Of a stretch of DNA of 64,000 nt, positions 1-64,000 are shown piece after piece. A model generated the notes under the pieces. The model ran no database searches. It was given only the letters and a program-made list of their open reading frames with translations, and was not told the DNA's origin. Both the position numbers and the translations under genes were made by a program. How positions within the stretch are numbered: position 1 is the stretch's first letter; each line of letters starts with the position of its first letter. This DNA comes from Bryoerythrophyllum caledonicum (taxonomy: Eukaryota; Streptophyta; Bryopsida; Pottiales; Pottiaceae). The DNA is taken from contig OZ020518.1 in NCBI GenBank assembly GCA_963971425.1, positions 15,442,990-15,506,989 of the forward strand, in the 5' to 3' direction.

Positions 1-577
1 AGAATTACTAACCCAAAAATTGGCCTGATTGTGAAAGTAGATGTCTTCTAAATCAACAATTGATGTGCGATATAAATCATACACCTAAGAATCATATACC
101 TCATAATCATTGTAGTTCTTGCAACTTCTAATGCACAATCTCATGCATTGACGTCACCAAATCTCCCATTTCCACTCAGTCAAGGATCCTTTCGTAATTG
201 CACATAGGGTTCCACACGGCATGACTCTTGATGTTTTAGAAGCAAAGAATCACCTACACATGAAAGACAAGATTGAAGAGCTTGGTGCATATAATATTGT
301 ATACCTCTAGAGTGTAAAAATAAGGCAGACATTAACAAAACCGAGGATAGTGGATGTTGGATACATGGCATATGTTGATAAGAGCATGGAATGTAAATGA
401 CTAAGTTTCTAGAAAAGGAAAAGAAAAGCCAATGAGCACAAAAGCAACTCAATAAATTGAACAATGTGTTAATAATACATGGTCCATTCATTCAATTAGT
501 CAACTACAGGTATCTCAAAGTTATCATTCCTTACACAAAAATCTTAGATCTTGAAGATTTGAGCTTTCCCACCCAAC

Positions 578-1939
578 CTATTTTGATTCTACAACCAAAC
601 CTGGTTGCAATAACCTTTCATTCTGTTTTCTATATCTCTCCTCTTCCCACTTTTGAAGATGTAATTGACTTTTCCTAACAACACCTGAGTTACTCGAGAG
701 AATTTCCATTATCTCTGGAAAAAGAGGTCTCTTTGAACAATCCGCATCCCAACATCTATTCAACAAGTCCTTCATCCAACTATCCACATATTTTGGAATC
801 CTCGGTCGATTTCCACGGAGTACTAGATCATGATCAATTGTATCGTGACCTTGAAAAGGAAGTTTCCCTGTCAAGACCTCATAGCACGTCATTCCGTAGC
901 TGTACACATCTACTTCTTTTGAGAACACCTTTATATCCTCACTTGCAACCTTATTCTTTAGAGCTTGTAATATCTCTGGGGCCATGAAAAATCCAGTTCC
1001 CACAACTCCAATGGAACACTCAAAATCTGCAACATAATACTTTGGAAGGAATTCGTCTTCCTTAGAAACCAAAACATTGGATGCTTTGAGGTCCCTATGA
1101 AGAATGTCATGGCTATGCAACCAATCCATGCCAAGTGCAATACGAAACATGATCCTTTCTACTTCAGCTTTTGAAAATGGTCCATAATGCCATCTAAAAC
1201 GCAACATAGCACAATCAATCCGGCTGCGCAAATCTTCATGCTCTTTTACCATTAGGAAAGCAAATCTACCATCATCCAACAATGTTCCACAGTGTACATC
1301 ACACACTAATTGCGTTGGTGGAGGGTGACCAAGCTCATAAGAATCCACACGCTTTGCCCACCATTGCAAGTACCCAAGAGGCCATTGAGCTTGTAATTCA
1401 TGCAATCGGGTGCCCTTTTTAAACACCTTGAGCACCCACTCAAATCCCTCTTTCCGAAGTAACTCATTCATCTTTGGATTCCTCCAAATGACCTTGGCAT
1501 GAAAGAGCTCAGCTTGTCCCCCCTCCGCAAACTTCTCCTCCACCACCAACTCACCAGCACTTTCCCAATGCAAGGCATATCCGAAAGTCTTAAAGAACTG
1601 ACCCCAAGTGGCATGGGATTGCAATTTCTCAAACACTTGCCTGTTCTCTTGCGCCACTTCCTCATCGTCAAGGTCCGACTCACGCTCCGTGAGCTGGCTC
1701 CAGTGCACCTTGGACCGCTCAATCCGGTCCAGAGCATCACTCCTCAGCTTCCCACTCCTTGTGGCAACCTGGGAGCTCACCTTGTCGTCACATCTCACAA
1801 GGGCATGATCGGAGCTACTTCCTCGCTCACCTCCAAAATCACGAAGCACAGGCTCATCGTGTCCACCCTCAACGATGCGACCCTTCCCAGAGCCAGAAAC
1901 AACTCCCGAGTGGCGGATGCATGCGCATGTATTCCCCAT
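578..1939 (-). CDS. Putative N-myristoylated Ser/Thr (TKL-type) protein kinase, copy 1
   Basis: Single-exon ORF of 453 residues. I start at the ATG giving MGNTCACI, because Gly2 with Cys5 and Cys7 looks like a myristoylation/palmitoylation signal for membrane attachment; the codon before it is GTG. The kinase domain fills the C-terminal two thirds: a Gly-rich loop near 139-142, candidate ATP lysine K171 (WVLK), HRDLKASN at 281-288, the magnesium motif as DFE (305-307) instead of DFG, an APE motif at 320-322, and DVYSYGMTCYEVLTGKLPF at 344-362. Retained HRD, Lys and Asp suggest possible catalysis, but DFE is unusual. The N-terminal 130 residues are acidic and unrecognised. A close paralog in inverted orientation lies at 37366-38610. 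Substrate and pathway cannot be told from sequence. Family assignment is strong; activity is inference. Confidence 0.85.
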   Translation of the reverse strand: MGNTCACIRHSGVVSGSGKGRIVEGGHDEPVLRDFGGERGSSSDHALVRCDDKVSSQVATRSGKLRSDALDRIERSKVHWSQLTERESDLDDEEVAQENRQVFEKLQSHATWGQFFKTFGYALHWESAGELVVEEKFAEGGQAELFHAKVIWRNPKMNELLRKEGFEWVLKVFKKGTRLHELQAQWPLGYLQWWAKRVDSYELGHPPPTQLVCDVHCGTLLDDGRFAFLMVKEHEDLRSRIDCAMLRFRWHYGPFSKAEVERIMFRIALGMDWLHSHDILHRDLKASNVLVSKEDEFLPKYYVADFECSIGVVGTGFFMAPEILQALKNKVASEDIKVFSKEVDVYSYGMTCYEVLTGKLPFQGHDTIDHDLVLRGNRPRIPKYVDSWMKDLLNRCWDADCSKRPLFPEIMEILSSNSGVVRKSQLHLQKWEEERYRKQNERLLQPGLVVESK

Positions 1940-2560
1940 CACTCCCCAACAGAATGCAACCCCTCGCTTTCTAGTTTCGGCTCGTCTGCAACCCCAACCT
2001 CAGATCGATGCACGTCCCGACGACCTGCACACGGAACGGATTCTAAATCCAACGCCGGAAACGATGGCCAAACCACAAACACCACCCAATCCCTGCAAAA
2101 GAGCGACGAGGGTTTCGCCATCCACGGCAAGAGATCCCTAACACAAGACGATGCACGACAGAGAAGAAGCACCGTACCTCATTCGCCACCATAAGCAGAT
2201 GCAGCGCCCTGAGCTCCACTATAAGATGACAGCAACGCCGGCGATGGAAGAGCACCACTCCAGGGGAAGCGCGAACCGTAAGTCGAAGATGGCGCGGTGA
2301 GGGTTTGGAGAGTTCAAGCTGGACATTTATTTCTCGACGCGCGGCCCACTCTGGACGAAGACACTGTACACAAGCAGTGTGGAGTCTGTACACGGCAACC
2401 CCTTTGATGCTGTTGGGGCCGGTGGGAAGGTTCCTGGTGTCCCTCCTCCGACATCTTTCTCTCCCTCTCTTTTGTCTGCAGATCAGTAGAATCATGGAGC
2501 GCAGCTTGGTGGATGCGGAGGGAGGGTTAAGTGAGGTGAGGTGACGTCGTTGGCCGCAAC
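1940..2560 (-). promoter_or_regulatory. 5' leader and promoter region of kinase copy 1, conserved in copy 2
   Basis: Reading away from the start codon, this stretch matches the region upstream of the second kinase (about 36780-37365). A probable 5' UTR intron is shared: a GTACGG donor after GAATGAG and a TGTGCAG acceptor before GTCGTCGGGACG. An ATG-initiated ORF (2043-2495, minus, 150 codons) is also open in the other copy with the same stop context (see findings). Whether it is translated is unknown. Confidence 0.45.
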
Positions 2561-2970
2561 TTCTGGGTAGCCATGTTCCTTATTGCATCGCTCTTTCCTT
2601 GAGCTCGCTGAAGCCCAGTTGTTGGTCGTCGGGTCGTGTGTGAGAATGAAACAGTTGTTTGCCACCTTCAGGAATGCTTACTGAGTTTGGCAGCTATCTG
2701 TTGCTGAGTTGTATGCAATCGAAGGAAACCCTAAAGTGTTTCAACGGGCATGATGAGCTTGGTGTGGCGTTAGAATTGGGGTTGGTGTATTATGTACAAC
2801 TGGAATCTGTAAGTTTCAAACCTGGGTCGCTCCCACTCACTAGTGATTCAGTAATGCTCTGCTCAGTTTAGAGGCTGGCATCAGTGGATCGATGATGCGG
2901 GAATGCATTTCTTGTCAACTGCCGAGTTCGTCATGTATCACATGATTATTCTGGATGGCTTTCTCTGCAA

Positions 2971-5530
2971 GAGTCCTGGTTCATCAGAGCATGGGTGTCT
3001 CAACCTAACATCATGGGTCTCAGTTTCTTCAGCAATTGGTTTACTAATTCAACCAGCTTCTTGGTAGTATCCAAGCCACAATGTACTTGTGGTGGTTGGC
3101 ACAACTGTTCGATTCACTGGGGTGAGATGTTTCGTTATTGATGGAGTTCGTGTCGCAAGTGCAGCTCGGCGTTTGGTCTCAATGTCCATCGATCTTCGTT
3201 TGCTTTGCATCTAGTGGAGAGGTGTTACAGGTTTTTGCAGAGGCTTTGATCGGATTGAAAGCTGAAGTCGGTAGCTGTGAAGCAAAACGGAGTATCAGCT
3301 TTTGACCTATATTGGGTAAGTAATCCGTCTAGAAGCTATGAACAATTGCAGAGCAGCTCCGTTATTTCAGTTTAGCTGGATGTGTGGAAAGCTGTAAAAC
3401 TCGTACTAAGGTGGATTCATGAACAAGGGCAATATGTATCTGAGGTTTTAAAGAGGTTTAGTTTGTGATATTTTGTCATGATATGCTATTATGTCGACTT
3501 GAAGTTCATGCACCTATTTCCAACAGCATGTGTGCGTATTGCTGCTGGTTGGCAATATAAATTAGTCCTTCCAAATATGACTCTACAGTGGATCAAACAA
3601 TTGTAATTTTCTGATGTGGTGTGGTACCATCAACTCGTGAGCTTGTCTGCGATGAATGGCATATTCAATGGTAGCTTCTGATCTGGTCATTTCTCAGACT
3701 ATGTTCAGTAACCAGCTGCATTTACGTCTTCTTTCAGCTGCAAATCATGAAACCGGTGCAACAGTATCAGAGCATAATCTGTGGATCACTTTACTGGTGA
3801 GGTTGGTATGACTATTGAATTCGGCCTAGGATTACATGCATGATGATTAAGTGGGTGGTTTGATTTGTGCCAAGTTTGTGCAGGGCAAGCATTCTTTGAA
3901 GCTGAATTTTCAGTGTCTTTCAGGTGAATGTTTCATGTGCAAATGTAGAGCTTCAACCTGTGGACAGATTGGAAAGTAGTGTGTGAATCGTTGTGCTTCT
4001 GAAATCACAACCTGAAAAGCAAGCTGAGAATTGCGTCAATTGAATGGAAGTATCAAGTGCAGCTTCGTTTGGTACAGATGTTGGAATAAATCTATTTTTT
4101 TTGTTTTACTGTTTGTAGGCTCTGTAGTGTACCCCAGGCATGTAGAAGTGGAACATAAAAGATGGAAATGGAGCAACTCAGGGCGTATGAAAATCGGTGA
4201 ATAGCCCAAACCCTCCGTGTTTTTTCTGTGCATAAAGCATGATTGTTTGCTGATCTGTATGTGTGCCTAGCTTTCTGCAAGAAGCACTGACGGAAATGTT
4301 TAGTTTTGTGGAAAGTCAGAATGGTTTTGAGTCTTATCCAGGACATCAACTACTCTACCACTTGTATGTGGCTTTGACGATATCTACTGAAAACCAACTT
4401 TTATATGTGTAGAGGTGATGAGTGGTTATTGACAGCTGCGCCTTGAGTTGTGTATTTTGTAGTGAGACGAGAGGTTATGAGAATTCTTTGCTATGTAGAG
4501 GCGATAAAAGTGTGAAAAATATACTCCGTTTTTGTAATAGTTATGTTGCTACATGCACGGAAAATAGTGATAAATGTAGAAGAGCTTTGTTATTTGGCAA
4601 CTAGAATCCTTATCATGTATGAAAGAGTTTAGTGGTTTGTGAATTCTTACTATATATGAAAGTCTAATTTAGTTTTCTCTGAAGTTTTAGTTGTCTTTCA
4701 CAATGTATGAGGAATATGATTGGTACTACCGTTTTTTTTCTCCTTTGAGGGGATTTAAGATGAAGCTGTGATGTTAATTATTTGAAATGCAGTGAAAGGG
4801 GTGTGTTATTCATGAGTTTTCAGCCAAATTTATTGTAAGGAGATACTTACATCTTCTAATTCATGAATGGCAAGTGCTACATCCTACATACTAGCTCTTG
4901 TTTGTATCATGGATCCAGAAGTTAAGAACATGTGCCCTGTGTAGAGCCAAGCCAACGGGTAACAATTATGAATGTCGTTGTTTCATTATATGGATGTTTA
5001 GTTTACACAAAAGTGAATTTTAAAAAACTAATATGTGTTTTGGCAATTTTTGAACCTCTGTTCATTGTGCAATTCTACTGACGTTGTTTCACTTCTCTTC
5101 TACCTCTAAAAATTGGTGTACATGGAACTAACATCATGCACATATTAATGGTATAAAAGTTAAACCATGTATATGGTTGGTGGCTGTGAACCACCATGTG
5201 CTGCTAAACCATCTTACAACACCAAATTTGATGAAAGTGCAGAGTGTAAGAAATTTGAATTCTACTTTGGTGGTTTTTGATGCATTTGGAGATGAGGTTC
5301 TCAATTACATTGATATGTACATAAATAATATTTAACATATGATAGTTCAAGACTGGAAGCCATTTTTCATTACGATTAAAAATTCTTTAGAGGCATTATA
5401 AATATTTGTTGACTTTTTTACTATAGATATTCATTATGCGGTACAAATCAAAACATTATGCGTTGACCTGATTCCATTGTTTTTGAGAAAAAATTGTCCC
5501 TGGTGTTTTCACGTAGTGTAGAAGAGATGG
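2971..5530. other. Intergenic, no supported gene
   Basis: Moderately AT-rich unique-looking DNA. Short ORFs (for example 4036-4349 minus and 4422-4604 plus) have no recognisable domain, splice pattern or codon bias. It lies inside the part of arm A that is missing from arm B. I see no RNA gene here. Confidence 0.5.
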
Positions 5531-5532
5531 TG

Positions 5533-5757
5533 CACTACACTAAACATCGCATTTAGTGTTGCGCCCAGTAAATGACTTGTAAATGCAATAAGTTTTTACT
5601 CTTGATGCCAATTTTTACCAAGAGCACAACTCTCTATAGTATTCAAATAAGAGGATCATTATAAACATAGTTGGTAAAAATATTCACTTAAAGTAAAAAC
5701 TTATAGCATTTACAAGTCATTTATTGGGCGCAACACTAAATGCGATGTTTAGTGTAG
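5533..5757. mobile_element. MITE-like element with about 68-bp terminal inverted repeats
   Basis: The left end (from CTACACTAAACATCGC, about 5533-5605) is repeated as its reverse complement at about 5690-5757. The arms share the segment GCGCCCAGTAAATGACTTG. The interior is short, AT-rich and non-coding. Related termini rich in ACACTAAA/TTTAGTGT occur near 20820, 35390-35560 and 41040-41160, which suggests a dispersed family. No clean target duplication could be fixed. Confidence 0.6.
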
Positions 5758-6808
5758 CTTTATGTTCCATGGTTTGAGTCCAGTGCCATGTAATAAATAC
5801 AAATAGTGCAGCAGTTTAGTGTGACATATAGCAAATAGTGTAGATTTTTTTTTAATATTTCTAAATTCAATAAAAACTTGAGTTTTTGTCCATTTTATAA
5901 AAAGAAAAATTCCTCTTAAAAAAGAAATGGAAATCTTTGCATCTACCATACGGATTTCTTATTTTCAAAGATATAAGAAAGATATGATAAATGCAAACCT
6001 TGAAGTATATTGTTGATTCTCAGTACATAGTTGCATTGCATGATTTTTGAGGACATCTTCTATCCCTCTTCTACTTCTAAAATTTGGTTTACATATGCCT
6101 AACATGATCCTTATTAAGTTAAAATTAGAAAATCACATACCGTAGTGCAAAAAATTGCCAAGAATTTAGTGGTCGAAATTTGTTGAAGGTGTTTAGTATG
6201 ACCTCAAGAAGAGTTTATGTCTCACTTCAAAGACTAATATCTTTCAATCCGTGCAATCAAACTAAATAAAAAATTTACCACACACTTGTACGATACATAT
6301 GGTTTGATATGTTAAAATTTACCACACACTTGTACGACATCCTTTACAATTCATTGCAGGATTTCTTTTTTAAATAGGAGGTGAGGTGAAGGGAGGTGAA
6401 GCATATGTCACATCCTCCATAGAATCCATTTGCAAAAACAAATGAATCAAATAAACTTTTGACAACAACAAACCTTGTGACTCTTGACCCCACAAATGAG
6501 AATCTAATTAGGAAACAAATTAGGGTTATGGTGGCAGCAAGGGTTCACATGATAGCTAGGGTTTAAAGGTGATTTAGGCTTTCAACCTTCATTCTCTGCA
6601 TTCATCCACATATGGTCTAGATCAGTAGCACAATGAAAGACATGGATAAGTATCAAGAACTTTGGTGTTGTCTCAATAAGAATCCCTCCATTCAATCACT
6701 TCCATTGATTGAATGGAGGGATTTCATAAACAACTCATGAATCCTCACTCCCTTTTCCCACTTCAGACTAATCTCAGATATGTTAGAGCTATGCACAGTA
6801 ATTCACCC
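5758..6808. other. Intergenic AT-rich stretch
   Basis: No gene supported. ORF 5749-5949 (minus) overlaps the MITE end and is low complexity. A local inverted sequence occurs at about 6684-6722, around TCCATTCAATCACTTCC followed by its complement. Confidence 0.4.
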
Positions 6809-7545
6809 TTAACCCCTAAATTTCCTTGACAATTTCACACCAAAAACACTTCAAAACTACTAATTTTAGTGGAATGAGGAAGGAAGGAAACAAAAAATTG
6901 TATTTCTAGCTCCAACCATAGCATCTCATTTGAAACTTAACAAATAACATACTCACAAAATTTCATTATCTTTGACCGCACGGATTGAAAGATTATTGTG
7001 TTTGAAGTAGAGAACATGGTTCGTTTTCATCCCAACGTTGAGTGGAACATCACACTTTCACTTCACTTGTTGTCAAAGTTTTGCACTACACAAGGTCTAA
7101 ATTTTATATTATCATGTTGATCATGATACCAACTCCTTGTACACCAATTTTTATAGGTAGAAAAAGGATGTAGCATATTCAAAAAAACTGTGCAAGAAGT
7201 GGAGGTTCAAAAAGTGCAAATTCACATTTTATTTTTGGGAATAAAATATGTTTTAGAATGATAACCGCAACAGTAAAATGTAGGTTTACACCATGTTTGT
7301 TAATAGAAAAAACAAAAAGTGAAAAATATGAAGATCTCAAAATTTAATGTGGAAAAGAATTTAAAAAATGATTCCTTGCCCGACAATACGTGACAATGTG
7401 TCAAAATCTTTGACTTGGGATTACATGCATTTTTTCTCTAAAGTCAAGGAAATGATTTCTGACAATATGAAAGGAAATAATATTACGTGCTAGTATTGAA
7501 AACCTCAAATTCACTAGAGTGTCCTAGCAGAAGTTTTTGGAGTTG
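6809..7545. mobile_element. TTAA-bounded repeat family, copy (a), right end lost
   Basis: Starts TTAACCCCTAAA and contains blocks shared in order with 14383-15332: ACACCAAAAACACTTCAAAA, a stretch around GATTGAAAGAT, a block near TACACCAATTTTTA with GGTAGAA, and TGCCCGACAATACGTGACAA. No coding potential. The right terminus found in copy (c) is missing here, so this copy is truncated. Confidence 0.55.
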
Positions 7546-7604
7546 CCCAACGTGCGCGCACTCAACAATTTTCTCTTTAAAGTGCACCTCGAGACTTTTT
7601 TCAT

Positions 7605-7822
7605 TTAAGACTACATGAAAGAGGCTCTAGTGGCCATAGTACTCTACATGTGTTGTATATGAACATGATAAGGTTCAGATTTTGAAATGACCTCCAAATG
7701 AAAGATGTTAATGCAAGAATCTTCAATTCAAAGGTGTAAGTCTTGCTGAAATTTAATACATATTTTCTATTCTCCAGAGTAAAATACGTGCCATATATAC
7801 AATTCCCGACTGACGTTTGGAG
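7605..7822. mobile_element. Small MITE-like repeat, copy 1 of 3
   Basis: About 215 bp that resembles 11597-11828 and 16290-16510. All contain an AACATGATAAGGTTCA block, a GTGGCCA-like block near the left end and a GACGTTT-like right end. This copy abuts the left arm of the foldback that begins at 7824. Non-coding; the overlapping short ORFs are shadows. Confidence 0.5.
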
Positions 7823-7823
7823 A

Positions 7824-7994
7824 TTAGAACAAGAAAAGATGTCAAAACTCATCGTGTCTTTCAGTCATGTTCTGAATGACTCGATCATCACTTTAAGAAC
7901 ATTCTCCGTTACTGCCACCTTCAAGAGCGAAGCTGATGCGTTCCATGCAGCTGACAATTGTGGATGCGGCGTCAACTTTGGGCACCACTGCTGA
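7824..7994 (+). pseudogene. Cys-rich ORF fragment in the foldback left arm
   Basis: The frame encodes LEQEKMSKLIVSFSHVL and continues to a Cys-rich end (NCGCGVNFGHHC) with a stop in the same place as in the right-arm copy. Upstream of the arm the frame runs into the adjacent MITE, so no start can be assigned. It looks like a terminal exon or exon fragment of an unrecognised gene. Differences between arms are few at protein level (for example M/R, LR/VS, E/Q, HA/RG). No known family recognised. Confidence 0.35.
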
Positions 7995-8303
7995 AGTCAT
8001 AAGTGCTTAGGCAGCTGGTGCCAGTTGACATACATACTCTGAATAATAAACTGAATGTTGAATAGTTAGTCACAATACCTCATCAAGATGATTGTTAAAT
8101 TTCGCACCCACAAAATCTATGGACGTTGCGTAGTGGTTTGAGTTTTTTCATAAAAGTTCACAAACAGTTCACTGTGTATAAGGTGGACCAAATTATTTCA
8201 AAATACTTGCAATAATTTCAGTAAACGCAAATTGCTCTGGTCCACCTTCATTCTCAATCCACATCAAATCATTGACCTCAAAAATGGTGTGGTTTGTTAC
8301 AAA
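7824..8303. repeat. Foldback left arm (about 480 bp)
   Basis: The reverse complement matches 9295-9777 nearly end to end. The arm runs from TTAGAACAAGAAAAG to GGTGTGGTTTGTTAC. It carries a 57-codon open segment (see next entry). The two arms differ by scattered substitutions, so they are not a recent or assembly-generated copy. The spacer is about 990 bp. Confidence 0.8.
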
Positions 8304-9120
8304 TTTTGACATAAAAATAATGTGGATATTTGTCCAAGGCCCCTAATTTAGGCAAGAGTGATGGAGAGACGGCGGAGAGGTGGCAATGAGTAGCAATAAG
8401 TGGTAGTGAGGTGGCACTGAGTGGCAAGGAGTTTATGCAAAAATTATTTTAAAACCAAAATTGATGTGGTCCACATCATTTATCACCCACATTATTAATG
8501 CACCCACACTATATACAATGAAACGGTGTACTAGAATGTGGGAGTACCCAAACAACTTTCTAAAACACTTTTTAAAAACACTAGAGTGTCTATAGTTTAA
8601 GAATATCCTATCTAATTTTAAAAACAATGGTTTATGAAAATGTGTAATTCTGCAACCACCGTAAGTGATGTCATTTGTGATGAGATTTGACTTGTTTGAA
8701 AGTAAACAAAATGTTGAGTCAATTCTTCAACGCATGGACTACTATAGTGACTGATTTCTGAGATCAACAACATACATCTTTGGACTGAAATAGACAATGT
8801 TGCTTATTGTACTTTTGGCTAATATTAATCTAACAGTACCACGTACATTATTAATCAAATTGTACCATTTCAAATGATGTTCATGACTTTCAATTTTTTT
8901 TTACTTACCAAGGTTCTGGTATATTAAAAGTATTGATACTTTCGTTGTGGCTGAAAACATCCATTCTCTATCATCAACAGAAATCTGGATTTATATTATT
9001 TTTAATTATTTTTGGTTTTAAACAACTCTTGTCTAGAATCACTTGTTTCAAAATGAGTTGTCTCTTTCACAAATATGAGTTCTTAGGATAATGAAGGTGA
9101 ATTGAAACTTTTTGTATATA
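8304..9120. other. Foldback spacer
   Basis: AT-rich sequence between the foldback arms with no supported gene. ORF 8433-8627 (minus) is short and unrecognised. It includes GGTGGCA/AGTGGCA short tandem words at about 8375-8425. Confidence 0.4.
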
Positions 9121-9294
9121 CTAGTAGTTTTATGATCTAGATACTACTACTATATATAAATATATAGTATATATATATATATAGTAGTTTTATGATCATA
9201 AAACTATTATATATATATAGTAGTATCTAGATCATAAAACTACTATATCATAAAACTACTATTATATAGTTTTATGATACTACAATATATAGTT
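9121..9294. repeat. AT-rich nested palindrome (cruciform-prone)
   Basis: Repeats of TAGTAGTTTTATGATC and its complement, alternating with TATATA runs, make several nested inverted repeats. It sits immediately left of the right foldback arm. Confidence 0.7.
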
Positions 9295-9777
9295 TTGTAA
9301 CAACCCACACCATTTTTGAGGTCAATGATTTGACGTGGATAGAGAATGAAGGTGGACCAGAGCAATTTGCGTTTACGGGAATTATTGCAAGTATTTTGAA
9401 ATAATTTGGTCCACCTTATACACAGTGAACTGTTTGTGAACTTTTATGAAAAAACTCAAGCCACTACGCAACATCCATAGATTTTGTGGATGCGAAATTT
9501 AACAATCATCTTGATGAGGTATTGTGACTAACTATTCAACATTCAGTTTATTATTCAGAGTATGTATGTCAACTGGCACCAGCTGCCTAAGCACTTATGA
9601 CTTCAGCAGTGGTGCCCAAAGTTGACGCCACATCCACAATTGTCAGCTCCACGGAACGCATCAGCTTGGCTCTTGAAGGTGGCAGTGACGGAGAATGTAC
9701 TTACAGTGATGATCGAGTCATTCAAAACATGACTGAAGGAGACGATGAGTTTTGACCTCTTTTCTTGTTCTAACCTA
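9295..9777. repeat. Foldback right arm
   Basis: Reverse complement of 7824-8303. On the minus strand, just upstream of its coding start, the sequence CATTTTCAG followed by GTATAGG resembles a 3' splice site, consistent with the arm carrying a captured exon. Confidence 0.8.
9603..9777 (-). pseudogene. Cys-rich ORF fragment in the foldback right arm
   Basis: Same frame, length and stop position as the left-arm fragment: LEQEKRSKLIVSFSHVL continuing to NCGCGVNFGHHC and stop. It extends open upstream to about 9875, where residues no longer match the other arm. Function unknown. Confidence 0.35.
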
Positions 9778-9877
9778 TACCTGAAAATGAGTAGTTTATG
9801 TGAATGATAGTTTAATCCAAAACTTGTAGTGTAATTTGTCAATAATTTGTAGCATACATTATATTCAATAAACAATT

Positions 9878-11596
9878 TAACCCCTAAAAGACTGGGCAGT
9901 GTGCTTTACCAAAACCACCCCAAAAGTGCCACTATGACATGAGATTTTTTTAGACTAATTAAAACATTTGTTCACTATTTTCAACTGTATGATCTTCAAG
10001 TCCACTACTGAAAGAAGACATCCAAACATTTTGTAAAAGTTGACCATGCGGATTGTAAGATACATGCATTGGAAGAGTGCAAAATTATTTTTTCCACTGT
10101 GCCCGGAGAGGGCCAACGTACTCGACTCAAGATAATGGCATATTTTTCCACTACACATTGCATAAGCTCAACGGATCTATGTTCTACCATGTGTTAGGTC
10201 ATTGCACACCATAAATCACAAGTAATGGAGGTGTTTACTATAAGAAAAATGGACCTGGAATAGAAGGTGGCCCTTTACTTAGGAAAGAAATTTTGTTTTT
10301 TTAATTTAAAGAAATAATTGTTGGATCTAAAATCTGAACGGTGAATTTTTTTAAATAGAAGAAAATATTTTTCAAGAAAAGTAAAATCCTTGATTTCTAT
10401 GCGTTTTAAAGTGAAAACAATGAAGGTTGTCAAGAACTTTCCTCACTACTACTTGCCTTAAAATAGTGCATTTGTCAACTCTACAAGAGCACTATTCATC
10501 TCTATGGTACCTTGCCCAACTACCAAAAGGAACATGCTTCTTATGTTTGAAGCACCATAACTTTTTTCTATAAGTCCCCCAAAAAAAAAATCCCCGCAAA
10601 AAATTCAAAAAGCTATCTTCAAAAATGGATTTTTTGGAACATGCCCAATATCAATTTGTACCCCGCAGGTACACATGGTCCTTTAGAGATTAAATGCATC
10701 CCAATGGCTAAGGCAACTTGCACATTTTTTACTACATGATATTTGCTAGTAAGTCATATATTGCAAACTTTGTTGGTGTGGTGGTTTGGGTCATGGCATG
10801 TTGGTGAGGTGGTTGTGGGCTCAAGTCTCATTACCGGCATGGTGCCTACTACCATAGTCCACCTACACCTCAAAACCTCAAAGACCTCGTTGTATGGGTA
10901 CTCACAAGGCCCTTGGGAGGATGACATGTTGTCTGTCTCTAAGGCGCTTAGAACAATGTAGGGAAGCACTCAGTGTAGAAAAGTGTTCACCTTCAAAAGG
11001 GGGAAGTAATTTTATTACATTAACCTATGTCCCGTGAAGAGAATGAAAAGACACTATATTCACAACGGTCTCCTTTATGGACAAGAGTTCTTCTACTTTG
11101 AGCATACTTTGAATTTCGTGTAGACATTTAACAACATCTATGTATTCAATATTGAAATTTGAAAATGTAAGTCTATATTTAATTAACTACATAATACAAT
11201 GCATGTGGATTGTGGATAGCATAAATTTTTTGCAACATGGAAAATTGCTTGAAATATGACTTTCATGACTTATGCATTGACCAATGGATTTATATGACCA
11301 AGTAATGTGATGACGGGCTACACTTCCTTGTTGAAATCTATGAAGGATATAGAAGGAAGCGGTATTGGGTCACCGGTTGGTTTTGGGTTGCCCTACCTTC
11401 AAGAGGTATTCAAAATGCCCAAAGTTCCTACCCAATATATGTATAAAAGCTTTGTAGAAAAATACCCAATTCTATTGGTTTTTTAGAGATGAATTTGATT
11501 TTGTTAAATATAAATTTGTGTTCAGATGTATAGTGACTCTATTTACGTCTAAAATCAATATTTTTAACTGCTCCCAAGAACAAACCGATGAATCTA
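9878..11596. other. Intergenic, no supported gene
   Basis: AT-rich DNA. ORF pairs at 10743-10969 overlap on opposite strands and have no recognisable domain. No RNA gene seen. Confidence 0.4.
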
Positions 11597-11828
11597 TTAA
11601 CCCTTAAACGTTAGAAGGTGCCATTGGTGGCCACAATATTCTACATGTATGGTATTGTATTTGAACATGATAAGGTTCACATATTGAAATGGACTCCAAA
11701 TGAAATACGTTAGTTGAAGAATCTTCAATCCAAAGGTGTAAGTCTTGCTCAACTTTAATACATTTTTTGTATTCTATAGAGTAATATGTGCATATGTATA
11801 CAGTTCCCAAATGACGTTTAAGGATTAA
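11597..11828. mobile_element. TTAA-flanked MITE, copy 2 of 3
   Basis: Left end TTAACCCTTAAACGT and right end ACGTTTAAGGATTAA form 14/15 terminal inverted repeats, with TTAA at both outer edges. The interior shares the AACATGATAAGGTTCA block with the copies at 7605 and 16290. Non-coding. TTAA flanks and C-rich ends recall piggyBac-type insertion; this is inference. Confidence 0.6.
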
Positions 11829-12357
11829 AGGACCTGAAAGACCATGTGTTAAAAGAATTAAAAATGGATTACTTTAACAATTAAGATACCATGACAATTT
11901 CATACCAAAAACACTTCAAAATTGTTGGGTTCTAGTGTAATGAATAATGAAGTAAACAAAAAAATTATTAATATTTTTGTCCATAGGATCTAAATTTGGA
12001 ACACTCCAAACCTAGTAAAAGGCGAGTAAGAATAATGGTACAACATGATCTTTCTTTCTCCTCTATGGCCACATAAACTAGTTCTACCTTGAGTTAAGAG
12101 ACCACCAACTCTTCTATACTTAATAGGGATTTTATCAAAGAGACCACCAAAGTTTTCCACATTCAAATAGTTATTGAAAGTAAACAAATAGTAGTATTTA
12201 AAGCCAAAAATTCAATATCTAATTGAAACTTAAATCAATAATTGACAGTAAAAAGAAATTACAATCCTACGATTACATTCTCAAAAAGTTAATCTTAGTA
12301 GTTGTTAATCAATGGAGTAGAGATTCCTCTAAAATGCCTTGGTCCTTTAAGGATTAA
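11829..12357. mobile_element. TTAA-bounded repeat family, copy (b), rearranged
   Basis: Contains the CATACCAAAAACACTTCAAA block of the family near 11900 and ends with GGTCCTTTAAGGATTAA at 12341-12357, the family's right terminus. The central part differs from other copies. Confidence 0.45.
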
Positions 12358-12407
12358 ACATTATGATTGTATACACCAAACATCACACTACTAGTATTCT
12401 TGTCTAG

Positions 12408-12552
12408 GTGATACCCATGTAATACAAGGTGATATCCATGTAATTCAAGGTGATATTCTTGTAATACAAGGAGATACACATGTAATACAAGGTGATACCC
12501 ATGCTATTCAAGGTGATACCCATGTAATGACTAGGTGATACCCATTTGGTCC
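12408..12552. repeat. Short tandem array, about 24-bp unit (GGTGATACCCATGTAAT)
   Basis: About six degenerate units of a word like CAAGGTGATACCCATGTAAT in head-to-tail order. Single or scattered relatives occur near 40370-40500 and 51610-51740. No coding frame is kept. Confidence 0.7.
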
Positions 12553-12744
12553 AAAGCACTGGGATTTGGGAAAATGAAATCTACCAAAACTGACCGATGG
12601 GTCTTGTAAAGGAAAAAAGCTGTCATTTTTGGAAACGTAGAAAACCACAATGTTTATTAAAGAAGTGATTAAAATTTCTACTTCATGTGCCTAGGTACAT
12701 GCGAATCAAATTGTACACAAATTTTTGATCAGTTCCAGTTACTA

Positions 12745-13100
12745 CATTTTTGGGCTCATGAATCAATAAATGCCAAGGATTTGTGTTGTAGCATCAGCGT
12801 CAAAGACTCGTCAACTTATGATACAAGTACTGAGTAAGTTGGTAGCACACAAATAGCATGCTTTTGGAATGAGTTTGGTTCCTCCTTTCACATCAAGAGC
12901 TCACTTTAGGAATTACGATCATAGAAATTGTCCAAAGGGGTCCACATGATTACATCAAAATTGGGTTCATATGTAATGAGGCAAAAATACCATGAGTTTG
13001 ACCTTGTTCTCATTTAAATTAATTAACATTCAACACTAAATAGGTTTAAATTTCTATGATCAAGTAAAGAGAATTGTGAGCAAGGTTCATGGTACAATAT
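12745..13100. repeat. Continuation of inverted duplication arm A
   Basis: Reverse complement matches about 35558-35930. Shared words include TGTGTTGTAGCATCAGC, AAGTTGGTAGCAC, CCATGAGTTTGACCT and AAGGTTCATGGTAC. This places the kinase duplication breakpoint beyond 13.1 kb and shows that 3.0-12.7 kb is an insertion-rich segment in this arm. Confidence 0.65.
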
Positions 13101-14382
13101 GACCTCTTTTTCCTTACGAACAGCTCCTGAGATTACATTTTAATTTGAGCTTAAGAAGCACCATGGTCTCCCATACTCAACCCTTCAAATCCTAAGTGGA
13201 CCATGAGAGCCTTTGAGAATCTACGAGTGTAATAGATTAGAGAGAACATCATCACGGTGGGTACATTTCAGTATGACCTTACTTCATGGAGATCATTGTA
13301 GTTTGCTAATGCCTACATGGATTGGAGATTGGAAAGATCCATTGGAAAGCTAACGAGGAGCTTGAAATGCATGCAGAGGACATGAAAGACAATGACCAAT
13401 TGTGAAAAGAGTTAGAAGGGAAAAAACACCAAAATTGATCCCATCAGGGACTTGTAAGCATGAAAGGGTTAATAAAGATATTAGTTGAGATTTCTCCATT
13501 GATCTAATAGTAATAAAAAGGCAAAGAAAGATCAACATTAAAAAGAAAAAGAAAGGCATTCTTATTAAAACTTTAGGTGATATTTGTAATATCCCAAATG
13601 CCATCAAACAACATTGTGTTGATAATTTTGGCTATAGAAATAGGATGACTTGGAACTACTTTCCATTCCTTGCATCTGGTTAATATTCGAACGTCAAAGC
13701 CTACAATTACAGCCTACAATTTCCATTCTACTGTGTGCTCTAATTTTTCATTGAATACCATTGTAAATTTGGTTATTTCATTCTTAAGGGATGAGATCAC
13801 ATGTCTTGTATTTGTTACAAAAGTCACAAATTTTGGTGTGAAAATATAATTTATTGTGTATTTTTGAAGGAAAAATGAAGCAAATTCATATCAAATACAA
13901 AGTATGCTTAAAAGTTTTAAAATTTTCACCAAAGATGTGCACTATAGTGCCACAAATTGTGGGACAAATGAAACCTCAGTGTCCAACTAAAATTAAAAAA
14001 TTGGTATAGGCCTAAAGTTCAAATTGCAATAACTTAATCAACTTTATGAATTTTTTAATATTCCAAATTGGAGTGGAAGCTAGACTTCAGATGCTTCAAT
14101 TCATTAGTTGGACTCAAATTCAAACAATATGATTTGAATGACTTGAATTCAAGTTTAATGTAAAAGCTAGAAGTTTTTCCAAAATTCAATATATTTAGAC
14201 CTGTGACATAAACACTTTCTCTTTTTGGAAAAACATGATTACCTCAATCATACAAGTTTCATCATCATCTAATGCTTACACATTTAGTAAGCTCTCCAAT
14301 AAAGTTGGATGAAAAATCCTCAAGTATCGTACATTCAAAGTCGTTTGAGAAGCCACATTTGTATTCCTATGGCATTCTAAGA
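13101..14382. other. Intergenic; contains a dispersed repeat
   Basis: No gene supported. Part (about 13790-14160) resembles 39500-39900 in inverted orientation: shared words around TTGGACTCAAATTCAAA and a block near TCATATCAAATAC. Confidence 0.45.
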
Positions 14383-15332
14383 TTAATCCCTAAGGTATAT
14401 TGACAGTTTTACACCAAAAACACTTCAAAATTGTTGGATTCTAGTGCAATGAACAAAGAAGGAAACAAAACTTTGATTTCTAGTTCTGATTGTAGGATCT
14501 CAATTAAGACTTATCAAGTAATATATTTACAAAATTTCATAAACTTTAACTGCACCGATTGAAAGATCAGAGGTTTTGAAGTCAAGCAAATGGTTCATTT
14601 TCTTCCGTGCGTTTAGTGGATCAACAAACTTTGACTTCACTTTGTGTCAAATTTTTGCACTACACAAGGTCTAAATCCATTATCATCTTGTTAAGCATGA
14701 TGTTAGTTCCTTACACACCAATTTTTAGAGGTAGAAGACGGGTGTAGCATATTCAAAACTACTGTGCAAGGAGTGGAGGTTCAAAATTTGCCAATTCACA
14801 CTTTAATTTTTTGAGAACTTATTATGTTTTAGATTGATAATCTCAATGGTCAATAAGAAGGTTTACAACACATGTTGTTGTGGAAAAAATAAAAAGTGAC
14901 AAATATAAAGATATCTAGGTTTTATGTGGAAAAGAAGAAGTTTTTTTGGTACCTTGCCCGACAATGAGTGACAATGTGTGAAAATGTTTGACTTGGGTTG
15001 GTATGCTATTTTTCACTAAAGACAAGAATTTTTTTTGACAATATGAAGGGAAACAATATTACTTGCAAGTATTGAAAATCTCACATTCAATAGAGTGTCG
15101 TAGCAAAAGTTTTTGGAGGACCCCAAGGAACCCGCTCTCCCCATTTGAAATTCAAAACCCAACAACTTTTCATCTAGTGTCCAAATTAGTTAAAAATTGT
15201 TTTCCCACTAAGGTCTTGGTAATGCCTTTCTATAGTAAAAATTTCAAAGAGGAATGTTGGAAATTGACACCATAGGAACCTGACCGAATTTTCAAAAAGC
15301 CCATTTTTAACACTTGGTCCTGTAGGGGTTAA
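14383..15332. mobile_element. TTAA-bounded repeat family, copy (c), near complete
   Basis: Begins TTAATCCCTAAGG and ends GGTCCTGTAGGGGTTAA, so the ends are inverted repeats with TTAA outermost. Internal blocks match copy (a) and, inverted, copy (d). About 950 bp with no transposase, so it is non-autonomous. ORF 15063-15275 inside it has no recognisable domain. Confidence 0.6.
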
Positions 15333-16288
15333 AGTAACTCATTTACAATCTAGAACTGGCCAATAAAATCAAGTTACCCTTCTGGATCTAAAAATAGCAT
15401 CCTAGAATTGGGAAGTTCATGAGGAAAGGAAAGTCAGTGGCTGTGTAGGTTTTGACCCAAAAGTATGGCCAGGTGGGTACTCAAGCCACACACTTTTGGT
15501 CTCATCCGGATCTCAGGGTGGACTTCAACCTGAAAAAGAAGAAAGGGGCTCAAGAAAGCGTTGCCCCGTGAGTCTGGTCTTTGTTGGAGCACTTGTTTCC
15601 TTGCACCGCGACTCTTGGTACGAAGGGTGCCATCCCAGTGCATTTAGGCACTTTTTAACATCTTCCCCATCACCTGCAAACCTGGTGAAATTACGAGGTG
15701 AAGGAGCATATGATGTTAAGGCCGTAGGTGCTTCAGCAACAGGCATACAATGCATGCCACTGTAGTAACACGAGGACCATAACTTTTGGATCATTACCAT
15801 GCCACTAAATTCAACCTCATTGTACTGTACAAGCCACTAAATTCAACCTCATTGTACTATACAATTAGCAAATTAGTACCAAGCAACTCAACCCCCCTTC
15901 CTCGAGATCTGATCACAGAGCCACCAACTCTATGGCGCAAGAAACATGTATGTTGCTCCAGTCAAGATTTGATGGTGGAAAAAATACGACACCCGCCTGC
16001 ACAATACCCTGTTAGCTGCTTGTTCTCACATCACAAACTTACAGTGTAATTTCGTACGAAATTAAACATCCGTTAGCAGCAAATTTGGTAATTGAGAATC
16101 CAACCAAAACAAGACAAAAGGCCCAGCCTCCTAAGGGTTCTTCTCTACTTATGTGCTAAATCTACATATGAGAGATAACCCAAATGGTATCAATAATCTC
16201 AAAATGTTTGGATTGCAACTAAGTTTCAAGCATCCACAAAGTTTTACATAAAAGTACCGAACGAAAATAACTCAAGGATACCATATTT
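15333..16288. other. Intergenic, no supported gene
   Basis: Overlapping ORFs on both strands at 15434-15800 have no domain, and their antisense overlap argues against coding. A short direct repeat (CCACTAAATTCAACCTCATT) occurs at about 15802 and 15835. Confidence 0.4.
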
Positions 16289-16512
16289 ATTATCCCTTAA
16301 TCGTCACAAGGTGCCACTAGTAGCGACAATATTTTACATGTAGGGTGTTGTATTTGAACATGATAAGGTTCAAATTGATTGAAATGACCTCCACATGAAA
16401 GATGATAATTGAAGAATCTTCAAATTATCCAAAGGTGTACATTTTGATACATTGTTAACATTGTATACAGTAAAATACATGCATGATTCCTGTGTGACTT
16501 TTAAGAGGCCAT
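16289..16512. mobile_element. Small MITE-like repeat, copy 3 of 3
   Basis: Same family as 7605 and 11597: a CGTCACAAGGTGCCA left end, the AACATGATAAGGTTCA block, and a GTGTGACTTTTAAG right end. The ends are more decayed than in copy 2. Confidence 0.5.
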
Positions 16513-17097
16513 TTACTAAAACCTATTTATTCAGTTAAGAAGTTAAACACGGTCATGATGTAAGAACCACCTCAAACAGTGCCAGGTTTCCAGTCAATGC
16601 CGAGGTTGACGAACACTGTAGCTTTACAAAATACTTGACTTCGAACACAAAGCTATCTCTTTACGACGGTCACCGTTGCCCAAATACAACACGTAAACAA
16701 GAGTCCAGTTATTAAGCGATGATACCTGAATATCTGAAATCAAACATTAAGTTCCTTTTTCTAGTCAATGGTAGAAACAGACAGGAAAAGTGCAAAAGAA
16801 GTCCAAATAGGAGGGATGGATACAAGAGTTGGTCAGGAAACACCACCAGGCATGGATGATCCGAGGCGGCTTTAAGATGTGTGGGACCATCCATTGGCCA
16901 CGCTAGTATTAATCTCCACCTTCCTCCATTCTAGTTGTATTGAGGTGCCGCAGCCAGTCCGCTTGTAAGTCTGCACAGTCGTAGCACCTCAACGGCTTCA
17001 TGAGGTAGAAGGACTTGGCATCCTCATCAGTTGGAAGAAGTCGACATCTTCGTCAGTAAGTACGAGGTGGTGCGGGCAGATTGATCAGAGAGGGACG
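16513..17097 (+). promoter_or_regulatory. Upstream region of PAL
   Basis: The intergenic sequence immediately before PAL becomes more GC-rich towards the ATG. I see no unambiguous TATA box or named element, so the transcription start cannot be placed. No other gene is supported. Confidence 0.3.
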
Positions 17098-19597
17098 ATG
17101 GCGCCGATGGCGATGGTTGCGTTGAGCAATGGGGAGCAGAATGGGTACCACCACCCCATGCAAGTGGACGAGTTTTGCACTGGAGGTGATGCGCCGGTGA
17201 TGGTGGCGGATCCGTTGAACTGGGGCAAGACGGCGAGGTTGATGGAAGGCAGTCATCTGGACGAGGTGAAGAGCCTGGTGGAGACGTTCTTCGGGGCGAG
17301 GGAGGTCGCGCTGGAGGGCGTGAGCCTCACGGTGGCGCACGTCGCGGCCGTGGCGCGCCGACCCGAGGTGCAGGTCGTGTTGGACGCGGCCACTGCCAAG
17401 GCGAGGGTGGACGAGAGCTCCGACTGGGTGCGCAACAAGATCATGCGCGGGTCGGATATCTATGGAGTCACGACGGGCTTCGGCGCGACCTCGCACCGCA
17501 GGACGCAGCAGGGAGTGGAGCTCCAGAGAGAACTCATCAGGTACTATCAGTTGGTGAATATTTGCTAGCTATCAGGTTTTTCAGAGGATGCTCATTCGTT
17601 GAGGAGCCTCTCTCGTTAGATTTCCTGTGAGCGAGGTTTGACTGTTGTTTGCTTTCAGGTTTCTGAATGCGGGAGTGGTGAACTCGGGCAACACGCTACC
17701 TGTGGAAACGACGCGAGCTGCGATGCTGGTGAGGACCAACACACTCCTGCAGGGATACTCTGGAATCCGGTGGGAGATTCTGGAGGCGATGGAGAAGCTG
17801 CTGAACGCGCAGATCACGCCGAAGCTGCCGCTGCGTGGCACCATCACGGCCTCCGGCGATCTCGTGCCGCTGTCGTACATCGCAGGTACCTCTGTCGTAC
17901 ATCGCTGTTTTATCGTCGCTACCGCGATTTTATCATCGCTACCTCGGCGTTTCTGATATGGTTCTGGTTTTTCAGGACTTCTGACTGCGCGGCCGAACTC
18001 GAAGGCGGTCACTGAGGATGGCGAGACGGTGTCCGCGCTCGAGGGGCTGCGGATGGCGGGGATTGAGAAGCCGTTCGAGTTGCAGCCTAAGGAAGGGTTG
18101 GCGATGGTGAACGGGACCGCAGTCGGATCCGGTTTGGCGGCCACCTGCTGCTTCGACGCGAACGTGTTGGCGGTCATGGCGGAGGTGCTCGCCGCGCTCT
18201 TCTGCGAGGTGATGCAGGGGAAGCCGGAGTTCGCCGACCCGCTGACGCACAAGCTGAAGCACCACCCCGGGCAGATGGAGGCCGCGGCGGTCATGGAGTA
18301 TCTGCTGGACGGAAGCTCCTACATGAAGGCGGCCGCAAAGCTGCACGAGACGGATCCGTTGAAGAAGCCGAAGCAGGACCGTTACGCGCTCCGGACCTCC
18401 CCGCAGTGGCTTGGCCCTCAGGTACGACTTCATCCCCTTATCATGACCACAACAATGGAAAACTTCCAAGTAAATGAATATATCCGGAACACATTATGTC
18501 CGTCATCAGCAATGTCCATGACCTGACGCCGTGCTTGTCATCAGGTGGAAGCAATTCGGAATGCAACGCATGCGATTCAGAGAGAAATTAACTCGGTGAA
18601 CGACAACCCGCTCATCGACGCGGCCGGCGACCGCGCGCTCCACGGCGGCAACTTCCAGGGCACGCCGATCGGCGTCTCCATGGACAACATGCGCCTCGCG
18701 GTGGCCGCCATCGGCAAGCTTATGTTCGCGCAGTTCAGTGAGCTCGTGAACGACTTTTACAACAACGGCCTCCCGAGCAACCTCTCTGGCGGGCCGAACC
18801 CGAGCCTCGACTACGGCATGAAAGGTGCGGAGATCGCCATGGCGTCCTACCTGAGCGAACTCAACTACCTTGCGAACCCGGTCACAACGCACGTCCAAAG
18901 CGCCGAGCAGCACAACCAGGACGTAAACTCCCTGGGCCTCGTCTCCGCGCGCAAAACGGAAGAATCACTGGAGATTCTCAAACTCATGACGTCGACCTTC
19001 CTCGTCGGCCTGTGCCAGGCCATCGACCTCCGCCACGTCGAGGAAACCATGCAAGCCGCCGTGAAGAACATCGTCACGCAAGTGGCCAAGAAGACGCTCT
19101 TCGTGAACCCCAGCGACGGCACGCTCCTCTCGGCGCGCTTCGCCGAGAAGGACCTCCTCCGCGTCGTGGACCACATGCCGGTGTTCACCTACATCGACGA
19201 CGCCGCGAGCGCCACCTATCCGCTCATGGAGAAGCTGCGCCAGGCGCTCGTCCAGCACGCGCTCCAGCAGAAATCCACCGCCGTCTTCAACGTCATCGCC
19301 ACCTTCGAGGACGAGCTCAAGTCCCGGCTCGCGGCCGAGGTGCCGCAGATCCGCGAAGCCTACGACGTCAAGGGCTTCTCGCCCGTGCCCAACCGCGTCG
19401 AGCAATGCCGCACCTATCCACTCTACCGTTTCGTCCGCCACGGCCTGCAGACCCAGCTCCTCACCGGCCTCCGCACCATCTCCCCCGGCCAGGAAATCGA
19501 GAAGGTCTTCGACGCCATCTGCGCGGGCAAGCACGTCGCGCCATTGATGCAGTGCCTCGACGGCTGGAACGGCGCCCCGGGTCCATTCCAATGCTGA
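17098..19597 (+). CDS. PAL: Phenylalanine ammonia-lyase, four exons
   Basis: Exons 17098-17540, 17659-17885, 17976-18421 and 18545-19597, all with GT-AG introns and consistent phase, give 722 residues, the usual plant PAL length. The enzyme deaminates L-phenylalanine to trans-cinnamate, the entry step of phenylpropanoid metabolism, as a cytosolic tetramer. The MIO cofactor triad is Ala212-Ser213-Gly214 ([17 protein letters not shown]); catalytic-loop Tyr122 lies in [13 protein letters not shown]; Phe149-Leu150 is the phenylalanine-type selectivity pair, not the His of tyrosine ammonia-lyases. Intron 1 splits an Arg codon (R148, AG/G), the position of the classic plant PAL intron; introns 2 and 3 are extra. 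The start ATG fits a plant initiation context and gives the normal N-terminus; the C-terminus ends GPFQC. Exons are strikingly GC-rich, especially at third positions, against AT-rich flanks. Confidence 0.97.
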
Positions 19598-21326
19598 TCG
19601 AATTTTGCACACGATTGTTAGAGTAGATGCAGATATTTGAATAAACTAATTACATGGAGGGAGAAAACTGGATCTTTTTTTCTCTGCGCTGCGGTTCTGC
19701 GAACTGCCTGTGGAGGTGTATTATATCAATCCCGTGAAAGGATTCTTCTTCTGAAGCTGTTGTTGCAATTTCAGTGTTTGCATGATTTAAATCAAACAGT
19801 CTTGACAAGAAAGTGTGGACTGTCTGTGAATGTGTGGTTACTGATCTCATGATAGGATTTCTCCACAGATTCATTGTGCTAGAATGTGATGGTGATTGTA
19901 CGAATACGCTTGTTTGGCCGAGGACGCTCAGCTTTGTGAATGCAGTATGAGTGCCTAGATATGTCAAAGAATTCATCAGAGATAGGCCATCTATGAAGTG
20001 GACAACACAAGGAAGACTTGAAAGACACTTTCTCCCGAAACTCTAAAACCCAACAACCTGAGCTCATCCAGATGGGTCATCTATACATTGGGCTCTCTGT
20101 ACAAAAGCATATGATACAACAACAAATTCATTATAATAGGTGGCATGGGTCTAGAACAAATATTTGCTCTCTACAACAACCACTTAGTATTACAGCAACA
20201 TCTATCAAACCAAAATGTCCCCCGGCATGACATCCATTCAGACTAAAGTATATCAGAACTAGATGAGTGATGTAATCCTTTAATAGAATCATTTGTCCAA
20301 CATTCCCATGTAACAGCCTTCACCCACCCTTTCCATTATAACAGCTGCTCAATATAGCAGCCTCTATGTATAATAGGCAAAACCAACTGGATTGTTGTAA
20401 AGGGCACTGATTGTACAAGTACTAATACAAAAACATGAATGCGACTTCAGAAACAATTTCTCCCTAAACCATAAAATCCTAAACCCTTTCCCCCATAATC
20501 TGTTTCCCTGTTGTAAATGTGCTTCTTCACCCTCCCTCCGCATCCACAAAGCTGCACTTCATGATTCCACTCTGTAAATTAAAACGAAGTCATCAATCAC
20601 AACATTTTGCCACACTTTACCTCAAAATAAATGAAGGTGACTCAATATTTCACGCATGTACCATTAGTCATTTGCAAAAGAATAAAAGAAAATGTTGTCA
20701 TGTACATATCAAAGAAAAATCGGCTTTCAGAAATCAATGCATTAATTCATTAAATACTTTGGACAATATTCAATCCAAACTATAAAAGAATAAATTGTAT
20801 TCCTAATTAGTCCTTACAACTACACTAAAAATGATGTTTAGTGTTGTATGACCAACAGTGTTGTTACCCTTACTATCTTGGTTTTCACTAAGGTAGAGGC
20901 ATCCAATTCCGATCACTTAAGCCAGTTCGGGACTCAAATGACATTGTATGTCATAAATATTTATGTAGAAAGATTCGGAATTAGGAATGAAACTCAACAA
21001 ATATTTTTTCAAGTTTAATCTCAAAGATTTGGAATTGATATAGAATTTAGAAGCCCAAAAACCACCGGAGCCCATAATCAATCTATAGAGTAGGTGAGAT
21101 TTAGTGCCCTCCTTTGCCCAATGCCAACAAGTGAGAGTGAGTAAAAGAGAGAAGACATGCCATTGATAACCAACTCATGGAGGGTACCCAATGCCGATTG
21201 GCCTTGTTCGACTTTCGAGGCGATGCCACCAATGAGAGCTCAATTGTGGTGGAGCAACCCAAAATTGCACACTTCATGACCCAATGTCGATATTGATTGG
21301 TGTTTTTAGATTTTGAGTTATCGGTT
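19598..21326. other. PAL 3' flank and intergenic DNA
   Basis: An AATAAA-like signal sits at about 19639, soon after the PAL stop. The rest is AT-rich, and the short ORFs lack domains. A fragment with ACACTAAA...TTTAGTGT occurs near 20821, related to the ends of the MITE at 5533. No other gene is supported. Confidence 0.45.
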
Positions 21327-22258
21327 TTAATCCCTAAAGGACCAAACGTTCCCCCGGGGTCATTTTGGATTTTGGGCATGTACCTACAATTCGAGAAAAA
21401 ATCCTCTTAAAGTGAATTTTTTTTCAAGATAGGATCTGATAAGTGCTTCGTGGAGATATTTTTATATATTTTTTTGGACTTGTGGTTTGAAAGTTAGTAC
21501 CACTTAAAGCCAAAAGTGGGACTTCGGGCACCTCCAAATTTTTTGACAAAAGTTTCTATTGACATTGAGATTTTTCACGCATGTAAAGAATATTTCCTTC
21601 TTTAGAAATTTTCAAAAAAAATTCTTGTCTTTAGTGTAAAAAGGCATTTTATTCCAAGTCAAACATTTTCACACATTGTCGGGCAACGGGGGAAAAAAAC
21701 TTCATCTTTTCTACATAAAACCTAGAGATCTTCAGTTTTTCACTTTTTTTTTTCCCAACAACAATACATGGTGAAACCCTTCTTATTGACCGTTTGGATT
21801 ATCATTTGAATACATACGTAGTTCACAAAAAAATAAAACGTGAAATGGCAATTTTTGAACCTCCACTCCTTGCACACTTGTTTTGAATATGCTACACCCC
21901 TGTTTTACCTCTAAAAATTGGTGTGTTGGGAAATAACATCATGCTTAAGACAACGGTAAAAGATTTAGACCTTGTACAATGCAAAAATTTGATACAAAAT
22001 GAAGTCAAAGTCAGCTGATCTACTCAACGCAGGGATGAAAATGAACCATTGTTTTGACTTGAAACACTAAAATCTATCAATCCGTGCGGTGGATTGCAAC
22101 CAAAGTTTGATGGCATGTTTATATGGAAGTCTATTTTAAGATCTTACGGTTGAAAATCCGAAATTCACTTTAAATTGTGATTTTCATGTCTCTTTTTGAC
22201 AGTGGCAGTTTTGGACTGCTTTTAGAGCGAATTTAGGTCGTGGTCCTTTAGGGGTTAA
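21327..22258. mobile_element. TTAA-bounded repeat family, copy (d), complete, inverted
   Basis: Left end TTAATCCCTAAAGGACCA and right end TGGTCCTTTAGGGGTTAA are inverted repeats matching at 17 of 18 positions, with TTAA at both edges. The interior is the reverse complement of copy (c). About 930 bp, non-coding; this is the best-preserved member for defining the family. Confidence 0.7.
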
Positions 22259-23825
22259 TTTGCTGCCACCTCAAGTCAATTACTGTATGTGCGAGACAAT
22301 GGCACCCAATTCAATCAACGCACTCCAAGAGCTCGTGCTACATTGTTGTGCTCACCTGCACCAAACTTCAACCACACCGATCAGGCAACTCTCGGAGGTT
22401 CGGAACCGGAAGGCGATGCTCATCCTCTTGGTGAGTGCATGTTTTTGTGCAATTCAAACTGTTTTGTTGTTGGTGAGATTTGGAATGATGATGGGATGAT
22501 GGGCTGCCAAGCTTAATAGACCGCCATCACACTTACTTGCAGCACCTTGCGCGGCGCACAGAGGTGGGTTGTGTTGGTGTGCGACAACCAAGGTGTGTGG
22601 ATTCTCCAGTCTCGATTTCAATTGCGCAGCTTTCTCCTCATCCTGTTGTTTTTTTTCTAGAATTAGGTGCCTCAATCGAGAGAGAGAGTTCGGCAATGAG
22701 CAAGCACTCGTTTTCCTGCACTTCAGTTGGTTTTCTAGGCTTAGGTGCTTGCTACGGTGAGAAATTCGAAGTTCTTGACCATGTCTTTGTTTCCTAAATT
22801 TCACTTGCTTTTTAGAGTAAGTTGCTTTGCACTTGTTGCAGCAATGAGACCCCTACACTTTTTTTTCCCGTGTGCTTCACTCGTTTTCCTAGGGTTAGGT
22901 GCCTTGTATTTGTTGCAGCAGTACGAAACTTCATGCAAGGCACTTTTGTACAGTTGTAACAAATATGCTTAGAGCAGCGCAGAAGGTATTTAACACTTTT
23001 TTTTTATGTTGTCTTCACCTTTGCTTTTGAGGAAGAAAAATAAATAAAGAAACAGATAAATTGACGTTACAATTTTGGGATTGGAAGGATTTATCTGAAT
23101 ATCTTGTATTAGAAATGACATGGTGCAATGTTGAATTAATGCACTTGGAGACCATCAGGTTGGAGCCCATTAGGTTGGAGACGCATGGAGCTTTCGATGC
23201 ATTGCTACAACCACGCATCATTAAGCAATGCAGCTCCAAGACCATGTAATGTTTGTGTCCGATGCTGCATGTGTAGGGGATTGGCAAACACTAATCTTAG
23301 CGGGATTGTTCCAACCTTCCATTTTGACATGAGTCTTCCAAATCTAACACTTTTGTACGCATTCTGAAACCTCGTAGTTCATCATGCTAAAGTTGTACTG
23401 TACATCGTACAAAGTTTAATACTTTAATGCAACATGTACGATGCCCATATGATGCCCATCCATGACTTTGTAATTGCCATCATGAACTGATACTCTTTGT
23501 TTTGCAACATGTGCATATGTTGCAAAAAGTGAAAAGAGAACTGGATTTACCTTTCCCAAGTTTGCATCTATGGTTTTTTGTTCAAATTTCTTGAAGTTTT
23601 CATCTGAACAATAGAAGTGCTCTCTAGATTTGGGGCTCATGAATTATGTTGAAATCAATTTGGAGTGCCTTGCGCTAATTTGATCGTTGTGGCTGGAGCT
23701 GTGGCTGTGACTGAATGCACTGGACTTGTTACTCTACAATTAGGCCGCCTTTTTTGTGTAAGCATGATGAATTGTTGATGAACTTATGTGAAGAATTACC
23801 TTGAAAGAATCCTTAAATATGTTTA
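22259..23825. other. Intergenic; short degenerate repeats
   Basis: Three copies of a word like TTTTCTAGGCTTAGGTGC occur at about 22655, 22730 and 22885. ORFs at 22260-22804 overlap on both strands without a domain. No gene is supported. Confidence 0.4.
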
Positions 23826-23988
23826 TGCAAAAATAAATGAAGGTAAGAATGCGCTAATGTGCTCTAGTTCTAGTGCCAAGAGGGCGGCATTATATACAGA
23901 AGCTGTCAATACAGACAAAGTCGGATGAACGAAGTATTAGCACAGTGGATGGGGGAAGGATGAATGAAGTTCATTGAGAGAGGGAGCA
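23826..23988 (-). repeat. Copia 3' LTR
   Basis: Shares with 34970-35132 the words AAATAAATGAAGGTA, GTCGGATGAAC, AAGTATTAGCA and GTTCATTGAGAGAG, in order and with the same total length of 163 bp. Confidence 0.75.
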
Positions 23989-24007
23989 AATGTCAGAGTG
24001 AATTGCA

Positions 24008-24207
24008 CTTGTACTTGACTGGCTTGGACCGCTTCTCTTATAAAGTGGTTCTGAATATTGATATGCTTTGTTCTAGCATGCATCACAGGGTTTGAGACCA
24101 ATCGAATGCATGACTAGTTGTCACTAAGAATTGTTGTGGCCTCGTTGGTATCAATGCCCAATTCTTCAATCAAACGTCAAAAGTACAAAACGTCCTTGGA
24201 AGCATCA
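24008..24207 (-). pseudogene. Copia RNase H C-terminal fragment
   Basis: Minus-strand translation contains the C-terminal Copia RNase H signature: a SDN element followed by SCIRLVSNPVMHARTKHI and NIQNHFIRE. At least two in-frame stops interrupt it. The frame picks up where the fragment ending at 33193 stops, which shows that one gene was split by the hAT. Confidence 0.85.
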
Positions 24208-24215
24208 GTCACGAC
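24208..24215. repeat. hAT target-site duplication, left copy (GTCACGAC)
   Basis: Identical to 33185-33192. Eight bases is the duplication length expected for hAT transposons. It lies within Copia coding sequence. Confidence 0.9.
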
Positions 24216-24230
24216 CAGCCCTTTTTTTTT

Positions 24231-25409
24231 TAAATGAGTGGGATAGCCACAGTGGCCTACCTTATTTACTTGGGGCAGCAAATTCGGCTTTCAGGGAGGG
24301 AGAGAGGAGGAAAACGAGTGGCTTCTGGAGTGCATGAGAGGCAGCACATTGGTGCTGATTAGTTAAATCACATGGTTTTGTGTGGCGATATTTTGTTCAC
24401 TTTGAATGATTTTTCTGGCTACCTAACAATTACCAAAAGGTGCTACATGGCTCTTGCGTGGAAATCTACAATCGGTTCATTGGCGATTGTTTCAAACTTT
24501 TGGCCTTCGATTGGCTACAAGACAAGAGTAATGTGAGCAAAGTGGCAACAAATCAAATGCCAGTTTCCAACAACAACAACAATGGAAGACTTGTACTTGA
24601 AACACATGTGTGAGTGGTACAGGTTGCAATGCGACTCTTTCAACCTGCACACACAAGAACGACACTCCGACGATCAAGTAAGTGATAATCCACATATAAT
24701 TTCAGCCATCATCAAACCCAGGTTTGTTTTCACAATTCCATCATCCACATATTCTTTAAGCTATCAAGAAAGCAACAACATAAGCAATCACTACCATGTT
24801 AAGTAATAACATACATAAACAACATATAACTTCAGCTATCAACAAAGCAACGGCATAAGTAGTCACTTATGAAGTCACCGGCCACTAACAACTAAGTTAC
24901 AAAGTGCAACTACCTAGACACCAAACAAGAGCAACAATAGTCCCTCACATTGACTAACAACAGCCACCAACACACTTACAAACCAACAACCATTCAAAAA
25001 GCCAACCTATTAAGCTGCAGCCACTAATAAACCAACAAGTAATAAAAAAAAGCCACTTCCAAGCTGCAGCAGTGAACAAGCATACATACATAAGAAATAG
25101 TTAGTAAGAAGCTGCAACAGCCACTAACTTACTAACATAAAAGACCATATTCAAATTCTACGACGTCGGAGCCTAGAATCAAAGCAACAGCCCACATTCA
25201 CAGGTTTAGGGTAAGCATAGCCCCATGTAGATGCGCCCACACACTTGGAAGCCATCTAAATCTATCACCTATGACACAAAGTGAATAGAGAAATGAAAGA
25301 ATGTAACAACAACAAAGCCAATATGCCAATAAAATTAGTAAATTCACGGCAAGGCACATGAATTCATTCACATACAAATGAAACGCAACTAAACACCTAG
25401 CAAAAGGAA
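24231..25409. other. hAT 3' subterminal region
   Basis: Non-coding. Many near-repeats of GCCACTAAC/GCCACCAAC, CAACAA and GCTGCAGC occur between 24560 and 25140. No gene is supported. Confidence 0.5.
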
Positions 25410-28400
25410 CTAAGCCTGATCGCCATAACGCACTCCCTCAGCGGTTTCGTACCACAAGTCAAAGGCTTTATAAAAAGGGAAGTTGTTCAAGTCGAACATG
25501 TTCTGCGAGAACATGCCAACAACCATCTCGAGATGGATGTCTGAGGAGTTGCGGACCTGATTCTTGAGGAAAGTCAAGGAGCTGAATACACGTTCGTCCT
25601 CCACCGAGCCCAATACCATGGCAATAGCAATTTCAGCTAACATCATGTATGTTGGAAATCGTCTAGCGAGAGGTGTGTTGGCCTCGACCACCCACCAAAC
25701 ACGGGTGAGGGGATTCAGCTCAAAGGGAGGTTCAATTGCACGCCGAAAATTGTTCCCCATGAACAATTTAAACATACTCTGCTCGGAGTCTAAGTTGTAA
25801 CCATTCAACATTGGTGGCACAACTATCTTTGTGCCGACTACCCCACCTTCAACCTTCAAGTCTTTAGTCTCACAGAACTGCCGCTTGATAACATCAAGGT
25901 GAAGAGGAAATGTCCTCATGCTGTCCTCTTGGGTCCAATACTGAGGGTAAAGGATCCCCATGGCATTTAGGGTATCCACCGAGGGGAACCTTCGCTTCAG
26001 TTCTGCAATGAGATGGAGAGCTGCCTCTGCAATCAGCACACCATACCAAGGAATGTCAGTTTCAAAATCAGCCCCAAAGTATTTAAAAAACAAAGAGAAA
26101 AGGCTGGTAATGTAAAAAACTCACGTTTGCATTGTGATTTGATGTCAGCAACGATGGCTGTGAATGAATTTCGGTTCACAATGTGATTGTTGTGAATTGC
26201 AGGCACCTCTACCTTGTCAAGGCGCCACATGAGCCGTTCTTTTTTAGTATTAAGATCCACGTCCCAGCCCATGTATACACTGTAATGGCCAAGCTCCAAT
26301 AGTGCCTGGAAATTTGTGAATTCGTCTGCACTGAACGAGGTGGCACAATCCACATAGTGTTTGAATAATTGTGCTTCACATGTGCCCAACGCTGCCACGA
26401 AATCTTGAACATACACATTAGAAGTCTGGACAAACGTAATGAGAACATCCACAGTCTCGATCAGGGGAATCATGGCCACCATGCCTAAAAGAACACTGGG
26501 GTCTATCATATCTTTGAAATAAGCCTGCAAGGTGCAAAAAACAAGGCATTAGTCATGAGTACATATTAACAACATCCACAAACATAAAATGCCATGATGC
26601 AGTAATAATCAAACATGCTTTAAAGTATGAAGAAAAGCCATGAACACACCTGCGCTACAGCCTCGGACTCCTTGGACTTGTTCATTTTAGCTAGAACTGG
26701 CCGGTATTGAGAGATCAACCGCCTCATTGGATTAGCCAGACTTATCCAACGAGTTTGTACATTCTTCAGTAACTTCAGCCCTTTGCATTCCATGGTCATG
26801 GCAAGATCCTTGAAGTCTTGTATGCGCTTTGGGCTCTTGTTGAAGTACATGTATGTTGTTGCCAATAACTTCTCTGTGGCTTCCATAATCTTCAGCTCAC
26901 TGAGGGACTTAAACGCCAAATTACATCGGTGAACGAAGCAGTGCATGGTCTGAACAAATGGAGCATGCTTCTCCTTCAGCTGGACCTCCACACCGGTGAA
27001 GCTCCCTTGGAACATAGGAGCTCCATCAGCCCCAAAACTGATGAGTTTGCGTTCAATATCCACCGTCGACAAGCCTCGACACTCCTTCAACACCGCAATG
27101 AGCAACGCCACAAGGTCGTCCGCCCTCGAACCTTCAACCACCTTGTGTATCTTCAATAACAAGGGTTGTCTTGTCCAATTATCCATGACGTACGCATGGA
27201 TAGATATCCATGAAGTTGTATCAATCGCGGTTGCCTCGTCACAAGAGATTGCTACAAAATTAGCACCTTGTACCTTCCTCTTCACATGTACCTTCTGTTG
27301 CATATGCACAAGATTCCACTATCAACAACAAACTATAAGAGCCCACATACAAGTAGTTGTTTCCACTTACAAGCAGCTGCAACCACTAACAATGACCACG
27401 GCCACTAAGGTGCAGCAGCAGCAACAGTATTTAGCCATAGTCAGAAAAAATGAAATACCATGCAAACTTAACAAGAAGGAAAAAATTGAAGGTAAAACAT
27501 GAGAGACTTGGCAACTGACCACGTCGTACATAGACTCCGCCATGAACCAACCAGATGAATCAGCCCAATGCATGCACGGAATGTCGGGGAACTCTAAAAA
27601 CTTCTATTGCTTCTCTCGTTCTTCATACTCTAACATGGGCTGGCCATTTTGCAGAACTTGGAACACCGTCGCAAACTGGATTTTTTTCTTCCGCCTCATG
27701 TTAGCATTCAAATAGTTGACCTGTTGAAGCACTGTCGCAGGCTGCCGCTTGAAAAAAAGAACATAATTCTTTTGATGTCGACAGGTTTTAGTAACAAAAG
27801 TGTCTCCCACCTTCAGATCCTTGGCAAGTTGCGCTTTCATAGCCTGTGCAACAAAAAATGAGCAACATTAGCATGAGAGATAAAATAGGAAAAAAGTGAG
27901 AAAAATAGAAGTACGGAGTTGAACATACCTTGCGTTGATCCTCGTGCTTCTGAAGAGTGTCTGTCTTCGGCGCAAGCAGCTTGGGTCGACCATCGATAGC
28001 CGAGCAAGTAATACACTTGACAAAGTGTATGCCATCCTCCACCACTCCTTCCGCCCAGGGAAATTTTGTGGACCACTCGATGTGATACCGCCGGTTACGA
28101 TCATATTGCCGCTTGCGTGTCGAGAATGCCCTCAACGCACTGCGGTCTGAGTCACTTGACTCGCTCTGCTCGTCCTCGGATGTGTCCGATGTGTCGGATG
28201 TAACCTATTCAATAAAATCTCGATTCAAGGACTTGTTCATGTTTTTCTGATGAGACTATTTGGGTCCAACATGCCAAATATAATAAATAAATAAAAACTT
28301 GACCATGTGGCTACAGTTTTCATATCATTAGCGATTGTTCAGGATTGAGATAATACTCTAACACAAGGATCAACAAGAAAGACCAAATGAGAAAAGCTTC

Positions 28401-29956
28401 GACTCTAGAGAAGACCTACAATCGAAGTCAAAGAAGAGAAAAGATTGCTAAGAGAAAATACCAAACCATGGACAACCTACAACCAAGAAGTCAACAATAC
28501 CTACAATGACGCTGATTTGGATTTGGAATACTACAAAACAAGGATACTTAAGCTACTCGCCACTTCTTTAGTTGCAATATACAACACAAATATCAACTAT
28601 GCCTGAGAAAGCACAACAAAATCTACCTTCAGACATACACAATGTGTTCCAATATAAACAACTCTACAGATTCCAAAAGCACGTTCAAACCAGAGATGGT
28701 GCTGAATTCAAGAGCACATGTAAGACTTCTGCAGCGTAGACTCAGCTCCTCCATTGCCGTAAACATTCAATGCAGCTAGGGATGCTCATGCAGACAAGCA
28801 TTCATCCTCACATTGCTCCACAACACTGAAGCTACATACTAAAACATACCTCATGACGAAAATTACGAAAAAAAAAAAACCTCATCGCATGCATCGAAAC
28901 AACGGAAAACTAACAAAACCAGCGCAAACGTAAATCAATCGAGAATGTTCCCTTATCAACTGCTGATCCAGAGATGCTATAAAAGAAAACGCGCGACCTA
29001 TATAGAAGATAGTGTGTGCTAACCTGAAGGGGGGCCGGTGTAGCTATAGTTGATGTTGAGCCTTCTCCCGAGGACGGCACAACCTTCTTCCGTTTGGATG
29101 CACACTTGGAGGAAACCAGAGGCCGCTTTCCCTTTCCACCTACGCCGAGGAGTTGCACATCAGGGTTGCTGCGTGGAGGTGTAACGGATACGACGACCGT
29201 GTCGTCGGCCGACGCCATTGCCTCCACCTCGAGCTCCTTCGGCTCACCAGGCCACTCAATGGCTGTAGTATTCATCGCATTCCTTGACGATTGCCAAAAC
29301 ATCTTCAAGGTCACTCCCATCTTGGCAGGCTCCTTTCCATCCTTCCTAGCTGCACGCGGTCTCTTCACCTTGTTGGCACTATCCTTTAATAATCTCTTAT
29401 TGATCCTCCGCTGCTCCCGGTCGGCCACACGATGCTGCTCCGCACTTGACACATAGTAAGGGTTGTCACCTACGACAGCGGCCTGAACGCTTCCTCCACC
29501 AAGAGCACGATGAACGCCGATCGCCCCGCCCAAGCCGAGGCCATTGTCAGTGCCGAGGGTGCTAGGAACGTCATGGGCGCCGCTGAAATTGTGAGCTACG
29601 TGAGAGGTGTCAAAGCTGAGACCGCCTGCAACCATCGCACATGAAACATCGCCTTCAACGCCCTTCTTGCGTGACATATGGACGGAGCCCCCAAGCTCAC
29701 ACTCTGTAGGCACTGTTGGGCCACTTGAAGCCTCTACGACGTCCGAAGTGTGCGCGCCGCTTGCGCACAACGCTTGAAGAGCCTCGGCGCCCGCAATATC
29801 AAGATATTGACTCCTAAACAAGGCTCTCTCCATCACCAAGGTCGTTGGCCCTCGGTCGACACCACGGTCTACACAACCAGCCAATTCCTGCACAAAACCA
29901 CCAAAATTACTTGGCTCCACTAGATTCATTCTCATTGCTAAGAGCTGCTTACTCAT
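25410..29956 (-). CDS. hAT transposase (BED zinc finger, RNase H-like core, C-terminal dimerisation region), probably disrupted
   Basis: Exons by splice sites: 29024-29956, 27929-28204, 27519-27843 (donor uncertain), 26650-27294, 26125-26524 and 25410-26026, about 1,060 codons. It would cut and reinsert the element in the nucleus. Exon 1 is a low-complexity N-terminus with a basic stretch near VKRPRAARK. Exon 2 carries a BED-like finger (CITCSAIDG...TLQKHED). Exon 4 has ISCDEATAIDTTSW (first catalytic Asp), SFGADGAPMFQG (second), CFVHRCNLAF and TRWISL. Exon 6 has LGSVEDERVFSSLTFLKNQVR with the conserved Glu and dimerisation helix. An in-frame TAG at 27604-27606 in exon 3 should truncate the protein unless spliced out, so function is doubtful. 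The N-terminal start is my least certain boundary. Confidence 0.85.
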
Positions 29957-30235
29957 TACTAGGCCGAGAGTTGGAAACTGAAAAATATATCTTATATATT
30001 TAGTGAGGGTCCATGATGATATTTATTACCTGTGAACAAACAAAACGCAGTGGGTAATGAGCATCTCTGTGAGGCCCAGTAAATGTCGGTCTTCTTCTCT
30101 AGGTACAGTTCCGGGTCGATGATGATCGGCTTCGCCCTCTGAAACGTGTTCGTCACATAAACCACAAGCTGAGCCATTGTAAACTTTCATTTCTCATGTG
30201 CTCTGTGCAGATATCGCTCATCATACAGATATACA
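29930..30235. repeat. Direct repeat within the hAT, copy 1
   Basis: Matches about 31570-31870 in the same orientation, including TTACTCATTACTAGGCC, GGAAACTGAAAAATATATCT and AGTGAGGGTCCATGATGAT. On the minus strand both copies hold an open segment containing AQLVVYVTN and PELYLEKKT, ending at a plausible donor. That segment is unrecognised and may be another captured exon. Confidence 0.8.
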
Positions 30236-30384
30236 AAGATCTGTAGATAATGGAAACAATCGTGCACTAAGACATCACCTGTTTTAGACTTGAAGCCCTT
30301 ATGCATAGCAACAACATTGCTGGTAGTTTTAAACCATTATAGTGTACATGAAGGGTCTACTGAACTGATGGCAAAGAAACATAC

Positions 30385-30450
30385 CAGCCCCTCTGCTCCA
30401 GGCAAGTTTCCTCGTCTAGCGAGATTCACAGCAAGCTCCAAGTTATTCAG
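30385..30450 (-). pseudogene. Captured clathrin heavy chain exon (downstream)
   Basis: Twenty-two codons, [22 protein letters not shown], between a CCACAG acceptor and a GTATG donor. This is the segment that directly follows the next entry in plant clathrin heavy chain. No further clathrin exon is visible, so the copy cannot make clathrin. Confidence 0.85.
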
Positions 30451-30724
30451 CTGTGGATCTTAAAAAGTATAACCCTAAGTTAGATAGCGGTTTAAATAGG
30501 CATACATCGTCAAGTCCATAAATGGCAATCTAAAACCATATCTCACTCGATATGGGTGTTGCCAATCGATATAATTATGCTAATCAAGTTCATCTACAGT
30601 GTGAATGTATACATACAGAGAAAATGTAGATGAGAACAAGACACTCGATGAAACTATGATACTCAAGTAGAGATAGGAAAAACGAAGCCGATTGGAGATG
30701 TCTCTTTGAAATCACAGCACTTAC

Positions 30725-30952
30725 CTGGTTGCTAACAAAAGGAACAATTGTAGCCTCATTGATTGTAGCAAGAAGCACTTGCCCTCTACGATTGACGGCA
30801 TAAAAGCCACCAACAGTTCGGGCATCGGCTGTCAAGAAAATGGGATCTGGACTAATTTGATTTCTGTACATAGTAGTTGTACTTTCCAGGTCGTAGACAA
30901 ATAAAAGACCAAGCTTCGTAATCACATAAATGAGGTCGTATTTGGCTGAGAT
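30725..30952 (-). pseudogene. Captured clathrin heavy chain exon (upstream)
   Basis: A 76-codon exon between a TTAACAG acceptor and a GTAAGT donor encodes part of the N-terminal beta-propeller region of clathrin heavy chain: [20 protein letters not shown], then [26 protein letters not shown] and [11 protein letters not shown]. It is open with intact splice sites, so it could be spliced into transposon transcripts. It is in the same orientation as the transposase. Genuine clathrin heavy chain has about 1,700 residues, so this is only a fragment. Confidence 0.92.
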
Positions 30953-31569
30953 CTGTTAACAAAAGTCGATTATAGTCATTACCTAAATGCAACATCAGGT
31001 TACAGACGAGAATTCAAGATTAAAGATATGACAAAATTCACGTAATAACGATAATAATAGAGTACTAGTAATGAACAACAAGTAGTGTTTTCAAGCCTGT
31101 ACTGAGAACCGATCTGTGAAATATTCATAAGCCAAAACAAAATCACTAGCAAATGCAAGTAGCATAAAAGAATGTACAATATCACGAGATCTGATCCAAA
31201 AAACCAAAGCAGTTCTTTGCAGATAGGTATTTCAAGGATTACTCTTTCCAACCGATGTCACTCCACTTCAAAGCTGTTCAGCTGCACAACCGAAGAAACC
31301 ACCACAATGTTCATCACCGTAAACAACCCCCAGACAACCGATGAAACCATGATAATCATCACCGAAAACAAGCCCTAGACCATAAATCTTCAAGTACCAT
31401 TGGCACCTTTTTAGATGTAGTTTCTAAGTGCATTCTTAGTTCTTGGATGTCATTTTCTGTATTCTAAAATAGGTTCTGCTGTGTAGATGCCACATGTGCT
31501 CAATGAAACTAAGGTCCCGCGGCAGGTACAAGAAAAGATGAACTTGACCATGTTGCAAATATCATGCAA
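30953..31569. other. hAT interior, non-coding
   Basis: Between the clathrin exons and the second direct repeat. Segment 31097-31160 (around CTGTGAAATATTCATAAGC) recurs at about 31875-31940. No gene is supported. Confidence 0.45.
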
Positions 31570-31870
31570 ACTTCATTCTCATTACTAGCAGCTTACTCAT
31601 TACTAGGCCCACAGTTGGAAACTGAAAAATATATCTAATATATTCAGTGAGGGTCCATGATGATTTTTACATACCTGTGAACAAACGAAACGCAGTGGGT
31701 AATGAGCGTCTCTGTGAGGCCCAGTAAATGTTGGTCTTCTTCTCCAGGTACAGTTCCAGGTTGATGATGATCGGCTTTGCCCTCTGAAACCTGTTCGTCA
31801 CATAAACCACAAGCTGAGCCCTTATAATTTCATTTCTCATGTGCTCTATGCACATATCGCTCATCATACT
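31570..31870. repeat. Direct repeat within the hAT, copy 2
   Basis: See 29930-30235. The minus-strand open segment here reads AQLVVYVTNRFQRAKPIII and PELYLEKKT-like residues (31667-31867). Substitutions relative to copy 1 show that the duplication is not recent. Confidence 0.8.
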
Positions 31871-33169
31871 GAGCCTGTACTCGGAACCGAACTGTGAAAT
31901 ATTCGTAAGCTAAAACGAAATCACTAGCAAATGCAAAACGCATACAGTACAATTACTCTCTTTGGTGATGAGCGCTGCATTTGGCAACTGCAGGAAGCTA
32001 AGAAGTAAAAGCAAGACGAGGCTGCGATCTCCTTAAATTGAAGACGAGGCTGCAGGAAGCTAGGAAGGAAAAACAATACGAAGACTGGCAATGGCAGGAC
32101 TTTCTTTGAAAGCCACGGCAGCAGTAACCAAATGAGGGAGACGCGCGCAGCTGAGAAGCGTTGCGGGCAGCAGGTGCCTACTTTTATGGAGAGAATTGTT
32201 GTATACGAACATGAAAATTGAACACGATATGTACAAAAATTTAGACGAAAACCTCCTAATCCTAGCATATATTAGAAGGTTAAGCTAATCGGTGTGAGAC
32301 GGAAATTCATACCAGAGAAGGCGACCGACACCTTTGATGAGAGCGCACGGCAGGATTGCAATCGCGCAGCAAACAATCGCGCACCACGCAATCGCACACC
32401 ACGGCCCTCAACTTCTCCACCTCCTCTTCTCTCACCTCGATCGCCCTTCCATACAACAAACAATCGCAAACTTTAACATACCCAAACACACCAGCAAGAT
32501 CTAGAGATCCCAACAACCAAGTTTGAATCAAAACAAACCTATTGATGCGCCGCCGGTGCATCGCCCCACCTCCACCATCTAGGATGCAACAAAATCCTAG
32601 CCTCCAAGTACATCATCTTCAATGTAAATGCGACAAGTTACAACTATTGCTCCCTGCATGAAGTCGATCTCCATCCTAGATAGCAAGGGTATGGCACGTG
32701 AATGTGGCGCAAGGTGGAGTACATGGTGCGCCAACAAGAAACCTCAAACCCTAGGCGACCTTCGTTCAACAAACTTCGTAGAGAAAGGTGCACTGACAGT
32801 AACCCAAGTGCAAACTGGCGAGGCGATTACCTCAACGGCAACCTGTACAGGCGATTAATGCGGATCTCCATACAAAAGGTGGGGACCGTGGGGCGACGTC
32901 ATCAAATTAAGAGAAGTAAATTTGGCTACTAACAGGGATTCATCATCATTTGGGAGTATCAACTAGATTTAGTAAGGCGCCAAGTGGCGATGGACAAAGT
33001 TGGAGATCGTGCTTGATGTGGCCCAAGTTGCTCACTACTAGTTGCCATTAGGCACGTCACGTCAGACTCAAACATCTCCTCTAGCGCATTTTCCTTTCAG
33101 ATCCTTCTTTTTAACAAAGGCCCATTTGCCACGTATTTTTTTATTTGGCCATTTGACCGTAAATCGCCT
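31871..33169. other. hAT 5' region
   Basis: Presumed promoter side of the transposon. Several short overlapping ORFs (32272-32561) are low complexity and unsupported. No TATA box could be tied to the transposase gene. Confidence 0.4.
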
Positions 33170-33184
33170 AAAAAAAAAGGGCTG

Positions 33185-33192
33185 GTCACGAC
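33185..33192. repeat. hAT target-site duplication, right copy (GTCACGAC)
   Basis: Identical to 24208-24215. The Copia reading frame runs into it from higher coordinates. Confidence 0.9.
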
Positions 33193-34550
33193 CCCGTATT
33201 CCGCTTCAACGCCGGACAAAGATACAGCCGGTTGAAGCTTTGAGGTCCAAAAAATTGAGGAGGTACCGATTTTATGAAGCATGCCTGAGATGGAGTGTCT
33301 AGTATCAGTATCACGCCCCTAGTCAGCATCAACATAGGTGCAAAAAACTTCTGAATTGTAGGAGGGAAAGAACAAGCCATGGTCCATGGTGCCTTTTAAA
33401 CACCGGAGAATCTTTTTTGCAGCCTGTAGATGTGCCAGCTCAAGGATCTCCATGTATGAAGACATGCACCCGACAGCATAAGAAATATTTGGACGGGTGT
33501 TAGTTAAATAGATCAAGGTCCTAACAATTGACCTGTACCGCTTGGAGTCAACCTTCTCGATTTGCATTTCTCTTTAGAGAACCAGGTGCAGGTCCATGGA
33601 CAATTTGCTAGCATTGCATGATCTAAGCCCAAATTTTGAAAGCAACTTTCTAATGGAGTTTGTTTGAGTAAACAAGATCCCTTGCATTAAACTGCGGATT
33701 TTTGTACCAAGATATATGTAGCCAAGTCCTAAGCTCGTCATGGCAAATTCTCTTTTGAAAGGAGCTTTCAGTAGGGAAATACGAGCCTTATTGTCCCCGT
33801 GATGAGATCATCAACATAGAGTAGTATAAAGATACGCCTCCATGCCTGGATGAAATAATATAAATTAGGGTCATATTTGCTATATGTCAGACCTTGGGAG
33901 ATTAACCATGAGTTGATCCTTTGATACCAAGCCTGCGGCGCCTATTTTAAATCATAGAGAGCACGACGGATTTTACATACCTTCAGTGCATTGTGGGCTT
34001 CTGGGAATCCGCCAGGTACCTCCCTAAACACATCCTCATTTAAACCGCCATTTAGGAATGCGGTTTGGATGTCCATCTGGTTTAGGTCCCATCCGTTCTT
34101 GGCTCCTAATGCGAGGACAATGCGGATGGTAGACCATCGCACGACTGGAGCGAACACGTCATCATAATCCAGTCCATCATTTTGTTGGAAACCGTGTGCC
34201 ACAATCCAAGCTTTGAGTTTGGTTGTCTCACCATTTTGCTTTGTCTTAAACAACCATTTGGCCGTGATTGGCTTTCGGTCTGCAGGTCTATCAACTATGC
34301 TCCAAGTTTGATTTTTCATTATGGAGTTTACCTTGTTTTAGATGGCGTGTTGCCATCCGTAATGCCTCATGGCTTCATGATAGGAAGTCGGCTCTTCTAT
34401 GTTGTCACGGCTCAGCATCCAGTGGTCTTGAAGCCGAGTTGAAGGTGCACAATTTCGCATTGGATACCATTGAGCTCGTTCATGTAGACGAGGTTGTTCG
34501 GTTGACAAAGGCGACACCGGTGCTTTATCGTTCCTATATTCGGATGTGTC
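33193..34550 (-). pseudogene. Copia reverse transcriptase / RNase H fragment
   Basis: Minus-strand segments in Copia pol order: AKWLFKTKQNGE and the element LDYDDVFAPVVRWSTIR, then LNQMDIQTAFLNGGL (34319-33942), a YVDD catalytic box at about 33805-33816, SIVRTLIYLTNTRPNISYAVG (33567-33319) and SLSGVEAEY at the end. Stops and frameshifts (for example after YDLK at 33942) break it. It ends at the hAT insertion site and resumes at 24207. Confidence 0.88.
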
Positions 34551-34823
34551 TCATACATTGCTAAGTAACTGCGATGATCCTTGGTTGTGTGTTGTAGGTG
34601 ATGTGGCCGGTGACCTGGAGATTAGATCGCCCCCTGCATATGTAGTTGAGTGTAGTGGACTCATGGACGCCAATGACGTCGTTGGTGCACCTACTTGCCT
34701 TGGTTGTATCGTCCCTTGAGTTCTTTGTGGAGACGGTACCCCATGACCGTGCCTTTCGGGAGACACTGTTGTGTTGTCACGTTGGTGATTAGGCGCCGGT
34801 GGACTAGAGCTAGCACTAGCCAT
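34551..34823 (-). pseudogene. Copia integrase-RT linker remnant
   Basis: A 90-codon Pro/Ser/Thr-rich segment directly upstream of the RT fragment, in the place of the low-complexity linker of Copia polyproteins. Gag and integrase core are not found between it and the primer-binding site, so an internal deletion removed them. Confidence 0.5.
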
Positions 34824-34960
34824 GTTTTCCTACGTGAGAAAAAGAGGTCCAGTAAGTGTGGGACCTGATAGCGGTGTGGTCATAAAGCCCTTGCGACTCA
34901 TCGAAGTCGACATCTCTTGTTACTATTATCATCTTGATTGAAGCTATCAATATAACTTCT

Positions 34961-34969
34961 GTGATACCA
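34961..34969 (-). other. Copia primer-binding site
   Basis: Minus strand reads TGGTATCAC directly inside the 5' LTR end, matching the start of the usual initiator Met tRNA-complementary site (TGGTATCAGAGC). Confidence 0.7.
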
Positions 34970-35132
34970 TGTAGAAAATAAATGAAGGTAAAAGATGGGC
35001 TAATGCGCTCTAGTTCCAGTGTCGAGACGGCGGCAATAGGTACAGAAATTGTCAATATAGACAGAGTCGGATGAACAAAGTATTAGCAGAGTGGATGAAG
35101 GAATGATGAACGGAGTTCATTGAGAGAGAGCA
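34970..35132 (-). repeat. Copia 5' LTR
   Basis: 163 bp, TG...CA, partner of 23826-23988. It is followed on the inner side by the primer-binding site. Confidence 0.75.
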
Positions 35133-36389
35133 AATTACTTACAAAGGACCTGATCCTAAAGGCAAGGTGCCTGAAGTACAAGAGCTTTCAAGCAAGGAAT
35201 TTCTACGAATCTCTGCGACATTATATCCCCAAGGCATGCTCCATAGTTCAGAGTATAGTCAATTAAATCTTATCAAGAAATTCTTAATTACGCAACTAAG
35301 AATTTCTTGGATTGAACATTAATGAAGGATGGAAGGTTGCCTTTGAGATGTGAAGAGATTGAGTTGGCTTGCAATAAATTGTTACTCAACCAACACTAAA
35401 TGTGGACGCATTAAAATTTAACAACAATAACAAATTTCAATTATTGACAATTAGTGTTGGAATTGACATTTAATGTGGTACATTAGTAGAGTAATTGACA
35501 TTTGGTGTTTGAGTTCATAATTAGTGTTTCAAACACTAAATATCATTATCAGTGTACCATGAACCTTATCTGCCTTCCTTTCCTTTGACCTATTTTGAGC
35601 TAACTGAAGCTCTTTGGGGGTAATTACGATAACTTGGAGTCAGGTCAAACTCATGGCATTTTTGCCTCAATTTACGAATAAGGCGATTGAACCCAATTTC
35701 AATATAGTCACCTGCACTTATCCACTTCACTGCCGGCGACTTTTGATGCCTGAAGTGAGCTTTAGATGTAAACGAAGGAATTGAACTTGTCTTCTTGACA
35801 ACTGCACAAGCATGCCATATGTGAGTGCTACCAACTTACCCAGAGGTCGTATCATAAGTTGGCTCTTTGGTGCTGATGCTACAACACAGATCATTGGCAT
35901 CGGTTGAATCAGGATTTCATAAATGTAGAAGCCCATAAACGAAGAAGCTGGCTGCCATCATAAACGGTGGGTTCAACTTCATTCATTTGGAGCACATACT
36001 GAATCACTGTACACCAGAATAGCCGGATTTCTTCCCAAAAGGTGTAACTGGTTCAATCTAGATCAAGCCGTGTAAGATTTCCAAAGCATGACACTAGCAG
36101 CAAAATCCCACGGTTGTTTTTCACTTACTATGTTGCATGGTTTGTGATCTCGGGCCTTTGTATGATCACATCAGACAAGAAAGAGGCAACTTTCCTACCA
36201 CCTCACGCAGCAGGAGAACCGCGACACATAATGAGTGAGAAACCCTTGACAAGGAACACTTATTGGGTGACGAACTACAAAGTTGCTTGTAGTGTGATAT
36301 TCAGTGACACAATCACAACATACTTTTTGGTTCAAGTGTATGCACAACCATGTGATCTAGGGTCCATCAGAAGGGACTCAACAGGTGAC
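35133..36389. other. Intergenic, upstream side of kinase copy 2
   Basis: No gene is supported. It includes an 11-bp-arm hairpin around AAGAAATTCTT/AAGAATTTCTT at about 35277-35310, an ACACTAAA-rich patch at 35390-35560, and 35558-35930, which matches 12745-13100 inverted. Confidence 0.45.
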
Positions 36390-36779
36390 AAGAAATCCCC
36401 TCCTGCACCACCGTTCGACGGATGCCAGACTCTAACTTTAGCATTAGTTAATCAAGCATGAGTGAGATTGAAACTTACAGATTACAGATGTACACAATAC
36501 ATCAACCCCAATTTCAACGCCACACCAAGCTCAACATGCCCGATGAAACACCTTAGAGTGTTCTCCGATTGCATATAACATAGCAACAGATAGCTGCCAA
36601 ACTTAGAAAGCACTCATGACAGTGGCGAACAACAGTTTCATTCTCACATAGGACCCTGATGACCGAAAACTGGACTTCAGCAAGCTCAAGGAAAGAGCAA
36701 TGCGATGAGAAGCATGCCTACCCAGAAGGTTCGGCCTACGACGCCACGTCACCGCACTTGACTCTCCCTCCGCATCCAC

Positions 36780-37365
36780 CAAGCTGCTTCCTATGATTCC
36801 TCTAATCTGCAGGCAAAAGAGAGGGAAAGAAAGATTCCTGGGTGCACAAAGTCGGAGAAGGAACAGGACCCTTCCCACCGGCCCTAACAGGATTCAGGGG
36901 CTCCTGTGTGCTGTACACTGCGCACTGCAGGGGTACAGTGTCTTCATCCAGAGTGGGCCACCGCGTCGAGAAATAAATGTCCAGCATGAGCTCTCCAAAT
37001 CCTCACCGTGCCTTCTTCGACTCACAGTTCACGCTTCCCCTGGAGTGGTGCCCTTCCATCGCCGACGTTGTTGTCATCTGCTTCTGGAGCCGAGGGCGCT
37101 GCATGTGCTTATGGTGGCGAGTGAGGTACGGTGCTTCTTCTCTGTCGTGCATCGTCGTGTGTTAGGGATCTCTTGCCGTGGATGGCGAAACCCTCGTCGC
37201 TCTTTTGGTGGGAGTGGGTGGTGTTTGTGGTTTGGCCATCGTTTCCGGCGTTGGATTTAGAATCCTTTCCGTGTGCAGGTCGTCGGGACGTGCATCGATC
37301 TGAGGTTGGGGTTGCAGACGAGCCGAAACTAGAAAGCGAGGGGTTGCATTCTGTTGGGGGGAGTG
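36780..37365 (+). promoter_or_regulatory. 5' leader and promoter region of kinase copy 2
   Basis: Counterpart of 1940-2560. The probable leader intron runs from GTACGG at about 37129 to TGTGCAG at about 37278. An ATG-initiated ORF at 36793-37260 (155 codons) ends at the same place as its counterpart. Confidence 0.45.
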
Positions 37366-38610
37366 ATGGGGAACACACGCTCGTGCATACGCAACTCGGA
37401 CGCTGTTTCTCGCTGTGGGAATGGGGACACAAGGAGTGGGAAGCTGAGGAGTGATGTTGAGGACCGAATTGAGTGTTCGAAGGTGCACTGGAGCCAGCTC
37501 ACGGATCGTGAGTCAGACCTTGAGGATGAGGAAGTGGCGCAAGAGAACAGGCAAGTGTTTGAGAAATTGCAATCACATTCCACTTGGCGTCACTTATTCA
37601 AGACATTCAATTATGACACACGGGATTGGTCAAGGGATGGTGAGTTGGTGGTGGAGAAGAAGTTTGCGGAGGGGGGACAAGCTGAGCTCTTTCATGCCAA
37701 GGTCCTTTGGAGTAATCCAAAGAGGAATGAGGAAGATTTGGAGGAGGGACGTGAGTGGGTGCTAAAGGTGTTTAAACATGGTACTCGCTTGCAAGAATTA
37801 CAAGCTCTATGGCCCCTTGGGTTCATGCAATCGCAGGTAGAGAGTGTGGATCGTTTTAAGCTTGGTCTACCTCCACCGGTGCGATTCTACTGTGATGTGC
37901 ATTGTGGAACATTGTTGGAGGATGGTAGATTTGCCTTTCTAATGGGTAAAGAACATGAAGATTTACGCAGCCAGATTGATCGTACAATGTTGAGTTTTAG
38001 ATGGCATTATGGACCATTTTCGAAAGCTGAAGTAGAAAGGATCATGTTTCATATTGCACTCGGCATGGATTGGTTGCATAGCCATGACATTCTTCATAGG
38101 GACCTCAAAGCATCCAATGTTTTGGTGTCTCAAGTAGATGGATTCCATCCGAACTATCATGTTGCGGATTTTGAGTGTTCCGTTGGAGTTGTGGGAACTG
38201 GATTTTTCATGGCCCCAGAGATATTACAAGCTCTAAAGAATAAGGTTTTAAGCAAAGATATAAAGGTGTTCTCGAAAGAAGCAGATGTTTATAGCTACGG
38301 TATGACATGCTATGAGGTCTTGACAGGGAAACTTCCATTTCAAGGTCACGATACAACTGATTATGATCTAGTACTCCGTGGAAATCGACCAAGGATTCCA
38401 AAATATGTAAATAATTGGATGAAGGAATTGTTGAATAGATGTTGGGATGCGAATTGTTCAAAGAGACCTCTTTTTCCAGAGATAATGGAAATTCTCTTGA
38501 GTAATTCAGCTGTCGCTAGGAAAATTCAATTACGTATTCAAAAGCATGAAGAAGAGAGATATAGAAAAAATAATGAGAGGTTATTGCAACAAGGTTTGGT
38601 AGTAGAATGA
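37366..38610 (+). CDS. Putative N-myristoylated Ser/Thr protein kinase, copy 2
   Basis: Single-exon ORF of 414 residues starting MGNTRSCI, with Gly2 for myristoylation and Cys7. Compared with copy 1 it lacks about 37 residues of the N-terminal region before TRSGKLRSD, then aligns along its whole length. HRDLKASN, the DFE variant (VADFECS), GTGFFMAPE and DVYSYGMTCYEVLTGKLPF are all kept, and there are no stops or frameshifts. Conservation of both full frames after a duplication whose non-coding flanks have diverged suggests that both are functional. Same family and same unknown substrate as copy 1. Confidence 0.85.
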   Translation: MGNTRSCIRNSDAVSRCGNGDTRSGKLRSDVEDRIECSKVHWSQLTDRESDLEDEEVAQENRQVFEKLQSHSTWRHLFKTFNYDTRDWSRDGELVVEKKFAEGGQAELFHAKVLWSNPKRNEEDLEEGREWVLKVFKHGTRLQELQALWPLGFMQSQVESVDRFKLGLPPPVRFYCDVHCGTLLEDGRFAFLMGKEHEDLRSQIDRTMLSFRWHYGPFSKAEVERIMFHIALGMDWLHSHDILHRDLKASNVLVSQVDGFHPNYHVADFECSVGVVGTGFFMAPEILQALKNKVLSKDIKVFSKEADVYSYGMTCYEVLTGKLPFQGHDTTDYDLVLRGNRPRIPKYVNNWMKELLNRCWDANCSKRPLFPEIMEILLSNSAVARKIQLRIQKHEEERYRKNNERLLQQGLVVE

Positions 38611-40771
38611 AATTAAGACGGGTGGAAAAGTTCAATTATGTGCCTTTACAAACCATCAATATCCAAGATGTTTGTGTAAAGAAAGATATTTTTGTGATTT
38701 CCGTAGTTGACTAATTTGAAAGAATAGACCATGTACTCTTTATATATTGTTCAATTTATTGAGTTACTTTGTACTTATTGGCTTTCCTTTTCCTTTTCTA
38801 GATTAGTCATTTACATTCCATGTTTCTATCAACATATGCCATGCATCCTACATCCACTACCCTTGGTTATTTGAATGTTTTCCCCTATCTTAACACTTTA
38901 GAGGTATCCAATATTACATGCACCAAGCTCTTCAATCTTGTCTTTCATGTGTAGGTGATTCTTTGCATCCTAAACCTCAAGAGTCACTCCGTGCGGGACA
39001 CTATGTGCAATTTCATAAAGACCCTTGGAAGTTGGCTGAGTGGAAATGGGAGATTTGATGGCCTCAATGGATGAGATTGTGTATTAGAAGTTGGGAGAAC
39101 TACAATGATGCGGAGATATATGCTTCATAGTATGACTACCATAGCACATCAATTGCTGATGTAAAAGACATTATCTACTTTCATGTTTAGGCCAATTTTT
39201 TGGTTGGTATTTCTCAAGGGTAGAGATCTTCTTTGGTTGATTAGGACCTTCGTCAAGCTCTGGTTCCTTTGTCATGCTCCTCTCATGACACTCTTCCCTG
39301 TTAACCCTAGAACGTCAGAGGAGCCAGAAATTGGCTTCATGGATGACAATTTGAGGATGATAATTAATGTGAATGATCTTTTATCCAAATCTTTTTGGAG
39401 AGTTTATTGAATGTGTAAGTAGTAGATGATGATGATGATGAAACTTGCCTTGTTGAGGTCGTCACGGTTTATCTAGTAAAGAAAATCTTTATGACATGGA
39501 TCTCAATGTAGTGTAATTTAGAAATTTCTACCTTTTGCTCTAAATCTAAATTTGAGTGATTCAAATGATACTTTTTGAATTTGAGTCCAACTATTGAAAC
39601 AAAGCTTATGCAGTCTAGTTTCCATTCTAGTTTAAAATTTTGAAAAATACATAAAATTGAATAAGTTATTGTCGTTTGAACTTTGGGCCATCACCATGGT
39701 TGACCAATTTTCTAATAATAGCTGAACATGGAAGTTTTATCTACACACCAATTTTTGGCACCGTAATGTATACCTCTTGTGAAATTTTCAGAGTTTTTAA
39801 GCATAAGCAATATTTGATATGAATTTTGTTCACTTTTATTTAGGAAAATCACGATAATTGTAAATTTTCACGAAAAAATCTGCTAGTTTTATGACATAAG
39901 CAAGACATGTAATCTCATGTGTGAAAAGTAAATATAAAGAATTCCACCTATATTGAATGAAGAAATAGAGCACATAGTGGAACGAAAATTGGGATTGATG
40001 CACGGTCCAGTGACGCTATCTTGTGAGTGGTGAGCGGCCAACATACAAAACTCTGAAAATTGGAAAAAAATCACAATTTTTAAAAAAAATGTGAAATTGT
40101 CGGCAATTTGGGCAAAACTATGAATTTTGGAGCATTTTTCTTTTCTAATTTCTAAATTAAGTAAATAGCCTATAACCGTGGTCACTTGTGGAACAATTTT
40201 TTTGGACTACTGGGCCTTCTTCTCTTCTCGTGCTTTGGTTATAACGTACGTCTAATATCTTTAAATTTAGAATGATCACATTCAAATCTTGTACATTAGG
40301 TTTATAATTTTTGTTTAGGCACGACAAAATTATTATTTAAAAATATCCACTAATTTGGACACAAGGTATACTGCAAGATATCACATAGGTATCAAAAAGG
40401 CTTTGCCTAGGTTTATAACAAGTATCACATAGGCATTACTTGGGTATCATCCATGTATTATAAGGTCATTACGTGGACAATTAATGGGATCACTTACATA
40501 AATTCAAAGGGATTTTTGAAAAAGGTTGATAGTCTTTACTTTGAATTCAACTAGTACAAAACTCTCCATTTCGTACGGTAGTATATGCAAAGTACGCCAA
40601 TTATCAAATCATAACAAACTCAATAAGTACATGAACTAAATGCACGTCCATGTCTACGACTCTGCAACTCTACATCTGAGCAATCTAAGATCGTAAATCT
40701 TTTTGAGAAATACGACATCATTGCTTTTCTCACTCTTGTTCGGCAATGTTCGCAACAGGGTTGTCATACTG

Positions 40772-40866
40772 GACGGACGTCCGGTACGCCCGTCCGTCCG
40801 ATTCGCCCGTCCGGTAGAGCTCTCGCCCGTCCCGGTAAGTCAACTGAGGGTTGACTTACCCACTAG
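40772..40866. repeat. CGTCCG-rich palindromic patch
   Basis: GGACGGACGTCCGG (GACGTC at 40776-40781) is followed by several CCCGTCCG words and a perfect hairpin with arms GGTAAGTCAAC/GTTGACTTACC at about 40834-40860. It is GC-rich in an AT-rich setting and outside any gene. Confidence 0.6.
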
Positions 40867-40965
40867 GTAAAAAACAGGCGACGTGGCAGCCATGTTGGCA
40901 CCACATAGCTGCCACGTAGGAGAGGGTCATGTTTGAATAGGATTGGGGACTAATGGCAAGAGGGA

Positions 40966-40990
40966 GGTGGGGCGGGGACGTCTCCGCCCC
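40966..40990. repeat. Single GACGTC palindrome
   Basis: A dyad with arms GGGGCGGGGAC / TCTCCGCCCC centred on GACGTC at 40977-40982. Same motif as the arrays at 43206, 49413 and 50154. It lies about 400 bp beyond the 3' end of the atypical kinase. Confidence 0.7.
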
Positions 40991-41392
40991 TTCATGAGTT
41001 AGTTAATAGGGTTTAACTATTGACACTATGTTGGTAAACTAAAATTTATGTTTACTGTAGTATACACTAAATGTGAACCCATACACCAATTGCAAATGAG
41101 GCACTTAGTGTAGTGATATAACCGGACACTAAATACCATTTACTACACTATGTATCAATTTTTGTAGAAATAATAAATTTATTTCTTTCACTTGTGCACA
41201 TTTAGTGTATCAATAGTGTATCAATTGTTATTTGTGCTTGAACAAATGCAAATCTCGGATTTAGAATTTAAGATTTGGACGTATCCAATTTTGATTAAAA
41301 TATAACGTATGGCAATTGCCAATTACACATATTCTTCTACGAAGATGCCGTATTGCCTATTAAACCACCACATGCGAAACTAATACAGCTAA

Positions 41393-42961
41393 TTAACAAA
41401 AAACTATTGTCGGTAACAACATATAGGCATAGTCCAGTTGTGGGGGGGGTTTCATTAATGTGTCTAAAACATCTGGCACAGAAGACCGTTCTTCGAGCAG
41501 TTGTTTTTGCAACGCTGTAAGTTTTAGCTTCAGGTTTACATATTGCTCCGTGTTTTTGCTGGTGAAATTCAAAGTGTCCCAATCTTCTTTCCAAATTTTT
41601 TCACAAATCCAACCCACCGCAAATGCATCTGCTGCCTTGGAGTAGAGGTGTGACCGTTGCATGACTTCAAGCGAGTTGGTGGAGTCATGTGGCCCAAAAT
41701 TATAGAACAGTTCTGGTGCCACAAACCGTCGCCGCTCTCTCTCTTGTTGAAGCTCCTCCTTTAATTGATAACCATACCTTGATGGCTCATTCTCCACAAC
41801 CCGACTAGAAAGCCCCCAATCGCAACTTCCGATGTTCACCGTATCGGGTTTCCACTCATCAAAGTGGAGCAAAACATTCGATGGAGAGATGTCATTGTGT
41901 ATATAATTTGCGTCGTGGCATTTTCCCACAATGACAAGCAATGATAGCGCGAGGTTCACTCGATTTTGGCGGTAAGTTTTTACCCACCAAAGCTCTTGGA
42001 TTGACAACCCGGTATTCGGATGCATTTTAATTCGTTCAAATGGCAATGCTTCGTCCACTTTCGAGTCAAACTTGGACCAAAAAGAAGCCAGAGATCCCCC
42101 ATTCCACCAGAGCGTGTACCCTTCCATAGTTTTCGGGTGGATGTACGCAAGTCTAATGATCCCTGGATGCACTACCGGACACCCTCCAGCCTCGTTGATA
42201 ATGTTTCGGCGCTTCTCCCTCTCGTTGGTGTTGGTTAGAGTCTTTCCGGCGAAGTAAATCCAACTTGGAATGTTTTCCAATTTGGTTATCATCACCTTCC
42301 GTACAACCCCATAACCACCCACCGCGCTCTGTCCTGGCATTGGAATCACTTTAGCGCAACTTTCAAGCCACTTGAAAGTTCCACCAACGTAGTGAGCCAA
42401 AATTTGCTCCTCAATAGTCGCTTTCCAAGGAGCTAGTTTCTTCTTACGGGAAGAAGAGTACTGTTGAACGAAGCCCTGGATCATCCTCATCTTCGCTACT
42501 AGTGCGCGCTCCTCCAGGTTCCAGGTGCTCTCATCCTCCTTCTTCCCTGTGACGTAACACCAGTTCGCAACGATATTGGTGGTCAGTGCGGTCACTTGTG
42601 TGTCCAACCACTCCGAATGCAACCAATAATCTGAGAAATTATTAAATTTCTCAGATTTATCAAGGTTTGACATTAATTCGTGTCGCATGTCAACCGTCAA
42701 CTTGTGGTATCCCTCTTCGTTGTGGGTCAGATAGCTCATCGTCAACGCCCCTGTCGTCCGACGCTTGTAAAACTCGACGGCAATCCCTCTACATTCAACC
42801 ATGTATTCGTGCGGGGGCATATCCGGATTTGGTGACTTCTTCCGCCTCTTCCCGCTCGATGACGACGGATTCAATGATCCTGAAGTCAACTCCGTATTGG
42901 TGGACGGAAGAACCGTCTCATCAACATCATCCAAGTCCATAAATACTGGGCGCTTCTCCAT
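41393..42961 (-). CDS. Atypical protein kinase-like protein, single exon
   Basis: 522 residues, no introns. Residues 1-50 are Ser/basic-rich with KRRKK (39-42), a possible nuclear signal. Residues 50-205 form an unrecognised helical N-terminal domain. The kinase-like domain starts at GGYGVV (215-220), with K240 (YFAGK) as candidate ATP lysine, HND at 355-357 followed by ISPSN (N362), DWG at 381-383 in place of DFG, and VAPE at 414-417. The key Lys, Asp and Asn are kept, so it may be active although HRD is HND and DFG is DWG. It is divergently arranged with the RING gene starting at 43459 across a 497-bp region holding GACGTC palindromes. Intronless structure and an odd kinase suggest a member of a selfish or rapidly evolving family (inference). 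Confidence 0.7.
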   Translation of the reverse strand: MEKRPVFMDLDDVDETVLPSTNTELTSGSLNPSSSSGKRRKKSPNPDMPPHEYMVECRGIAVEFYKRRTTGALTMSYLTHNEEGYHKLTVDMRHELMSNLDKSEKFNNFSDYWLHSEWLDTQVTALTTNIVANWCYVTGKKEDESTWNLEERALVAKMRMIQGFVQQYSSSRKKKLAPWKATIEEQILAHYVGGTFKWLESCAKVIPMPGQSAVGGYGVVRKVMITKLENIPSWIYFAGKTLTNTNEREKRRNIINEAGGCPVVHPGIIRLAYIHPKTMEGYTLWWNGGSLASFWSKFDSKVDEALPFERIKMHPNTGLSIQELWWVKTYRQNRVNLALSLLVIVGKCHDANYIHNDISPSNVLLHFDEWKPDTVNIGSCDWGLSSRVVENEPSRYGYQLKEELQQERERRRFVAPELFYNFGPHDSTNSLEVMQRSHLYSKAADAFAVGWICEKIWKEDWDTLNFTSKNTEQYVNLKLKLTALQKQLLEERSSVPDVLDTLMKPPPQLDYAYMLLPTIVFC

Positions 42962-43458
42962 CGACCTACTTCATTCTCCCGCCATATGTGATTGTCAACT
43001 CCCTACCGTGGTCGTAATTCCAAGTTGATGGTTTTAAAAAAAACCGCAAAGAGTCTGGGTACAATAAATGGGCCAAACCCAATCACCCACCAAACTCACT
43101 TTCAGGCCGCAAAACGAACTGACAAGTGAGGCCTAGGGAGTGGACTTGGCAGAGAATAAGGACAAAATGTCCCCTATTTATATGGTGTAGGGTTCCTTTT
43201 GCGAAGACGTCCCCGCCCTACCCAAGTAGGGCCGGGACGTCTCCGCCCCTGCCTGGGGTAGGGCGGAGACGTCCCCGCCCCTGCCCGGGGACCCTAGACC
43301 AGTGCTTCGTCTATCGGCTATATAATATCGTGCACACCCCTAATTGTCCCCGCCTCACATACTCCCTCTTCATCCACCTCTTAATTGAGTTGGTTGTGGG
43401 CGTCGTGTGAAGACTTCATCCATTCGCATCACATATATTATTCAGATTTTCCCCACCC
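42962..43458. promoter_or_regulatory. Bidirectional promoter region between kinase and RING genes
   Basis: Contains the GACGTC palindrome array (43200-43292) and a TATATAATA box at 43319-43327, about 130 bp before the RING-gene ATG. A second AT-rich box (TATTTATATGG, about 43175) lies on the kinase side. Confidence 0.5.
43200..43292. repeat. GACGTC palindrome array upstream of the RING gene
   Basis: GACGTC at 43206-43211, 43236-43241 and 43268-43273 (steps of 30 and 32 bp). Between successive GACGTC sites the sequence is itself a GC-rich hairpin of the form CCCCGCCC...GGGCGGRG. The array ends about 27 bp before a TATA box. GACGTC is the core of plant bZIP C-box sites (established knowledge); binding here is inference. 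Confidence 0.75.
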
Positions 43459-45743
43459 ATGGCCACGCCGGTAAAAATGAATAAAGAAGAACGAGACAAG
43501 AGTCGACTACGATCGGGAAACAAGCAGCGGAAGAGGTTGCATGTGCTTCGGAATCCTGTTAAATTGGCTTTTAAAGGTTGGGAAGAAGTTCCGGAGCCAT
43601 GGAGTTTTGAGGATTGCACAAACTTCATCGAGTGGTGCCATATCGACAAGGCTTTCCCGGAGGAGCGACACAATTATCACTGACACTTTCACAAGGCAAA
43701 TTTATGGAAGTGCACCGACGAGGCGTTCAAAAATCGGTGCATTGAAGTATATCAGGTCTTGTACGACATCCTTTATATCAAATGCAACGAAGTAAATCTC
43801 TTCCTTGCGCGAGGTGTCCATGCGGAGGTAAAGTTGGGCAAGAGGGTGGATTGGTCCACCTTGAAAGCCATGGTAGATAGCATAAGAGTTCCTTCTCCGG
43901 CGAATGGATTGATTCCAATGGGGACACGGAGGTATCCAGAAGGCGGATTGGGCAAATCGATGGCGAAGACTGAACCGGTCGACACGTACAAGACCGATCC
44001 CTCAAACACGGATACAGACTCTGACGGATCCCACGTTCCAATCACAAGGAGCCAAAGGACACAAGCGCGCACCAAACGAAGGAGGGCGGAACAAACGGTT
44101 AACGTAGTCGTTAACAATATCGTTAATGAAGTTGGGGCTCAGGTACAATCCCCCGCGGTTGTTGATCGAACGTTAGAAGCCTCTACTGGTGCTATTTTTG
44201 CCAACACTATCCAAACCTTGCTGAACCAATTGGAAGGGAAGACAACAGAACTATTGTCATTGCGCGATGAGGTTCGCAAGTTGAGAGTTGATGTCAATGA
44301 TAAAAACATTGTTATTGACCAGCAACGACGTGATATGGAAGAGCTCCGACTTGCCCTTCAAACTAGTACAATGACCACAGAAGATCGGAATCCATGACGG
44401 GAGGAAGAAGTGCTTGTACACGTGTCAACCCAAGACGATTCATTGTCGTTTGATGAGGCCTTTACCAACGCAGACAAAGCTATGGTCAACAGAGAAGAGG
44501 GTGTGGGGGGTGACGGCGGCAAAGAGCTCGCTAAAGCGCTTGAAGAGAATTCAAGACTACAAAGTCGCTTGGATGTGTTGGTAGAACATTACTATCAATG
44601 AAAGTTGGCATGCGTCTTCACGGTCGATCGGTCCCGACAATTGGTGGCGGAATTCCAAAAAATCGACAATAACTATACCGAAGACAACCAGGAGAGGGTG
44701 TTTGGTTTGACATCGTGGGCCCTCGTAGATGATCTTTTCAAGATGGATGAAATGGCGATGGTGAAACCGCTGGTGGGCAAACAACCATCGATTGGTCCCG
44801 TTACAAATGGGATTTCAAAAAGGAGGTTTCATCTACCCTTGATCATCGGGGCAAACCCATGTTATTGTGGCCACAACCTTCGAGCTTCGTATCCGACGGT
44901 ACGACTTGCTCAATTTGTCTAAACCCATTTGGTCCAGAAGGTGGGATGCATCTAGGCACTTGTCAGCACTTGTACCATCCATTTTGTTTGATTAGCTTGA
45001 TGGTTGTACGCTGGCGGTGCTCATTGTGCAAGGCCCCTTTTCACGAGCGATTGTACGAACTTTTTGGATTAGTTCCATACCTGCCCCCGCATTGGGAGTT
45101 CAATGTGACGAACGCTCATGATCAATCACATATGTGGGGAAAAGATTTGGTGTGGAGCTGGAAACTGAAGATGCACTCGTTGGATAAGATGCACCTCTCA
45201 AACGAGTGGGGTTGGGAAAGGGACCTGGAGCAGATTGTCCGGGTGTGCAAGAATTTGATCTCGTTAAAGGACAAATACGGTCAAGGAAAACGAAATTTCT
45301 TCTACCAATGCTTTAATGGCCATTGGGACGAGAACGGGGAGCAATTTCGTTTCGAACCTCATCCACGGCAATGGTTGTGGGCCGTTGACGGAGTTCGCAT
45401 CACAGACGACAACGGGGATCGCATTTCTCACGACGTTGACCAACCAGACCCGCAAGAACTAAGACAATTATCGGAATTAAAGTGGAAAGAAATTTTCCGA
45501 AATGACGGAATCGGCTTCTTGCTCGATGTGCGCAGTCCAGGGACACGGCAAGCGCTCGACCAGCTCATGCAATCCGAAATCCTAAGGGCCGTGTTGGATG
45601 AAGATGGACCAGTGAGGAGAACACGATCGGCGTCTCGTAGATTTGTATTGGGCTCAGATGAAGACATCCCTATGCACGTAGGGGCACACGACAACGAGGC
45701 AGGGGCGAGTGGCACTGCTAATAGCCCGATAAATATTGACTAG
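43459..45743 (+). pseudogene. RING-H2 finger gene interrupted by three TGA codons and one frameshift
   Basis: One frame runs from ATG 43459 to about 44745 with stops only at 43681, 44395 and 44599, all TGA. A one-base shift then leads into the frame of 44859-45743. The conceptual product has about 760 codons. Features: a basic N-terminus (KEERDKSRLRSGNKQRKR); a conserved-looking segment with FEDCTNFIEW; an S/T-acidic linker; a predicted coiled coil (about 44220-44370, LEGKTTELLSLRDEVRKL); and a RING-H2 domain at 44907-45029 (C-x2-C-x14-C-x-H-x2-H-x2-C, then C-x2-C) typical of E3 ubiquitin ligases. A 200-residue C-terminal region is unrecognised and ends in an acidic tail. No introns are visible. 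The final ORF 44859-45743 (294 codons) might still be made. Confidence 0.65.
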
Positions 45744-45996
45744 GTGTATTTTTTGTTTTTGCGGTGCCAAGAGACAATTTTCTTACAATGCTTCATCTTT
45801 TAGCGTTTAATGTATTTTTTCCACTTTCGTATTACATTATGGATACTAAAAAAATATATGAATAGTACTGTCTACATTCTACTTGATAATAGTGGTGTTA
45901 ATCCGTGTGATTATGGATGTACTTAAGCCTCATAAGGATTTGTGCGTTTGTATTAAAAAAAATGGTGTGGACCAAGTTTTAAACCTCCAAACATTT
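45744..45996. other. 3' flank of RING gene
   Basis: AT-rich, with no feature apart from possible polyadenylation sequence around 45845-45860 (AAAAAAATATATGAATAG). Confidence 0.3.
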
Positions 45997-46640
45997 TTAA
46001 TCCCTAAAGGACCAAGGCATTTTTGCACCAAAAACACTTCAAAACTGTGAGGCTATAGTATAATGCCTAAGAATGGAGACAAAACCTTTTTATTTCTACA
46101 TCTAACCGTAGGATCACAATAAATACTTCTTTGTTAATGTCCCCACAAAATTTCATAAATTTTAACCACACGGATTGAAAGGCTTGCATAGCTCCCATGC
46201 TATTCACTGCTTGGTATCAAATTTTCGCACTAGATAAGGCCTACATCCATTACTAATGGTAGTTTAGGATGATGTTAGTTACTTATACACCAATTTTTAG
46301 AGGTAGAAAAAGGGTGTATCTTATTCAAGTCAACTATGCTAGTAGTGGAAGCTAAAGAACGGGCAAGTAACGTTTTAGTTTTTAGATACTTGATATGTTT
46401 TAGATTGATGTATATTTATGGTCAATATGAAGGTCTACACCACATATTGTTGTGGAAAAAATCAAAAGTATAAAAAGTTAAAATCTCTAAGTTTTATGTG
46501 GTAAGACGTTTTTGTTTTTGGTACCTTGCCCGTTATATTTTTGGCAATATGTGAAAATCTTTGACTTGAGTTGAAGCGTTATTTTCCACTAAAGACAAGG
46601 AATTTTTATTTTTATTTGGAAGGAAATAATTTTCTACACT
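45997..46640. mobile_element. TTAA-bounded repeat family, copy (e), right end lost
   Basis: Begins TTAATCCCTAAAGGACCAAG and has the family blocks CACCAAAAACACTTCAAAAC, CACACGGATTGAAAG, TACACCAATTTTTAGAGG and TACCTTGCCCG in order. No right terminus was found. Confidence 0.55.
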
Positions 46641-46649
46641 CTTATGTTT

Positions 46650-46985
46650 GCTCCAAAACTAATAGGGAGCTAATAAAGGTGTTCCTTATTAAAGAGCATG
46701 CCGTCAAAGTACAAAAGTTGTACTTTCCATTTCGCCTTCTTCCCTAGAACTAGGGAGAGACATAATCTGCATGTTATTTTAAGTGCATTAGGATCTTGTC
46801 GGAACCAAAAATAAATCAGCCCATATTTAATTGTGCACCCGCCTCATGGAGATGAGGAGTGCCTCGGCCAAGCAAGAGTGGCCACAAATGCCTCCTTGGA
46901 AAGTATTGTGGGGACGAACCCCCCCCAATTTACAAGCAAACGTCCCCGCCCTGCCCTGGTGGGGCGGTGTCGTGTTGTAAATTAC
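46650..46985. repeat. Direct repeat A (with GACGTC-like hairpin)
   Basis: Resembles 49919-50170: shared GGGAGCTAATAAAGGTGTTC, GAGCATGCCGTCAAAG, TCTTGTCGGAACCAAAAAT and a GAGGAGTGCCT block. It ends in a decayed hairpin (AACGTCCCCGCCCTGCC...GGGGCGG, 46939-46972), as its partner ends in the intact array. Confidence 0.7.
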
Positions 46986-47089
46986 TACACTATGTAAAAA
47001 GATAATATAGATACAAAAAGTGTGGTCGTAGAGTGACCTACAGTTTAATTCAATGTGGGAACATTTGGAGCTTGTTAGCCTAGCTTGGA

Positions 47090-47320
47090 TGTACTACATC
47101 TCTTGTCTCTAGCTCAGGGGTAGGTAGGTGGCCAGTTGGCTGCTTATTTTCCTGCTCTCACTAGCAAGTGCCAAGCCGCAGCCGCCTGAACAGTTCAACG
47201 AGTTCAATGAGACTCGAACTCAGAATCAGTCGGCGGATAACAAACGGGCTCTAACAGCCAACCAAGTCTGCAACTTGGCGATTATCATCGAGCCCGCAAT
47301 AGTCTTATACTGCTATAGAT
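47090..47320 (+). repeat. tRNA-like/SINE-like repeat, decayed copy
   Basis: Resembles 56700-56910: shared CTCAGGGGTAGGTAG-like start, TTTTCCTGC, CTCACTAGC, AGCCAACCAAGTC and ACTTGGCGAT. The B-box-like word is degenerate here (GACTCGAACTC). ORF 47128-47322 across it is a by-product. Confidence 0.45.
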
Positions 47321-47568
47321 AAGTCGTTTGTTTCTTAATCTGACTTTACTGTGGACCATCTTTTAGATGGAAAGGCATCTATCACTACTTAAATTTGCTT
47401 AGACGTTTCCAATTAAAGAAATGTCATTGAGTTAATGTTAGGGAAGGCAAGCTTCTTGATGAAGTTATCGAAAAACATATAAAAGGTAGATGGTTGCCGT
47501 GCCTTATGCATTACTTCAGGTCATTATTAGTTTTGATTGTTTCTTCTTAGTTTCTATAGGTTGATAGT

Positions 47569-48000
47569 ATGGCTTCTCAAGACCCTGATGATTGGGAGTT
47601 TCCTTTAGCTCACTCACCGGATGATCTAATTCAACTTTCTCAACCGTCGACATCAAGGCGGCGTGAGCGAGAGGAAGCATGGCCTTCAGAGCGTCGTGTT
47701 CAACCACGTACCGCTTTTGATCGTCAACAAGTTCCTTTGACAAGTTTAAGAAGTTTACAACCGGAGGCAAGAACTTTAGTAATCGTCTTGGAGGTTGGAG
47801 ATGTGCTTGTCGAAGGCCATCAAGTGGTGTTTGAAGGGTGTTTTCAAAACACTAACGAAGGTCAAATGGTAACCCGCTTGTCCAATGACCTTGGTCACCG
47901 TCTTTGGCTTCAAGGCCCGCTCAGACACTTGGGTAGTGAAAGGCGATCAAGTTACATTGCTGCTGTTCTTCGTGAGATTCTTGACTTTTTACATGTTTAA
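47569..48000 (+). CDS. Hypothetical protein, 143 residues
   Basis: ATG-initiated, uninterrupted, single exon. The N-terminal third is acidic then Ser/Arg-rich (STSRRREREEAWPSERR); the C-terminal two thirds look folded (ARTLVIVLEVGDVLVEGHQV, then a region rich in Leu, Arg and Gly, ending ILDFLHV). No domain recognised, no signal peptide or membrane segment. It lies between the two direct repeats at 46650 and 49919, so it could belong to the same mobile unit (inference). Coding status is uncertain. Confidence 0.4.
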   Translation: MASQDPDDWEFPLAHSPDDLIQLSQPSTSRRREREEAWPSERRVQPRTAFDRQQVPLTSLRSLQPEARTLVIVLEVGDVLVEGHQVVFEGCFQNTNEGQMVTRLSNDLGHRLWLQGPLRHLGSERRSSYIAAVLREILDFLHV

Positions 48001-49400
48001 TCCATCTAGGGGCTGAAGTTGAGACCATTTGTTGTTATTTTTCTTAATATATTTGTAGTTAGTTGTTGTTGTTGAAGAAACCCGGTCTTTAGATTGATGA
48101 CCAGGTAGTTAGTGTTTAAAAATGCAAAGAATAGAATGGATAGAGGGATGATAAGAGTTGATAAGGGGGAGAATTTGAGCAACCAATGGGGTTTAAGATG
48201 CCCATGTGGCCTTTGAATGGGCTGAGTTAGTTGTGATTGGCTCCTTTCCCCGTTTTGGGGGTTGGGTCCTTCCTTACCAAGGAGGGGCTGGACTGCGGGG
48301 GCGCTCTCTGGTTGTTTTTGTTGTAGTTTGTTTTGGTTTTTGAGTATGTTGTAGCCCTTGTTGTTAGCTCTCTATGAAGCTATCACTCGGTCTTAGAGCT
48401 AAAAGTATGAGTGAACGGCGCCTTGTCGAACACAAGGGGGTCTGCTGCCCCATGTTTTCATGAGCAGTAGGTTTGAAGCCTTGTAGCAAGTTGTACAAAG
48501 TATATCTAAATGACATCTTTGGTGAGTGTTTGTACACTGTAAATAGCTTTCCAAAGAGCTATCTTATGCTTTATTTCGAGCTTTTGTGAAGTCTTAGCAC
48601 TAGTTTGAAAGAAGAGGGGTCAGCTGATTTGAGTTTTTGTAAGAAGTAACTTTGATTGCACATAGCGGCTGGCCAGATGGATTTTTGGAGGTGAAATTTG
48701 GTGTGTATGTGGTGTATTTTAGTGGCTTTTCAAGTAGCTATAGCACGACTCATTCCGAGTTTGTATGAAACCGTAGTGGTATTTTGAATTAGAAGGTTAA
48801 TCAAGAGTTTAAAAGAGAGTTTGAGTTCGGTTTGTGCTTAATGAGAGGTTAGAGAAATGATTTCAAAGAGAGTAAGGGTATATAGGAGAATGGTATGAAG
48901 TGGTTAGGGTATGTAAGGGTAAGGGTATGTGGGATTGTGGTTAATTAGGGAATTAATTATCTTAATCAAGGTTAATTGTGTTAAGTAAGATTAACTAGTC
49001 TAATTGTAATTAATTAGCTTAACTAAGATTAAGTGGATTAATTAAGGTTAATCATATTATTTAAATATAATTATCTTAACTATTAATTAATTATTATTAA
49101 GCGAAATTAGTTAATTTAATCAGAGTTTAATTAAGGCTTGATTTAGATTAAGGATAATTAATGTTTTGAGTTAAGTTTTTGGGAGACAAGTTCTACAAGA
49201 CATCTGCATCATGTCTTATTATATGTACATCGAGTTTTATTATACAAGTTGAAGATTGGAGGCCTTTCTCGTATGCTAAATGAGGACTTATGAGTTTATA
49301 TGGGCTTGAACACAAAATTATATGTTCCATATTCTCCCTTTCCCTCTCTAAACTAAGTGCAGCCAAGAACCCTGCGTTTTCCTGAAGCAAAGACTCTCTA
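48001..49400. other. Intergenic; possible retrotransposon-related sequence and AT-rich degenerate repeat
   Basis: 48360-48800 has phrases such as AACTTTGATTGCACATAG and GCTTTTCAAGTAGCTA that recur in style at 57230-57660, possibly related LTR-like DNA. 48930-49150 is a degenerate run of TTAATTAAG/GGTTAATTA words. No gene is supported; ORF 49193-49534 (minus) overlaps the palindromes and has no domain. Confidence 0.4.
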
Positions 49401-49404
49401 CACG

Positions 49405-49460
49405 ACAGCGGAGACGTCTCCGCCCCTACCGAGGCACGGGCGGGGACGTCTCCGACGGAA
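49405..49460. repeat. GACGTC palindrome pair
   Basis: GACGTC at 49413-49418 and 49445-49450, 32 bp apart, with GC-rich arms CGGAGACGTCTCCG and GCGGGGACGTCTCCG. Confidence 0.7.
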
Positions 49461-49659
49461 CCCACGTCCAAGTCGCGAGCGAAAAGGCACAAGCACGTGG
49501 TAGGCTGAAGAGGACCGAACGAGCCCTTCACCAACGTTACTATTGACTAGGAGTATTTAAAGGTTTAGGACGTAGCAAATCAATTTTGTGAACAATACTT
49601 TTGCTCTAAACATTATATGGTTTTAAATATCCTTTTTGTTTGTAATGGTACAATTTATT

Positions 49660-49918
49660 TAGAGAACTTGCACATTACATTCTACTAGAGGCTTATACTA
49701 CCCGTTATGGATGGGGACTTGCATAGCTCCCATGCTATCCACTACTTGGTTTATTTTTTTGCTTTCATGGTATGTGGTACATTCCTAATCTTTTGTGGGG
49801 CAATTGTGTTTAAATTATTTATTTAGAGAACTTGCACATTACATTCTAGTGGAGGCTTATACTACCCGTTATGGATGGGGACTTGCAAAGCTCCCATGCT
49901 ATCCACTACTTGCTTTAT
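49660..49918. repeat. Local tandem duplication, about 170-bp offset
   Basis: The segment from TTTAGAGAACTTGCACATTACATTCTA through ATGGATGGGGACTTGCA to CTATCCACTACTTG occurs at about 49657-49750 and again at 49820-49912. Confidence 0.75.
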
Positions 49919-50150
49919 TAGGGAGCTAATAAAGGTGTTCATTATTGGAGAGCATGCCGTCAAAGGACAAAAGTAGTACTTTCCCGAAAGCCTTCCTTCG
50001 TAGACATAACCTGCTTCTAATTTTAAGTGCGTCGGAATCTTGTCGGAACCAAAAATAAGGTACCCTATATTAAAACCTCCACCCTCCTCATGGAGAGGAG
50101 GAGTGCCTAAGCACCCAAAATGCCCCAAAGGCCTCCTTCTTTTGGATTGG
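49919..50150. repeat. Direct repeat B, upstream of the BED/DUF659 gene
   Basis: Partner of 46650-46985. In this copy the palindromic array, TATA box and transposase-like ORF follow immediately, so the repeat is probably the 5' part of one mobile-element family. Confidence 0.65.
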
Positions 50151-50270
50151 GGAGACGTCCCAGCCCCTGCCCAAGTAAGGGCGGGGACGTCCCCGCCCTT
50201 ACCCGGGCAAGGGCGGGGACGTCTCCCCACAACAAGGCAGGGCGGAGACGTCCCCACCCTTGGCACTTCA
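50150..50270. repeat. GACGTC palindrome array upstream of the BED/DUF659 gene
   Basis: GACGTC at 50154-50159, 50186-50191, 50218-50223 and 50247-50252 (steps of 32, 32 and 29 bp), with hairpin-forming CCCCGCCC...GGGCGGGG between them. The last site is about 43 bp upstream of a TATA box. Confidence 0.75.
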
Positions 50271-50294
50271 GGTCCCACCCGTTCTTGGCTCGTG

Positions 50295-50302
50295 TATAAA
50301 AG
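50295..50302 (+). promoter_or_regulatory. TATA box (TATAAAAG)
   Basis: A consensus TATA box between the palindrome array and the ORF at 50558. Array position relative to TATA is the same as at 43206-43327. Confidence 0.6.
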
Positions 50303-50557
50303 GTTCTGGGAGGGCCGATTGTCCTCACACTTGTCACTTTGGCCTCTATCCCTTGGACCTCAATTCAGTTTGAGCTCCTTGCAAGTCTACTTGGGTGGCA
50401 GGCGGCACTGGTGTGCGGCTGAGGTGATGTAAAATTGGTTCAAGCAGTGCACCAGCGCTATCAGACCTCACATTTTCACATGATTCTATACTATAACTAG
50501 CCCCGAATTTTGGCTTAGACGGGACTTGCACATTATTTGGCATAAGCTGTGAATGCA

Positions 50558-51322
50558 ATGGGAAGTCAAAGGAAGCAAACAAAAGAATGGGAACCTTGGT
50601 ACAATTTTGCTGACAACGGGGGCAAAGTGAGTTGTGTTTTCTGTAACTATACTTTTAGCTACAAACGTGAGCGTGCGTTCGCTCACTTTGGATACGGCGC
50701 CAAGTCAGAGAGGTCGATTTGTCGTAGCCTACCTCCCTATGTGCGAAGTCGATTTGCCAATTGTGGAAACATTGTTCCGCAACGAATGACGGGCGGGGAC
50801 ATGTATGGCGGAGATTCAGGCCCGAGTGGTCCATCGAGGGCACCAACTATTGACACTTCAAGCCAATCCGACGCTCAAAATAATGTGGCGGGTGGGGTAA
50901 CAAGTGGGCCTCAGGAAGGAGTGCCTAATCTCTCTGAAGGAAACGACCGCGAACATGTGTCGGGTGGTCTTACCGCCTCGAATTCCACTAGATCTGGGCA
51001 ACTACATCAACAACGGATGCTTGATGCTTTTAACATTGCAAAGAGGAAGGAACTTGATGAGAAGTGGGCGACTTTTTTCTATCAAGCGAATGTGCCTTTT
51101 AATGTGGCGCGAAATCAAGCGTTCATCGATGTAGTGAGGGCGACATCTGTGGCAAAGTTTGAGTACACTCCTCCTACATATCACCAGTTGAGGACTAGAT
51201 TGATTGAACCTAAGAGGTTGCAAATTGAGAAAGAGATTGAAGCCAAAGTTGGTTTTGCAATCAAGAATTATGGGGTGTCGATATGCACGGATGGTTGGGA
51301 TGACAGGATTGCTATCTTGTGA
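50558..51322 (+). pseudogene. BED-finger / DUF659 hAT-like transposase, C-terminally truncated
   Basis: ATG at 50558 (MGSQRKQTKEWEPWYNF), 254 codons. A BED-type zinc finger is seen at KVSCVFCNYTF...RAFAHFGYG. After a Gly/Ser-rich linker comes the DUF659-like start: WATFFYQANVPFNVARNQAF, then a PPTYHQLR element and VSICTDGWDD with the first catalytic Asp of hAT transposases. The frame ends soon after DGWDD in GC-rich sequence, so the rest of the RNase H core and the dimerisation region are missing. No downstream continuation was recognised. It cannot be an active transposase, but a domesticated DNA-binding remnant is possible. Confidence 0.8.
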
Positions 51323-52078
51323 GCGGCGAGCGGTGAGCACTGATTTTTTGCAATTTATTTGGTACTGTTTTTTGAAGAATTTGGAAAGGGTCGCCTATGG
51401 CCGTGGGTTCTATTAAAACTGTGTTGACATATGAAAAAAAAACTGAAATTTTCGACGACAATGTACTTGGACGTATGGAAGTATGAGTTTTTTAGGATTG
51501 ATTGCAACAATTCTCACCTCATTGGAAGGGACGCTTATGGGTGAGGATTTAGATTTCAGGGTACCGCGACAAGTCAATAGAATATGAAATACAGCAGAAA
51601 AAATTGAAGTAATATTGTTTAGGATGGCAGGCAGTATCCATGTGATACTTAGTTCATACCCTTATAATACCTTGGTGATATCCATGAAATACCTAGGTGG
51701 AAAAAAATAGATATTATGGAGATACCCGTTGGGTCCGAACCACTCTAAATTGAAACAATCTAATTCTTAGCGAACGGTTGTTTAAAAAAGAGCAATGCCT
51801 AAGATACAAAGCCTATAAACTTAGAGGACATGTATCCAAGTTACAAAGGTTTTTTTATTATGAATCAAGTTTTAAATCGTAGATAGAACGATATCTTTTA
51901 ATATCGAAGCATGCCGTACGATGTTTTACGTAAGACATACGTGAAAAGAAAGGGATTTTGACAGGAATGAAGATGATTCACGATGGGACAATATTGAAGA
52001 CAACCAACTGGTAGTGTGATGGTAAACAAAGCAATAAACCAATGCAATGGAATCAAGATTCCTCCGCGAAAAGTCAGC
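51323..52078. other. Intergenic, AT-rich
   Basis: Includes GATACC/GGTGATATCC words at 51610-51740 related to the array at 12408. No gene is supported. Confidence 0.4.
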
Positions 52079-52346
52079 TGGAATCACTATCGTCAGAAAA
52101 ACTATCACTACGCTCCGAGCCACTAACGTAAGCCTCCCCATCTATGAACGGACATGTAGTAACTCTACGTAAGACTACCGTTTGAAGACGTGGAGGGGAA
52201 TGTTGTGCGGCCATGGCGTCTGCAACCTGGGCATCCCAGGGATTCAAATGGAATCGTCGTGTGGGGCTCTTCACCTCCAATAATAATGGAGACAACACTC
52301 CAACATGAGTCCTTGACAATGATGCCATCAACGACGAAGGCCGACT
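52079..52346 (-). other. Possible alternative 3' exon of the ParB/methyltransferase-like gene
   Basis: Begins after a good acceptor (TTTGTGCAG at 52347-52355). One frame stays open to a stop at 52079, ending in an acidic-Ser tail (SERSDSFSDDSDSS). A donor-like GTGAGT lies in the last codons of the preceding exon (52437-52657). The phase for joining could not be reconciled, so it may be an alternative exon, UTR, or unrelated. Confidence 0.3.
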
Positions 52347-52436
52347 GCACAAATTAAAGTCTCGTTAAGAATTTAAGCTTGAGACAAGCTAGAACTAAAA
52401 CCGCATTCCAAAACTAGAACCGAATCAGGGTAGGAC

Positions 52437-55400
52437 TTACTCACAACGTCTCTTGGGGACGGTCTTCACCTCTGGCTCGTCGTCATCAACCTCCAAGGGG
52501 CGCTTGCGAGAGCCCTCTCCCACCACCGGTGGCGGTGCTGACTCGACCTCAACAATGTTCGGGACCAAAGGAAGAAGGACTTCATCCACCAACTCTCGGT
52601 CCTCCTCCAGTGCCAAAATGTGCCGCTTTAGCGCCTTGCAGGCTTTAATAGACGCCCCTTCATTCAAAAAAACAAATCATACGATGTTAGCTATGATACG
52701 AAGGTAAAACTAAAGAATTTTGTAATGGAATAAACTAACCTGTAGATGCTGTGAGATCCAAGACAATGTCCTCGTGATGTGTGCAGAGATCAATCAGAGC
52801 CTCCATGAGGTTCGTAGACTTTTCGCGAGCACCACGCCATGGTACGTCGCTATCGGCCCTCATAGTCAACGTCTCATGAGTAATGAGATTGGTCATGTGA
52901 CCATCTGAAGACAGATGAATCCCGTCTCTTTGCAGCTCCATCCTATCAAAGAATGAGAAAGGAACCGCGGGATCCAATTTCCTCACGAAGCACTTCACAA
53001 GAAAGCACTTGTGAGTGCGCCCAGGGTGGCCATCGCGGAAAAGTGGTAGCACGTTGATGGCAAACCATTTTGTCTCCTCGACAAATCCTGCCCAATCGGC
53101 CCAGGCTGAAAGTTCATTGGAGATGAACTTCGAATCCGGGTAGAACACGATAAGCAGCGCCCCGTCACGAAGCAACGCCCCAACTATCTCAAATGCCCGG
53201 TAAATCCAATGGGATTCTTTCTTCCCTCCGTCTGATAATCGGGTTGGAAGCTTGTTCCAATTTGGTACGTCGATGCCGCCATCAAGGTCGGGGACCGGTA
53301 AATCCTCTGGTACGTCCAAGAGTACCATATCCGCCAAACCTAGAGCACAATCCAGATCCTCATGTCGCCGATGCCGTGAGCCCGAGTGCTCCTTCAAAAA
53401 CTTGCGAAGCTCCTTCCAGGCCTCTGGTTCGTCATCCTCCACAACGACGCTGTCAAATTGAGACATAATGGAGAGGGCACTCTCACACATCACCTTCACA
53501 GCAGCAGAAGACTGAGGAAGATCAAATAATGGTATCAAATACACCGTCTGAGAGGGCTTCACATCAAAGGTAGAAGGTCGGCTGCTAGCTGAGGGTGAAA
53601 CGCCCATCGTCAAAGTCACCGCAGGAGGGACTGCGAATCCCCCCAATCCCCCCAATTGAGTAAACAGCTTCTGGGGACCTTCCTTCGCCACCAACGCCGC
53701 GAACTCATTGTACCTCTCCTTCGTCTCTTTCTTCTCCTTCTTCGAACTCTCCTTCTCCAGCCTTGCAGCCTCCCTCTCTTGTTCCTTGATTACTGCCTTA
53801 GCGGCTTTCTCGGCAGCCTTGGCTTTGGCCTTCTCGGATTGCTCCTCAGACGCTGCCAACGGAGCCGCCAACAAGGGAAGGACGCTGCCAACCACAGGAG
53901 GCACCGCCATGGACTCGCATGCCACTCGAAGCTGGACCTCGTCTCCAGGTGTGGGATCCACCTCACGCATCTCCAAGTACCACGGGCATTGGAGGAGGTG
54001 GTGAACAGAGAACCGACGCCTCTGTGAATCTGTGAAGATACACTCTGGTGCAGAAGTATCTATCCACTTTGTGAAACGAGTGGGTAGATCTCCGGGCAAC
54101 AAGGATCCCTGTGCCACGAGCACCCTCCAAAAATATCGCATCACAACTCGCTTCAGAGCCTTCTCGCATCCGTCTTGCGCCATAAACTCCTCGCCCTTCG
54201 TGTAGGAGCCCCCCTTGCCGATGAGAGTACAGAACACCTTTGTCCACAACGTCATGCTCTTTGCCTCAATCCATTTCCTAGTGGCAGGAACGGGATTTGG
54301 AAGCCCGGCAGTCTGGAGGACAATGTTGTCTTCGAGAAGAATCTCTGCGTAGAGTTTCTCAGACTCTTCTTCTAGCTGTGAAACGAAATCCACATAGTTA
54401 AGAATTGATGATAAAGATAACATTCGGAAATAATGAGAATATCAAGAAAAATTAAACATTACCCCAGCCCAGAACGCTGCCTTGTCAATCCAGCCTCGAA
54501 GAACCTTGTCAGACGCGGGCGATGCGGGGAAGTTATACTCCATCCTACTGCCCTTGCTCATGTTCCACCACCTGCACCAGCGCATCTTGAACTTCGCAGC
54601 TACCCTAGCTGTAGCGCTGAGCTGGAGTTTTTCGGGAGTCATCTCGGGCCGCACCTGATAAACATCATAGTGCCGATTCACCTATACTCCAATATCAATA
54701 ATTAGAGTGGACTCTACAAGGTCAGAAGTTAAAAATTTGATATCGATAGGAATGGAGTATATACATATACCCTACCTCCTTGAAGAAATCCTCCCCGTTT
54801 GCCGGGTTGGCAATTGCCAACAACCGAGTGAGCATGGTCTGACAAGTCGTCTTCTTCTTTTGTACAGCCTCAGTGCAGCGGCTCACCAACTCTGCAACAC
54901 TTCCACGCCGATCCTCACTGACACCCGTGACCAAGGTATCCTTAAACTTTTGGATCTGCTCCTCTTGAACAGCAATCAGGTCCCGCTGTGGACAACATAA
55001 GGTCGTGATCAGTATCAATATTCTGAACTAGAATATTGAAGGGAGAGTAATGGCAAGAGCTACATGTTCATCATAATCATAACGTACCTCAAACATGAGC
55101 TTCACAAATGCTTCGAGAGTCATATGATACCACTTTCGTTGTCCCTTCTTTGACCACTCATGGACACTCAGTTCGTAATCATCATCGCTGATGAGCCCCT
55201 TTAATTGCTCAAACTCTAAGAGCCCGAAATGCTGAACACGTTTTAGATCGTGAGTGAGGTGTTGCACAACGTGGTCTGATTCTTTTTGCCTTCGACAAAA
55301 GAGAATTTCAATGTCAAAAAATGAAGTACAATGGTGAAAGCAGCTGAAACAAACGAATGCCAGGAGTATCTAAGTTCGTGCGCACCTGTTCAAGTCGGTC

Positions 55401-56005
55401 ATCACGTTGAGCAAGATGTGTCGGTTCTCGATAGTTGGCTCAATCACCACGGCTCTAACGGGCACATGAAAGCTGACATCGGATGGGTGCAGTTGGGATA
55501 TCACCTCTGTCCAAGCCATATGGCGATGATTGCCATCCCACACGAAAAAGAATTTCTCTGAAAACGCCGAGTACTCCGGTCGAGTCTTCAACAGCTCCTC
55601 GAACTTCCGGTCCTCTTCAATCCAAAGCTCTGACCATGATGACCTGTCTACTGGTTGCACCCGCTTCTCGACAAGGGAGAAACTCCTCACCGACATATAA
55701 AAACAAGCAGAACCAGGCCGATACCCATTGACGAACTCCCCCTTCAACTTCTCGACATCACTTCTAAGAGGTAACCTCACCTCAGTCATGGGCACCATTT
55801 GGCAGAGAGGAATTGGGAGATCACCACCGAAAGAGCAAATGCTGCTCTGTAGGATGTCGTATGAGGTCCCACGGATGGACCTCCGCAAAGATTGAAGTGT
55901 TGGAGCGAGCCCATGCTCATCAACAAGTTCACCAACGCGTTCTTCGTCCTCTAGAATCTCAAGATCCTCACGCGAAGAAGAAGCTGTGGGTCCCAAACTC
56001 TCAAC
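52437..56005 (-). CDS. ParB-like domain plus degenerate amino-methyltransferase-fold protein, multi-exon (5' end incomplete)
   Basis: Exons 55386-56005, 55088-55289, 54776-54985, 54463-54681, 52740-54375 and 52437-52657 join in phase through GT-AG introns to 1,035 residues, with more sequence upstream. Exon 1 has a ParB/sulfiredoxin-like core: EKRVQPVD, IEEDRKFEELL, then FFFVWDGNHRHMAW (DGNHR at 157-161) and VPVRAVVIEP. Residues 594-641 are a Lys/Glu/Ala-rich coiled coil. Residues about 760-1000 follow the order of a beta-class N4/N6 amino-methyltransferase: LADMVLLDVPE (motif IV, DVPE 771-774 in place of DPPY), LLRDGALLIVF, a KW...HKCFLVKC segment, and KSTNLMEALI...DIVLDLTASTGASIKACKAL (motif I, 957-963 in place of DPFAGSG) followed by ALEED. 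Motif I is split by the last intron. ParB-methyltransferase fusions are known in phages and prophages; a role here in DNA binding or modification is inference, and the altered catalytic motif argues against activity. Confidence 0.75.
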
Positions 56006-56180
56006 CTGCAATAAGTATGCATAAGAAATCCAAGCAACAAACTGCATCCACCTGTCACATATACTTGAAATGAATCTAGATATATATCTAGACCAGACCA
56101 GTCAACTTAATTCTACCGTATGAATTGCTACTTGTATGGCAAACCATGGTCATGAAATAGCTCGGTACGAAACGAACCAA
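56006..56180. other. Intron or upstream flank of the ParB/methyltransferase-like gene
   Basis: The exon acceptor (TTATTGCAG, minus strand) is at 56006-56014, so more 5' sequence of the gene lies at higher coordinates. Confidence 0.5.
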
Positions 56181-56566
56181 TGACCCATCCACACCCCAGC
56201 CTAGACCTCACCATCCATCCTACACCCACTCCCCACCCCGCCTACACACCCCAGCCTCCCACCCACAATCCGCACTCTCACTCTCACGACAAGCTGCACG
56301 TTCCCAGCTCAAAGTTCTGGATCATCGACGCAAGAATTATCGAATCCATGAACATAAGAATGATCTCATGTTCGTGACCATCAAAGGATAGAATGATATG
56401 CACGCGCGTCGACGACTTTAGCCAGCAGGGATAGGACTCTTGAATTTTTACGAAAATCAGTGACCCCTGAAAATGGCTTTCGGATCCGAAAGCCATTTTC
56501 CGGGGTCACTGATTTTCGTAAAAATTCAAGATTCCCTCCCCTGCTGGCTAAGGTCCATCGCGCTGT
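56181..56566. repeat. Isolated copy of the palindromic 520-bp repeat (5' part diverged)
   Basis: A C-rich pyrimidine tract, then a 134-bp imperfect palindrome (56418-56551, centre GGATCC at 56482-56487). It ends within CCATCGCG, where the next copy's sequence resumes at about 58283. A 1.7-kb segment is thus interposed. Confidence 0.85.
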
Positions 56567-56699
56567 CCTGATGGAAATTCTTCCATCATGTACATACAAG
56601 TATTAGTCTTTATATGTGTGGATTTTAATAAGTAAGGAGTTGGGATAAAAAGGTTTGGTCGTGGTGAGAACCACGGTTTGAGGATTTGGGCAAGTGTTA

Positions 56700-56910
56700 G
56701 CATGTAGGTGCTGCACCGCTCTTGTCACTGCTCAGGGGGTAGGTAGCGGGTTGACTGGTATTTTTCCTGCCTCACTAGCGAGCCAAGCCGTGGGCCGCTC
56801 AACCACTCGACGGGCTCGATCGGGTTCGAACCCGGACTGGCGGCGGCCACTGACCACGATATTTCCAGCCAACCAAGTCCACGACTTGGCGATCAGGTTG
56901 TGCGAATCAA
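56700..56910 (+). repeat. tRNA-like/SINE-like repeat
   Basis: Contains GGTTCGAACCC (56823-56833), a perfect pol III B-box-like word, and TGCTCAGGGGG (about 56731-56741), an A-box-like word. The spacing (about 90 bp) is longer than in a tRNA. A diverged second copy is at 47090-47320. Not a functional tRNA gene: I cannot fold an acceptor stem. Confidence 0.4.
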
Positions 56911-57177
56911 CACCTTTATACGTCCGTTCCATCAGCTATCTTACGATAAGTTTTTATTTATTTATTTTTTAGTTATTTTTTTTATTTTACTTATCTTGTT
57001 GGTTGGAAGGTCTAAATTTTTAGTCTTCCAATAAATAAAAGACTAGGGGATTTATGTGGTTGAAAGTGGAAAGGATAAGAAAGTAGCAAAGTACCTTTTG
57101 GGGTACTTTGGATAGGGTGACATGGGTTGGAGTGCCCACGTCCACTTGAGGTGGAAAAGTTGGGAAAGATATTCCTT

Positions 57178-57198
57178 AGTGTGTGTGTGTGTGTGTGC
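57178..57198. repeat. GT microsatellite
   Basis: An uninterrupted run of about nine GT units. Confidence 0.9.
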
Positions 57199-58282
57199 GG
57201 GTGAGAGAGGAAGGGTTTGGAGCAGAACTTTGACTGTGTGTAACTCGTTGAGCTTGAACGATATGGAATTGAAAATTTGTGATCTTGTTCCTTGTTTTGA
57301 GAGCTTTCTATACTCGTTTTAAATTTTGAATTCGGAGTTGTAGAGAAAAAGTTATTGAGGTTTTAATTCTGTGAAAACCCGAGGCCATCCATTGAGAGGC
57401 AGAGGTTTCGAGGAGCCACAACTTTCTCTGTAGTTCTCAATTTGATTTGAGATTTGGAGGGTGTATGCGTCTCTATCTTAGCTTTCTAGAAAGATATCAC
57501 AATTGAAATTCGGAGTTGTGAGCAAGAAGTTATAGAGATCTGAATGAATAGGGGTAGGCAGAACTTTGATTGTCCATAACTTTCGGACAGTAGTTTAGAT
57601 TGACTTGAAATTTGGAGGAGTGTTAGTTGTCTAAATTAGCTTTCCAGAGAGCTATTATACTTAGTATTTGAAGTTTTGAGTCATCTGTGTCACTTGTTTG
57701 AAGGTTACAGCCTTGGTGAAACTTTTCCATTGTGTTTTTGAACACTTCTTTTGAGTTTCTTAGTGTTTTTGAACACTTGAAGACTTTGGAGTTGAAGGAT
57801 GGAGGAATTGAAGACTTGAGGCTTGAAGAGAAGAGAAGATGGAGACAAGTGTGTTGTGGCTTGTGGTCCGATTTCTTTTTTTGTGATTCCAAGCCAGCTT
57901 TGGAGGCTAGTTGTATTTCAATTCTGTTCTTGTAAACTCTGTTGCGGCGAAGTGGGGTTAATTGCCCACACGGTCGTGTTTATGTCGTTCCCACCGGTGA
58001 GGCACGTTTGCTGGTCACCGTGGGTTTGAATTTTAGGAGCCAATCTTTCGGACGATTTCAGCTTGTGGTCTGGCCGTCCCGTTTTACCCGTCCGAGGCCG
58101 TGGTTTCTTATCACCCACCTTCACCCTTAAACCTTTAGAGCCACCACATGATAGGCCAACAGGGAGGAGTTTGAAGACTGAAGACCTGAAGATTTGAAGG
58201 TACGATTGGATTCCCGAGCAAACAATCTCCAGTCGTAGCCAGATTCCCTGCGAATTCTCAAGGCGCTCCCCTCTCTACACGA

Positions 58283-61200
58283 CAGCGCGCGCACGAGCAA
58301 CGACGAATCTAGCATAAATGCATGCACACAAGGCAGAGCTCAATACAGTCTCTTACCCCTACCCCCCCTGGCCTTGAGATCAACAACACTCAAAGACTAG
58401 AGAATGTTTTCCCTGGACCACCCCTCGCACACTCCCACGTCGAGCCCCACCCACACATCCCAGCCTCGCACCCACACTCCCCACCCTTCCCTCACTCACT
58501 CATCACCCTCCCACCTACTCTCCTCACCCTCACTCCCTCTCCTGTATGCATGATATGAGCTTATAGACCTCGAACACTGATGCAATAATTTCGGAATCCA
58601 TGAAACCGATCCTGTGATCGTGATCACCACAGGAATGAAAGATATCCATGCGAGTCAAAGACCTTAGCCAGCGGGGATAGGATTTTCAAATTTTTACGAA
58701 AATCAGTGACCCTTGAAAATGGCTTTCGGATCCGAAAGCCATTTTCAGGGGTCACTGATTTTCGTAAAAATTCATGATTCCCTCCCCTGCTGGCTAAGGT
58801 CCATCGCGCGCGTACGAGCAACGACAAGATTACCATTCATGCACGCACGCGAGGCAGAGCTCAATACAGTATCTTATCCCAACCCCCCGGCCTTGAGATC
58901 AACAACAAGGTCAGACTAGAGAATATTTTCCCTCGACCACCCCTCGCACACTCACACGTCGAGCCCCACCCACACATCCCAGCCTCGCACCCACACTCCC
59001 TACCCTTCCCTCACTCACTCATCACCCTCCCACCTACTCTCCTCACCCTCACTCCCTCTCCTGTATGCATGATATGAGCATATAGACCTCGATCACCGAT
59101 GCAATAATCTCCAAATCCATGAACACGATCCTATGAACGTGACCATCAAAGGATTGAATGATATGCACGCGCGTCGACGACTTTAGCCAGCAGGGGAGGG
59201 AATCATGAATTTTAACAAAAATCAGTGACCCCTGAAAATGGCTTTCGGATCCGAAAGCCATTTTCAGGGGTCACTGATTTTTGTTAAAATTCATGATTCC
59301 CTCCCCTGCTGGCTAAGGTCCATCGCGCGCGCACGAGCAACGACAAAACTAGCATGAATGCATGCACACGAGGCAGAGCTCAATGCAGTCTCTTACCCCT
59401 ACCCCCCCGGCCTTGAGATCAACAGCACTCACAGACTATAAATTGTTTTCCCTGGACCACCCCTCGCACACTCCCACGTCGAGCCTTACCCAGACTTCCC
59501 AGCCTCGCACCCACACTCTCCACCCTTCCCTCACCCTGTCATCACCCTCCCGCCCACTCTCCCCACCTTCACTCGCTCTCCAATATGCATGAAACGAGCT
59601 CATTGACATAGACCTAGATCACCGACGCATGAATTTCTGAATCCATGAACACGATCTCATAATCGTGACCATCACCGGAAGAATAATATGCAGGTGCGTC
59701 GAAGACCACAGCCAGCAGGCATAGGAATCTCAAATTTTTACGAAAATCAGTGACCCCCGAAAATGGCTTTCGGATCCGAAAGCCACTTTCAGGGGTCACT
59801 GATTTTCGTATAAAACCATGATTCCCTCCCCTGCTGGCTAAGGTCCATCGCGCGCGCACGAGCAACAACAAGACTAGCATACATGCATGCACACGAGGCA
59901 GAGCTCAAAACAGTATCATACCCCTATCCCCCTCAGCCATGACATCAACAACACTCACAGACTAGAGAAAATATTCACTGGACCACCCCTCGCACACTCT
60001 CACGTCGAGCCTTACCCACACTTCCCAGCCTCGCACCAATACACCCCACCCATTCCTCACCCACTCATCAACCTCCCATCCACTCTCCCCACCCTTACTC
60101 CCTCTCCAGAATGCATGAAATCAGCTCATTCCCCTGGATCACCGACGCAAGAATTACCAAATCCATGAATACGATCTTATGATCGTGACCACCACAGGAA
60201 TGAAAGATAAGCACGAACGTCGAAGACCTTGGCCAGCAGGGGAGGGAATCATGAATTTTTACGAAAATCAGTGACCCCTGAAAATGGCTTTCGGATCCGA
60301 AAGCCATTTTCGGGGGTCACTGATTTTCGTAAAAATTCATAATTCCCTCCCCTGCTGGCTAAGGTCCATCGCGCGCGCACAATCAACGACAAAACTAGCA
60401 TGAATGCATGCACACAAGGCAGAGCTCAATACAATCTCTTACCCCTACCCCCCCCGGCCTTGAGATCAACAACACTCAAAGACTAGAGAATGTTTTCCCT
60501 GGACCACCCCTCGCATACTTTCACGTCGAGCCCCACCCACACATCCCAGCCTCGCACCCACACTCCCCACCCTTCCCTCACTCACTCACTCATCACCCTC
60601 CCACCTACTCTCCTCACCCTCACTCCCTCTCCTGTATGCATGATATGAGCTTATAGACCTCGAACACTGATGCAATAATTTCGGAATCCATGAAACCGAT
60701 CCTGTGATCGTGATCACCACAGGAATGAAAGATATCCATGCGAGTCAAAGACCTTAGCCAGCGGGGATAGGATTTTCAAATTTTTACGAAAATCAGTGAC
60801 CCTTGAAAATGGCTTTCGGATCCGAAAGCCATTTTCAGGGGTCACTGATTTTCGTAAAAATTCATGATTCCCTCCCCTGCTGGCTAAGGTCCATCGCGCG
60901 CGTACGAGCAACGACAAGATTACCATTCATGCACGCACGCGAGGCAGAGCTCAATACAGTATCTTATCCCAACCCCCCGGCCTTGAGATCAACAACAAGG
61001 TCAGACTAGAGAATATTTTCCCTCGACCACCCCTCGCACACTCACACGTCGAGCCCCACCCACACATCCCAGCCTCGCACCCACACTCCCCACCCCACCC
61101 TCACCCACCCATCACCCTCCCACCCACTCACCCCACTCTCACTTCCTCTCAGTATGCATGATTTGAGCTCATAGACTGGGTTCACCGACGCATGAATTAC

Positions 61201-61640
61201 CGAACTCATGAACACGATCTTATGATCGTCACCACCACAGGAATGAAAGATAATCACGCGCGTCGAAGAACTTATCCAGCAGGGGCAGGAATCTCAAAAT
61301 GTTACGAAAATCAGTGACCCCTGAAAATGGCTTTCGGATCCGAAAGCCATTTTTAGGGGTCACTGATTTTCGTTACATATCATGATTCCCTCCCCTGCTG
61401 GCTAAGGTCCATCGCGCGCGCACTCTTGACAGCAAGACTAACATCCTTTCTTGCGCTCAAGGCAGAGCTGGAAACGAATTCAACCCCGTACCCCCACAGC
61501 CAAGACCTCAACGAAACACACAGTCTTTGGAATTTATTCGCTGGACCTCACAACGCACACTCTCACGTCGCGCCCATCCTGCACTTCCCATCCTCCGACC
61601 GACACTCTCTCTTCGTGCCCGTGCAACACCACAGGAAAAG
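58283..61640. repeat. Tandem array of about 520-bp units with a 134-bp palindrome in each
   Basis: Six full units; palindrome centres (GGATCC) at 58728, 59247, 59772, 60293, 60818 and 61336, giving steps of 518-525 bp. Each unit: GCGCGCACGAGCAACGAC, ATGCATGCACAC, GGCAGAGCTCAA, a C-rich tract of about 120 bp (CCCACCCACACATCCCAGCC...), then the palindrome from TTAGCCAGC to GCTGGCTAA. Part of a diverged seventh unit runs to about 61640. The short ORFs across it (for example MAFGSESHFQGSLIFVKI) are by-products of the palindromes. Confidence 0.92.
59183..59316. repeat. Perfect 134-bp palindrome (third of seven)
   Basis: Bases 59183-59316 read the same on both strands about the centre 59249.5, from TTAGCCAGCAGGGG to CCCCTGCTGGCTAA. 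Two substitutions peculiar to this copy (TTTTACGAAAA becoming TTTAACAAAAA) are mirrored in the other arm. Confidence 0.95.
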
Positions 61641-62271
61641 CGCACCAAAACCCTAACGAATTCTCCCAGATCAACCAAATTACAAGGAATGGCAAATACG
61701 GAACACGGAGATGTGAAGAAGACGTACTTGAAGTCCTGCCATTTTCTCCAGCTGCGAATCTGCTGCCACCAAACTCCGCCGCTTACTCCCCGCGCACGCA
61801 ACCTGCAAGGACAGAGATTTTCACTACATTCAGCAACTCCGCCATGAAGACTAACAAAATTTCAGTGAACATCTCCCGAGAAGCAGGTGTGAAAACATGA
61901 GAAGTTCTCGAATGCTTGAAGAACCGAACCCGGATGAAGAAGGAGATCCTGAACCTTGCTCGAGGTTGCAACGTGAGCCGTCTGCAGATGAGTGACTACC
62001 GACCGATGAGACGAACCAACGGGCCCCACATTAATCCTAAACCCTAATTATCGGAGGCAGTATGGCCTTTTTGGGAGCCCAATATCGAATATGTAAGGTT
62101 CTGAAACCAAATATGTGACGTATGTCATTAATGTACTGATTCTCGGGAGCTCTATAACAGGTCGGTAGCTCATTGACTAAACTGAACCACGACGATAAGA
62201 GTCACTCGTGGTCTTAGAACAGGTACAAGAACGGGAACTGATTGATCGAAAATTTATCTAATTGTGACATA
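61641..62271. other. Intergenic or intronic, no firm gene
   Basis: Overlapping ORFs on both strands at 61426-61971 have no domain. A 32-codon plus-strand ORF at 61898-61996 is acidic and unrecognised. Confidence 0.35.
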
Positions 62272-62486
62272 CCTGATTTAGTGGGTCCCTTTGAAGTTCC
62301 AACAATTTGTCCGCGAGGTCCTCAACGCTTCTTCGATGAGACGTTACTCCTTTGCCGGATGCCTTTGATGAGGAACCGTCTCCGACCAGTGTGGGTCGTG
62401 ATTGATTTCTCAGCCTCCCGTTTTCTTCGCTTGAGTCACTATTTTGGCAGTCAGAATGGCCTTCACTGTCTTCAGAACCTTTATCC
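62272..62486 (-). other. Putative upstream exon (Ser-rich, helical end)
   Basis: Minus-strand segment after a CAAG acceptor, open through SEDSEGHSDCQNSDSSEENG and SVEDLADKLLELQRDPLNQ to a GTATGT donor in phase 0. The first visible exon of the ParB/methyltransferase-like gene (56005) also begins in phase 0, so the two could be joined across an intron holding the palindromic array. Not proved. Confidence 0.3.
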
Positions 62487-62693
62487 ACTTGTTACGAGGT
62501 CTCACTGGTACTAGATCTTTGATACATTTTCCTGGAGTTTCCTTCTATAGTGTTTGCCTCTTCAAAATGCTCATGAATACTTACGATTGTACAAGACTCC
62601 TGATTATCAATACAGGATGCCAGAATCAGATGAACCATTGGACTCTCTTCTATTCAGCCACATAAAATGATCTAAATATATTGAATATTTAAA

Positions 62694-62901
62694 CATACAT
62701 GAATCTGTGATTGGACTGGCTGCGGTCCCTGGTGGATACTTGACAAAGCCCGAAAACGTTCGCCCGATTCCGATGTATCGACTTCCAGGTTCTGAGCAGC
62801 CAACAATGACTGTTGACTGCGCCGATCCTTTCGAGCCCGCGTCTGCTTCGGATTGGAGAAATTGGTACTTCGCTTCTTCCGGCCACCTATCTTAGTCATC
62901 A
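62694..62901 (-). other. Putative first exon, basic N-terminus
   Basis: Minus-strand open segment from MMTKIGGRKKRSTNF with a strongly basic stretch (TRARKDRRSQQ), ending at CAGATTCAT before GTATGT. The phase does not fit the exon at 62272-62486 without another exon or a different donor, so it may belong elsewhere. Confidence 0.25.
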
Positions 62902-63420
62902 TCTACAAGATAGCCAAACCACTCATCCGCACTCTCTTTTAACATCCGAGCCTCCCTATGCATCCAAACAACTCAGTGCAATACTCCTGCGTTGCGGTGA
63001 TAGAGCCCCTCTTCTACTCAATCTTGCTACCGTTTACACCAAAGATCTACTATTTAATATTAAGCTCTTCTCAGATCTAGTTTGTTACACGCTGTCGCAA
63101 AGCCCTACAATAGCTCTCCAATATAATCCGCTGATCCATCCGTCGATTACGGGGCACAATTATTGTTAAGCATCTTCATGTTTGGAAATATACGATCCGG
63201 AAAATCTAAAGTTGTATTCATTATGTAACTACAACAAGACAATTAACAAAATTGGTAATCGGTATTCCAGCTCACTCCTTTCTTAATCCAATTTAATCTG
63301 GAAGATAAACTAGTGTCATTGTACACTCAAGCCACCAACAGGCTAGAATGGAAGCACTCTCTATAGATTTAAGTATTTCCGCCGTAATTTCACTCATTCG
63401 TAATTTATAGATTTCCACGT
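62902..63420. other. Intergenic, no supported gene
   Basis: Plus-strand ORF 62813-63169 overlaps the minus-strand candidate exon and has no recognisable domain. Confidence 0.35.
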
Positions 63421-63427
63421 ATGTTGC

Positions 63428-63437
63428 TATATATAAG
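63428..63437 (+). promoter_or_regulatory. TATA box (TATATATAAG)
   Basis: Lies about 150 bp upstream of the ATG at 63578 in a gene-free stretch. Spacing suits a short 5' UTR. Confidence 0.45.
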
Positions 63438-63577
63438 AAAATATATTCTCTCCGTAATCAATTCTTTACCAGTTCAGTATTTGAACAAGCACAGCAAGCT
63501 AGTTCTTACTCTCTTTCGCAATTCAGTTGTCATTGCACCCCACCCTCCTTTAACACCGCCTCTGATAGTCGTTGTGC

Positions 63578-64000
63578 ATGGCGTCTCTTACTTTTCATCA
63601 AGGCGGTGCTCCACTTGTCGTGCCCATTGGCGACAATGGCACAGTCAGTATCTCCGAGTCAATGCTATGTGTTCGTTTTGGTTATCGGGCTGGCACAGTC
63701 CACATTGAACAAGAGGTCTATGATAGCAAAGGTATTCATGAGCAGTCCATTTATCAAGTGAAAGGCAGTGACATTGGAGGATTTTTTTGGAGCTTGTGTC
63801 GTGGTTCATTCAAAGTATTTGGTGTTACAGATGTTCAATTCGCCGCTCATGCGTCCGTAGCCGTCATGACTCCTCCGACCGATTCTGGTGATACCGTACT
63901 CGTGCCCGGTTTAGGCACTAGGTCTAACCCAAGCGTCCATGTCCTTAGCGATACAGAGGAAGATGAACTATCTGATGTGAACCTTGCAGAGTCAAAGATC
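63578..64000 (+). CDS. Hypothetical protein, partial (runs off the right edge)
   Basis: From the ATG the frame is open for all 141 codons to the window end. It starts MASLTFHQGGAPLVVPIGDN and reads like a compact beta-rich domain (MLCVRFGYRAGTVHIEQEVY, then GGFFWSLCRGSFKVFGVTDV). After a Thr/Pro/Gly linker it has VHVLSDTEEDE, which fits a SUMO-interacting motif (hydrophobic core followed by acids). No catalytic motif or known domain is recognised. It faces away from the ParB/methyltransferase-like gene. The remainder lies outside the window. Confidence 0.5.
   Translation, partial: MASLTFHQGGAPLVVPIGDNGTVSISESMLCVRFGYRAGTVHIEQEVYDSKGIHEQSIYQVKGSDIGGFFWSLCRGSFKVFGVTDVQFAAHASVAVMTPPTDSGDTVLVPGLGTRSNPSVHVLSDTEEDELSDVNLAESKI

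Follow-up and report, generated by a model that had tools for sequence, protein, structure and literature searches.

The gene and its surroundings

The window analysed here is a stretch of 64,000 nucleotides from the moss Bryoerythrophyllum caledonicum (contig OZ020518.1, positions 15,442,990-15,506,989). On its minus strand lies a gene of six exons that join in phase, and translation of the joined exons gives 1,035 residues followed by a stop codon (Table 1). All five introns are of the GT..AG type, and each is 82-102 bp long. Along the protein, GNHR stands at residue 158, VRAVVI at 183, DVPE at 771 and TASTG at 959. The first residue in the window copy is V, directly after a splice acceptor, and three older genomic copies read MEAIG at this place.

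Several observations bear on the exon structure. The score for the Pfam family N6_N4_Mtase (PF01555) rises from 12.7 bits with the exon 5 piece alone to 31.2 bits for residues ~690-1005 across the exon 5/6 join, which supports this junction. P0001, a relative from another record, is 49% identical to exons 5 and 6 and bears additional residues at the place of intron 5. Six older genomic copies were compared, and in all six the introns have diverged more than the aligned gene taken as a whole (intron identity 40-55% in four of them); all five GT/AG pairs are intact in three of the six. Translation, the Pfam score across the join, P0001 and the older copies thus agree with the original prediction of six exons joined in phase into 1,035 residues with normal splice sites. 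The introns had also been taken to argue against bacterial contamination; copies are in addition located on contigs of 22-65 Mb, and contamination was ruled out.

In the gene's upstream direction lie more minus-strand exons, the first of which is conserved in two of three older copies (L046 and L048, at 59% and 75% identity). They could encode a separate small basic protein or could belong to the 5' portion of the accessory gene itself. Scans for tRNA genes and Rfam families gave no match at the gathering score. A PAL-like gene and plant-type transposons, recognised by eye, point to a plant host.

Table 1. Positions of the features discussed in the text. Positions are those of the window; L038 is the piece adjoining it on the right.
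Feature	Position	Strand	Evidence or remark
Transposon enclosing the accessory gene	51304..64000, on to the equivalent of 67963 (L038:3963) beyond the window		Shared boundaries, ends and target-site duplications
Left 10-bp target-site duplication GTTGGGATGA	51294..51303		Right copy at L038:3964-3973
Left inverted end CAGGATTGCTATCTTGTGAGCGG, then GAGCGG-type subterminal repeats	51304..51340	+	Right end is the inverted counterpart
Exon 6	52437..52657	-	Putative methyltransferase C-terminus, charged tail, stop
Exon 5	52740..54375	-	Middle region, then methyltransferase-like domain with DVPE (motif IV-like) and TASTG (motif I-like)
Exon 4	54463..54681	-	In-phase join; conservation in older copies
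Exon 3	54776..54985	-	In-phase join; conservation in older copies
Exon 2	55088..55289	-	In-phase join; conservation in older copies
Exon 1 as read here	55386..56005	-	ParB/Srx-like motif WDGNHRHMAW ... VPVRAVVI; putative 5' end
Array of ~520-bp units, one spacer-less palindrome each, core GGCTTTCGGATCCGAAAGCC	56391..61605		Palindromes also in six other young copies
Palindrome centres	56484, 58730, 59249, 59774, 60295, 60820, 61338		Seven in the window copy
Insert of ~1.7 kb inside the array	56564..58284		Begins with TG and finishes with CA; resembles a solo LTR
Exons of a small basic protein (MMTKIGGRKKRS...) or extra 5' exons of the accessory gene	61729..62902	-	Conserved in older copies
Start of the putative transposase frame	63569..64000	+	Continues in phase into L038:1-1710; further frame at L038:1711-3141

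The gene belongs to a multicopy DNA transposon

The gene is an accessory gene of a multicopy DNA transposon with inverted ends and target-site duplications (TSDs). The element is 16,660 bp long in the window copy and 14,243-14,953 bp long in five other copies that were sized. All six other young copies share the left boundary, their alignment to the window beginning at 51321, and all six have their right boundary near 67927-67967, where the element ends, in inverted form, with CAGCGACGCTATCTTGTGAGCGG. Among seven copies including that of the window, a 10-bp TSD was found with 10/10 matching positions in four and 9/10 in two, and none was found in one; the terminal CTG reads TTG in two of the four copies with an exact TSD. 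A scan for terminal inverted repeats inside the window alone gave nothing, because the right end lies beyond the window. The ~1.7-kb insert in the array of the window copy was not seen in the six other copies compared.

When the element and one copy of the duplication are taken out, a hAT frame stays open for 1,191 codons (...CTDGWDDVHRRPL...); the right part of this frame shows DUF659 and hAT dimerisation domains. Because this frame is open across the empty site, the hAT-like frame was the insertion target, and the hAT/DUF659 frame at 50546 was ruled out as the transposase of the element. The RING/kinase frames at 41-46 kb were likewise ruled out as parts of the element, since they lie to the left of the shared end. 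A candidate transposase is found instead on the plus strand, near the right edge of the window. Its Pfam match to Transposase_mut is sub-threshold (E = 0.24), and a SWIM-like CxCx19CxH motif was recognised in it by eye. Mutator-like elements (MULEs) make TSDs of about 8-11 bp. Given the 10-bp TSD, the weak Transposase_mut match and the SWIM-like motif, the element is probably near the Mutator-like group.

One of the two origins first proposed for the gene, that it encodes a mobile-element protein, is therefore upheld by the multiple copies, the TSDs, the shared ends and the hAT frame at the empty site.

Copies in the genome and selection on the protein

At least 79 matches to exon 5 are present in the 437-Mb genome of this moss, a lower bound that counts those scored among 3,431 first-look candidates. 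Among the 79 matches listed, 30 show at least 96% identity, and 26 of these 30 are free of internal stops (counted by eye). Seven young copies are 98.8-99.5% alike pairwise over 5 kb.

Selection was estimated against six older copies, picked from the 79 matches for their few stops (0 to 2). This choice biases the ratio downward. Over the whole protein, dN/dS comes to 0.086-0.096 against four of the older copies (dS ~1.5) and to 0.159 and 0.182 against the other two. The ParB-like part gave a value in just the two nearer copies (0.12 and 0.116), because dS is saturated in the rest; the methyltransferase part gave 0.118-0.24. These ratios suggest that purifying selection has preserved a working accessory protein across element lineages.

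The methyltransferase-like half

The curated Pfam cut-off for N6_N4_Mtase is 26.7 bits, below the score of the joined exon 5/6 region, and the whole protein of 1,035 aa scores 25.4 bits, just under it. The C-terminal alignment spans profile positions 164-217 of 221, i.e., the motif I region, after motif IV. By sequence, the nearest solved structure is 5hfj, the adenine-specific DNA methyltransferase DpnA (E = 4.9e-4, in the motif I part). A motif IV-like strand comes first and a motif I-like strand last, and this order and the spacing fit a beta-class N4/N6 enzyme. Between different loci, the segment LLRDGALLIVF of the window copy reads LLRDGAPLI(V/M)F in the other seven young loci. A search of 5.8 billion proteins with region 700-1005 returned a single relative, P0001, and a search of the same 5.8 billion with the whole protein returned none.

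DPPY, or more generally (D/N/S)PP(Y/F/W), is the catalytic motif IV signature of beta-class enzymes. Relative to it, the moss motif is without the first proline and the aromatic residue: it reads DVPE in 11 of 14 loci and DIPE in one (L044), and the pattern is unmatched in L040 and L043. Motif IV in P0001 is likewise DVPE. These suggest that the loss of DPPY is old and has been retained, which speaks for a repurposed domain, and base methylation is less likely because motif IV reads DVPE. Judged from its sequence, the C-terminal part resembles beta-class methyltransferases: it keeps the motif I region and has lost DPPY. The methyltransferase reading proposed at the outset is upheld, and the landmarks named for it are present; the departure of motif IV from DPPY and the palindromes upstream of the gene had not been remarked on there.

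The putative ParB-like half

Exon 1 contains a box WDGNHRHxAW and then VPVRAVVI. The N-terminal box of ParB/Srx proteins is G-x-x-R-x-x-A, followed by a VP(V) strand, and both are also visible in the phage proteins that we compared. A search of 5.8 billion proteins with exon 1 found 18 relatives. GNHR is intact in the window and in 14 of the 18; the others read GNHH (two) and GNHY (one), and one is truncated.

None of these 19 members (window exon plus 18 relatives) shows a Pfam match to ParB; their best matches, at chance level, are to other families, with E values of 0.0076 and up. A profile-profile comparison with 11 phage ParB domains gave a score inside the range of 20 column shuffles, and the HMM scores for ParB also fall inside the shuffle range. 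AlphaFold2 produced models of exon 1 too uncertain to use, both with the single sequence (pLDDT 32) and with the 19 sequences (pLDDT 43, no significant fold match). PHROG 1033, which is ParB-like, is touched at the box by 3 of the 19 members (best E = 0.09). PHROG 15480 ('methyltransferase') is touched by two of the 19 (E = 0.055) away from the motif, which was taken as chance. The predicted ParB-like motif therefore stands as far as its landmarks VWDGNHR and VRAVVI are present, but homology to ParB is without significance in the Pfam, profile-profile and HMM tests. Among the checks proposed with the prediction, the profile-profile comparison did not leave the range of the column shuffles, and the modelling gave the low-confidence model described above. 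By motif and precedent only, the N-terminal part is perhaps ParB-like.

A palindrome array beside the gene

To the right of the gene, that is, in its upstream direction, the element carries a palindrome array that may lie in an intron or promoter. A distance of 479 bp separates exon 1 from the first palindrome centre, both in the window copy and in four others that were measured. Seven palindromes are also present in five of the six other young copies, and five in the sixth. The palindromes are long and near-perfect, and the one at 59249 matches at 40/40 positions; palindromes of the window family centre on GGATCC.

Upstream DNA was also read in three older copies. Two of them bear an array with a 64-bp period, with 10 and 7 cores, respectively. 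The third has the long-period form, in which the core pattern found one palindrome and a more permissive scan two. Alignment of the 520-bp window unit to the 64-bp arrays is confined to the palindrome of that unit, and the core common to the window and the older arrays is mostly TTTCGG(A/G)(T/C)CCGAAA. GTTTC...GAAAC half-sites occur in the older array. The centres of the older arrays are often GGACCC or GGGTCC, which weakens the case for the GGATCC centre as a methylation site.

The degenerate core pattern has no match in positions 1-51000 of the window; of seven flanking pieces of 10 kb each, L035 contains it twice and the other six do not. Among 40 distinct palindrome places in the genome, which are those scored among 414 candidates, 38 have one of 29 exon-5 matches at a distance of 7.5 kb or less, and two have no listed neighbour. 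In the arms of the seven window palindromes 497 cells were compared: 5 show the same change in both arms and 54 a change in one arm, whereas about 0.5 identical double changes are expected by a simple estimate; two pairs among the five are neighbours, so that perhaps three events are involved. From the palindromes near exon-5 matches, the core shared by 520-bp and 64-bp arrays and the paired arm changes, the protein and the array appear to share one line of inheritance along which the repeat unit was remodelled. By analogy with other systems, the palindromes may be docking sites of the accessory protein.

Relation to known systems

The transposon Ectocarpus Sola1-1 is described as encoding, on the strand opposite the transposase, an accessory protein with ParB-like and N4/N6 methyltransferase parts (PMC12477816). 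In the view of the authors this protein may bind its own element and modify it epigenetically, and similar proteins are noted in green and red algal transposons. A transposon-borne ParB-like/methyltransferase protein is thus already published. By that description, the moss protein shares the claimed domain pair (~1035 vs 1104 aa), is also encoded by a giant transposon, and also lies on the opposite strand to the (here putative) transposase. However, the moss element has a plant host, a 10-bp TSD, CAG ends and a weakly Mutator/SWIM-like frame, and as far as tested it is not Sola1; DVPE and the palindrome array also set it apart.

A ParB-like part followed by N6_N4_Mtase is also the arrangement of three phage fusions, Terrisporobacter TPDSL_ph1 and Streptococcus Javan128 and Javan424. 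In two of the three both domains are above the Pfam cut-off, and in Javan424 ParB_N is just below. These fusions are single reading frames of 388-430 aa, whereas the moss protein is ~600 residues longer, is without a detectable ParB_N match and has a degenerate motif IV. No hit to phages was obtained by tblastn with exon 5 and exon 1, and no relatives were found in viral contigs scanned with parts of the accessory gene.

VANDAL elements are Mutator-like. In those of Arabidopsis, the anti-silencing protein VANC targets motifs that stand in tandem arrays in non-coding DNA of the element (introns and upstream regions), with loss of DNA methylation as the result, and the motif arrays vary by tandem repetition and turn over between related families (PMC5735166). 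The moss case is alike in that a second protein of a plant transposon accompanies arrayed non-coding motifs whose array structure turns over. VANC differs in having DUF1985/DUF287 and a 9-base motif, against a methyltransferase-like protein and palindromes here, where a role is proposed by analogy; Pfam scans of the accessory protein and its parts gave no match to DUF1985/DUF287. The bacterial ParABS system (ParB-parS) is alike in its palindromic sites near the gene and in the half-sites of the older array, but no ParA match was found in the frames scanned, the ParB fold is putative in the moss protein, and the half-site spacing differs from that of parS.

To what is published, the moss case adds a plant as host, a different type of transposon, a degenerate motif IV and candidate target sites. 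The open-access literature searched, as far as its text was accessible, contained neither an example from land plants nor a palindrome array next to a gene of this kind.

Possible roles of the accessory protein

We consider it an even bet that the gene encodes an accessory protein of a young, probably Mutator-like transposon that binds its own palindrome array and so serves anti-silencing or self-regulation in a VANC-like manner. The N-terminal (ParB/Srx-like) part would bind the palindromes arrayed in elements of its own family, and the methyltransferase-like domain, with its motif I region kept and DPPY lost, would alter or shield the local state of DNA or chromatin, so that the element would escape silencing or control its own expression. 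Against this model weigh the two palindrome places that have no listed exon-5 match nearby and the two core matches in L035. This model combines the VANC picture of arrayed motifs with the accessory-protein picture from Ectocarpus Sola1-1, and it is from this analogy that we infer the link to silencing. A more specific form, which we hold only tentatively and regard as doubtful, is a land-plant transposon with its own ParB-parS-like module: a protein derived from a ParB/methyltransferase would load on the palindrome array, spread over the element and protect it from silencing, and protein and array would co-evolve from one subfamily to the next.

The published idea of transposon-borne ParB-methyltransferase proteins gains here a plant host, young near-identical copies, evidence for selection on the protein and a candidate DNA target, and the model in which such a protein binds and modifies its own element becomes directly testable. 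If VANC-like binding of the array is true, sequence-specific anti-silencing would seem to have arisen repeatedly in plant transposons, through unrelated proteins that share the logic of arrayed motifs.

Other roles can be weighed against the same evidence. The protein might still be an active methylase that marks N4-cytosine or N6-adenine in its own element, the mark regulating transposition. The N6_N4_Mtase match with its conserved motif I region and the GGATCC centres of the window family would agree with this, and such a role has been proposed for the algal relatives (PMC12477816); 12 of 14 loci (11 DVPE, one DIPE) and P0001 have neither the first proline nor the aromatic residue of DPPY, and this, together with the often different centres of the older arrays, makes the role unlikely in our view. 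We judge just as unlikely that the palindromes are internal binding or cruciform sites for the transposase or for upkeep of the element in the manner of ParB-parS, with the protein as an accessory of the transposition complex or of replication. Here the array was found in the copies examined, and the half-sites of the older array resemble the half-parS GTTTCAC (PMC10419367), but the spacing of the centres is unlike that of parS, the scanned frames of the element hold no ParA match, and the ParB fold is putative.

The palindromes could instead feed hairpin small RNAs and have nothing to do with the accessory protein, which would act elsewhere. Long near-perfect palindromes such as the one at 59249 would form strong hairpins if transcribed; the core sequence and its position are, however, retained in a subfamily in which the array unit has changed, and we regard this role as quite improbable. 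Least probable by far is a domesticated single host gene of phage origin, as in the old transfer kept by the host that had been the other origin first proposed. Its multi-exon structure and purifying selection would be as expected, but the gene exists in dozens of copies, many of them near-identical and with TSDs, and at the window locus the TSD and the empty-site frame refute it.

Variation within and around the element

The TG...CA insert within the palindrome array is missing in all six of the other copies of the element compared and resembles a solo LTR. Its final bases are found again near window position 49407. Conserved exons on the upstream side of the array encode a putative small basic protein; they may form a separate gene or else belong, as 5' exons, to the one for the ParB/methyltransferase protein.

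Exon 1, the first exon of this accessory gene, has relatives in other records (P0002-P0019); in 13 of them that are mutually similar, R was lost to C, Q, H or W in 20 of the 23 changes away from R. This resembles the pattern of methylated decaying repeats.

Other features of the window

To the left of the element, a nearly identical terminal sequence (CAGTGACGCTATCTTGTGAGTGG...) has a second start at window 40008-40040, where a related element or a remnant may begin. The first of the GC-rich boxes lies between kinase-like and RING-like frames, which are divergently oriented, and the third precedes the hAT-like frame.

Additional features in the window
Feature	Position	Strand	Remarks
Protein-kinase region, duplicated and inverted	559-2819; 36468-38635		84-94% alike, piecewise
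Inverted repeat, 483 nt	7821-8303; 9294-9776		96% complementary; 990 nt apart
Phenylalanine ammonia-lyase-like exons	16969-19594	+	Recognized by eye; GC-rich surroundings
GC-rich GACGTCCC-type repeat boxes	43205-43290; 49408-49463; 50148-50260		Mutually related
TG...CA insert	56564-58284		About 1.7 kb
Small basic protein exons	61729-62902	-
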